Source: a virus. Taken from it: a stretch of DNA of 37,878 bases. This document shows positions 1 to 37,878 of the stretch, piece after piece. The notes below the pieces were generated by a model. That model saw only the letters and a program-made list of their open reading frames with translations. It made no database searches and was not told the origin of the DNA. Each line of letters begins with the position of its first letter. The first letter of the stretch is position 1. The position numbers and the translations under genes were made by a program. The stretch spans positions 1 to 37,878 of the IMG/VR virus record IMGVR_UViG_3300021419_000041; one strand, 5' to 3'.

Positions 1-264
1 TCAGATGGCGTCGGGATCGCCGTCGCCGTCGCAGTCCAGCGGCGTCACACGGGCGGTGCTGCCCTTCGCAGCCAGATCCGCGTTCAACCGATCGAGACGG
101 CCGCGCCGCTCGACCGCAGACAGCTTGCATTCGCCGATGATGGCCGGCACGGCGAGCTGCCGCGCGCCGTCCTGCGCCTTTTCCTGCACGGCCAGCAATG
201 ACGAACAGCCGGGCAACGCCAGCGTCAGAAGGCCGGCAGCGGCCCATTTCCAGAAGTTACGCAT
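1..264 (-). CDS. small phage lipoprotein with Asp-rich C-terminus
   Basis: This 87-residue protein has a short charged N-terminus, a hydrophobic stretch at residues 8-17 and a lipobox ending L-P-G-C at Cys20. It is therefore probably exported and lipid-anchored, with Ser at +2 fitting outer-membrane sorting. The tail carries DCDGDGDPD (77-85), an alternating-Asp loop like the calcium loops of EF-hand, dockerin or thrombospondin-type repeats. Cys46 and Cys78 could pair. It is the last gene of the late block, overlaps the holin-like gene by 8 bp and sits in the slot where many phages keep an outer-membrane spanin, but no spanin signature proves that role. The stop codon lies at the very edge of the window. 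Confidence 0.7.
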   Translation of the reverse strand: MRNFWKWAAAGLLTLALPGCSSLLAVQEKAQDGARQLAVPAIIGECKLSAVERRGRLDRLNADLAAKGSTARVTPLDCDGDGDPDAI

Positions 265-454
265 CGGGTTTCCTCTCGTTCTCGATCAGGCGCTGGATCA
301 GATCCACAACGCCATAGACAGCACCGGCAAGCACCGGCGCGACAGCGCCCGCCACCTCGGCGGGCATGGGGTATGACGGGAACAGCAGCGTGTTCCAGAG
401 CCAGATCGTGACGACGCCGGACCCCAGTCCGGCGCCGCCTGCGGTTCTGTTCAT
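257..454 (-). CDS. holin-like small membrane protein
   Basis: This 65-residue protein has two hydrophobic segments, about residues 14-26 and 34-53, separated by a Pro-containing turn (PSYPMP), and a charged C-terminal tail (RLIENERKPDA). Size, topology and position, beside an endolysin and a lipoprotein, fit a phage holin that lets endolysin through the inner membrane, but no specific holin family is recognised. I chose the ATG at 454 because it overlaps the stop of the preceding gene as ATGA. The reading frame continues upstream for 17 codons, but using them would overlap the Tad2-like gene heavily. Translation is probably coupled. Confidence 0.6.
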   Translation of the reverse strand: MNRTAGGAGLGSGVVTIWLWNTLLFPSYPMPAEVAGAVAPVLAGAVYGVVDLIQRLIENERKPDA

Positions 455-909
455 TCGACGATCATCCAGTCGTCGGCGAGCATGTCGGCCTGCGAGGCCA
501 GCCACGGCACGACGTAACCCTGCGCCGTCTTCATGTCGATGTGCGCGTGATAGTCGACTGTCGTGCCTTCCTCATAGATCCCGAGAAGCGGCGGCCGGTT
601 GACCTGGAACCGCGATCCGGGGACCAGAAACAGGAACATGCCCTTGCCGTTCCAGCCTGCGCGAGCGACGCGCTGACCGTCCTTCAACGCCGCCAACGCC
701 GCGGAGAAGCTCATTTCCACGCTGTCGACAGTCGCGGGCGACGGATACACGGCGTCACCGACCAGCATCAGATCGACCGTGTCGCTGTCGATGCTGTCAA
801 TGTGCGCATAGGCGGGAACGCCGGGCTGAGGAACCTGCCCGCCATTCTGCTTGATGCGGACGAAACTTCCCGCCATGTCGGCGGCTTCAACCAGTTGTGT
901 GAGATTCAT
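451..909 (-). CDS. Tad2-like (DUF2829) protein, candidate anti-Thoeris
   Basis: This 152-residue protein matches the DUF2829/Tad2 family over residues 66-151. It begins with MSFSAALAALKDG, then VARAGWNGKGMFLFLVPG, a central YHAHIDMKTAQG and the closing VPWLASQADMLADDW. Known Tad2 proteins sequester the cyclic-ADP-ribose-type signal made by Thoeris ThsB, which blocks activation of the ThsA effector. Residues 1-65 form an extra N-terminal region not needed by compact Tad2 proteins; its role is unknown. The start at 909 is set by AAGGAAA upstream, in a leader (AAAGGAAACCGACC) like those of the plus-strand early genes. A longer in-frame ORF upstream lies inside the endolysin gene and is rejected. 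The gene sits between endolysin and holin. Family assignment is good; the anti-Thoeris role is inferred. Confidence 0.75.
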   Translation of the reverse strand: MNLTQLVEAADMAGSFVRIKQNGGQVPQPGVPAYAHIDSIDSDTVDLMLVGDAVYPSPATVDSVEMSFSAALAALKDGQRVARAGWNGKGMFLFLVPGSRFQVNRPPLLGIYEEGTTVDYHAHIDMKTAQGYVVPWLASQADMLADDWMIVE

Positions 910-937
910 GGTCGGTTTCCTTTCGGTTTGGCCCCGG

Positions 938-1465
938 TCAGGTGTGATCGCGGGGATCGGGGAAAAACTGCTGATACGCCTTGCGGTAGTCGGCGACCGT
1001 CGCCTTGCCGGCCGACGTGTTCCAGACGCGCTTGGCGTACTCGGCAAGGCCGTGAATGTCGGCCGCGTCGGGCAGCGGCTCGGGCCAGCGCCAGTAGTGC
1101 AGCCGCGCAGCCGCGGTCGCCAGATACAGGTCGCCGATCAGGCGGTCCGCATCGGCCCAGCCCAGCTCGCCCTGGTGCATGAAGGGCGCGAAATCATCAA
1201 AGGGTCCGCCGGCCAGCCAGCGCAGGTGCTCGGCATAGGTCGCCGGCTCCATCTGGTAGATCCCGCGCGCCGGGCCGTGGATCCAGCGCTGATTCGCGCG
1301 GTCCCACTTCGCCCTCTGGCGCAGGCAGCAGAACTGCGATTCATGCGCCGCGGTCATGCACAGCAGACGCACCGCCGCCTCGGTCGCGTAGCGCCCGCCC
1401 AGCTCGGCCAGGGTCGGCCGGATGACCAGATCGCGGATCTCGGCCGCCAGTTCCTTCGTGCTCAT
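938..1465 (-). CDS. phage endolysin / lysozyme-fold muramidase-like protein
   Basis: This 175-residue protein probably cuts host peptidoglycan at lysis. It has a helix ending AAHESQF, where Glu42 is the likely catalytic acid, followed by GPARGIYQME at residues 64-73. That arrangement is shared by lysozyme-superfamily transglycosylase and muramidase domains (catalytic E, then G-x-x-Q-M/F). No signal peptide is visible, so export would depend on a holin, and a holin-like gene lies two genes downstream. The start ATG at 1465 overlaps the stop of the upstream gene as ATGA. The exact enzymatic class cannot be told from sequence alone; a purely structural role is a less likely alternative. Confidence 0.65.
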   Translation of the reverse strand: MSTKELAAEIRDLVIRPTLAELGGRYATEAAVRLLCMTAAHESQFCCLRQRAKWDRANQRWIHGPARGIYQMEPATYAEHLRWLAGGPFDDFAPFMHQGELGWADADRLIGDLYLATAAARLHYWRWPEPLPDAADIHGLAEYAKRVWNTSAGKATVADYRKAYQQFFPDPRDHT

Positions 1466-1857
1466 GGCTGCTTCTCCGATTTCAGTTCCTGCTGCAGACG
1501 GATCTCGCCCAACAGAGCAAGATCCCGGTCGACGAAGTAGAAGACCGCGCCGCCCAATGACGAAATTCCGGTCATCAGCAGCCCGATCAGGGCAATCGTG
1601 CAGCGCCGGACCAGCTTTCGCCGGTCGGCGCGGTCGTCCAGAAAACTCGCGTTCAGCTGCTGCAGCTGCGTGACGGCGCTGTTCGCTGCAACGCCGTTGA
1701 GCGTGATCTGCTTCTGACCCGCGGCGAAGCGTTCCTCGATCCGGTCAAACCGCTTGACCAGATCCCGCCCGTTCTCGCCGCATTCGCGGATATGCTCGTC
1801 GATGCGGCGCAGCGCCTGGTTGGCGATCTGCCGGGCGACGGGATCCTCGACGCTCAC
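1462..1857 (-). CDS. coiled-coil protein with C-terminal membrane segment
   Basis: This 131-residue protein has a charged, helix-forming N-terminal two thirds (heptad-like pattern around residues 10-80) and one strong hydrophobic segment near residues 85-109, followed by a short charged tail. The topology resembles XhlA-type haemolysin accessory proteins and some phage lysis accessory proteins. Its position just before the endolysin supports a lysis role, but the family is not firmly recognised. It starts with GTG at 1857, overlapping the upstream stop as GTGA, so translation is coupled to the secreted-protein gene. Confidence 0.55.
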   Translation of the reverse strand: MSVEDPVARQIANQALRRIDEHIRECGENGRDLVKRFDRIEERFAAGQKQITLNGVAANSAVTQLQQLNASFLDDRADRRKLVRRCTIALIGLLMTGISSLGGAVFYFVDRDLALLGEIRLQQELKSEKQP

Positions 1858-2174
1858 AGCTGCGGATCCGTGGTCATCGCCAACCGGTCGATGTCCTGCC
1901 AGCTTTCACCGGTGGCGAAGACGCAGGAAATGCCGTTCGGCTGCGTGACGATGATCGTCCAGGTTTTGCCTTCATCCGCGCCGGGCGCGGCGGATGTCAG
2001 CACCTCGATCAGCGCCCCGTTCGACGCCAGCCCCATCGCGACCGGCGCTTCGTGGTAGCCGGCGGCGAGCTTCGCCAGCACCTGATCGCGCTCCTGGCAG
2101 AGCATCTGAGCGCCCACCGCAGCCGGAAGAACCAGAAATATCAGCGCCAGCAGCGCCTTGGCGATGGCCCGCAT
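1854..2174 (-). CDS. small secreted protein of unknown function
   Basis: This 106-residue protein begins with a clear signal peptide (MRAIAKALLALIF, then a VLPAAVGA-type cleavage region near residue 22), so it should be exported to the periplasm. The mature part has two cysteines (in MLCQERD and GISCVF), about 58 residues apart, which may form a disulfide, and a WTIIVTQPNGISC strand pair. Similar small exported proteins occur near alphaproteobacterial phage lysis or tail genes, but no function is known to me. A strong AGGAGGG Shine-Dalgarno lies just upstream of the ATG at 2174. A 9-bp gap separates it from the esterase-like gene, and it is coupled by GTGA to the next gene. Confidence 0.6.
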   Translation of the reverse strand: MRAIAKALLALIFLVLPAAVGAQMLCQERDQVLAKLAAGYHEAPVAMGLASNGALIEVLTSAAPGADEGKTWTIIVTQPNGISCVFATGESWQDIDRLAMTTDPQL

Positions 2175-2183
2175 GATGCCCTC

Positions 2184-3374
2184 CTATGTCGCGCCAGACG
2201 GAAGCAGCGTGAAGCGCTGCAAGGGGAAGTGCATGGACTTGTCGCCGGACCCGTAGGGACTGCCGCCCAGTCGCAGGCCGGCGCCATGCGGCCAGCGCAG
2301 TTCGGGCTGGTCGGCCGCGTTGTGGTGCAGCTTCACACTCATCCCGTCGGCCGCCCACTCGGCGCGCTGCAGGTCGATCCCGTGGATGCCCGCGAAATCG
2401 CAATGGCTGACGGGTTCGGAGAAGGTCAGGAGGGTCTCGAAGGCGCTGACATAACTGTGGCCGGTGACATGCGGCGGCACCAGCGACGGGTTCGCCACCA
2501 GCAGTCCGAGGCGGCGGCTGGTGATGTCATGGCCGGCCCGGTCGCGATGCGCGCCGTCCTGGTGCGTGACCAGCCGGTCGTGGACGCTGTAGGACCGGAT
2601 CGACGGGTTCGCCGCCAGCAGTTCCTCCCATGCGTCGCAGAGCAACTGGTAACCGGCCTCGCTGTTCGGCGCGTTGCGGCCCGGCTTCTCGACGATCGCC
2701 GGGATCGCCGGCCAGCCGAGATAGGTCAGCACCTTGATCCAGCCGTCGATGAAGTCCTGTCCGGACAGCGTCCCGGCCTGTGCCTCGTCGGCATCGGCAT
2801 GGATCTGCGCGACCACGATCCGCGTCACGTTCTTGCCCGTGGCCAGGGTCTCGGCCGCCAGCGTCAGCGGGCCGGGCTGATCCAGCGCCAGATCCCACCA
2901 GTCTCCGTTCAGCGCCGATCCGCCCACCGCGGCGTTCAGGATGCGTGTGCGCGGGTTGAGCGCCTGGAACGCCTGCGGATGCTGCGACAGGCCGGTCATC
3001 ATGGACTGGCCCAGCAGCAGGATGTCGTCATCCGGCAGCGCCGGCGTCAGCGTCGCCGGGTCCAGCAGGCTGATCTCGCCGCCGTCACGGGCCAGCACCT
3101 TGAAATTGAAGATGTTGGTCTCCCGGTAGCCCTGGACGACGACATCGCCGCGCAGCTCGACCACGGCGTTGTTCGGCTGGATACGGTCCCAGACGCCGCC
3201 CTCGGGCAGCTGCAGCCGGATCACCGAGGTCATGTCGTGCTGCGGGGAAAACACAGCCCCCAGGCCGCCCTGCGTAAGATTGTCCAGCAGCAGCGTGTGC
3301 GTGGCCGTGGTCTCGTTCCGATGCTCCCGCCCGCCGGCAGCGAGCATCCGGTCCATCGTGTTCACTGGAATCAT
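2184..3374 (-). CDS. SGNH / sialate O-acetylesterase-like tail protein
   Basis: This 396-residue protein carries an SGNH-hydrolase-like core. The block-I motif is LGQSMMTG (Ser124 likely nucleophile), a Gly/Asn turn follows in LNAAVGGSALNG (147-157), QIHADADEA (190-198) stands where SASA-family enzymes have QGEADA, and DGAH (273-276) supplies the Asp-His pair. Such domains deacetylate surface polysaccharides. In the tail module this suggests removal of O-acetyl groups from capsule or LPS during adsorption. Residues 1-110 look like a beta-rich attachment region. The start at 3374 is preceded by AGGGGAAA; a 43-codon upstream extension would run into the fiber gene and is rejected. The degenerate QG(E) motif leaves catalytic activity uncertain. 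Confidence 0.6.
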   Translation of the reverse strand: MIPVNTMDRMLAAGGREHRNETTATHTLLLDNLTQGGLGAVFSPQHDMTSVIRLQLPEGGVWDRIQPNNAVVELRGDVVVQGYRETNIFNFKVLARDGGEISLLDPATLTPALPDDDILLLGQSMMTGLSQHPQAFQALNPRTRILNAAVGGSALNGDWWDLALDQPGPLTLAAETLATGKNVTRIVVAQIHADADEAQAGTLSGQDFIDGWIKVLTYLGWPAIPAIVEKPGRNAPNSEAGYQLLCDAWEELLAANPSIRSYSVHDRLVTHQDGAHRDRAGHDITSRRLGLLVANPSLVPPHVTGHSYVSAFETLLTFSEPVSHCDFAGIHGIDLQRAEWAADGMSVKLHHNAADQPELRWPHGAGLRLGGSPYGSGDKSMHFPLQRFTLLPSGAT

Positions 3375-3414
3375 CGTCGTTTCCCCTGTCAGCTTCTCGG
3401 CGCCGTGGCGCAGG

Positions 3415-4815
3415 TCATGCACTTGCCTCCGCAATACCGGCCGCGCCGATGTCGGCGTCCCACATGCGGAAGCGCGAAATCGTGCCGTTGAAGTCGTCGG
3501 CAAGATCGAGGCCGGATGAAGACAGATCGGGCAGCGCCGTCGGTGTCGCGTTCACCGTTCCGGCCACGCCGTCATTGCCGAGCTGGATGAACGTCGCGCC
3601 GTGACGGGCCGCGATCGAGAACGGGACCAGCACGCCCGGCGTCAGCTGGGAATTGCCGACAGCCGCGTCATTGGTCGTCGTTTCTTCCTGCTGCGCGTCC
3701 AGCCGGCCGGTGTTCGTGCTGGCGGTGTTCAGTTTCGCCAGGATGAAGTTGTCGGCGTCCGCCGCCCAGTTGTAGAACAACGCCTCGGTGGTCGATCCAT
3801 TGTCGACATAGCCGATGCCGCCCTCCATCGCGATCGACATGGCCGTCGCGCTGTAAGGCAGGTCCGCCGCGGCAATCGAGATGACTTCCGCCGCCCGGGT
3901 CGCCGTGCCGCCATCGGTCGGGACGTGGCTGGACAGCACCCGCCCGGCTTTCAGGTCCGCGCCCCACGACAGGATCCCGCTTGCGCCGTCGCCGTCCAGC
4001 GTCTCGTCCAGAAGCCCGTCAGCGACGTAATGCTGGATGCCCAGATCCGTGTCGGCGTTCGACTGGAAGGCGATCCAGAAGCGCCACCAGCCATTCGGCA
4101 ATTCCTCCGACCCGGATTCGTGGACGGTAAACCCCGTGCCTGCGGATGCCGTCGACACCGCGCCGGTCGTGAGATTGCCCGACAGTTCCACCCGGTTCGA
4201 TGACGAGGTGCCGTGCAGGAAAGTCGAGAAGAAGCCGAAGCCATCGGCCTTGACGTGGATCGACCAGACATAATCGGTCGCCGCCGCCGCCTTGGTCAGC
4301 GCCTCGCGGATCAGATGGCTTGCCCCGGAAGTGACAGCCGTGGTCAGCCGTGTCGCTGTCGCCGTGCCATCCGGCGCGGTGTCGGCATCGGCGCTGACGG
4401 TCAGGTTCGTGACCGCGCCGCCCCATTCGTCCAGGTCGCGGCTTTCCGGGACCAGGTTCGTGCCGGCATCGCTTTCCAGCGCCAGCCCCTTCGGGACCAT
4501 CACGCCGCTTTCCATCCGCCAGGTCTGCTGCCGCGCAACGCCCGAGGCCGTCCGTTCCATCACACCGTCGCGGTTCAGGAAGAAGCCGCTTTCCGAGGCG
4601 CGGGAGAAGGTGAACAGGTCGCCGAACGCGCACGGCTCGCCGCCGTTGCGATAGTCGCCGTTGACGAAATCGGCGATCAGTTCGGGCTGGAAGCCATTGG
4701 CGCCGTGCAGCCGGCCGCCGCCGGCGTCCACGCCAAAGCGCCGCCGCAGGCCGCCCAGCGACAGCCCCCGTCGGATCCCGGCGCGATGCCCGTAGTTTCC
4801 GGCCCGTTCGCGCAT
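3415..4815 (-). CDS. phage tail/head fiber (spike) protein with beta-sandwich domains
   Basis: This 466-residue protein has the N-terminal block typical of concanavalin-like phage fiber proteins: TFSRASESGFFLNRDG (69-84), followed by a GLALESDAGTNLVPESRD-type stretch. After it comes a carbohydrate-binding-module-like region (PDGTATATRLT, then WSIHVKADGFG and WWRFWIAF) and a C-terminal lectin-like region ending FNGTISRFRMWDADI. This suggests receptor or polysaccharide binding. The ATG at 4815 overlaps the upstream stop as TGATG. It lies between a 103-residue tail protein and the SGNH-esterase-like protein, so binding and cleavage functions may be split over neighbouring chains. The exact position in the virion is not proven. 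Confidence 0.65.
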   Translation of the reverse strand: MRERAGNYGHRAGIRRGLSLGGLRRRFGVDAGGGRLHGANGFQPELIADFVNGDYRNGGEPCAFGDLFTFSRASESGFFLNRDGVMERTASGVARQQTWRMESGVMVPKGLALESDAGTNLVPESRDLDEWGGAVTNLTVSADADTAPDGTATATRLTTAVTSGASHLIREALTKAAAATDYVWSIHVKADGFGFFSTFLHGTSSSNRVELSGNLTTGAVSTASAGTGFTVHESGSEELPNGWWRFWIAFQSNADTDLGIQHYVADGLLDETLDGDGASGILSWGADLKAGRVLSSHVPTDGGTATRAAEVISIAAADLPYSATAMSIAMEGGIGYVDNGSTTEALFYNWAADADNFILAKLNTASTNTGRLDAQQEETTTNDAAVGNSQLTPGVLVPFSIAARHGATFIQLGNDGVAGTVNATPTALPDLSSSGLDLADDFNGTISRFRMWDADIGAAGIAEASA

Positions 4816-5126
4816 CAGGCGTGATCCACGTAGATCTTGAGCGCCGAGACGCCGGGCGCGGGCCGGGCGAAGACGCGCAGCGCCCCCGACAGTGCGACCA
4901 GCTCCGACAGCAGCTTGCGGACCGGACCCTCGCCTTCATAGAAGATCTGGCCGTGTTCGGTCGCTTCCGGCTCGGTGTCGTCGACTTCATAGCGGATCTC
5001 GGCGGCGTTGCCGCCGCCGCGGATCTGGAAGGTGATCGCGCCGGAAACGTCGCCATTGGTCAGCTCGGTCCAGCCGTTGCTGTTCGCGCCTTCGGCGACA
5101 TCGACCAATACCTGATTGCGTGCCAT
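4815..5126 (-). CDS. small tail-region protein, unknown
   Basis: This 103-residue protein has alternating polar and hydrophobic residues suggesting a single beta-rich domain (for example ITFQIRGGGNAAEIRYEV and LRVFARPAPGVSALKIYVDHA). No known family is recognised. It lies between the fiber adaptor and the large fiber, and both its neighbours are virion attachment proteins, so a structural or connector role is plausible. The ATG at 5126 has a strong AGGAGGAA Shine-Dalgarno. The longer ORF frame upstream would overlap the fiber-adaptor gene and is rejected. Confidence 0.55.
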   Translation of the reverse strand: MARNQVLVDVAEGANSNGWTELTNGDVSGAITFQIRGGGNAAEIRYEVDDTEPEATEHGQIFYEGEGPVRKLLSELVALSGALRVFARPAPGVSALKIYVDHA

Positions 5127-5139
5127 GTCAGGGTTCCTC

Positions 5140-5790
5140 CTAGCTTGCGGAAATCGCGGTGAGTGTGTCGCAGCGGAGCCAGTCGGTTCCGTCGCTGAAA
5201 GCCAGGCACGGGCTGCCCGCCGCGCCATCGGTGACATGGATCGCGGCGCCGGCGCCCTCGGTCGACGCGCTCGGCACGCCGGCCGTGGCGTAGGACTTGA
5301 ACCGCGCCGACGTGATCACCGGATCGCCCGAGGAATCGAAGGACAGGATCGTCGAGGCGCGGATCTCGACCGCGGGGATGCGGCCGATGTCGGCGTCCAG
5401 CTGGCCGTCATCCTGGCGGATGCAGCGGTCGATCTTGCGTTCCAGATCCTGCAGGATCCGCGTCACGCGGTTCAGCGCAGCATTCAGGTTGGCGTCCGTC
5501 GGGCTGGTCAGCGCCCCGGTCAGGTCCAGCGCCTGCGTCGACGGGATCTCGCTTTCGATCACCACCTTGTCGGCGTCGACCAGCGCCGGCGCCGACGAGA
5601 AGGTGACATTGCCGCCGCCCTCGTCGCCGACGCCCGAGACCGAAAAGCCGGAAACCTGTTCCGTGATCACCCCGTCCAGGTCGAAATAGACTTTCAGGTC
5701 CGTCGCCGCGGTGATCAGGTTGTCATAGGCGAACGCGGTCGTGACCCCGTCGGGCGTGTAGGTCCAGCGCGTCGTGGTCGAAATCGCCAT
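5140..5790 (-). CDS. T7-type tail fiber N-terminal adaptor protein
   Basis: This 216-residue protein shows the N-terminal attachment-domain pattern of T7 gp17-like fibers: a WTYTPDGVTTAFAYDNL opening, DLKVYFDLDG, FSVSGVGDEGGGNVTFSSAP and then a helical stretch around NLNAALNRVTRILQDLERKID that probably trimerises. In T7-like phages this part docks the fiber on the tail tube. Here the chain ends soon after the helix with a short beta-rich tip, so host-binding activity is probably carried by the following genes. The ATG at 5790 overlaps the stop of the large internal protein as TGATG. Confidence 0.75.
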   Translation of the reverse strand: MAISTTTRWTYTPDGVTTAFAYDNLITAATDLKVYFDLDGVITEQVSGFSVSGVGDEGGGNVTFSSAPALVDADKVVIESEIPSTQALDLTGALTSPTDANLNAALNRVTRILQDLERKIDRCIRQDDGQLDADIGRIPAVEIRASTILSFDSSGDPVITSARFKSYATAGVPSASTEGAGAAIHVTDGAAGSPCLAFSDGTDWLRCDTLTAISAS

Positions 5791-8700
5791 CAGTCATTGC
5801 CTCCGAACAGGTTGACGCCCGACTGCTGCTCGATGCGCTCGCGCCGGCGGGCTTCGGCGAAGGTCTGGAACTTGCGGAATTCGGGGTCGCGCAGGATCTC
5901 GTTGCGCGCCATCTCCCGGTAGAGGCGGATCTGCTGCATGATCCAGCCGGCCTTGCCGCCTTCGGCGCCGTCCGACCGCATCTGATAGGCCAGGCTGTAG
6001 GGCGACTGGCCGGTGACAACGGCGTTCAGGTGATCCATCAGGCCCAGGCCGGTCGCCGGGTTCTTCCAGCCATTGCCGGCCAGCTCGGCGTAACGCTCAT
6101 AGACCGCCGGCCAGCGCGACAGGTCGATGTCGACGCCGTGCACGGTGATCCGCTTGTCCAGGCGTTCGGGGAAGACGCGCAGGCGGCCCAGTTCCTCGTC
6201 GATCGGCTGCGGCTCGATCGACGAAATCGTCACCGGCGAGACGAAGTCATAGGCGGCGCCATAGCCGCTTTCGATCGTGATCGGACGGCCCCACAGATCG
6301 CGCCGGCGCGGCAGATTTTCGCCAAACCCGACGATCCGGCTTTCCAGATACTCGCCCAGCGAATTGGTGTCCTTCAACTCCGGGTCGATCGCCCGCTGCA
6401 TGTTGCTCATCAGCGCCGAGTACGGCACGAAGCGCGCCAGCATGTCCTTGACATAGTTCGAGCCATAGCGGTCATCGTCATTGGCCGCGGCCATGAACTC
6501 CGTCACGCCCTGCAGATAGGTTTTCGACATCACTGCCGATGTCGCGGCGAAGAAGAAATTCGACAGCACCTCGTCCAGCTCGTCGGAGGCTTCCGGGTCG
6601 ACCTCGCGCGTGCGGAAGGTTTCGGCCATGTTGGCCGCATAGCCGATGGTCATGCCCAGCGGATCGAAGCGGTTGTAGGCCACCCATTCATCGCCGATGC
6701 GGACCGAATGCGGCCGCCAGCCCGTGCGCATCAGCCGCTCGCGCTCGCCGGGATCCTTCGGGCCGTTGCCAGAGATACGCCCCTGCATCGCCAGGTCGGT
6801 CGCCAACAGCATCACCGTCGTCCCCGCCGCCATGCGCGACAGCGCCATGTCGGCCCGCGCGCCGCCGGCGGCCAGGTCGTCCCTCCACTGTTTCGACAGG
6901 AAGGCGAAGGGCGAGCGCTCGACCGCCTGGCGGGCCAGGTTCACCGGCGTCCGCACGAAGGGCAGGATGAAGAACAGCGGATTGTAGGATCCGCCGATGC
7001 GCCGCAGTTTCAGGATCGCGTCGCCGATGTCGCCCGTCTTGTTCGTGAAGGTCTGCAGCAGCGCGAAGTCGACCGCCTCGGCTTTCAGGCTGTCGGGCGG
7101 ATCGTCCAGGATCTCGGCGATGCGCTGCTTCGCGGCCGCGCCGTCCAGCCCCTCATGCGCCGCGTTGCGGGCCGCCAGGGCGCGCAGCTGCATCCGGTAG
7201 TTGACCGCCTTGAATAACTCGTCCTCGGCGCCCAGCATCCGCGTCGGCACTTCCAGCGCCACGTCGAACAGGTGCAGCGCCCGGCCCAGCGGACCGCCCT
7301 CGCGCGGGTTGACCAGCGCCTCGACCGTGCCGCGCGGCTCGTCATCGACCTTGCCGGCCGACGCCCGCGGCTTGTCGCCGACCGCCCGGCCCGTCTCGCC
7401 GGTCCGCGTCGCCTTCCAGGCGAAGCGCAGCCCGTCCTTCATGCCCTCGATCAGCCCGAAGGCCATCTGCGCGGCCTCGCCCGCGGCGACGCCGCCCTCG
7501 GTCCCCAGCTGCTTGCTGATCTGCGCGCCCAGGCCGCGCTCGGCGATGGCCTGCGCCAGCATCCCGAAATTCGACATGATGTTGACCGCGTGCGTCTTCT
7601 GGCTGGACAACATGCCGTTGATGAAGACGGTGCGGATCACGTCGATCGACTTCGCGACGACGCCCTTGCGCGCCATCTGGTCGATTGCCTTCGGCGAGGC
7701 GCCGGCGGCGTCCAGCGCCACGATCCGGTCGGCCAGGTCCGACGCCGTCTTCGTGCCGCCGGTCTTGAAGACAAGATCCATGATCATGGTCGCCTGCGTG
7801 CGTCCGCCGCCGGCCGGGATCGACCAGGCCCGCAGCGCGCGGCCGGCCTCGGCGCGGGCGCCCATGACCTGCTGCTGGACGGCGTGATGCACCGCCAGCG
7901 CCCGGCGGAAGACGAAGGCGGCGACCTCGTCGCCGGGCTTCGTGCGGGCAGCCTTCGCCGCCGTGATCAGCGTCGCGGCGGAAGCGTTCAGCAGCTCGCG
8001 GCTGGCGAGGATCTGTTCGGCGTTGAAGGCTTCGCCCTGGCGGCGGCGCAGCAGCTCGTCCGGCGTCATGCCCAGCCGGTCGGCCATTTCCTTCACCGCG
8101 TCGTCGCCGAGCGTGCCGCGCCGCGCCTCGTCGACCGTGCCGCGGAAGCCCTCGGCCATGCCCTCGATGACCTTCTTCACGTCGTCGGGCGTGTCGATCG
8201 CGGCGAAGTTGATCTCGAACGTGTTCGGGCCGATCGGGACCGACCGGGCCGAAGTCATCGCCTCGATCGTCTCCGGCCGGATCCCGGCCTTCTGCGCCTC
8301 GGCGTCGGCTTTCAGCAGTTCCTCGTCCGGGTCCGGGCGCTTGGGCTTCACTTTCAGCAGCTCGCCCCCGGGTTCGCCCATGACCTCGAAATCGCGGCCC
8401 TCGACCTCGCGTTCCGGCACGGCGACTTTCGTCCCCGTCTTTTCCCTGCCCGAACGGGCATGGCGCAGGAACCGCGCGACCTCGATGAAGCCGTCCAGAA
8501 CCGCGCCGGCGACAGCGCCCGTCGCCGTGTTCTTCAACCGCGCCACGGCTTCCGCATCGTCCGGATCGGTCGCCAGGAAATCGGTCACGGCGTTGTCGGG
8601 GATGCCGACCTTCTTCGCGAAATCGGCAAGATTTTCTTCCTGCCCCTCGAAGACGACGAAATCGGCCACCGCGCCGGCGCCCGTGTAGCGCGCGACCTGG

Positions 8701-9335
8701 CCGCCGCGGCTCACCGCCGCCGACGCCTTGAAGGCGCGCACGGCGGGGATGAAGCCGGTCATGAACTGCGCGAAGGACCGGACCACATGCCCGGTCGGCG
8801 TGCGCGGCTCGGCCGCCGTCGGCACGCTGACAAGGGCTTCCTCGCTGTCGGGGTCGTAGTCGCCCGGCGGAATGTATTCCATCTTGTCCAGGTCGATGGC
8901 GCCCAGCGGGACGTGCTTTTCCATGAACACGGCCAGGTCGCGGATGCCTTCGCCCATCGCGTTCACCGCGTCCAGCGCGCCGCCAAGCGCCTGGCGCGGG
9001 ATCTCGGAAACATTGTCGACCACGTCGCCGACGAAGCCGAAGACGGCGGCGCCCGTGCGGTCTTCCTCGCGCCGGTCATCGGTGTAGGGATGCGGCCCGC
9101 CTTCCGGACGCCGCGCGGCTTCGCCGGCGGCGGCGTTGGTCGCGCCCAGACGCTGCAGCTCGGCCCGCATCTCGTCGCGGCTCATCTGCTTGTAGCGGGT
9201 TTCGACCTCGGCGCTCATGTCGTCGGCGTCGCGGCCGATCGGCATGTCCGGCCCCGGCGTCACTGTCGCAGCCGATTCGGCCGGCCGCAGCGCCGGGCTG
9301 CGATTCTCCCGGTCCTGCACCGGTTCAGTTTGCAT
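5790..9335 (-). CDS. large internal virion (ejection) protein, T7 gp16 position
   Basis: At 1181 residues this is the largest protein in the window. It is mostly helical with many charged segments and several hydrophobic patches (about residues 96-112, 188-203 and 760-880). Diagnostic-looking stretches include HAVNIMSNFGMLAQAIAERG, YNPLFFILPFVRTPVNLARQ and WVAYNRFDPLGMTIGYAANM, which I associate with very large inner-virion or polyvalent proteins of podoviruses. By position (after two helical internal proteins, before the fiber) it matches T7 gp16, which is ejected into the cell envelope and helps DNA entry. No transglycosylase catalytic motif was seen at the N-terminus, unlike T7 gp16. The start at 9335 overlaps the upstream gene by 11 bp. 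Confidence 0.65.
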   Translation of the reverse strand: MQTEPVQDRENRSPALRPAESAATVTPGPDMPIGRDADDMSAEVETRYKQMSRDEMRAELQRLGATNAAAGEAARRPEGGPHPYTDDRREEDRTGAAVFGFVGDVVDNVSEIPRQALGGALDAVNAMGEGIRDLAVFMEKHVPLGAIDLDKMEYIPPGDYDPDSEEALVSVPTAAEPRTPTGHVVRSFAQFMTGFIPAVRAFKASAAVSRGGQVARYTGAGAVADFVVFEGQEENLADFAKKVGIPDNAVTDFLATDPDDAEAVARLKNTATGAVAGAVLDGFIEVARFLRHARSGREKTGTKVAVPEREVEGRDFEVMGEPGGELLKVKPKRPDPDEELLKADAEAQKAGIRPETIEAMTSARSVPIGPNTFEINFAAIDTPDDVKKVIEGMAEGFRGTVDEARRGTLGDDAVKEMADRLGMTPDELLRRRQGEAFNAEQILASRELLNASAATLITAAKAARTKPGDEVAAFVFRRALAVHHAVQQQVMGARAEAGRALRAWSIPAGGGRTQATMIMDLVFKTGGTKTASDLADRIVALDAAGASPKAIDQMARKGVVAKSIDVIRTVFINGMLSSQKTHAVNIMSNFGMLAQAIAERGLGAQISKQLGTEGGVAAGEAAQMAFGLIEGMKDGLRFAWKATRTGETGRAVGDKPRASAGKVDDEPRGTVEALVNPREGGPLGRALHLFDVALEVPTRMLGAEDELFKAVNYRMQLRALAARNAAHEGLDGAAAKQRIAEILDDPPDSLKAEAVDFALLQTFTNKTGDIGDAILKLRRIGGSYNPLFFILPFVRTPVNLARQAVERSPFAFLSKQWRDDLAAGGARADMALSRMAAGTTVMLLATDLAMQGRISGNGPKDPGERERLMRTGWRPHSVRIGDEWVAYNRFDPLGMTIGYAANMAETFRTREVDPEASDELDEVLSNFFFAATSAVMSKTYLQGVTEFMAAANDDDRYGSNYVKDMLARFVPYSALMSNMQRAIDPELKDTNSLGEYLESRIVGFGENLPRRRDLWGRPITIESGYGAAYDFVSPVTISSIEPQPIDEELGRLRVFPERLDKRITVHGVDIDLSRWPAVYERYAELAGNGWKNPATGLGLMDHLNAVVTGQSPYSLAYQMRSDGAEGGKAGWIMQQIRLYREMARNEILRDPEFRKFQTFAEARRRERIEQQSGVNLFGGND

Positions 9336-10962
9336 TGCCGCCTCCCGGTTTCGGACCCTGGCCGCGGGCGTACATGAAGCGCAGATGCAGCAGCCACTTC
9401 TGCAGGTTGCGCTGATAGATGTCGGCCTCGGCGTCGCTGATGCGGTCCTCGGCGATGGCGCGCTCGATGCCCGCCAGTTCCTCGCCCAGCGCCTGCTGCA
9501 TCGCCGGAATGTCGCTCCGGTCGGGCTGACCGGCGAATTTCAGCGCCGGCAGGGTCAGGGTCTGGCTGGCATTGCCCGGGTCGTAGCGGCCCATGACCGT
9601 CTCGGCGATCGCCAGGTAGTCGGGCGTGTCGCCCCGGTCCTCGGCCTTCGCCACCGCAAGCTCGTAATCCAGCACCGCCTGCGCCTGCCGCGCCTTCGCC
9701 GCCTCGGGCAGCATGAAGGAATTGCCGCCCATCATGTCGCGCAGCCAGGTCCGGGCGACCTTCGCCTCGTCCGGTTCGCCGCCCTCGTTGCTTTCGCGGC
9801 GGCGCAGCTCGCTTTCGACGCGGCCGGTGACGGTGTTCAGATCCTCGCGGCGGATGTCGCCGGCCTGATAGGCCCGGTGCGCGTCGCGCCCGACGCCCTC
9901 CGGGTCGGTCCGGACGCGGGCGAGAAGGTCGGAATAGACCCCGACATTCGTGGTCTCGCCGTCATCTTCCAGGTGTTTCAGCGCCGTCCGGTACTGCACC
10001 GCCGACAGCACGTCGACGCGCTGTTCGATCATGTCGCGGTCCAGCGTGCCGTCGGCGGCGGCCCCGTCGATCTCCTTCATCGCCGCCTCGCCGGCTTCCC
10101 TTTCCAGACGGTCGCGCGCGGCCTGTTTCCGCTGTTCCTCGCGGTGCTGCTTGTTCAGCAGCGTGTCGAAGCGGCTGTTGGCCTGATCGGCCAGCTGCGC
10201 GCGGCGTTCCTCGTCCAGATGCGTGAAGCGGTCCGGATCCGACAGCGCGGCGATCGCCGCCTCCGGGTTGTTCGTCATCATCCGGCGCACGTCGGCCTCG
10301 TCCAGATCGGCGCGGAACTCGCGCAGCCGGTCGGACCCGCGTTCCTCGTCCATCAGGCCCGACTGGACCTGCGCGTCGATCAGCACCGCGCCGCGCCGCA
10401 CGGCCAGCTCACGCTCGGCCGGCGTCGCCGCCTCGGCGGCCTCGCGCGCGATCGCCGGCAGCGTCTCGTCAAGCTGCGCCTCGGCCCGGCCGATGCGGCG
10501 GCGGAAGCCCAGCCGCGCCATGCGCATCCGGCCCTGTTCGGCGATCGTGTCGAAGTCGCGGGCGGCCTGCGCCCGGACGACGGGATCCTCGATCGACGCG
10601 ACCAGTTCCTCGCGCGCCGACCGCGCACGCTCCTCGAAATCGTCCGGCACGTTGTCGACCTGGCCGGACTGCTCGAATTCAAGCTCGATGTCGTTCAGGC
10701 GCCGGCGGATGCGCCCGCCGGCCTCGGCCGCCTGCGCCGCCTGCTCGGCCTGTTTCATCTTCTCGGCGCGCAGTTCCATGATGCGGCCGACCTCGCCGCC
10801 AACCTGCTCCACAACCGCCGCCGTGCGCGCGTCGGACCGCGCCGTCATCCGCAGCGCCGCCGCCTCGCCGCGCATCCCGGCCGAGAAGCGGCTCGGGTCC
10901 AGCCGGATCCCCGCCGGGCGGGCGCCACCGAACTGCTTCTCCGATCGCGGAATCATCGCCAT
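9325..10962 (-). CDS. helical internal virion protein, T7 gp15 position
   Basis: This 545-residue protein is rich in Ala, Glu, Arg and Gln, with long predicted helices over most of its length (for example residues 40-160 and 270-340). It has no membrane segment or enzyme motif. It sits between the gp14-like and gp16-like proteins, matching the middle core or ejection protein of T7-like phages, which helps form the transenvelope DNA conduit. Assignment rests on position, length and composition rather than on a sequence motif. The ATG at 10962 overlaps the upstream stop as TAATG; a second in-frame ATG two codons downstream is an alternative start. Confidence 0.6.
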   Translation of the reverse strand: MAMIPRSEKQFGGARPAGIRLDPSRFSAGMRGEAAALRMTARSDARTAAVVEQVGGEVGRIMELRAEKMKQAEQAAQAAEAGGRIRRRLNDIELEFEQSGQVDNVPDDFEERARSAREELVASIEDPVVRAQAARDFDTIAEQGRMRMARLGFRRRIGRAEAQLDETLPAIAREAAEAATPAERELAVRRGAVLIDAQVQSGLMDEERGSDRLREFRADLDEADVRRMMTNNPEAAIAALSDPDRFTHLDEERRAQLADQANSRFDTLLNKQHREEQRKQAARDRLEREAGEAAMKEIDGAAADGTLDRDMIEQRVDVLSAVQYRTALKHLEDDGETTNVGVYSDLLARVRTDPEGVGRDAHRAYQAGDIRREDLNTVTGRVESELRRRESNEGGEPDEAKVARTWLRDMMGGNSFMLPEAAKARQAQAVLDYELAVAKAEDRGDTPDYLAIAETVMGRYDPGNASQTLTLPALKFAGQPDRSDIPAMQQALGEELAGIERAIAEDRISDAEADIYQRNLQKWLLHLRFMYARGQGPKPGGGNAN

Positions 10963-11480
10963 TACTTGATAACCCCCGAGCGCACGACGCCGCCGATCAG
11001 TTTCGCCCCACCGCGCAGGAAGCCGCCGGACGATGCCCGGCCGGCCGAGCGGCTCAACGAATCGGCGGACCGCAGCAGGCCGGTCCCCTGCGCGTCGAAG
11101 GACCGGGCTTCCGACAGGAACCGGTCGATGTCGCGGGTCGCCTGCACGTCCAGCAGGCCAAGATCGCGCTCCAGATCGGACGCGGTTTCCGACAGCAGCA
11201 GCAGCGGCGAACCGCTGAGCGCCAGCCCGCCGCCGGCGGCGCGGGCGCGCTGCGTCGCCATCAACCGCTTGGCGTCCTGTTCACGCAGTTCCCGGTCCGC
11301 GATCTGCTGTTCGCGCCGGGCGACGGCGTCCAGCCGGGACTGCTCGGCATTCTCGCGGGCGATGCCCGCCTCGATGCGCGACGCCTCGGCCTCCCGTCGC
11401 ATGGCCTCGGCCTCGGCCCGGCCCTGCTGGATCTCGCCGAGCGCGCTGAACGCAGCCATCGCTATCGTCAGGGCTTGCAT
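10962..11480 (-). CDS. internal virion protein, T7 gp14-like
   Basis: This 172-residue protein has a short hydrophobic N-terminus (MQALTIAMAAFSALG), a long helical stretch (EAEAMRREAEASRIEAGIAR and onward), then a RARAAGGGLALSGSPLLLL segment followed by acidic residues. That order (hydrophobic start, coiled coil, R-A-A-G-G-hydrophobic-S-G-S-P) is typical of gp14-type internal core proteins in T7-like podoviruses, which enter the outer membrane during DNA ejection. The C-terminus is Gly/Arg/Ser-rich. The ATG at 11480 overlaps the upstream stop by one base (TGATG). Confidence 0.7.
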   Translation of the reverse strand: MQALTIAMAAFSALGEIQQGRAEAEAMRREAEASRIEAGIARENAEQSRLDAVARREQQIADRELREQDAKRLMATQRARAAGGGLALSGSPLLLLSETASDLERDLGLLDVQATRDIDRFLSEARSFDAQGTGLLRSADSLSRSAGRASSGGFLRGGAKLIGGVVRSGVIK

Positions 11481-11968
11481 CAGGCGGCCTCCATCGCTTG
11501 CGCCGCCTCGGCGGCGATGCCGTAGCGGATGGCCGCCGACCCGTCGGCGCAGAAGCCCGGCATCACACCTTCAAAGGTGAAGCCCAGATGCCGGACCCAG
11601 CGTTGCCCGGCGGCGAAATCCTGGCGGACATGGGTCTCGATGCGGGTCATGCCGCCGGCCAGCAGCCGGGCATAGAGCGCCCGCCCGAAAGCGGTGATTT
11701 CCGGCCAGTCCTTCAGGCGGACATCGCCGGTGATGGCGAAGGCCGTGCCGCGCCAGGGCGAATGCAGGGGATCCGCATTGACGCCCGCCAGCAGCTGCGG
11801 CCGGCCGTTCTCGCCCTCGCGGGCGGCCCAGCAGGACAGGCCCGGCTGTCCCAGCGCCGTCGCCAGCTGGCCGGCGTCGATCTCGCCGAAGATGTCCGGG
11901 CGAAGGTTCACCAGCCAGAACACGTCATGCCGCGTCGCCGGGCTGATATGCAGGACCGGGCGGCTCAC
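11480..11968 (-). CDS. GNAT-fold acetyltransferase-like protein, T7 gp13 position
   Basis: This 162-residue protein has a GNAT-like layout: an N-terminal strand-helix region, a central AGVNADPLHSPWRGTAFAIT, a helix ITAFGRALYARLLAGG, a strand IETHV and AAGQRWVRHLGFTFEGVMPG (119-138), in which the R-x-x-x-x-L-G-F pattern matches the last GNAT motif. Several T7-like phages carry a GNAT-fold protein between tail tube B and the gp14-like protein. It may be a virion or assembly factor rather than an active enzyme; the acetyl-CoA P-loop (Q/R-x-x-G-x-G/A) is not clearly present. It starts with GTG at 11968, overlapping the upstream stop as GTGA. Confidence 0.6.
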   Translation of the reverse strand: MSRPVLHISPATRHDVFWLVNLRPDIFGEIDAGQLATALGQPGLSCWAAREGENGRPQLLAGVNADPLHSPWRGTAFAITGDVRLKDWPEITAFGRALYARLLAGGMTRIETHVRQDFAAGQRWVRHLGFTFEGVMPGFCADGSAAIRYGIAAEAAQAMEAA

Positions 11969-13983
11969 AGCGTGTTCACCGCGTGCGTGACGAACATGGA
12001 CAGGATCTCCGCATTGGTCGGATCGCTTCCTTCCAGCACGATCTCGGAATCGCGTGAAAACGGCGCCTGCGACTGGAACGCATGAATGCCGGTGAACAGC
12101 GCCGGCGCGTTGGCCGCGTTCTCGCCGACGGTCAGTTCCGGCGCGACGATCGAGAAGGTTTCGCCGGCGCCTTCCAGGATGTTGAAACGGCCGGTCCGCA
12201 GCGTCTTGATGATGATCTCGTCGGCGGCCTGCTGCTGACCCTGCGCCACGCCCAGCTGCGCGCCGGCCTCGAAGGCGACGGGTTTCAGCCGCCAGGTGAA
12301 GGGCAGGCCGACATTGACCACCGACGCCTCGGCCGACAGCTCGATCTGGCCCGACGCCACTTCCAGCCCCGTCTCGATGCGGCCATCGGCCAGGGCGACG
12401 ACGGTCTCGCCTTCCAGGTGATCCAGGCCGGTGATCGTGGTCGTTGCGGTGCTGTCATACTTGATGCCGGCATCGACGAAGAACTGATCTTCCTCGGCGC
12501 CGTCGTCGGCGAAATAGGGATCCAGGCATTCGATCGTGCGTTTCACGCCGCCGTCGACCGTGCGCAGGATCGACGCCCACAGCTGATCCTCGCCTTCCGA
12601 CGAATCCTCGCCCGGTATGACGGCGATGCTTTCCACCGTCGCCGCGCCGGCGGCGGACGGCGCCACGGTCTGCACCGCCCAGCCGATCGCGTCTTCCTCG
12701 CGCAGATAGGTCAGCGACACCAGGTTGCCGTCGTCAAGCACCGCCCAGACGGTCGACCAGGGCTGTTGCTGATAGGCCAGTTCGGCCAGCCCCACCGCCA
12801 CCGTATCCTCGGCCCGGCGGGCCAGGTCGCGGGCGACGAAGCCGTCCTCGGAAAACGAGAAGATCAGTTCCATCAGCGACCGCGCCTGGCGCTGGACAAA
12901 CAGAACCTGACGGCCGACCAGCGTCGGGCGGATCCCCGACTTCGAGCCATAGGCGGTTTCGGGCTGGATCCGCGAATCCGATGGCGTGATCTGCAGCCCG
13001 TCAGACGATCCGATGGAAAATTCCTCGCCCGACGTGCCGACGGCCAGCTGCTTCTTCGACCGCATCCAGTGGATCGGGTTCGATTCCGACCCGGCGGCGA
13101 TGATTTCCAGCGGGTCGTCGTCTTCCGTGCCGGGCGTGAAGTCGAAGAAATCGTCGACGCGGCTGCCATAGATCCGCGCCGGGTCCGATGCCTGGCCGGA
13201 GAAGAACAGCCGCCCCTTGTGGAAGGCGACGCAGGACGGAAACCCGGTCGTGTTCGACCAGGCGCCCAGGTTCCACGCCGATGTCGCCGTGGTGGCGCCA
13301 AAATCGTTGACGATGTCGACCGATACCTGCGTCGAACTGGTGAAGGCTGCGATGGTCGCATAGCCGATCGTGCCGCCGTGATTCAGGCGGATCAGCCGTC
13401 CGACATCGGTCGATGCGAAGACCGCCGCCGACGACGTCAGCGTGACGCCGGTGCCGGTCGTCGCGTTCGGCGTCATGGTGTGGGTGGTGTCGACATTCTC
13501 GGCCAGATACGGGCCGTCCTCGAAGGTGATCTCGCTGATCGTCCAGGACGTGTCCGACGTGCGGGTCAGCAGCTGCGGCTCCTCGTCCGGATGCACGAAG
13601 ACCATGAAGTCGTTTTCCTGCGCCCAGTCGATCGCGGCCAGCTTGTCGGAGTCGAAGACCGTGGAAATCGACACCGGCGACCCGCCGCTTTCGATGATCG
13701 CCCGGTCCTTGTAGAAGCGGAAGGTCTGCGACGTGGCCTCGATGATGTACGCCTGTTCGGTCGAGAACTGGAACGGGATCACGCGGCAGTTGCCGGTCGC
13801 GGCCTGCGCTTCCTCGATGAAGCGGAAGCCCGACCGGCGCTTGGCCGGCCCGTGCGGCAGCGGGACCAGGTTTTTCAGTTCGCGGCAGCCGCGGAAGCGC
13901 CATTCGACATCCAGCCGGTCCTGGACGCGCGGGCTGAGAAGCCCGGCATTGAAGGCGATCAGCGCCTGCGTTTCACGAGGCAT
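11965..13983 (-). CDS. tail tubular protein B (T7 gp12-like nozzle)
   Basis: This 672-residue protein has the family signature at its N-terminus: a FNAGLLSPRVQDRLDVEWRF stretch, then CRELKNLVPLPHGPAKRRSGFRFI. Next comes IPFQFSTEQAYIIE, and later FHKGRLFFSGQASDPARIYGS, a typical beta-propeller blade of gp12-like nozzles. It forms the distal tail tube of podoviruses, to which fibers attach. Its length is close to the usual range for the family. It follows the gp11-like gene with an 11-bp overlap. This is one of the firmest virion assignments in the window. Confidence 0.85.
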   Translation of the reverse strand: MPRETQALIAFNAGLLSPRVQDRLDVEWRFRGCRELKNLVPLPHGPAKRRSGFRFIEEAQAATGNCRVIPFQFSTEQAYIIEATSQTFRFYKDRAIIESGGSPVSISTVFDSDKLAAIDWAQENDFMVFVHPDEEPQLLTRTSDTSWTISEITFEDGPYLAENVDTTHTMTPNATTGTGVTLTSSAAVFASTDVGRLIRLNHGGTIGYATIAAFTSSTQVSVDIVNDFGATTATSAWNLGAWSNTTGFPSCVAFHKGRLFFSGQASDPARIYGSRVDDFFDFTPGTEDDDPLEIIAAGSESNPIHWMRSKKQLAVGTSGEEFSIGSSDGLQITPSDSRIQPETAYGSKSGIRPTLVGRQVLFVQRQARSLMELIFSFSEDGFVARDLARRAEDTVAVGLAELAYQQQPWSTVWAVLDDGNLVSLTYLREEDAIGWAVQTVAPSAAGAATVESIAVIPGEDSSEGEDQLWASILRTVDGGVKRTIECLDPYFADDGAEEDQFFVDAGIKYDSTATTTITGLDHLEGETVVALADGRIETGLEVASGQIELSAEASVVNVGLPFTWRLKPVAFEAGAQLGVAQGQQQAADEIIIKTLRTGRFNILEGAGETFSIVAPELTVGENAANAPALFTGIHAFQSQAPFSRDSEIVLEGSDPTNAEILSMFVTHAVNTL

Positions 13984-14605
13984 CGGCGATCACCCCGTGC
14001 AGGCGCATGTCATACTCGCCGCCGTCATAGCCCTCGCGGGCCATGATGAAATAGCTGTCCTCGAACTTGAAGTTGAAGCCCTCGGCGCCGTCCGACGTGA
14101 TCGCCAGCAGATAGCGGCGCTTCACTTCGTCCTTGATCAGCTGATCGCGCGGGTTCGACTTCGTGCGGTTCGGGACCACGCTCGACGCCAGCAGCGCGGC
14201 CAGGAAGGCGGCGACATCGGCGTCCATGTCTTCCGGCTCGATCTGGCCGATATAGACGATCTCGGCCGGGCCGTCGGCATAGGCGTGGATCAGGTTGCCC
14301 TCGACCGAAAACTGGCGCCCGTGACCGCCGGATCCCGGCCCGCCGACGCGCAGCACACGCAGGCATTTCGGCTTCGTGGGCTTGCGGAACGAATTGGTGA
14401 AATGGTCGGCGCCGGTTCCGTGAACCGCCACCGTGGCCCGGCGGATGGCGCAGTTGAACGGGTGCGTTTTCAGCCCCCGGTCGCGCACGCCGGGCCAGAG
14501 CGCATTGAGCGTGGCGGTGCGCGCCGTGGTCGACGCCGCGGAATTGACGACACCGTCGCCCAGCAGGGCGAAAGCGTCGTTGAAGATGTCCGTCAGCGAA
14601 GCCAC
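13973..14605 (-). CDS. tail tubular protein A (T7 gp11-like gatekeeper)
   Basis: This 210-residue protein begins with MASLTDIFNDAFALLGD, the usual opening of gp11-like proteins, and has the N-ALWPGVRDRGLKTHPFNCAIRR region common to the family, followed by beta-strands ending in a conserved helix near its C-terminus. It forms the ring between portal and nozzle in podovirus tails. It starts with GTG at 14605; only a weak Shine-Dalgarno is visible, but the family-like N-terminus supports this start. It is followed directly by tail tubular protein B, as in T7. Confidence 0.8.
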   Translation of the reverse strand: MASLTDIFNDAFALLGDGVVNSAASTTARTATLNALWPGVRDRGLKTHPFNCAIRRATVAVHGTGADHFTNSFRKPTKPKCLRVLRVGGPGSGGHGRQFSVEGNLIHAYADGPAEIVYIGQIEPEDMDADVAAFLAALLASSVVPNRTKSNPRDQLIKDEVKRRYLLAITSDGAEGFNFKFEDSYFIMAREGYDGGEYDMRLHGVIADAS

Positions 14606-14617
14606 GGCGCGGACCCG

Positions 14618-15079
14618 TCAGCCGGCCGGAAGCAGGTCGACAAAGCCCTTGATGTCCGCCGCGGCGGCCCAGGCTTCCGACGTGTCGTTGGGGTTGGTCA
14701 GCAGAAGATAGGTATCTTCCGTGAACAGCTCGCCCCAGTTCAGCGCCAGCGTGACGCCGAACCGCGCGGTCCCGGCCGCATCGACATCCGTCGACCCGAG
14801 ATAGTGATCCGGATCGTCGGTCTCGTCGGCCACGGTGCGCGTGCCGACCTGCAGCTTGGCCGTGCCGCCCGCGGTCGACATCGCGTCCCAGAAGACTTCG
14901 CCACCCATGAAGCGGTAATTGGCCGGCATCAGCAGCGCCTCGATGTCGTCGGACACCGCGATCGTGGCGGTCGGGACGACAAACTCGAAGAAGCGCCGCT
15001 CCAGCGGGCCGAAGTCGGAGATATTCAGAAGGCCGCCCGCCTGGCGCGTGGTCTCCTGCGTGGAAAAGAACGTGGTCAT
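14618..15079 (-). CDS. virion-region protein between capsid and tail tube, unknown
   Basis: This 153-residue, mainly beta-rich acidic protein has no family that I recognise. It lies between the major capsid protein and tail tubular protein A. It has strand-like segments such as RRFFEFVVPTATIAVSDD and ARFGVTLALNWGELF, and a run of Asp/Thr (VADETDDPDHYLGSTDVDAA). Its position and its independent Shine-Dalgarno (AAGGGAAC before the ATG at 15079) fit a head decoration or stabilisation protein, but this is inference only. The first residues MTTFFSTQETTRQAGGLLNI are mobile-looking. Confidence 0.5.
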   Translation of the reverse strand: MTTFFSTQETTRQAGGLLNISDFGPLERRFFEFVVPTATIAVSDDIEALLMPANYRFMGGEVFWDAMSTAGGTAKLQVGTRTVADETDDPDHYLGSTDVDAAGTARFGVTLALNWGELFTEDTYLLLTNPNDTSEAWAAAADIKGFVDLLPAG

Positions 15080-15120
15080 GTCACTGTTCCCTTGATGTTG
15101 TGGTCAGGTGAACCGTCAGC

Positions 15121-15154
15121 GGAAACAGCCGGGCGACGATCGCCGCCGCCCGGC
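15121..15154 (-). terminator. candidate intrinsic terminator after the capsid gene
   Basis: On the minus strand, just after the stop of the capsid gene, GCCGGGCG is followed by an 11-nt loop and CGCCCGGC (15154-15128), then TGTTTCC. The 8-bp G+C-only stem with a short T-rich tail suggests a weak, leaky terminator. The tail is short, so strong termination is not expected. T7 has its terminator in the same place, after gene 10. Confidence 0.4.
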
Positions 15155-15161
15155 CGAGGCG

Positions 15162-16055
15162 TCAGGCGGTTTCGTCGATGTCGATCTGCACGACTTTCTC
15201 GTCCTCGATGCGGGTCGCATCGAACGAGTAGTTGGCGTGCGTGCACCAGGCGAAGCTGTACTGCGGCAGCCGCGCGATGAACGCCTCATATTCGGCGCCC
15301 TTCGCCAGCCCGACGCCGGACTTGGCCCACATGAAGCAGGACCGGATGTTCGACGCGACCGACAGTCGGTTGGTCTTGATGAAGGTGACGCCCAGCCACG
15401 GGATCCGCCGCCGGGTCGCCTTGTCGCCAACGCCTTCCTCGACGAAGTCCTTCGACTTGAACTCGGTGATCTGCATCATCGCCCGCCAGCCGATCGGGCT
15501 GAGCGCGAGAAACAGTTCCTCGGCATCGGTGTCGACATCCGCCGAATCCATGATCTCGATGGCCTGCAGGATCTTGGCGTAGGTAATGTTGGTGCCGCCG
15601 TTCGCAATCTGCTGGCCGGCCGGCAGCGCAACATTCGTCGTGTCCAGGTTCTCGTCGACCGCCTTGGCGTTGCCGCCCAGCGCCGCGACGATGACATCGT
15701 CCAGGTCGCGCTTCATCGCTTCCTCGGACCGCTGCAGGTATTTCTGCGGCAGCATCCCGCCCTTCGACATCCGGACAACGTCCGGCTTGTCGATCGGCAG
15801 CGTGATGTCATAGTCGATCAGGCCGATCTGACGGCGCGTGTGCGCGATCGAGTTCAGCCGGGTCGGCTCGATCTTCCGGGTCCGCTGATTGCCGGACGTG
15901 CTGCCGACGCGGTCGAAATAGCCGTAGATGCCTTCCAGATAGTCCGGATCGGCGCGCACCGTGTCCTCGAAACGGGAATCGGTTTGCGCCGCCAGGTCGT
16001 AGAAGTCGTTTGCGAATTTCCGGCTATGGGCCGGATCCAGATCGTACTCCGCCAT
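15162..16055 (-). CDS. major capsid protein (HK97-fold, podovirus type)
   Basis: This 297-residue protein follows the scaffold region and precedes the tail tube genes. It contains an N-terminal helical arm (HSRKFANDFYDLAAQ), a central VRMSKGGMLPQKYLQRSEEA with a following helix, and a beta-rich C-terminal half (LFLALSPIGWRAMMQITEF, WLGVTFIKTNRLS), consistent with HK97-fold podovirus capsid proteins. Length also fits. I chose the ATG at 16055 because GGAGG lies 5 bases upstream; an ATG four codons earlier would place that GGAGG inside the gene. A 161-bp untranslated leader lies upstream. Confidence 0.75.
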   Translation of the reverse strand: MAEYDLDPAHSRKFANDFYDLAAQTDSRFEDTVRADPDYLEGIYGYFDRVGSTSGNQRTRKIEPTRLNSIAHTRRQIGLIDYDITLPIDKPDVVRMSKGGMLPQKYLQRSEEAMKRDLDDVIVAALGGNAKAVDENLDTTNVALPAGQQIANGGTNITYAKILQAIEIMDSADVDTDAEELFLALSPIGWRAMMQITEFKSKDFVEEGVGDKATRRRIPWLGVTFIKTNRLSVASNIRSCFMWAKSGVGLAKGAEYEAFIARLPQYSFAWCTHANYSFDATRIEDEKVVQIDIDETA

Positions 16056-16216
16056 CGGAGCCTCCATTCAAACAAGTGCCAGTTGCTCGAAAGGCTCCCC
16101 GGCTTGTCCTTGGCGGCCGCCGGACCCGTCTCGACCGCTGTCGGGGGTCGTTTTCCGTCCCGTCTTTCCGGGCTGCCAGCCGGACCCTTTCGGGCTGCCC
16201 GGCCAGAATGAGGTTG
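16056..16216 (-). promoter_or_regulatory. untranslated leader before the capsid gene
   Basis: This gap has no convincing ORF. It contains two copies of a GGCAGCCCG(G)AAAG motif on the minus strand, at 16177-16164 and 16199-16187, about 22 bp apart, and the right-hand copy can form a short CGGGC-AG-CCCG hairpin. It may hold a promoter or a processing site that raises capsid expression. No convincing -35/-10 pair was found. Confidence 0.3.
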
Positions 16217-16510
16217 TTACTTGCCGGACTTCTCCGGCGTCTCGTCATCGTCACGCAGCGGCGCCTCGATCCAGTCGAGAATCTGCGCTGCATCGTTTTT
16301 CAGCTTCTGCGGCGACGGCGCGAATCCCTGATGCGCCTGCACCGCCAGCGACATCGCCATGTGCCGGCGATGAACGACGGCGTGAAGGTCGGTCAGCCCG
16401 TCCTCCGCGCCGTCGATCACTGCCAGGCCGCCTACTGCCTCGTTGATCATCTTCTGCACGTCGGCGACGGCCAGCGCCTTCGCCGGTTCGGTCTGGTTGC
16501 TGCCGCTCAT
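16217..16510 (-). CDS. small protein between scaffold and capsid, unknown
   Basis: This 97-residue, mainly helical and charged protein has no cysteine, membrane segment or known motif. It contains a DLHAVVHRRHMAMSLAVQAHQ helix and an acidic/basic tail (RDDDETPEKSGK). The ATG at 16510 overlaps the scaffold stop as ATGA, so it is translated with the scaffold protein. Position suggests an assembly or capsid-associated role, but I do not recognise a family. Confidence 0.55.
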   Translation of the reverse strand: MSGSNQTEPAKALAVADVQKMINEAVGGLAVIDGAEDGLTDLHAVVHRRHMAMSLAVQAHQGFAPSPQKLKNDAAQILDWIEAPLRDDDETPEKSGK

Positions 16511-17553
16511 GACTTCTCTCCCGCCTTGCGCTCAAGATCCAGCATCCGCTTCTGATACTGCTGATGCTCCGGATGGCGCCGGTTGCGATAGGGATGGGCC
16601 GGATCCTGGCTGGCCGCATCGCGGATCCGCTTCGCCTCGGCCGCCGCGCCTTCCGGCGTCGCGGTGTTGTTGCCGCGGCCCCCGCCGGCGGATCCGTGAA
16701 AGCCGTCCTCGGTCATCATGACCCCGGCCTTCTGCAGCATCCGCACGAACACCGGGTTATCCAGCACATTGTTGCCGGCCGCGTCCTTCACATTGCGCGC
16801 CGCCTCGAAATCCGCGCCGAACAGTTCCTCGGCCGACCGGTTCGCCAGCGTCACATTCCTGTCGAAGTCGCCGCCCCAGTCGGTTTTCAGCTGCTCGATG
16901 CCGGCCTCGACCTGCGCGTCCAGCGCCGCGTTCATCTTCGCGATCGCGGCTTCCTGGCCCTTGCCATAGGCGTTCAGCGCCGCCGTGACCTGCTTGCTGT
17001 TCGCGCCCGCTTCATGCATCGCACCCAGGACTTCCGTCTGCAGCTCGGCGTTCCACGGCACGGTCTCGGGCGGCTTGAACCCGCCCAGATCGTACTTGTC
17101 CGGGCTTTCCGGACGGCCGAGACGGTCATAGACCTTGTTCCAGCCTTCCGCGTCGCCGTCCTTCGGCACGACGATCTTGTCGGCGCCGATCATCTTCTGG
17201 CCATTGATCATGGCCTTCGCCAGATCCTCGACAGATCCGATCGGTTTCAGCGCCGCGTCGTTCCGGATCTCGTCGGGCAGCCCGTCCTTCCAGCTTCCGC
17301 CTGCAGCGCCTTCCGCCGCGCCGCCTCCATTTCCGCCTGCGCCCTGGCCGCCGCCGCCATCTGCGCCGCCATCCCCGGCAGCAGCACCGGCACCGCCGCC
17401 GCCAGCACCCGCCCCAGCGCCTTCCGAACCGCCTTCACCGCCAGCACCAGAACCAGCGCCATCGCCAGCAGCACCCGCGCCAGCAGCACCACCGCCGCCA
17501 GCGCCTTCGCCCTCGAAGACGATATGCCTGCGCCAGTCATTCGCCAGCAGCAC
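16507..17553 (-). CDS. scaffold protein with Gly/Ala-rich N-terminal region
   Basis: This 348-residue protein sits immediately before the capsid gene, in the position of podovirus scaffolds (T7 gp9). After about 16 residues comes a stretch of some 70 residues made almost only of Gly, Ala, Glu, Asp and Ser, then a helical body (LPDEIRNDAALKPIGSVEDL, WNKVYDRLGRPESPDKYDL) and a highly charged, basic C-terminus (RNRRHPEHQQYQKRM). Domain patterns of this kind occur in alphaproteobacterial phage scaffolds. The GTG start at 17553 is supported by AAGGAG 7 bases upstream. It overlaps the preceding 56-residue gene by 17 bp. Confidence 0.65.
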   Translation of the reverse strand: MLLANDWRRHIVFEGEGAGGGGAAGAGAAGDGAGSGAGGEGGSEGAGAGAGGGGAGAAAGDGGADGGGGQGAGGNGGGAAEGAAGGSWKDGLPDEIRNDAALKPIGSVEDLAKAMINGQKMIGADKIVVPKDGDAEGWNKVYDRLGRPESPDKYDLGGFKPPETVPWNAELQTEVLGAMHEAGANSKQVTAALNAYGKGQEAAIAKMNAALDAQVEAGIEQLKTDWGGDFDRNVTLANRSAEELFGADFEAARNVKDAAGNNVLDNPVFVRMLQKAGVMMTEDGFHGSAGGGRGNNTATPEGAAAEAKRIRDAASQDPAHPYRNRRHPEHQQYQKRMLDLERKAGEKS

Positions 17554-17707
17554 GGCGGTACTCCTTCCACGCCTCGACAGCCTTCTTCGCCGCGGCCGGC
17601 GCGTCGCCGTCCATCCGCGGGATCAGGTTCTCGATCGCCTTCGCCATGCCGTCGCAAAGCGCCTCGACGTGGTCAAGCCGCGATGCGGCCGTCGTCTTCC
17701 GTGCCAT
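17537..17707 (-). CDS. 56-residue helical protein, unknown
   Basis: This very short protein (MARKTTAASRLDHVEALCDG and onward, ending EYRRAAGE) is charged and helix-forming. An AGGAGG Shine-Dalgarno lies 6 bases before the ATG at 17707, inside the preceding gene, and the end overlaps the scaffold start, so the frame is well placed for translational coupling. Its function is unknown; small helical proteins in this place may aid portal or scaffold assembly. No homologous family is recognised. Confidence 0.5.
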   Translation of the reverse strand: MARKTTAASRLDHVEALCDGMAKAIENLIPRMDGDAPAAAKKAVEAWKEYRRAAGE

Positions 17708-17996
17708 TGATGGCCTCCTGCTGGTCGGTTTGTGCTTTCAGGATCTCGCCCAGGCCGATGCTCAGCTTGTTCAGCAGCACCAGCCCGATCCGACGCCGGC
17801 CCTCGGCTTCCGCCAGGACCAGCCCTCCACTGTCGATCGGCGCGGTCACGGGTTTCGCCACGCCGCACATGATCACCAGTTCCTCGATCGCCTCGCGCCC
17901 CTCGGGCGTGGCGTAAAACTGCTTCCACGCCTGCGCGATGCGCCACCGCCGCGACAGCCGCCGCGGGTCGATCATGCTGAAATCAGGCTGCTTCAC
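17673..17996 (-). CDS. Bbp19-like small structural-region protein
   Basis: This 107-residue protein has a RRWRIAQAWKQFYATPEGRE segment, followed by a VIMCGVAKP stretch and GRRRIGLVLLNKL. The order F-x-(S/T)PEGR, then C, then GRR-hydrophobic resembles the Bbp19-like small proteins found beside podovirus portals. I give the GTG at 17996, which overlaps the portal end by 14 bp; an ATG at 17975, seven bases after the portal stop, is an alternative and would begin MIDPRRLS. The longer ORF upstream lies within the portal gene. The role is unknown; the family call is tentative. Confidence 0.5.
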   Translation of the reverse strand: MKQPDFSMIDPRRLSRRWRIAQAWKQFYATPEGREAIEELVIMCGVAKPVTAPIDSGGLVLAEAEGRRRIGLVLLNKLSIGLGEILKAQTDQQEAINGTEDDGRIAA

Positions 17997-19617
17997 GGTC
18001 CACCATCCCCGCCGAGGCGGCGGCCTGCGCGAAGGACTGCGCCGCCCCGCCGGCGGTCGCCAGATCTTCCAGCTCGGCGGTCTGCGCCATCTGCTGATTC
18101 CGCGCCTCGCGCATCTGGTCGCGGTCACCCTCGCCGCGCAGGTGCTGCGCCGAGACGCCCATCCGCTGCACGAATTTCCGGTAGGCGGAATCGCCGTCCA
18201 GATTGTCATAGACTTCCGGACCGAAGATGTTGCCGAAGCTGGCCGAGGCGTCGATCGCCGCCAGCAGCGACCGGCCCTCGTCGATGCGCTGCTGCTGCGC
18301 CGACGGCGACGAATACACGACTTTCAGCGCCTTGCCGTCCAGCGCCTCGGGCGCCGGCGGGAAGAACTTCTCGCGCTGGAAGATGTTGAAGAAGCGCTCG
18401 ACCGACGGCCCCATCTTCTCGGCCTGCATGTTGGCGATGAACGGGCCGATGTCGCGCAGCCGCTCCTCGTCCAGAATCATCGCGTGCGTCGCGGTCATGT
18501 GCGGATCCTTCACGAACCGGAACAGCGGCACACGGAAGGCCCGCTCGATCGCCTCGCGATAGTTCAGGATCATGTCGACGCCGATGTCAGGCCGGGCGCC
18601 GGTGTTCAGCGGCGAAATCGGCTCGCTGTTCGTCGCCCAGACGGACGGCTTCATCATGTTGATGGCGTTCGCCGACGTGCGCAGCGGCTGCAGCAGCGTG
18701 TCCTCCATCACCGCCCAGGGCGGCGCGATCGCCTGCTCGGCCGATTTCAGCGTCGTCTTCGCCAGCAGCTGCAGCGACTTCACCGCATACAGCGCCTGCG
18801 CGCCCCAGCCGCGGCCATAATCGCCGTCGCCATTGGTCCACAGCCGCGAAAACACATAGGGCATCTCGTCATAGCCGCCCCGGCTGATGATCCGCCTCTC
18901 GTCCTTGTTCACCCACACCGACGCGAACGGCTTCTGCAGCTTGCCGATGCCGATGCCGCCCGGCACCTCCCGCGGGAAAACGGCATGGATCAGGCAGAAC
19001 TTTTCATCCTCCTCGCCCTCGGCGACCATCTTCGCGACCTTCTCGCCGGCCGCCGCGCCGAAGCGCTTGAAGCACAGGCTGGCCGGCCACTCGACTTCGC
19101 GGAACACCGTGTCGACGACGCCATCGGCGCCGATCGCGATCGAGACCTCGCGCAGCGGAACAAGATGCACGACAGGCAGCCGGCCGGTCCGGCTTTCGAT
19201 GAAGCTGCAGGAATTGCCATAGGTGACATCCAGCACGTCGGTCTGGAACTTCACCGCCGAAAACCGGGTCTGCGGCGAGTTGAACGCCGACAGCAGGAAT
19301 TCCTCGGCCAGATCCAGCCAGGCCGCGACCTCGCGATCGGCCATCAGCCGCCGGTCCTCGGTTTCCAGGTTGAACCAGGCGGACCCCGGATTGGTCGTCA
19401 TGCCGTAGATGCCGGCGGCGGCGATCATCGCCGCTTCCTCGCCGATATTGTCGAACAGGTGCGCGCGTTCGTTCACGCGCGGCGTCGAATCATAGGTGAT
19501 CGACGTGGAATCGGGCAGCACCCACCGCTGCAGCTCGTGCCAGCAATATTCGTGATCACGCTTGGCGGATTTCAGCTGGTCATTGCGGCGGATGATGGCG
19601 TCGACATCGGCTTCCAT
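17983..19617 (-). CDS. portal protein (T7 gp8-like head-tail connector)
   Basis: This 544-residue protein has the order and motifs of podovirus head-to-tail connectors: RDHEYCWHELQRWVLPDSTS near the N-terminus, DNIGEEAAMIAAAGIYGMTTNP, a central VFSRLWTNGDGDYGRGWGAQAL that is a hallmark of the family, then LLAKTTLKSAEQAIAPPWAV and a FVKDPHMTATHAMILDEERL helix. It forms the dodecameric ring through which DNA is packaged and ejected. Start choice is between the ATG at 19617 and a GTG one codon earlier at 19620; no strong Shine-Dalgarno separates them. It ends 14 bp inside the next gene. Confidence 0.85.
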   Translation of the reverse strand: MEADVDAIIRRNDQLKSAKRDHEYCWHELQRWVLPDSTSITYDSTPRVNERAHLFDNIGEEAAMIAAAGIYGMTTNPGSAWFNLETEDRRLMADREVAAWLDLAEEFLLSAFNSPQTRFSAVKFQTDVLDVTYGNSCSFIESRTGRLPVVHLVPLREVSIAIGADGVVDTVFREVEWPASLCFKRFGAAAGEKVAKMVAEGEEDEKFCLIHAVFPREVPGGIGIGKLQKPFASVWVNKDERRIISRGGYDEMPYVFSRLWTNGDGDYGRGWGAQALYAVKSLQLLAKTTLKSAEQAIAPPWAVMEDTLLQPLRTSANAINMMKPSVWATNSEPISPLNTGARPDIGVDMILNYREAIERAFRVPLFRFVKDPHMTATHAMILDEERLRDIGPFIANMQAEKMGPSVERFFNIFQREKFFPPAPEALDGKALKVVYSSPSAQQQRIDEGRSLLAAIDASASFGNIFGPEVYDNLDGDSAYRKFVQRMGVSAQHLRGEGDRDQMREARNQQMAQTAELEDLATAGGAAQSFAQAAASAGMVDREAA

Positions 19618-19621
19618 CACG

Positions 19622-19867
19622 TCAGCCCAGCGCCTGTTTGCCGCCGGATCCGGCGATGATGCTGGCCGACCGGCCGGTCGACTTGCCCTCGGAAATCACC
19701 AGCGCCCGGCGCGCATCCTCGGCCTTCTTCTTCCGCTGCGCCTCGGTTTCCGCGGCCGTGACCTCGCTGGCCGAGGACGGCGTCTCCGGCGTGGTGATCA
19801 CGGTCGAGGGCCGGCTGGATCCGCCGCCGCTGCCGAAAAGGCTCATGATCGGAGAAAGCATCTGCAT
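19622..19867 (-). CDS. 81-residue protein before the portal, unknown
   Basis: This small protein opens with a hydrophobic MQMLSPIMSLFGSGG segment, continues with a Pro/Thr/Ser-rich linker, then a basic helix (TEAQRKKKAEDARRALVI) and a short conserved-looking C-terminal GRSASIIAG. Proteins of similar shape lie between terminase and portal in several alphaproteobacterial podoviruses, with no known function. The ATG at 19867 has only a weak upstream purine run. An overlapping ORF in another frame (19617-19874) is rejected because this frame's C-terminal pattern resembles that of phage neighbours. Confidence 0.55.
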   Translation of the reverse strand: MQMLSPIMSLFGSGGGSSRPSTVITTPETPSSASEVTAAETEAQRKKKAEDARRALVISEGKSTGRSASIIAGSGGKQALG

Positions 19868-19926
19868 GGTTCATTCAGCCTGCTTTTGACCGTTTCGGGT
19901 TTGTCAAGCGGTTCACAGGGAAAAAA

Positions 19927-21471
19927 TCACAGCACCAGCACGCCCGGACTGGCCCGCCGCTGCCGGGGAACCTCGCCGTCATGCGTGATCGCGGTCGTCG
20001 GCCAGTGCTGCTGCGCCGCACGCCGGCTCGCCAGCGAATTGTGGCCGTAGCCGTACAGCTCGCGCTCCAGCCCCAGGCCGAGACACCAGTATTGCAGCGC
20101 GTCATGGACGTGGCTGAATTCGTTCTTGTCCGGCTTGTCGTCGACGCGCTCGACCGCGCCCTGCACGTATTTCCGGTAGCGGTAGCCCGACAGGAAGCCG
20201 CGCCGCAGCATCCGGCAGTTGGGCGAAATCACCAGCCCCGGCTTCTTCGGCCCCAGGTTCGCCAGCAGCTGCTTGCGCACCACCTCGGTTCGCGTCGTCG
20301 GATCGTTGTTGCCCGGCGCAGGATCCCAGCGAACGCCGGACTGCTCGGTCATCACGCCCAGCCAGGTCCGGTCATCGGTGTCGTTGCGCTTGTGCGCCGC
20401 CGACGGGTCGCCGAAGGCGCCCACGATCTCCATCCCGGCATAGCGGTCCGACTGCAGCAGCCGCCGAAGCCGCTGGCCGAAGATCTGCGCCCCGCCCATG
20501 CCGTCATGCACCAGCTCGTCCAGCACGATCAGCTGCCCGTCGGGCAGTTCCTGGCCAATCACCACCGACGCCGTCCGCCCGGCGTCGCCGCCCAGGCTGA
20601 TCGGCACGCCGCGGACCGGCGCGAGCGCGTGCACCGTGCAATGCACGTCGTCGTCATACTCGGGATAGACCGGCTCGCCGGCGCGGCTCATCGAGATACG
20701 GTTCTCGACATGCGCGGCGATCCGGTAGTCGGTCATCTGCGGGATCATGCTTTCGTAGTAGCCCGGCCGCAGGTTCGCCAGATTCTCGGCTTCCGGGTTC
20801 AGCACCCACCGGCCGCCGGGATCCTTCACCAGCCCGCCCGGCTGCTTGTAGAAGCGGTAATTCGACTTCGGCTCATAGACGAAATCGCGGGCAAGATAGT
20901 GGTCCTCGTCGAAGCTGTTCGTATCGGCCCACATGCCGAACCAGCTGTTGCCGCCCAGGTTCGGACCCGGATAGCGGCCCCAGCGGGTCTGGATGTAGTT
21001 GAAGATTTCCTCCGGCATCAGGTCGGCCTCGTTCACGAAGACGCCCGACAGCGGCAGGCCGCGCAGCAGCCCCTTGTAGTTTTCCAGGTTCAGCTGCGCG
21101 AAGGACACCTTGACATCGACGAACACGTCGCGGCCCATCTGGCGCCGCAGGTGATGCGTCGCCGGCGGCCCCTTGGTGAATTCGCCCTTCTGCGCCGGGA
21201 ACCATTCGTGCCATGTCGGCAGCAGGTTTTCCTCGATCTCGCGGTTGGTCACGCGGAACACGCCAAAGCTCGAATAGCGGATGCCGTCGCGCGGGTTCGG
21301 CCGCTGCTGCTGCGCCGCCAGCAGGATCCGGAACAGCGCCGCCGTCGTCTTGCCGGATCCCGGCGGCCCCATGATCAGGTCGACCATGCCGCTGGCCGAT
21401 GAATCGCGCAGGAACCGGTCGGATTCCGGTCCCGGCGGAATGTAGTTGATTTCCCCGGCCCCGCCCGTCAC
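19927..21471 (-). CDS. terminase large subunit (TerL)
   Basis: This 514-residue protein is the DNA-packaging ATPase and nuclease. A Walker A motif GPPGSGKT lies at 35-42 and a Walker B-like GVFVNEAD at 142-149, with Glu147 as the likely catalytic residue. The C-terminal nuclease region begins around GGDAGRTASVVIG and ends with FSHVHDALQYW, whose Asp residues are candidate metal ligands. The GTG start at 21471 overlaps the stop of a questionable upstream ORF as GTGA. TerL lies between the small subunit and the portal, as usual. A 59-bp gap follows before the next gene. Confidence 0.85.
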   Translation of the reverse strand: MTGGAGEINYIPPGPESDRFLRDSSASGMVDLIMGPPGSGKTTAALFRILLAAQQQRPNPRDGIRYSSFGVFRVTNREIEENLLPTWHEWFPAQKGEFTKGPPATHHLRRQMGRDVFVDVKVSFAQLNLENYKGLLRGLPLSGVFVNEADLMPEEIFNYIQTRWGRYPGPNLGGNSWFGMWADTNSFDEDHYLARDFVYEPKSNYRFYKQPGGLVKDPGGRWVLNPEAENLANLRPGYYESMIPQMTDYRIAAHVENRISMSRAGEPVYPEYDDDVHCTVHALAPVRGVPISLGGDAGRTASVVIGQELPDGQLIVLDELVHDGMGGAQIFGQRLRRLLQSDRYAGMEIVGAFGDPSAAHKRNDTDDRTWLGVMTEQSGVRWDPAPGNNDPTTRTEVVRKQLLANLGPKKPGLVISPNCRMLRRGFLSGYRYRKYVQGAVERVDDKPDKNEFSHVHDALQYWCLGLGLERELYGYGHNSLASRRAAQQHWPTTAITHDGEVPRQRRASPGVLVL

Positions 21472-21746
21472 CGTCGTTCTCCGGCGCGATTCACCAGCCC
21501 GGATTCACCCGCACCCCCGCACCCCGGCCCATCGGTTCCGACCGACGCGGATCCCCGCGAAGGTTTGAAATTTCCGCAGACGCTGCCTGCCCCCCCCCTC
21601 ACGCGCGGCGCGGCGTCGCGATTTTCGCCCCCGGGGGTCGCGATCATGGGGGGTGGGGTCGGCAGGGCGGCGCGGCGGGAAGTCCGCTGACCTTTGATCA
21701 GCCGGGATAGGACCTGAAAATGCTTGCCGATCAACCGCTTAGCCAT
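21468..21746 (-). CDS. questionable ORF between the terminase subunits
   Basis: This frame encodes 92 residues: a basic helix-like start (MAKRLIGKHFQVLSRLIKGQ) followed by a Gly/Pro/Arg-rich, low-complexity remainder. Both ends are coupled to neighbours (start overlapping the TerS stop, stop overlapping TerL GTG as GTGA), which favours a real gene. Against it, no Shine-Dalgarno is seen and the composition looks like translated non-coding G+C-rich DNA. The DNA contains a nine-C run at 21590-21598. It may be a packaging-signal region that happens to stay open. Treat as unproven. Confidence 0.25.
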   Translation of the reverse strand: MAKRLIGKHFQVLSRLIKGQRTSRRAALPTPPPMIATPGGENRDAAPRVRGGAGSVCGNFKPSRGSASVGTDGPGCGGAGESGLVNRAGERR

Positions 21747-22242
21747 TGCGTTCAACTTCGTCGCGTTCAACTGGCGCATCCTCGACGACGTTAAGCTGTT
21801 GATTTCGCTCGCTTTCCACAATCGGCAGATTGCCCATCCGAAACCCGTTGCCGCCGCCGCCCTGGTCGCCGCCGATCATGATGTTGACGGCCGGAATGGT
21901 CTCGCCCTCTTCCGTGACCGGCCCGAGCTTGGGCGTCACGTATGGCGCGGCGTCGATCGCCGCCTTCCGGATGATGTCCAGCGCCTCGACCGGCTTGCAG
22001 CCCAGATACTTAGCCAGCGCCTTCGGATCCGAGCTGTAGATCTGCCCCAGCCGCATGAGCGGGTTGCCGTAATTCTGCAGCAGCACGTCACGGTAAAGGA
22101 TCGTCGACCTGGACTTGCTGCCCTTTGGCCGGCCTGGACCGCGCGGCGACGCTCCCGCTTCCGACGGCGCGACCAGTTCCGCCCCGTCGTCGGCAACCCG
22201 CTCGACCGGGATCAGGTCGAATTGCATGGCGCTATCGGTCAT
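21739..22242 (-). CDS. terminase small subunit-like DNA-binding protein
   Basis: This 167-residue protein lies directly upstream of TerL and is the likely small terminase subunit, which recognises phage DNA for packaging. It contains a basic RGPGRPKGSKSRS segment resembling an AT-hook (about residues 35-47), followed by a helical region (LYRDVLLQNYGNPLMRLGQI, EALDIIRKAAIDAAPYV) as in HTH-containing small terminases, and an acidic C-terminal tail. The start is uncertain: I give the ATG at 22242, but an upstream TTG at 22257 and an ATG at 22227 are possible, and none has a clear Shine-Dalgarno. Position and composition, rather than a strong motif, support the call. Confidence 0.6.
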   Translation of the reverse strand: MTDSAMQFDLIPVERVADDGAELVAPSEAGASPRGPGRPKGSKSRSTILYRDVLLQNYGNPLMRLGQIYSSDPKALAKYLGCKPVEALDIIRKAAIDAAPYVTPKLGPVTEEGETIPAVNIMIGGDQGGGGNGFRMGNLPIVESERNQQLNVVEDAPVERDEVERNG

Positions 22243-22300
22243 AGAATTATTGACCAATTAACAATCCCGGTTCCGCAAGCCTCGACGCCGTTGCATCCGC

Positions 22301-22551
22301 CGTTGAAGGCTGCAGCCCAGCCGCGCCGCGCCATCGCCGCCCCACTTCAACGCTTCAAAGCTTCAACGCTGGTTGTTTGTGTGTAGAGCCGGAAGCCGGG
22401 TTGCATCGCCGAGCCGCGCCAGCGGCGTTGAACCCGTCGAAGCGTTGAACGGCACCCGCCACGCCGCGCCGATCCTGACGGCAAGGCTTCGCCACCCCCC
22501 CGACCCGAATGGCGTTGCACCTCCCGCCCAGCGCGTTGATCCCGCGTTGAT
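22301..22551. repeat. cluster of CGTTGA(A) motifs, iteron-like
   Basis: CGTTGAAG occurs at 22301-22308, its inverted form CTTCAACG at 22345-22352 and 22361-22368 with a variant CTTCAAAG between them (22353-22360), so three 8-bp units stand in tandem. Forward copies CGTTGAAC follow at 22426-22433 and 22443-22450, and CGTTGAT at 22534-22540 and 22545-22551. Such clusters suit binding sites for an initiator or a regulator. No protein in the window is tied to them. Confidence 0.45.
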
Positions 22552-22691
22552 CGCTTCCCGTCAGGGGTCAGGGGTCATTGACCGGCCAGAGAACCCGCCC
22601 GCGCCGCATGACCGGTCCGGCTGGGGTCCGGGGAAGCGCCGCGCCAGACCGGCGGAATTCCACGCCCTTCGCCGCGTCACCATAAAAAAGC

Positions 22692-22736
22692 GTCACAATG
22701 ATCATTTTTTTGCTTGCGCAAAATGATCATTGTGAC
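22692..22736. promoter_or_regulatory. 17-bp-arm inverted repeat, candidate early operator/promoter
   Basis: GTCACAATGATCATTTT (22692-22708) is repeated in perfect inversion at 22720-22736, with an 11-base centre; each arm also contains the palindrome ATGATCAT. On the plus strand TTGCGC (22714-22719) and TATTTG (22737-22742) are 17 bp apart and could be -35 and -10 boxes, so the right arm would exactly fill the spacer. That layout suits repression of the early genes starting at 22795. The boxes are imperfect, so the promoter is tentative, while the repeat itself is plain. Confidence 0.5.
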
Positions 22737-22794
22737 TATTTGTTTATCTGTCGCTGACGCGACGACCGACCAACCGACCGAAGGAAACCGACCA

Positions 22795-23025
22795 ATGACA
22801 CGCTACATCGAAATCGCCTATGCCCTGCCGACCAGCGCGGACGCTTGCCACTACGGCCGCCCACGGACCGGCTGCTATGTCCTGGATACGCGCAAGCCTG
22901 GCGGATACCCGAAACGCCACAGCGGCCCGTTCGCGACATGGCGCGAAGCGCAGATCGCCGCAGCCAAGACCGGCCTTGAAATCGGCCCGATGTCCCGCCC
23001 GGAACCCGCTGCCGGGCATCGCTGA
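22795..23025 (+). CDS. 76-residue early protein, unknown
   Basis: This first plus-strand early gene encodes a small protein with Cys18, Cys27 and several aromatic residues, a GGYPKRHSGPFATWREAQIA stretch and a Pro-rich tail. No known family is recognised; the middle part looks like a compact alpha/beta fold. The ATG at 22795 is fixed by the leader GAAGGAAACCGACCA, which recurs before the next early genes. An in-frame ORF start at 22714 lies inside the operator repeat and is not used. Expression probably depends on the promoter region just upstream. Confidence 0.55.
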   Translation: MTRYIEIAYALPTSADACHYGRPRTGCYVLDTRKPGGYPKRHSGPFATWREAQIAAAKTGLEIGPMSRPEPAAGHR

Positions 23026-23123
23026 CCTTTCCGCCAGTCCCCGCGCGCCTTCCGGGGCGCGGGGATCGCGGAGCGATCAGGCTCCGAACCGACCAACCAA
23101 CCGAAGGAAACCGACCAATGACC
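23022..23123 (+). repeat. direct repeat copy 1, leader with two hairpins
   Basis: This roughly 100-bp unit spans the end of the first early gene to the start of the second and recurs almost unchanged at 23294-23394. It carries hairpin A (CCCCGCGC 23039-23046 with GCGCGGGG 23057-23064) and hairpin B (CGGAGC 23069-23074 with GCTCCG 23081-23086), then the GACC-rich leader with AAGGAAACCGACCA. No T-run follows either hairpin, so simple termination is unlikely. Confidence 0.8.
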
Positions 23124-23297
23124 AAGGAAATCCGCTATGAATACAGCACGCACCGCACCCGCGACGCCGCCGACCAAGCCCTAGACAACTATCTGGCGAC
23201 GGACATTTGCTCCGAAGCCGAACACCCGCGCGTTGAACGCAAGGGCAAGGTGTGGGCCGTCACGCTCCGCGATACCGCGCTTTCCGCCTATCTCTGA
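23118..23297 (+). CDS. 59-residue early protein, unknown
   Basis: This small gene lies between the two copies of the 100-bp repeat. It encodes a charged protein starting MTKEIRYEYSTHRTRDAADQ, with a helical middle and a KGKVWAVTLRDTALSAYL end, looking like one small alpha/beta domain. The AAGGAAACCGACCA leader defines the ATG at 23118. No family is recognised. Because it is flanked by repeats, it could have been gained or lost by recombination, or be part of a tandem duplication that diverged. The stop codon is inside the second repeat. Confidence 0.55.
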   Translation: MTKEIRYEYSTHRTRDAADQALDNYLATDICSEAEHPRVERKGKVWAVTLRDTALSAYL

Positions 23298-23394
23298 CCC
23301 TTCCGCCAGTCTCCGCGCCTTCCGGGGCGCGGGGATCGCGGAGCGATCAGGCTCCGAACCGACCGACCGACCAGAAGGAAACCGACCAATGACC
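23294..23394 (+). repeat. direct repeat copy 2, leader with two hairpins
   Basis: This is the second copy of the unit at 23022-23123. It keeps hairpin A in slightly shortened form (CCGCGCC 23313-23319 with GGCGCGG 23326-23332), hairpin B unchanged (in CGGAGCGATCAGGCTCCG) and the final leader with AAGGAAACCGACCA. Differences are mostly small changes near hairpin A and in the number of GACC units. It precedes the zinc-ribbon gene. Confidence 0.8.
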
Positions 23395-23946
23395 GAACCG
23401 ATCCTGACCCTTCGACTGCCACTCGCCCTTGTCGCGGAGATTGAGTGCCTCGCCGACCGCGGCCTGGCCGATCTCGGCGACCATCTGGATTACAGGAGCA
23501 AGCACGATTGCGACGGGGAAACCGACCGCGAGACCCTGGCGCGCGAATATGCCCGCGCCGCCGATTGCATGAACCGCTTCACCGCGGCCTTCCGGGCCAA
23601 CCGCCAGCGCGCCGCCAAGCCGCCCAAACTCTGCAGCCTTTGCGGTTCCGACGACATCGGCTTCGATGCGACGGTGGATCAGAACGACGAGCTGATCAGC
23701 CATTTCGAAGCCTACGACTGCCGCAACTGCGGCGAGGAAAGCCCGCTGCTGTACGAGCGCGACGACGACCCGGCGACATGGGGCGCGCTGCGCGACCTCG
23801 CCACGATGGACGCCTACAACACGCCCGAAGGCGAAGCCCCGACCGAAGCCTGGTCGGCTGCCCTGCTGCGCCTCGCCTGGCTCGACGCAACCCATTTCGA
23901 CCAGCCGGACGGATGGGACAGCCTCGAAGGCGGCGCGGCCGCGTGA
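23389..23946 (+). CDS. early protein with Cys4 zinc-ribbon-like motif
   Basis: This 185-residue protein has CSLC (Cys82, Cys85) and CRNC (Cys111, Cys114), separated by 25 residues with strand-like sequence, which suits one zinc ribbon. The first 75 residues form helices, including RETLAREYARAADCMNRFTA. The C-terminal part (PATWGALRDLATMDAYNT, then EAWSAALLRLAWLDATHF) is acidic and helical. A nucleic-acid or protein-binding role is plausible, but the family is unknown. The ATG at 23389 follows the repeated AAGGAAACCGACCA leader. A longer in-frame ORF upstream overlaps the previous gene and is rejected. Confidence 0.6.
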   Translation: MTEPILTLRLPLALVAEIECLADRGLADLGDHLDYRSKHDCDGETDRETLAREYARAADCMNRFTAAFRANRQRAAKPPKLCSLCGSDDIGFDATVDQNDELISHFEAYDCRNCGEESPLLYERDDDPATWGALRDLATMDAYNTPEGEAPTEAWSAALLRLAWLDATHFDQPDGWDSLEGGAAA

Positions 23947-23981
23947 TACAAACCCGACACATCGACCAGAAGGAAACCACC

Positions 23982-24302
23982 ATGATCAATGCCAGCACCA
24001 TCATCGCCAAGCACCGCGGACCCTATACGCCGGAACCACTCAGCGAAGCGAGCGAAGCCGACGCCACAATGGAAGCGATCAATGACATTCTGGACCTGGT
24101 CGGGCTGCCGCGCCAGGACCGGGACGCCATCAATGACAAGATGGAAGCCGTCGAACGCATGGAAAAGCCCGACGCCATCGAGACCGCCCGCGCTGCCGGG
24201 ATCGACATCATGGCCGATCAGCGGCACATGGTCGCCGAATGGGCCGACATCACCGCCGCGCTTCTGGCCGCCGGTGTCCCGGTCACGCGATCGCGGATAT
24301 GA
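23982..24302 (+). CDS. 106-residue helical early protein, unknown
   Basis: This protein is acidic and helical, with MEAINDILDLVGLPRQDRDA and MADQRHMVAEWADITAALLA segments, no cysteine and no membrane segment. No family is recognised. It follows the zinc-ribbon gene by 35 bp and has an AAGGAAACCACC leader before the ATG at 23982. The next reading frame could begin with ATG at 24299, overlapping this stop as ATGA, but a better start lies further downstream. Confidence 0.55.
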   Translation: MINASTIIAKHRGPYTPEPLSEASEADATMEAINDILDLVGLPRQDRDAINDKMEAVERMEKPDAIETARAAGIDIMADQRHMVAEWADITAALLAAGVPVTRSRI

Positions 24303-24388
24303 ACAGGAAAAGGGCGGCGGCTCCCGACCAGAGAACCGCCGCCCCAACCGACCAACCGGGCGCCGACCAAAGCACCCGGAAGGAAGCG

Positions 24389-24700
24389 ATGACAATGACC
24401 ATGAACGAAGGCGATTGCAAGATGACCCCCGACCAGGTGCGCGGCTGGCGGCGATCCCTCGGCCTGACCCAGCAGCAGGCGGCGGACGCCCTCGGCGTCT
24501 CGAAACCGACGATCACGCGGATGGAGGCCGGCGGCACCGTGCCGCTGACGACGCGGCTGGCGATGGCGGCCCTGGCGGCGGGGATCGGGGACTACCCCCC
24601 GGCTGCGCCGCAGCGCCTCAGAAGCCCGCTCAGGCCGGTTCAGGCGCTTTCGGCACCCGACGGACCCGGCCGCCCCGCCTCGGCCCCTGACGCTTCCTGA
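24389..24700 (+). CDS. XRE-type HTH regulator
   Basis: This 103-residue protein has a helix-turn-helix domain in its first half (MTPDQVRGWRRSLGLTQQQA followed by ADALGVSKPTITRMEAG), of the lambda-Cro/CI type, and a Pro-rich disordered C-terminus. It probably binds phage operators. The ATG at 24389 is preceded by GGAAGGAAGCG and by a GACC-containing leader like those of the other early genes. An ATG at 24299 overlapping the preceding stop is possible but would place that leader in coding sequence. It ends 61 bp inside the convergent gene at 24640. Confidence 0.7.
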   Translation: MTMTMNEGDCKMTPDQVRGWRRSLGLTQQQAADALGVSKPTITRMEAGGTVPLTTRLAMAALAAGIGDYPPAAPQRLRSPLRPVQALSAPDGPGRPASAPDAS

Positions 24701-25044
24701 AACGTCATCAGCGGGACCATCAGCCGGTCGCCCTCGATGACGCACTGTTTCAGAACAGCCAGCCGCCGCCGCAGCCCGGCCATCGCCTTGGCGTGCCGGT
24801 CTTCCTCGTCATCTTCCCAGCGCCGGACCTGCCTCCACTGATCATCCACGGGCGATTCATGCTCCGGAAACAGGACGCCGTTCATCATCACCAGCCGCGG
24901 CTGCACCGTGATCGCCGCCAGCCGCGCGATTTCGCGTTTCATGTTCTCGATAGGGCGCATCTGCATCCGATGCCGCCACCGCTCGACCCGGAAATCCTCC
25001 GCCAGCGCAGCCCGCTCATACCGCAACCGATCCTCGCCGTTCAT
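24640..25044 (-). CDS. helical protein at the end of the minus early operon, unknown
   Basis: This 134-residue protein is strongly charged and helical (RYERAALAEDFRVERWRHRM, WRQVRRWEDDEEDRHAKAMA), so coiled-coil formation is likely. No known motif is seen. The ATG at 25044 overlaps the preceding stop as ATGA. Its 3' end runs 61 bp under the convergent HTH gene, and no terminator was seen between them. It is the last gene of the operon. Confidence 0.5.
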   Translation of the reverse strand: MNGEDRLRYERAALAEDFRVERWRHRMQMRPIENMKREIARLAAITVQPRLVMMNGVLFPEHESPVDDQWRQVRRWEDDEEDRHAKAMAGLRRRLAVLKQCVIEGDRLMVPLMTFQEASGAEAGRPGPSGAESA

Positions 25045-25355
25045 GTCCGCGCCTCCCGTTCCTGATCCGGCTGATACCACATCAACGCTTCGGACGCGGT
25101 CAGCGGTCGCGGCTGCTTTTCCATAAGCAATAACCGCATATGCGTCGGCGTCAGGTGCGACCGGCCCAGCATCTTCGCGATCTGGTAATTGATTATCTCG
25201 GCGACAGGGTCATAGATGAACGGGTTTGGGCCGCCCGCAATCCCGGCCAGCCCGTCCAGCATTTCCTCGACGACACCGCGCGGCTCGACAAGGTGACGCC
25301 ACAGATGTTCGGGAACCTCGGCGACCTCGTCGATCCAGATTTCATGGTCCGCCAT
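25041..25355 (-). CDS. 104-residue acidic protein, unknown
   Basis: This protein begins MADHEIWIDEVAEVPEHLWR, has a helix around DPVAEIINYQIAKMLGRSHL and an RPLTASEALMWYQPDQER end. No cysteine, membrane segment or recognised motif is present. The start at 25355 overlaps the stop of the next upstream gene as TGATG, and the end overlaps the next gene as ATGA, so it belongs to the tightly coupled cluster 24640-26938. Function unknown. Confidence 0.5.
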   Translation of the reverse strand: MADHEIWIDEVAEVPEHLWRHLVEPRGVVEEMLDGLAGIAGGPNPFIYDPVAEIINYQIAKMLGRSHLTPTHMRLLLMEKQPRPLTASEALMWYQPDQEREART

Positions 25356-25567
25356 CACGCCGCCTCGGCCGGCGAGAAGCCGCGCAGCCAGGCAGCGACC
25401 TCGATGCAGGCGGCCCAGCGGTCCATCCCGCCCAGACTGATCACGGCCACCATCGCCGACGCGGCCTTCGCCATGCCGCCCGCGGACAACTGCCCTTCCT
25501 GCGCCAGATCCAGCGCCCGGCCGAAGGCGTTGAACGTGCTGATGTCCCGCTTGTGGATCGCATCCAT
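25355..25567 (-). CDS. 70-residue protein, unknown
   Basis: This small protein has a basic start (MDAIHKRDISTFNAFGRAL) and an Ala/Met-rich hydrophobic middle (GMAKAASAMVAVISLGGMDR) that could be amphipathic rather than membrane-spanning. The ATG at 25567 overlaps the upstream stop as TGATG; a GTG one codon earlier is an alternative. No family is recognised. Coupling at both ends supports a real gene. Confidence 0.5.
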   Translation of the reverse strand: MDAIHKRDISTFNAFGRALDLAQEGQLSAGGMAKAASAMVAVISLGGMDRWAACIEVAAWLRGFSPAEAA

Positions 25568-25899
25568 CACATGACCGCCAGGTGACGGAGGATGTTCTGT
25601 TCGGCCGGTTGATCCGGATACTCCACGGTGCGCTCAACCAGCACGCAGGCCGGATCCTCAAGGGCGGCCAGAACGCATTCATTGCTTACGTTCCAATGAT
25701 ACGCGACGGCATAAACTCGGAGTTGTTGGCCCTGCCGGCTGCGAATCTCGATCCAGCAGGCGAGCGCCTCGGTGAATTGCTGCCAGTCCGCGCCAACGTC
25801 GGAATATCCCGGCGGCGGGAAGTCATCGACGCCCCACCTCCGGCCGGGACGATAGCCGAACGACCACTTATTCTGTGTCTGGTTCACTGGCTCATCCAT
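25567..25899 (-). CDS. 110-residue protein, unknown
   Basis: This protein has a Trp/Pro-rich N-terminus (KWSFGYRPGRRWGVDDFPPP) followed by a helical part with RVYAVAYHWNVSNECVLAAL, which resembles the helix-turn-helix-like segment of small alphaproteobacterial phage proteins of unknown function. The ATG at 25899 overlaps the upstream stop as TGATG. No catalytic motif is visible. Function unknown. Confidence 0.5.
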   Translation of the reverse strand: MDEPVNQTQNKWSFGYRPGRRWGVDDFPPPGYSDVGADWQQFTEALACWIEIRSRQGQQLRVYAVAYHWNVSNECVLAALEDPACVLVERTVEYPDQPAEQNILRHLAVM

Positions 25900-26354
25900 C
25901 ACGCCGCCTTTCCGTGTTTCGGGATCCCGATCAGCATGGGCTTGCCGTTCTTCTGCGCCGCCGTCGGTTCGCCGCCGCCGGGCGGGGGCGGGGCCAGCAG
26001 CTCGCGCATCCGGATCCTGACGGCGGCATGATAGTTCAGCCGCACGCGGTACGCGCCCAGCCCTTTCAGCAGCGCGCGGTGCTCCTCGATCTGGCCTTTC
26101 AGGTTGGTCACCACGCCCTGCCAGATATGCGCCGCCTCGGCGGGATCCTTCGCGCCCGCGCGCAGCAGTTCCGGCGTCAGGATGCACCAGCCGGTGAAGG
26201 CGATGGCGCAGTCCTTCGGCGCACGCAGCCAGATCAGCACGTTGCCGTCCAGAACCTCGATGCGGAACCGCATCCCGTGATGGCGCGGCTCGGCGGCGGC
26301 CAGCGGGCGAACCCACTGCATCATCACCGCCGGAATCTCGACCGGGCCGGTCAT
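25899..26354 (-). CDS. 151-residue protein, unknown
   Basis: This protein begins MTGPVEIPAVMMQWVRPLAA, then has strand-like segments (MRFRIEVLDGNVLIWLRAP) and a helical middle (AHIWQGVVTNLKGQIEEHRA). A Pro/Gly-rich linker near LAPPPPGGGE precedes a basic tail. No family is recognised. The ATG at 26354 overlaps the upstream stop as ATGA. It is one of six consecutive unknown genes. Confidence 0.5.
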   Translation of the reverse strand: MTGPVEIPAVMMQWVRPLAAAEPRHHGMRFRIEVLDGNVLIWLRAPKDCAIAFTGWCILTPELLRAGAKDPAEAAHIWQGVVTNLKGQIEEHRALLKGLGAYRVRLNYHAAVRIRMRELLAPPPPGGGEPTAAQKNGKPMLIGIPKHGKAA

Positions 26355-26938
26355 TCCGGCGCCCCCGGCACGTCGACCAGCCCCAGCCAGTTGTCATGCT
26401 CGATCCGGTAAAGCCGGTCATACTGACCATCACGCTCGGCCAGGAACACCTTGCCTGACGCAAGCTTCATGGCGACGCGGCCGGAATACATGATCGTGCT
26501 TCGCGCATTGATTCCGAACAGGATCCGCTGCCCTATTTCCGGCCAGTCCTTCGCCGCCTCGCCCTCGGCCGCCTCGCCCTCGGCCGGCGGCGGCGCGGAC
26601 GTGTAGAAGGCGTTGAAATCGCCGTCGGTCATCACCGTGACATACCCGCCCGACGCACGGACCAGCCAGTCGCCATACGGAACACGGATATGATCTTCAA
26701 TGCCGGACACGATGAAGACGACCGCCGGCTTCCCGGCATCCTCGCTGTAGTAGTACGAAACAATCCATGCCGGCCCTTCGACCGGCATATCTGCCTGCGC
26801 CCGCCACGCCTGCACCCGCCGGGCCTTGCCCAGCTTGCGCCCACGCGCGGCGCTGTCGCCGCGCAGCACGAAGTCATGCGCCCCGGCCTTCGCCGTGGCA
26901 TCGACCAGCACCGTCTCCGTTGTCTCGCTATTGGTCAT
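26351..26938 (-). CDS. 195-residue protein, unknown
   Basis: This protein has a basic N-terminal segment (GRKLGKARRVQAWRAQADMP), a beta-rich region (WIVSYYYSEDAGKPAVVFIV), a duplicated acidic GEAAEGEAA linker and a C-terminal beta-rich region ending LYRIEHDNWLGLVDVPG. It may bind nucleic acid or protein, but no family is recognised. An AAGGAGG Shine-Dalgarno lies 6 bases before the ATG at 26938, so it can be translated independently even though it overlaps the helicase gene by 11 bp. Confidence 0.5.
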   Translation of the reverse strand: MTNSETTETVLVDATAKAGAHDFVLRGDSAARGRKLGKARRVQAWRAQADMPVEGPAWIVSYYYSEDAGKPAVVFIVSGIEDHIRVPYGDWLVRASGGYVTVMTDGDFNAFYTSAPPPAEGEAAEGEAAKDWPEIGQRILFGINARSTIMYSGRVAMKLASGKVFLAERDGQYDRLYRIEHDNWLGLVDVPGAPE

Positions 26939-28808
26939 CCCTGTCCTCCTTTTCCGTCGCGATCAGCCCGTCCAGCGGGATCAGCGTCGCGCGCGCCTTG
27001 AAACCGTCGAAACTCAGCGCCGACGGGGACGGCTTCGCCCCCTCGATCGAACGCAGCGGCTGGATCCAGTTGCCATTCGTGTCCGACCGGCCGGACCACT
27101 TCGATTCACGGAAGATGTCGGCCAGGCCGCGGTGATTGTTCGCCACCGCCAGCACCGGCCGCCCGGTATGGCCCGGCCGCGTGATGCGGACGCCGATCTT
27201 CTGCAGCTGGTTGTTGGCCGTCTGCTGGTCGATGTCTGTCATCGGCTGGTCGGGATCGCCGACGGCCTTCTGGATCAGGCTGACGACATTGACCCGCTCG
27301 CCGCCGCGAATGATCGGCGCCGCCGCCGTCAGCAGATAGTCCAGGCAGCGGTTGCCGTCGGCCATTTCGTCGTCCAGCTCCGACAGCTGGCCGGGCTGCA
27401 TCCGCTCGGCCCAGTCGTTCAACCGCCCTTCGTCGGGCAGCCGGTCGAACAGCAATATGTCGGCCAGCGCCAGCAGCGTGCCGAACTGCATCGCCGCCCG
27501 CGCCGTGTGGCCCGCCTCGCGCAGCCGCCGCTCATAGCGGTCGACGCATTCGTCGACATCGGGCCAGCGGTCCCACAGACGCCGCCGCAGCATCCGCCCG
27601 AAGCCTTCCAGCGTCTCCCGCGAATGCCGCGGCGCGGGCTTCGACGTGTCCAGCCGGCCGAGTTCCAGGATCGCCAGCCGCGACCGGTCCTGCGCCTGCA
27701 GCGGCGGCGGCAGGATGGAACTGAACAGGAAGGCCGACCGCGCCGTGAACTCGGATCCCTCATGGTCCGCCCCGCCGCGCAGCACCACGCCGCCCGACGC
27801 CGCCTGGCGGGCCAGCTTGACCACCGCATCCGCGCGGCGGTTGTCGGCGTCGGCCTCCATTTCGTCGATCGCCACCGGGATCGCCCGATGCCCGACCTTC
27901 TGCCAGATCCCCGCCGCCGTCGTGTCGCTGACCGACACGATGCCGCGCGCGAAGATCCGCTCGACCAGCTGCTGCAGCGTCGACTTGCCGGTCCCCTTGT
28001 CGCCGGTGATCCAGACCGCCGGCCGCCAGTTCAGCGCCCCGCACAGCATCGCCGCCCCGATCCAGCCCAGCAGCAGGAACGGATCGGCCTCGCGCCGGAA
28101 GTTCCATTGCCTCAGCACCGCCAGCAGATCATGCCCCCAGCGGTGATCGCAGGCTTCCTCGGCCGGACGCGGCTGCGCCGGTTCCGCCGGATAGACGTAC
28201 TTGCCGAACCCGCCCGGCGGGTGGAAAGCGATCGGCCGGCCGGCATCGACCTCGGCGTCGGCGCCGATCGGGCGCACCGCGTAGCCGTCGCCGGCATGGA
28301 CGATCAGCTCGTCGGCATCGCCGCGCCACGCCCCGACGCCGCGCAGCCGGCCCTTCATGTCCCAGATCCCGCGGCGGCTGCATTCGTACATCAGAACCTG
28401 GCCGCAGCGTTCCCAGTCCATGCGCAGTTTCGTGTTGTCGTTCTTCTGCGCCGTCGCCCAGGCGCGATAGGCGAAGGCGATCTCCATGCCGAACAGGGCG
28501 GCCAGGTTGTTCTTCGTGTGATCGGCGGCTTTCAGATCCCGCAGCTGGTGCAGCGTGTCCATGTAGTAGTAGACACCGGCGAACGTCCCCAGCGGCTTCA
28601 CCGGCAGGCCGACCGGCGCGCGGAAGTCGAAGGCGGGATCCTCGATCCCGTCATCGCCGCCGCCCTGGCCGTAGCCCTCGGGAAAGTCATGCGACGGCCC
28701 GTCGTCATCGGCGGGCGCGGCGGCAAGCGGCGGGTTCAGCGGCCGCGCATTCGCCACCGTCTGCCGGATCCGGTAGACCCCATCATCATCAGGCCCGGCC
28801 CCGGTCAT
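26928..28808 (-). CDS. replicative helicase-like SF3/D5-type ATPase
   Basis: This 626-residue protein carries Walker A GDKGTGKST at 269-277, within WITGDKGTGKSTLQQLVERI, and a Walker B-like VAIDEME around 312-318, followed by ARSAFLFSSILPPPLQAQDR with a likely arginine sensor. The pattern suits D5/SF3-like phage helicases that unwind DNA at the fork. The first 50 residues are low-complexity and the C-terminal part (about 500-626) contains helical and strand elements of unknown role. No primase motif is seen; a separate TOPRIM primase lies in the same operon. The ATG at 28808 overlaps the methyltransferase stop as ATGA. Confidence 0.7.
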   Translation of the reverse strand: MTGAGPDDDGVYRIRQTVANARPLNPPLAAAPADDDGPSHDFPEGYGQGGGDDGIEDPAFDFRAPVGLPVKPLGTFAGVYYYMDTLHQLRDLKAADHTKNNLAALFGMEIAFAYRAWATAQKNDNTKLRMDWERCGQVLMYECSRRGIWDMKGRLRGVGAWRGDADELIVHAGDGYAVRPIGADAEVDAGRPIAFHPPGGFGKYVYPAEPAQPRPAEEACDHRWGHDLLAVLRQWNFRREADPFLLLGWIGAAMLCGALNWRPAVWITGDKGTGKSTLQQLVERIFARGIVSVSDTTAAGIWQKVGHRAIPVAIDEMEADADNRRADAVVKLARQAASGGVVLRGGADHEGSEFTARSAFLFSSILPPPLQAQDRSRLAILELGRLDTSKPAPRHSRETLEGFGRMLRRRLWDRWPDVDECVDRYERRLREAGHTARAAMQFGTLLALADILLFDRLPDEGRLNDWAERMQPGQLSELDDEMADGNRCLDYLLTAAAPIIRGGERVNVVSLIQKAVGDPDQPMTDIDQQTANNQLQKIGVRITRPGHTGRPVLAVANNHRGLADIFRESKWSGRSDTNGNWIQPLRSIEGAKPSPSALSFDGFKARATLIPLDGLIATEKEDRDDQ

Positions 28809-29404
28809 CCACGCCCCGCCCAGGACAGTTGCGGATGGCCGCGCCAGCCGTGATCGCGGCAGAACACGAACCAGGCGTGATGATTGCGCGGGCTGGCCGA
28901 GCCTTTCGGCAGGTTCACCCACCTGATCCGGCTGGTCAGCTCGATCTTGAAGCGGAACATCGGATGCTCGCGCAGCCATTTCCGCTTTTCGGCGCACATG
29001 AAATCGTTCGGCAGCAGCATCGCCGCCGCGCGGATCTTCATGTTCGACAGCGCCGACGACAGGAACCCGTCGGCCAGCGAATAGGGCGGGTTGGTGATGA
29101 TCGCGGTGCAGCCGTTCGGCGGATCGTCGGCCGGGCCGAACTCGGTGAAATCGACCCGCCCGTCCAGCGGCCAGGTGTATAGCTCGATGTCCGTCGACGT
29201 GACCTCGCGGCAATACCGCTGCAGCACGCGGGCCATGTCGCCATTGCCCGCCGCCGGCTCCCAGACCAGATGCTGCGCCAGATGCGCGCCGACCTCGGAC
29301 CGGATCAGCGCCTTCGTCACCCATTCCGGCGTCGCATAGAAGTCCCCCGGCATCCGCCGGTAGCCGCTTTCCCCGTAGCGCGTCGATGCCAGCGCCGCCG
29401 ACAT
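28805..29404 (-). CDS. N6-adenine (Dam-like) DNA methyltransferase
   Basis: This 199-residue protein has motif I WEPAAGNGDMA at 48-58 (AdoMet binding) and motif IV NPPY at 105-108, with a FYATPEWVTKALI start typical of short phage adenine methyltransferases. It probably methylates adenine in a short target, protecting phage DNA from host restriction or marking it. The start at 29404 overlaps the stop of the tiny membrane peptide by TGATG, and a longer upstream ORF is rejected because it covers that peptide and the Lar-like gene in another frame. The target sequence is unknown. Confidence 0.75.
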   Translation of the reverse strand: MSAALASTRYGESGYRRMPGDFYATPEWVTKALIRSEVGAHLAQHLVWEPAAGNGDMARVLQRYCREVTSTDIELYTWPLDGRVDFTEFGPADDPPNGCTAIITNPPYSLADGFLSSALSNMKIRAAAMLLPNDFMCAEKRKWLREHPMFRFKIELTSRIRWVNLPKGSASPRNHHAWFVFCRDHGWRGHPQLSWAGRG

Positions 29405-29523
29405 CACGCCACCGCCAGCATCGCGTCGCCGGCGACCGCCCAGCCGATCAGCACCGCGAACACGGCGAGGATCGCCAGCAACTCGGCGCCGCCGACCACG
29501 ACAATGAACCAGAACCGCGTCAT
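29404..29523 (-). CDS. 39-residue membrane peptide
   Basis: This tiny gene encodes MTRFWFIVVVGGAELLAILA and a further 19 residues, almost entirely hydrophobic after a basic start, so it should form one or two membrane helices. It overlaps the Lar-like stop as ATGA and the methyltransferase start as TGATG, which is good evidence that it is translated. Function unknown. Small membrane peptides can act in lysis control or superinfection exclusion, but nothing here shows that. Confidence 0.55.
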   Translation of the reverse strand: MTRFWFIVVVGGAELLAILAVFAVLIGWAVAGDAMLAVA

Positions 29524-29726
29524 GACCGGACCTCCGGCATCGTGTCATGCGTGGCGCTCTCGGCAGGGGCACGGCAGTTCCATGCGTCGGCGTCGTATAT
29601 GAAAGCCACCCCCTCATCAGCGAAGGCGCAAGGCGGGCCGTCGTGGACCCATCTCGGCCGCCCTTCGTAGGTTCCGGCGCGTTTCGGAACGGTTCCGCAG
29701 AACGGACACTGCCGCAGTTCAGCCAT
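29520..29726 (-). CDS. Lar-like zinc-binding restriction-alleviation protein
   Basis: This 68-residue protein has CPFCG near its start (AELRQCPFCGTVPKRAG), a second Cys (in DGPPCAF) and an A-W-N-C-R ending, the layout of the Lar family (CPFCG, then a second Cys pair, then A-W-N-R). The second knuckle is incomplete, with one Cys instead of a pair, so the fold may be altered. Lar of the Rac prophage reduces type I restriction. Start ATG 29726 has GGAGG upstream and lies inside the end of the previous gene. The role here is inferred from family and neighbours. Confidence 0.55.
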   Translation of the reverse strand: MAELRQCPFCGTVPKRAGTYEGRPRWVHDGPPCAFADEGVAFIYDADAWNCRAPAESATHDTMPEVRS

Positions 29727-30714
29727 CCGCCCGGCCCTCCGGCATCGCATCATGCGTGACGCCGTCCAGCATCCGGCCAGTCAGTTTCTTGACCCCGCGC
29801 AACCGGCTGCCGCAGGACGGATCCCACAGGCGCCCGTCGGCCATCTGCTGACCGGCCGGCAGGTAGTCGCCCCACTGCTTGAAGAAGAACGGCACCCCCT
29901 CGCGGACGCACTCGTCGCGAAGCTTCCTGAACCAGTCGGGATGCGCAGGCCGCGATCCCGGCCCGCTCTCCCCGCCGGCGATGACCCAATCGAGGCGCGG
30001 CGCGTCGACTATTCGGCTATTGCTGTAGTGCATCTTGAACCCCTTCATGGGGTTCCAGGACCATCCCGAAGGCGGATAGCGGTTTGGCCGAATATCCCAC
30101 AGATCCACCGGCCCCAGCAACGGCTCGGCAGAGATGAAGCGCAGCGCCGCCGGCGTATCCAGCAGCACCGGGATCCGCTCGTCGGCCGTCGCCTGATCCT
30201 CGACAGACACGCCCAGCCAGACATTCGGAAGGGGCCAGCCCGGCTTTCTGCCGGCAGCCTTCACGTAGTTGTCCAGCAGGTCGGTCGCATGGTTTCCCCA
30301 GCACGCCATGCAGCGGGGCATATCAGAAAGGTACGCCCGCATCCGCTCCGGACGTTTGGTCAGAACCTGGAAGCTGTGCTGCGGCGACAGCGCCATCACG
30401 GCGAAGACCCTGTCGATCCATTGATTCGGCACGTTGTCATGGAACAGGTCGCCATGCGCGCAGACGAAGATCCGGCGCGGCTTGCGGCGGCGCAGCGGCC
30501 GGTCCAGCCAGTCTTCGTTGAAGCGGACCTTGCCGTTCCAGACCGGCCCCGCCTTCGATGGATCCGTCAGCCGCTTGCGGCTCGGATGATGCTGCATCCG
30601 CCCGCCCGCCAGCTTCATCGCGTAGCAGTTGGTGCAGCCGGCCGAGACTACACTGCAGCCCGTCACCGGGTTCCATGTGTCATCGGTCCATTCGATCTTC
30701 GATCCCTCGGCCAT
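29719..30714 (-). CDS. phage Gp37/Gp68 family (DUF5131) Fe-S/radical-SAM-like protein
   Basis: This 331-residue protein belongs to the phage Gp37/Gp68 family. Its hallmark is KIEWTDDTWNPVTGCSVVSA followed by GCTNCYAM, giving Cys20, Cys27 and Cys30 (CX6CX2C), which resembles an iron-sulfur site of radical-SAM-like proteins. Further family segments are FVCAHGDLFHDNVP, FQVLTKRPERM, NVWLGVSVED and WVIAGGESGPGSRP. Its biochemical role is not established; it is common in temperate phages. The ATG at 30714 overlaps the upstream stop as TGATG, with a GTG one codon earlier as alternative. Confidence 0.8.
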   Translation of the reverse strand: MAEGSKIEWTDDTWNPVTGCSVVSAGCTNCYAMKLAGGRMQHHPSRKRLTDPSKAGPVWNGKVRFNEDWLDRPLRRRKPRRIFVCAHGDLFHDNVPNQWIDRVFAVMALSPQHSFQVLTKRPERMRAYLSDMPRCMACWGNHATDLLDNYVKAAGRKPGWPLPNVWLGVSVEDQATADERIPVLLDTPAALRFISAEPLLGPVDLWDIRPNRYPPSGWSWNPMKGFKMHYSNSRIVDAPRLDWVIAGGESGPGSRPAHPDWFRKLRDECVREGVPFFFKQWGDYLPAGQQMADGRLWDPSCGSRLRGVKKLTGRMLDGVTHDAMPEGRADG

Positions 30715-30950
30715 CACTTCGCCCCCGGATGCTTGCGGTGACGCGGGTTGCCGACGCCGTTGCGGCCGTTCATGGCGCGGACCTGTTCAGGGCTGTAGCC
30801 GCCGGCGAGACGGCGATGCAGGATCGTCCGCCGCGACGTGCCGAAATCGCCGCGCCAGTCGCGGGCGATCGGCACTTCCGTCAGTTGCATCGCGCTCATC
30901 GTCCGGGCGAGCAGCGCATCCAGGGACATCCGGGTGATCAGGGATCGCAT
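30714..30950 (-). CDS. 78-residue basic protein, unknown
   Basis: This small protein has a helical N-terminal half (MRSLITRMSLDALLARTMSA) and a basic C-terminus (ILHRRLAGGYSPEQVRAMNG then NPRHRKHPGAK), which could contact nucleic acid. No family is recognised. The ATG at 30950 lies one base after the upstream stop, with GGAG about 10 bases before it. The longer ORF is rejected because it covers the preceding gene in another frame. It is translationally coupled to the DUF5131 gene. Confidence 0.5.
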   Translation of the reverse strand: MRSLITRMSLDALLARTMSAMQLTEVPIARDWRGDFGTSRRTILHRRLAGGYSPEQVRAMNGRNGVGNPRHRKHPGAK

Positions 30951-30951
30951 G

Positions 30952-31281
30952 TCATTGAAACTCCATTGCCTGCCGCAGCGTGGCGGCGGCCTTGCCATCG
31001 AAGCGGAGCGCCGGCTGGCCCGGCTCGAAGGCCAGGTCGAAGCCCGAATCCTTGCGCCAGGTCAGGCCCAGCGCGGACCCGTCGGCGGCGGGGATCTGCA
31101 CGGCGAACTCGGTTGCGTCATGCGCCATCATCACGCGCCAGCAGGTGCGGAAGATCTTGCGGTCGATCGGCGGGACCAGCGCCTCGGCCTCGCGCGTCAT
31201 CGACGCGAAGCGGATGCGGATATTGCCGTCGGCGTCGGGACCGGACGCCTGGCAGCGGTCGATCAGGAAGGGCGATGTCAT
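30952..31281 (-). CDS. 109-residue protein, unknown
   Basis: This protein looks like one mixed alpha/beta domain, with a FLIDRCQASGPDADGNIRIR start, a KIFRTCWRVMMAHDATEFAV stretch and a C-terminal ALRFDGKAAATLRQAMEFQ. Two cysteines and several Met are present, but no metal motif. The ATG at 31281 overlaps the preceding stop as ATGA. Function unknown. Confidence 0.5.
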   Translation of the reverse strand: MTSPFLIDRCQASGPDADGNIRIRFASMTREAEALVPPIDRKIFRTCWRVMMAHDATEFAVQIPAADGSALGLTWRKDSGFDLAFEPGQPALRFDGKAAATLRQAMEFQ

Positions 31282-31640
31282 TCGATCACGCCTCCGTCTT
31301 TCAGCTCATGCGTGAAGCCCCAGTGATCCAGCATGTCTTCCAGCCGGTCAGCGTAGGGCGGCAGGTAATCGATCGCGCGCCCCTTGGCGGCCAGGTCGAT
31401 GACCGTCAGCCGCTCGCGCGATACCTTGATGCGCATGTCGCACTCGACCGACCCGTCAATCGATCGGCCGGAACAGAAGTCGATCTGCGTTGACCGCACA
31501 TCCTTCACGCGGATGATCGACAGGTGCATCGCCAGAATGTTCACCGTGGCCGGCGGCAGGAAAGCGCGGATCGGCGGCGACAGCGCACTCTCGAAACTGA
31601 TCCGCATCACGCGGTTTGCGAATTGAAGCCGGATCTTCAT
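31278..31640 (-). CDS. 120-residue protein, unknown
   Basis: This protein begins MKIRLQFANRVMRISFESAL and has alternating strand-like segments (AMHLSIIRVKDVRSTQIDF, DMRIKVSRERLTVIDL) and an acidic end. It may bind nucleic acid, but no family is recognised. It is coupled by ATGA to the primase gene upstream and to the next gene downstream, so it belongs to the replication and modification operon. Confidence 0.5.
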   Translation of the reverse strand: MKIRLQFANRVMRISFESALSPPIRAFLPPATVNILAMHLSIIRVKDVRSTQIDFCSGRSIDGSVECDMRIKVSRERLTVIDLAAKGRAIDYLPPYADRLEDMLDHWGFTHELKDGGVIE

Positions 31641-32716
31641 GCGGGTTGCCCCCGTTGCAGCAGGTCATTGATGTCCTTGAAGCCCTCGGGCGGGCGCAGG
31701 TCGAAGACCCGCCGCCCCTGGCGCATGTGCGCCTCGGCCGCGCGTGCGAAGGCGGCCCGCGCGGTGTCGTTGTCGTCGTTCTCGCCGCCCAGATAGACCG
31801 TGCCGATCGTCTCGGGCAGCTCGACATTCGCCATGTTCGACAGGCTGATCCCGCACAGGATCCGCAGGTCAGGCGCGCCGCAGGCCAGCGCCAGCGCATC
31901 CTCGACGCCCTCGACGATCGCCACCGCCGACCCCGGCGCGGCCTCGGCCAGCGACTTCCCGTCGGCCCCGCGCCAGATCCGGATCGCGCCGCCCTTGTGT
32001 TCGCCCAGCGCCTTGCGCGGCGGATCCAGCGGCGCCTTGGTCCACTTGCCCGCGGCGTCGCGGTCCAGCCAGATCCGGTGAATGCCGGCGATGCGCCCGC
32101 CGGGTTTCAGGATCAGGCCGATCAGCGCCGGGAAGCGCAGCCAGGTTCCGTCATCGGCCTTGCCGGCGACCAGGCCGGGATGGAAGCGCAGGCTGCGCGG
32201 CTGGCGGCCCAGCCGGTCAAGATAGATGCCCCGCCCGCGCAGGTAGAATTCCGCCGGCGTGCCTTTCAGCGACGCCTCGGCCTCGTTCCAGTAGCGGATG
32301 GCCCGCTCGCGCCTGGCGCGCTTGCGCTCGACGTCGGCCTGCCGTTCCCTTTCCGCCTTCCGCGCCGCGGCCTGGCGGCGCTGTTCCAGTTCGCGCGGAT
32401 CCAGATTGTCGATGCCCAGCCAGCGCCGCGACCATTTCAGCGCCTCGCCCTTGTCGCCATTCGTGACCATGTAGGCGACCAGGTCCAGCGCGTCGCCGCG
32501 CGCCAGCGGCCCGGCATCGCCGAAATGCGACCAGATCCCGCGCTTGCCCTGCGCCAGCGAGACGCGCAGCCCGTCGCCCAGGCCGCCATGCTTGCGCTTC
32601 GCCTCGACCCATTCGGATCCCTCGCGCCGCCCCAGCGGCAGCAGCTCGCGGCACAGTTCCGCGATCCGGTCCGACAGCCCGCCGACAATGACCTCGATCG
32701 GAACCGGCCCGCTCAT
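31637..32716 (-). CDS. TOPRIM-domain DNA primase
   Basis: This 359-residue protein is a phage primase of the TOPRIM type. The TOPRIM glutamate lies in AVAIVEGVEDALAL (Glu269) and the Asp pair in YLGGENDDNDTARAA (about 314-317). The N-terminal part has the W-S-H-F-G-D and GDALDLVAY pattern of phage primase modules but lacks the four-cysteine zinc site of bacterial DnaG. A charged helical linker (about 107-140) joins the two halves. It should make primers for replication. The ATG at 32716 overlaps the methyltransferase stop as ATGA. The longer ORF upstream is a shadow in the methyltransferase gene. Confidence 0.75.
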   Translation of the reverse strand: MSGPVPIEVIVGGLSDRIAELCRELLPLGRREGSEWVEAKRKHGGLGDGLRVSLAQGKRGIWSHFGDAGPLARGDALDLVAYMVTNGDKGEALKWSRRWLGIDNLDPRELEQRRQAAARKAERERQADVERKRARRERAIRYWNEAEASLKGTPAEFYLRGRGIYLDRLGRQPRSLRFHPGLVAGKADDGTWLRFPALIGLILKPGGRIAGIHRIWLDRDAAGKWTKAPLDPPRKALGEHKGGAIRIWRGADGKSLAEAAPGSAVAIVEGVEDALALACGAPDLRILCGISLSNMANVELPETIGTVYLGGENDDNDTARAAFARAAEAHMRQGRRVFDLRPPEGFKDINDLLQRGQPA

Positions 32717-34101
32717 GCCGCCGCCGCCCGCGCCGCCGTGTCGAAGAAGGCGAAGGTCAGCGCCTCCGCCGTGCGGCAGGGCACGGCGTTGCCGATCTGC
32801 TTCTTGATCTCGGTCGTGTTGCCCTTGAAGACGTAGTCCGGCGGGAACGACTGCGCCCCGGCCAGCTCGTGCTTCTGCAGCATCCGGTAGCGGATATCGA
32901 CCGGCGGGCCGGCATCGGGTTCGATCAGGCCGAAGCGGTCCTTCGTCGTCACGGTGTCCATCGGTTCCGAAACCGGCTTCGCGGTCTGGCCCGAGCCACT
33001 GCCGTAGTAGGGGGCGAGGAGCGGTTCGACGAGGCCCGCCGCGCCATTTCCCGGCACGGTTGGCGCCGGATCGTCGATGTTGAGCACCCGCGGCTGCTGA
33101 CCAGTCCTGTCGCCGAAGATCGGGGTCATGAACGGCTGGATCAGCGACTGCGCGCCCAGGGTCGCGATGGTCGGAACCGGCTGATCCACCGGCCGCGCGG
33201 TCGAGCCGCCGTGCTGACCCAGCACCATCGGCTGCACCAGGCCGACATGGTTGCCGCTGGTGGTCACGGTGGGCAGCGGCAGGTCCAGCCCGCGCGAGGC
33301 GGCATGATTGCGCAGCACGATCAGGAAGGGTTCCGCGGACGCCCCGCTGTACTTCACCAGCCCGTGCGCGATCCGTTTCAGCGTGTTCGGGCTCAGCGGT
33401 TTCTTGCGCGTGAAGATGCTTTCCGATGGCACCGACCAGTCGATGATCTCCCGCGCCGGCCGCCAGGGCAGCAGGCCCAGACTGTCGGCCCGGTCGCGCG
33501 GCGCATGGCTCGGCGAGGGCCACCGGACCGGCCCGACGCGGCTGCCCAGCAGGAAGAACCGCCGCCGCGTCGTGGCATCGCCATAGTCGGCGCAGTTCAG
33601 GATGCGGACTTCCAGATCGAAGCCGATGGCCCGGAGCGCCGCGCACCATGCGATGTAGTATTCGCCCTTGCGCGCGGGATCAGGCTTGCCGGTGCTGTCG
33701 TCCACCGGTCCCCACTCCATGAACTCAGGCACGTTCTCGATGCAGATGCGATCGACCCTGAGCGAGGTGCACCAGGTGACGATGCACCACGGATCCATGC
33801 GCTGCTGATCGCCGGTCGGCTTGCCCGCCCTTGCCCGGCTGTGATGCGTGCAGGTCGGTGACGCCATCAGCAGGTCGAGCCGCCCTTCCGGCACGATCAG
33901 CTCGGGCCGCGCGGTCGAGATATCGACGCAGTGATGCCGGGCTTCGGGATGGTTCGCGGCATGGGTCTCGATCGCCACCGGCCAGTGGTTCACACAGACC
34001 AGTTCATGCGGGATGCCGAGACGGGTCAGCGCCGCGACCGCGCCCGACGACGTGCCGCCCGCGCCGCAGAACAGATCGGCGATCAGGACCGGCCCGCTCA
34101 T
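32713..34101 (-). CDS. C5-cytosine DNA methyltransferase with repeated recognition segments
   Basis: This 462-residue enzyme carries the C5-methyltransferase motifs: FCGAGG (11-16, AdoMet binding), SPTC (Cys84, catalytic; PTC instead of the usual PPC), ENV (122-124), RRRFF (179-183) and QIGNAV (435-440). Between motifs VIII and IX the target-recognition region contains four similar segments, about residues 275-396, each of the type (D/E/Q/L)P-x-x-T(V/I), then L(V/I)(Q/E)P. It would methylate cytosine in specific sites, giving phage DNA protection against restriction. The ATG at 34101 overlaps the upstream stop as ATGA. Specificity cannot be read from the sequence. Confidence 0.85.
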   Translation of the reverse strand: MSGPVLIADLFCGAGGTSSGAVAALTRLGIPHELVCVNHWPVAIETHAANHPEARHHCVDISTARPELIVPEGRLDLLMASPTCTHHSRARAGKPTGDQQRMDPWCIVTWCTSLRVDRICIENVPEFMEWGPVDDSTGKPDPARKGEYYIAWCAALRAIGFDLEVRILNCADYGDATTRRRFFLLGSRVGPVRWPSPSHAPRDRADSLGLLPWRPAREIIDWSVPSESIFTRKKPLSPNTLKRIAHGLVKYSGASAEPFLIVLRNHAASRGLDLPLPTVTTSGNHVGLVQPMVLGQHGGSTARPVDQPVPTIATLGAQSLIQPFMTPIFGDRTGQQPRVLNIDDPAPTVPGNGAAGLVEPLLAPYYGSGSGQTAKPVSEPMDTVTTKDRFGLIEPDAGPPVDIRYRMLQKHELAGAQSFPPDYVFKGNTTEIKKQIGNAVPCRTAEALTFAFFDTAARAAAA

Positions 34102-34793
34102 GACGCTTCGGTTCCGGTGAAGGGCAGGGATGGCAGCCGGTAGAGCGTGCGGCCCTCGCCGGCGTTGAAGCGCTCGATCACGCCCTCGGCGACCATGTCG
34201 TCCAGCAGGTCATGCACCCGCTGCCGCGGCCACTCCGGGGATGTCGGCCACAGGTCGGCGATGCGCTTCGGACCGTCGGTCAGCCAGTCCAGAACCCGGC
34301 TGCGGGCCGGCCCGTCATCCGCGTTGACCGCCGCCTTGCCGGCATCCGTCACCGACCAGACCGTCGTGTTGCAGTTGCGGCCCGTCCGCCGCTTGCGCAT
34401 CAGGCCGGCGGCGACCAGCGCCTTCATGTGCTTCCTGACGCCGGCCGGGCCGATCATCATCTTCTCGCTGACCAGCTGCGGGTTGACCGGATCGCCCGCC
34501 CGCTGCATCCGCGCGGCGTGCTGCAGCACTTCCAGCCGAGGCCCGACCGGGCGATCGACAAGCGGCGGATGATCCGAAGCCATTGGGACGTAATTGATCT
34601 GCCCCCCGGCTTCGCCCGGCCCGTGTTCCGGTTGCGGCGTTTCGTCGCGAACCCACGCCAGCATCCGCGCGGCGAAGTCGAAGGCGCCATCGGGATCGAC
34701 GCCGAACTCGGCCGCCAGGCCCAGAGCCGTCGCGCGGGCATATGGATCGTTCGGCCCCTGCGCCAGCGCGTCGATCGCGTCGCGGTTCATCAT
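34098..34793 (-). CDS. winged-helix DNA-binding protein, putative regulator
   Basis: This 231-residue protein appears to contain two winged-helix-like regions: around residues 88-155 (LEVLQHAARMQRAGDPVNPQ, IGPAGVRKHMKALVAAGLMR, and a wing NTTVWSVTDAGKAAV) and around 165-220 (VLDWLTDGPKRIADLWP, VHDLLDDMVAEGVIERF and a wing GRTLYRLP). The N-terminal 85 residues look helical and flexible. It may regulate transcription or act as a replication initiator; its position directly after the Cro-like gene fits either. The start at 34793 is coupled by ATGA to the HTH gene upstream. Confidence 0.6.
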   Translation of the reverse strand: MMNRDAIDALAQGPNDPYARATALGLAAEFGVDPDGAFDFAARMLAWVRDETPQPEHGPGEAGGQINYVPMASDHPPLVDRPVGPRLEVLQHAARMQRAGDPVNPQLVSEKMMIGPAGVRKHMKALVAAGLMRKRRTGRNCNTTVWSVTDAGKAAVNADDGPARSRVLDWLTDGPKRIADLWPTSPEWPRQRVHDLLDDMVAEGVIERFNAGEGRTLYRLPSLPFTGTEAS

Positions 34794-35050
34794 GCCGCCG
34801 CCCCGTTCTCGGCGGCAGCGGCGACGGCGCGGCGGTTCTTCCAGCGCAGGATCGCGGCGCGCGTGATCCCGGTCGTCTCGCGGATTTTCAGGAACATCTT
34901 CGGATGCGCCGGCCCGTGGCCCAGCTCCCAGCGGGACCAGACGCCTTGTGTCACGCCCGCCTCATCGGCGGCCTCTTTCTGTGTCAGTCCGCGCTCCATG
35001 CGCCAGACTTTCAACGGATGCTCGGGCAGGTCGTACACGAAAACCACCAT
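34790..35050 (-). CDS. Cro-like HTH protein, first gene of the minus early operon
   Basis: This 86-residue protein has a helix-turn-helix segment (MERGLTQKEAADEAGVTQGV followed by WSRWELGHG) of the XRE type and a basic, Ala-rich C-terminus. It lies opposite the plus-strand repressor gene with a shared control region, the classic position of a Cro-like regulator. No Shine-Dalgarno is seen before the ATG at 35050, so translation may be leaderless or start at an internal site. It should decide lytic development by binding the operators between 35051 and 35175. Assignment rests on motif and position. Confidence 0.65.
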   Translation of the reverse strand: MVVFVYDLPEHPLKVWRMERGLTQKEAADEAGVTQGVWSRWELGHGPAHPKMFLKIRETTGITRAAILRWKNRRAVAAAAENGAAA

Positions 35051-35175
35051 ATGTTGTGCGAATCACGGCGTTATGAGCACAAGTCTGGCGTATTTTCGGT
35101 TTGTGTCAATTCGTGACTTTTTGTGCGGGATATTTTTCCACTGACATGCTAAAAGCCATTTCCAATATGGGGTTC
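35051..35175. promoter_or_regulatory. divergent immunity control region with candidate operators
   Basis: This gap separates the Cro-like gene (minus) from the repressor (plus). TTGTGC/T occurs at 35054-35059, 35101-35106 and 35121-35126, and its inverse GCACAA at 35077-35082. GTGTCAATTCGTGAC (35103-35117) has GTCA/TGAC ends. On the minus strand, TTGACA (35109-35104) followed after 16 bp by CAGACT (35087-35082) is a possible promoter for the early operon, and the GTGTCA motif overlaps its -35 box. No promoter for the repressor could be picked with confidence. Confidence 0.5.
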
Positions 35176-35637
35176 ATGACCACACAGTCAGTGACCAGCG
35201 AATTGGCCGAACTGCGCAAGCGCGCCGGCCTGACACAGCGGGAACTCGCCGCCCTGCTGGAAATGCAGCATTCGACCTACGCCTATTACGAGAAGCCGGA
35301 GCGCTACAAGAAGGACGCGCTGCCGGCCGACCTGGTCGCGCGGCTCGGCCGCGAACTGATCGGCATGGGAACGCCGCCGATCGCGCGCAGGGAAGTCGCC
35401 GCCCTCGGTGGCCTGGACGAGCTGCAGGACACCGCCGACATGGAACCGCGCGGCAGGCGGCCGGTGTTGCCCGACGCGCGCCAGCTGCTCGACGAACTCG
35501 ACAATGTCGACCGCCGCTCGCTGCGCATCATGCGGTCATGGCTCGCGCAGCAGCCGGACTGCCCCAACGAACTGCTTAAACTGGAAGTCAGCGCGCGCCG
35601 CATCCGGAATGACCTGCACGCCACGCTGGAAACCTAG
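35176..35637 (+). CDS. phage repressor with XRE-type HTH
   Basis: This 153-residue protein carries an N-terminal helix-turn-helix (ELAELRKRAGLTQRELAALL then EMQHSTYAYYE) and a helical C-terminal region (LLDELDNVDRRSLRIMRSWL). It faces the Cro-like gene and is the best candidate for the lysogenic repressor. Unlike lambda CI, it has no Ser/Lys peptidase domain, so RecA-stimulated self-cleavage is not expected. Start is uncertain: ATG 35176 gives the best HTH-type N-terminus, while 35146 and 35167 are in-frame alternatives and none has a good Shine-Dalgarno; a leaderless mRNA is possible. Its stop overlaps that of the nuclease gene (CTAG). Confidence 0.65.
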   Translation: MTTQSVTSELAELRKRAGLTQRELAALLEMQHSTYAYYEKPERYKKDALPADLVARLGRELIGMGTPPIARREVAALGGLDELQDTADMEPRGRRPVLPDARQLLDELDNVDRRSLRIMRSWLAQQPDCPNELLKLEVSARRIRNDLHATLET

Positions 35638-36152
35638 CGGCAGCGATCCGCCTTCATTTTCATGAACTTGGGCGGCGTCTCGGCGCCGCAGCGCCAATAG
35701 CCCTCGCCGTCACGGAAGGCCCGTTCCTCGGCGAAGGCATAGTCACCCTCGCCCAGCACCAGCCGCCGGCCGTCCCAGCGGGCGGCGCGCGCCATCCCCG
35801 CCTCGACCATCACCCGGCCGATGTCCAGCCCGCCGCGCCAGCAGCGCGCCACGTCGCGGCCATGCCGGTCACGGTCCAGGATCTCGCAGCCGACGCCGCC
35901 GCCCAGCAGCAGCGCCGCCAGGATATAGGCTTCGGCCCGCGGGCAGTAATGCGCCGCCCCGCGCCGGATCCAGTCGCATTCCGGCGTGTCGATCCCGAAC
36001 AGCCGGACAAGGCCGCGGCCGGGAATGTGAAACGTGTCCCCGTCCTTCGCCAGCGCCGCCGCCGGCACCTCGATCCGGCCGGCCGATTCCGCGATCGGCG
36101 GCAGGATCGTTACGGCGACGAAAATGACCGCAGCCCATTTCACATGAAACAT
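35634..36152 (-). CDS. secreted staphylococcal-nuclease-like (SNase) protein
   Basis: This 172-residue protein has a signal peptide (MFHVKWAAVIFVAVTILPPI, cleavage near residue 24) and an SNase-like core. KDGDTF (36-41) gives the calcium-binding Asp region, VRLFGIDTPE (49-58) gives the catalytic Arg, Asp and Glu, and DRHGRDVARC (95-104) gives the second Arg region. Five cysteines in the mature part may form disulfides. It would be exported and degrade nucleic acids. GGAG about 8 bases before the ATG supports this start. It lies between repressor and integrase, away from the phage operons, so it may be expressed from its own promoter in the lysogen. Confidence 0.7.
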   Translation of the reverse strand: MFHVKWAAVIFVAVTILPPIAESAGRIEVPAAALAKDGDTFHIPGRGLVRLFGIDTPECDWIRRGAAHYCPRAEAYILAALLLGGGVGCEILDRDRHGRDVARCWRGGLDIGRVMVEAGMARAARWDGRRLVLGEGDYAFAEERAFRDGEGYWRCGAETPPKFMKMKADRCR

Positions 36153-36412
36153 TTTTCGTGCTCCGTTGTTACCTCAATTCCAGAATTGTTCGCGCTTGTG
36201 TGTCATTTTCCCATTGCATTGACTTTCGATCCGTGTCACTTCTGACGCAGATCGACTGACCCGATCCCCCTCGACAGCCGATCCACCCCCGCCGGCGGTA
36301 ACGAACGCCCCGCCGGCGGGGGGACCGACCGACCGACCGACCAAACGGAAGCCCGGCGGCCGCAGCGATGATCCTCCCCGGTCGCTGCGGCCGCCGGCGG
36401 GAGGCTTCAGAC
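36153..36412. promoter_or_regulatory. non-coding leader between nuclease and excisionase genes
   Basis: No gene was found here. It contains GTGTCACTTCTGAC (36233-36246), similar to the GTGTCAATTCGTGAC operator candidate at 35103, two copies of CCCCGCCGGCGG (36287-36298 and 36308-36319), five tandem GACC units (36323-36342) and the 14-bp-arm hairpin at 36355-36395. An imperfect TTGACT (36217-36222) may belong to a plus-strand promoter. The AT-rich part near 36180-36225 is a likely promoter zone for the nuclease or the integrase unit. Confidence 0.4.
36355..36395 (+). promoter_or_regulatory. long leader hairpin before the excisionase-like gene
   Basis: GGCGGCCGCAGCGA (36355-36368) pairs perfectly with TCGCTGCGGCCGCC (36382-36395) around a 13-base loop. 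It ends just before the GGGAGG Shine-Dalgarno of the excisionase-like gene. It has no T-run, so it is more likely an RNA stability or translation-control element than a terminator. Confidence 0.5.
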
Positions 36413-36685
36413 ATGTCCCAGCGGATGCTGACGCAGAAACAACTCTGCGATGAAATTCTCGGTGTCCATCCCCGCGATTTCAGGCGCAAGCGCGATCTTC
36501 TTGAAGCGAACGGGTTCCCGCAACCGCATCCGGTGCTGAACAGGTATGACCGGCACGCGGTCGACAGATACTTTGACAAGCTGATTTTCGCCGAACCAGA
36601 GTGTGAACCGCAGGACGATCACGACGCCGACGCGGCGCTCGACGCCATCGTCCGCGAAGCGCACCAGAGGCGAGGCGTGGCATGA
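36413..36685 (+). CDS. excisionase-like HTH protein
   Basis: This 90-residue protein has an AlpA/Xis-type helix-turn-helix pattern (MLTQKQLCDEILGVHPRDFR, then RRKRDLLEANGFPQPHPVLN and RYDRHAVDRYFDKL), with a short acidic C-terminal part. It directly precedes the integrase and overlaps its start as ATGA, which fits an excisionase or a regulator of the integrase. GGGAGG lies 8 bases before the ATG at 36413; the ATG at 36368 is inside the leader hairpin and is not used. The family call is tentative because this group varies greatly. Confidence 0.6.
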   Translation: MSQRMLTQKQLCDEILGVHPRDFRRKRDLLEANGFPQPHPVLNRYDRHAVDRYFDKLIFAEPECEPQDDHDADAALDAIVREAHQRRGVA

Positions 36686-37878
36686 CCAACCGCAAATCGG
36701 CCAACCGGATCGACTATCTCCGCAGCCGCAAGAACAGGGACGGGACCGTCCGCTGGTACTGGATCCCCGGCAAGACGCTGCACGATCGCGGATGGCGCAC
36801 CGTGCCGCTGGCCGCCGGCGTCACCGATCCAGACGCCGCCGCCGACCAGGCCCGGCGGGAAGCCATCGCCATCAACGCCCGCGTGCGCGAGGCCGCCGAG
36901 GGCAGGGCGCCCGACGAGACGCCGAAGCGCCGCGGCCTGACGATCGACGACATCATCAGCCGCTACCGCAAGCACCGGAAGTTCCGCCAGCTGGCCCCGA
37001 AGACGCAGCGCGACTACGGCCAGCATCTTGACCTGATCAGCCGCTGGGTCGGGCCGAAGCCCGTCGGCTACCTGACGGCGGTGAAGGTCGACGACTACAT
37101 CGAGAAGGTCGGCGAGGTATCGCCGGCGATGGCGGCGGCGACGGTCCGCGTCGGGCGGCTGTTGTGGAACCACTCGGCGCGCAAGATCGAGGGCTTCGCC
37201 GAAAAGTATTCCAACCCGTTCGCGCGCCCCGACATCGAGACGCAGCGCCCCGACATCATCGTCTGGTCGCCGGACGAGGCGCGGCACATGATCGCCACCG
37301 CCGACCGCATCGGCCATCACGCCATCGGCACGGCGATCCTGATCAACGAATGGATCGGCCAGCGCGAAGGCGATGTGATCAAGATCCGCACCGGCGACAT
37401 CCGCAACAACGTCATCGACGTGCTGCAGAACAAGACCAACGCGCGCGGACGCCTGGCGATCGACGTGGTTCCGGCCCTGGTCGACCGCATCGAGGCCGAA
37501 CAGCAACGCCGCGCGGCCGGCAACGTGACGCCGATCCACGGCCAGCTGCTGCTGACCCCGGCGGGCAAGCCCTGGCGCTCCGACCACTTCCGGCACGTCT
37601 TCGCGCGGATCCGCGCCACCGCCGCCGCCGGCGATCGCGCCCTCGGGATCCCCGCGATGCCGAGTTGCAAGCGCCTGCAGTTCCGCCAGCTGCGCCACAC
37701 GGCGGTCACGCGGCTGTTCGAGGCCGGCGTCGACATTCCCGGCGTCGCCTCGATCACGCTGCACGAAATGGCGACCATCCACACGATCCTGAAAGTCTAT
37801 GGCCTGCTGACCGAACAGCTCAGCCGCGCCGCCCTCGAAAAGCGGGCAAAACATGAACAGGGATCAGCGGACTTCTGA
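36682..37878 (+). CDS. phage tyrosine integrase
   Basis: This 398-residue tyrosine recombinase should insert and excise the prophage at att sites. An N-terminal DNA-binding part (1-85) is followed by a core-binding domain (LTIDDIISRYRKHRKFRQLA at about 86-105) and the catalytic domain. Candidate catalytic residues are Arg228 (IGQREGD), Lys251 (NKTNARG), Arg338 (FRQLRHT), His361 (ITLHEMATIH) and Tyr373 (LKVYG). The position before LRHT is Arg335 instead of the usual His, and ITLH replaces the common ITGH. The gene starts with ATG at 36682, overlapping the excisionase-like stop, and ends with TGA exactly at the window edge. Confidence 0.85.
   Translation: MTNRKSANRIDYLRSRKNRDGTVRWYWIPGKTLHDRGWRTVPLAAGVTDPDAAADQARREAIAINARVREAAEGRAPDETPKRRGLTIDDIISRYRKHRKFRQLAPKTQRDYGQHLDLISRWVGPKPVGYLTAVKVDDYIEKVGEVSPAMAAATVRVGRLLWNHSARKIEGFAEKYSNPFARPDIETQRPDIIVWSPDEARHMIATADRIGHHAIGTAILINEWIGQREGDVIKIRTGDIRNNVIDVLQNKTNARGRLAIDVVPALVDRIEAEQQRRAAGNVTPIHGQLLLTPAGKPWRSDHFRHVFARIRATAAAGDRALGIPAMPSCKRLQFRQLRHTAVTRLFEAGVDIPGVASITLHEMATIHTILKVYGLLTEQLSRAALEKRAKHEQGSADF

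Follow-up and report, generated by a model that had tools for sequence, protein, structure and literature searches.

A duplicated hairpin-bearing leader unit that looks like a gene-start module in a small-gene operon of a tailed phage

Gene content of the window and the rightward operon

The stretch of DNA analysed here over its whole length (the window) is the IMG/VR virus record IMGVR_UViG_3300021419_000041, which comprises 37,878 bases. Judging by the gene content of the window, the virus is a tailed, temperate phage (Table 1). Nearly all of its genes are directed leftward; the exceptions are a short operon at 22795-24700 and the integrase region at the right end, both of which are directed rightward. 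The host is probably an alphaproteobacterium, because bacterial genomes with matches to the integrase, and those with the best matches to TerL, are largely of this class, the TerL relatives being just 30-39% identical.

Table 1. Genes and sequence features of the window with their coordinates
Feature	Position	Strand	Description
Tad2-like protein	451-909	-	152 aa; PF11195, E 2e-26
Fourth exact AAGGAAACCGACCA	909-922	-	ends in ATG of Tad2-like gene
Internal virion protein	5793-9335	-
Major head protein	15165-16067	-
Portal-type connector	17986-19620	-
TerL	19930-21471	-
Twin dyad AATGATCATT	22697-22706 and 22722-22731		upstream of gene A
Hairpin-less partial copy of unit	22765-22799	+	RACC run, GAAGGA, start of gene A; 34/35 identical (97%)
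ORF A	22795-23025	+	76 aa; no family
Leader unit, copy 1	23022-23123	+	A stop codon to B start
Hairpin 1, copy 1	23037-23066	+	12 pairs, one mismatch, UUCC loop; -26.1 kcal/mol
Hairpin 2, copy 1	23069-23086	+	CGGAGC/GCUCCG, loop GAUCAG; -11.9 kcal/mol
(RACC)4 run, copy 1	23087-23102	+
AAGGAAACCGACCA with SD	23104-23117	+	before gene B
ORF B	23118-23297	+	59 aa; no family; low-confidence predicted fold
Leader unit, copy 2	23294-23394	+	B stop codon to C start
Hairpin 1, copy 2	23309-23336	+	12 pairs; -21.8 kcal/mol
Hairpin 2, copy 2	23339-23356	+	-11.9 kcal/mol
(RACC)4 run, copy 2	23357-23372	+
AAGGAAACCGACCA	23375-23388	+	before gene C
ORF C	23389-23946	+	185 aa; zinc-ribbon resemblance weak, below cutoff
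Near copy AAGGAAACCACC	23970-23981	+	slightly shorter; before gene D
ORF D	23982-24302	+	106 aa; no family
Leader of gene E	24312-24357	+	strong GC hairpin, unrelated to unit hairpins, then AACCGACCAACC
ORF E	24389-24700	+	103 aa; HTH_3 (XRE-type) regulator, HTH_3 2e-9; last gene of operon
Primases	26931-29324 and 31640-33649	- (both)
Tyrosine integrase	36682-37875	+

No usable family for the products of ORFs A-D was found in PADLOC, Pfam, PHROGs or NCBIfam, and no paralogy was revealed among A-E. The base composition of ORF B (GC3 0.76 vs. GC2 0.46) matches that of its neighbours. For B and C, the quality of the predicted structures did not permit a structure search (pLDDT 59 and 40, respectively). 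Relatives of gene B were absent from the phages, plasmids, viral contigs and sampled genomes searched, and those of gene C from viral contigs, phages, plasmids and 150 genomes belonging to the order of a distant TerL relative.

Upstream of gene A, a long inverted repeat (22692-22736; stem -24.5 kcal/mol) holds both AATGATCATT dyads, which are 25 bp apart and located in an AT-rich patch. These twin dyads are the probable operator/promoter region of the rightward operon; a search for consensus or hexamer promoters revealed none.

Two copies of a leader unit before genes B and C

A preliminary description of this DNA had reported a near-identical repeat of about 100 bp, with two hairpins in each copy, on both sides of a gene for 59 residues, and all of these elements were recovered in our analysis. 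The two copies surrounding ORF B are 93% identical over their full length (E about 5e-39 in a comparison within the record), and the longest exact stretch common to them is 51 nt (23044-23094 vs. 23314-23364). There are four substitutions between them and two indels, one of 2 nt in the left arm of hairpin 1 and the other of 1 nt before the SD site; the changes are located in this arm, in the first bases and in the RACC run. Each copy is composed, in this order, of hairpin 1, hairpin 2, a (RACC)4 run and GAAGGAAACCGACCAATG. The leader of gene A, overlooked in the preliminary description, corresponds to the 3' third of the unit and has no hairpins.

The homology between the copies begins at the stop codon that closes the upstream gene and extends as far as the downstream start, ATGACC, the identity beyond the unit being at background level (25-43% over 20-50 nt). 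This confinement of near-identity to the non-coding stop-to-start interval supports the view that the unit is a leader module. It also argues against a plain recent duplication without function, in which a small gene would have brought a copy of the leader with it on insertion, the near-identity would be due only to recency and the hairpins would be a by-product of GC-rich intergenic DNA; the duplication ends exactly at a stop and a start codon. On the other hand, neither the unit nor its core had any match in the phage, plasmid, viral-contig and genome-contig collections (from which the nearest records were possibly left out). As no relative carrying the unit was found that could demonstrate its conservation, selection on it would look the same as a recent copying event, which is in keeping with a plain duplication.

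The arrangement of one gene flanked by 100 bp of homology also brings to mind a recombination boundary, at which homologous leaders would permit loss or exchange of the enclosed gene. An analogous case is that of mycobacteriophage LRRHood, where 29-bp repeats flank extra genes (PMC3029335). However, no relative with a different gene between the units, or with a single unit, was found, and exchange of the gene as a cassette, which the preliminary description had suggested, has no support here. We consider it quite improbable that the unit serves this purpose, and recombination between the leaders might be a side effect rather than their function.

Folding of the unit

Both hairpins are predicted to fold in both copies; they are GC-rich and have no U-tracts. 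As there is no U-run after the GC stems and no site resembling an intrinsic terminator on the + strand at 22200-24800, the hairpins are not intrinsic terminators, in agreement with what had been proposed from the sequence before. On the other strand, a terminator-like hairpin followed by TTTCC is located between D and E (24311-24345) and faces the convergent leftward genes.

The substitution of C to T in the left arm of hairpin 1 gives a G-U pair. Compensatory changes were not found between the two copies, and a comparison of these two sequences alone is thus no proof of selection on the fold. Compared with dinucleotide shuffles, the whole unit folds better, with z-scores of -2.8 (copy 1) and -1.9 (copy 2), which for GC-rich DNA is no more than moderately exceptional. 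The modest scores and the lack of covariation are both in keeping with a functionless duplicate.

Strong intercistronic stems with an SD site close behind them resemble the processing sites for RNase III or RNase E of the kind known from the early genes of T7, where hairpins are cut or protect the ends so that separately stable pieces arise. In T7, similar RNase III hairpins are repeated between the early genes, near the next ribosome site, and this also applies to the hairpins described here, whereas the latter have shorter stems and occur two per junction. There is an alphaproteobacterial precedent in the puf operon, in which intercistronic hairpins give differential stability. The stems of classical RNase III sites are longer than the 10-12 bp available here, however, and we regard processing of this type as unlikely to be the function of the unit.

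The predicted opening of the SD site is moderate (probability of being unpaired about 0.5 in both copies). One may suppose that it depends on translational coupling: a CCUUYC motif just past the stop codon would pair with the downstream GAAGG, and the terminating ribosome would open this pairing. The pairing does occur in the minimum-energy fold of isolated copy 2, but when the stop-codon region was blocked in the gene context the opening of the SD sites hardly changed (from 0.53 to 0.60 and from 0.47 to 0.45). Coupling through an anti-SD sequence is therefore unsupported and, in our opinion, very unlikely.

The 3' end of the unit is shared with other gene starts

The 14-mer AAGGAAACCGACCA is present in exactly four copies in the 37.9 kb, each of them being the ribosome site of a gene: those of ORFs A, B and C and of a Tad2-like gene at 909(-). 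Together with the near copy before gene D, the 3' element of the unit is thus common to A, D and the Tad2-like gene in addition to B and C; that D and the Tad2-like gene have it had likewise been overlooked in the preliminary description. The only other match in the window within two mismatches is at 7678(-), where a gene start was not found; 0.10 matches with up to two mismatches would be expected in the window by chance. The 14-mer is absent from about 25 other likely gene starts of the window.

The fourth exact copy lies 22 kb from the operon and on the opposite strand. The PF11195 domain occupies the C-terminal part of the Tad2-like protein, and its 65 N-terminal residues are without explanation. 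The name of PF11195 comes from a Thoeris anti-defence protein, and an anti-defence role of the gene product is only suggested, since the family is broad. The nearest Tad2-like genes of named phages stand in other gene contexts, and their leaders were not informative.

This distribution bears on the origin of the unit. A plain duplication of the leader would not account for a 3' element common to three further genes, one of them 22 kb away on the other strand, nor for an unrelated hairpin that fills the same position before gene E. We therefore consider a functionless duplication to be possible, though not likely.

It also bears on the kind of RNA element that the unit may represent. For non-coding leaders that are not terminators a role in RNA stability, processing or translation is the most plausible, and this part of the preliminary description, which had proposed the first two, still holds. 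It had also proposed put/nut-type antitermination, in which the RNA would modify RNA polymerase, and a nascent transcript with two adjacent hairpins and no U-tracts would suit such a role. But the units are two adjacent copies within an operon rather than a single one near a promoter; the + strand at 22200-24800 has no terminator-like sites downstream of them; and it is the end with the ribosome site, not the hairpins, that is shared most widely. A scan of 4 kb (21500-25500) against Rfam gave nothing above threshold. Antitermination thus appears extremely improbable.

Distribution of (RACC)n runs

Five runs of (RACC)3 or longer were found in the window, all on the + strand, and four of them are located just upstream of an SD site and a start codon, namely those of genes A, B, C and E. 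The other phage and prophage loci that were fetched, 386 kb in total, contained no such runs, and (RACC)3 was not found in the fetched loci of TerL relatives. Runs of other tetramers were absent or nearly so in the same comparison of the window with the 386 kb. At 36288-36400, two very strong GC hairpins surround a (GACC)5 run upstream of the integrase gene and a small HTH-like (possible excisionase) gene.

A search of viral contigs for the pattern (RACC)3-SD-ATG revealed at least 119 other stretches, many from unrelated phages; the open frames that follow them are mostly as long as ordinary genes. Such leaders thus appear to arise repeatedly, and their recurrence at real gene starts suggests a generic leader function. 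Some viral contigs carry several of them. A published description of (RACC)n-before-SD leaders was not found in the literature searched. That these leaders are specific to phages cannot be claimed, as their absence from 120 cellular genomes (0/120) is not significant for the number of bases searched.

In other phages, (RACC)n leaders do not as a rule have hairpins beside them (p<=0.05 in 6 of 91), so a hairpin abutting (RACC)n was rejected as a general two-part signal for them. This counts against the view that the unit as a whole is a leader module.

A putative gene-start module

Taking these data together, we give about an even chance to the reading that the unit serves a small-ORF operon as a gene-start (leader) module, intercistronic and duplicated, whose hairpins would insulate or stabilise the mRNA. 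In the mRNA, the upstream stop codon would be followed by two GC hairpins, then by the C/A-rich, little-structured (RACC)n stretch and lastly by a strong Shine-Dalgarno site about nine bases upstream of the AUG. The hairpins may shield the flanking cistrons from exonuclease or serve as processing sites, and they may insulate the ribosome site from the upstream RNA; the outcome would be strong, independent production of each small protein. The operon would be an early one, with its own HTH protein E acting as repressor at the twin dyads; insertion of a copy of gene B, or of the leader, would have produced the duplication. The only moderate opening of the SD site counts against this reading, making it less clear that the hairpins keep the site open; given this and the failure of the coupling model, the mechanism is one that we infer.

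Alternatively, the hairpins could be RNA operators, one per cistron, for protein E, which would then bind both RNA and DNA and shut down transcription as well as translation of a candidate anti-defence island. The autoregulator Aca2 reportedly binds both RNA and DNA. The loop of hairpin 2 (GAUCAG) and the dyad AATGATCATT have GATCA in common, perhaps by chance, and we find this possibility very doubtful.

Comparison with known systems

The unit looks like a duplicated gene-start module resembling those known from a few actinobacterial phages. The closest known system is SAS/ESAS of Cluster K and EF phages, to which the unit would be similar in its working, not in its sequence. The SAS/ESAS are conserved repeats that contain the SD and precede a subset of genes, with a supposed role in expression, and in Cluster K an inverted-repeat element is located just upstream of about half of the SAS (PMC3203893; PMC7302621; PMC11373665). 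For the 17-bp imperfect repeats of ESAS, a hairpin structure has little support, and promoters may be located in them (PMC11373665). In both cases one sequence including the SD is found at several gene starts of the same genome. However, there are four exact copies and one near copy here and 10-19 copies there; the consensus GGGATAGGAGCCC / GGGAAAGGACCCC is not matched, AAGGAAACCGACCA having just the SD core in common with it; and the upstream part consists here of two GC hairpins, with no hexamer promoter found. If the start element marks genes that are regulated together, start-associated repeats, known from phages of actinobacteria, would also occur in a phage whose hosts are probably alphaproteobacteria, in a version that is predicted to form real hairpins.

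In its layout the operon is similar to acr-aca operons, which consist of small ORFs with a terminal HTH gene and have one or two inverted repeats before the first gene (PMC9410906). The operon described here likewise ends in an HTH gene, and a twin dyad lies upstream of gene A, where a consensus promoter was not found. The likeness is limited to the layout: no known Acr or Aca homologue emerged among A-D in PADLOC, Pfam, PHROGs and NCBIfam, and gene E was assigned to HTH_3, not to an Aca family.

In archaeal viruses, anti-defence genes are marked by common regulatory sequences of early genes (PMC11065993). Similarly, the common upstream sequence joins here unrelated small genes, one of which belongs to an anti-defence family, but the sequence is a promoter there and a leader with a ribosome site here. 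Considering the acr-aca-like layout together with the leader shared with a gene of an anti-defence family, ORFs A-D can be regarded, by their organization only, as candidate anti-defence genes. If the genes with the start element are regulated as a set, it is the phage itself that groups the unknown genes A-D with the Tad2-like gene, which would provide a short list of candidate anti-defence proteins.
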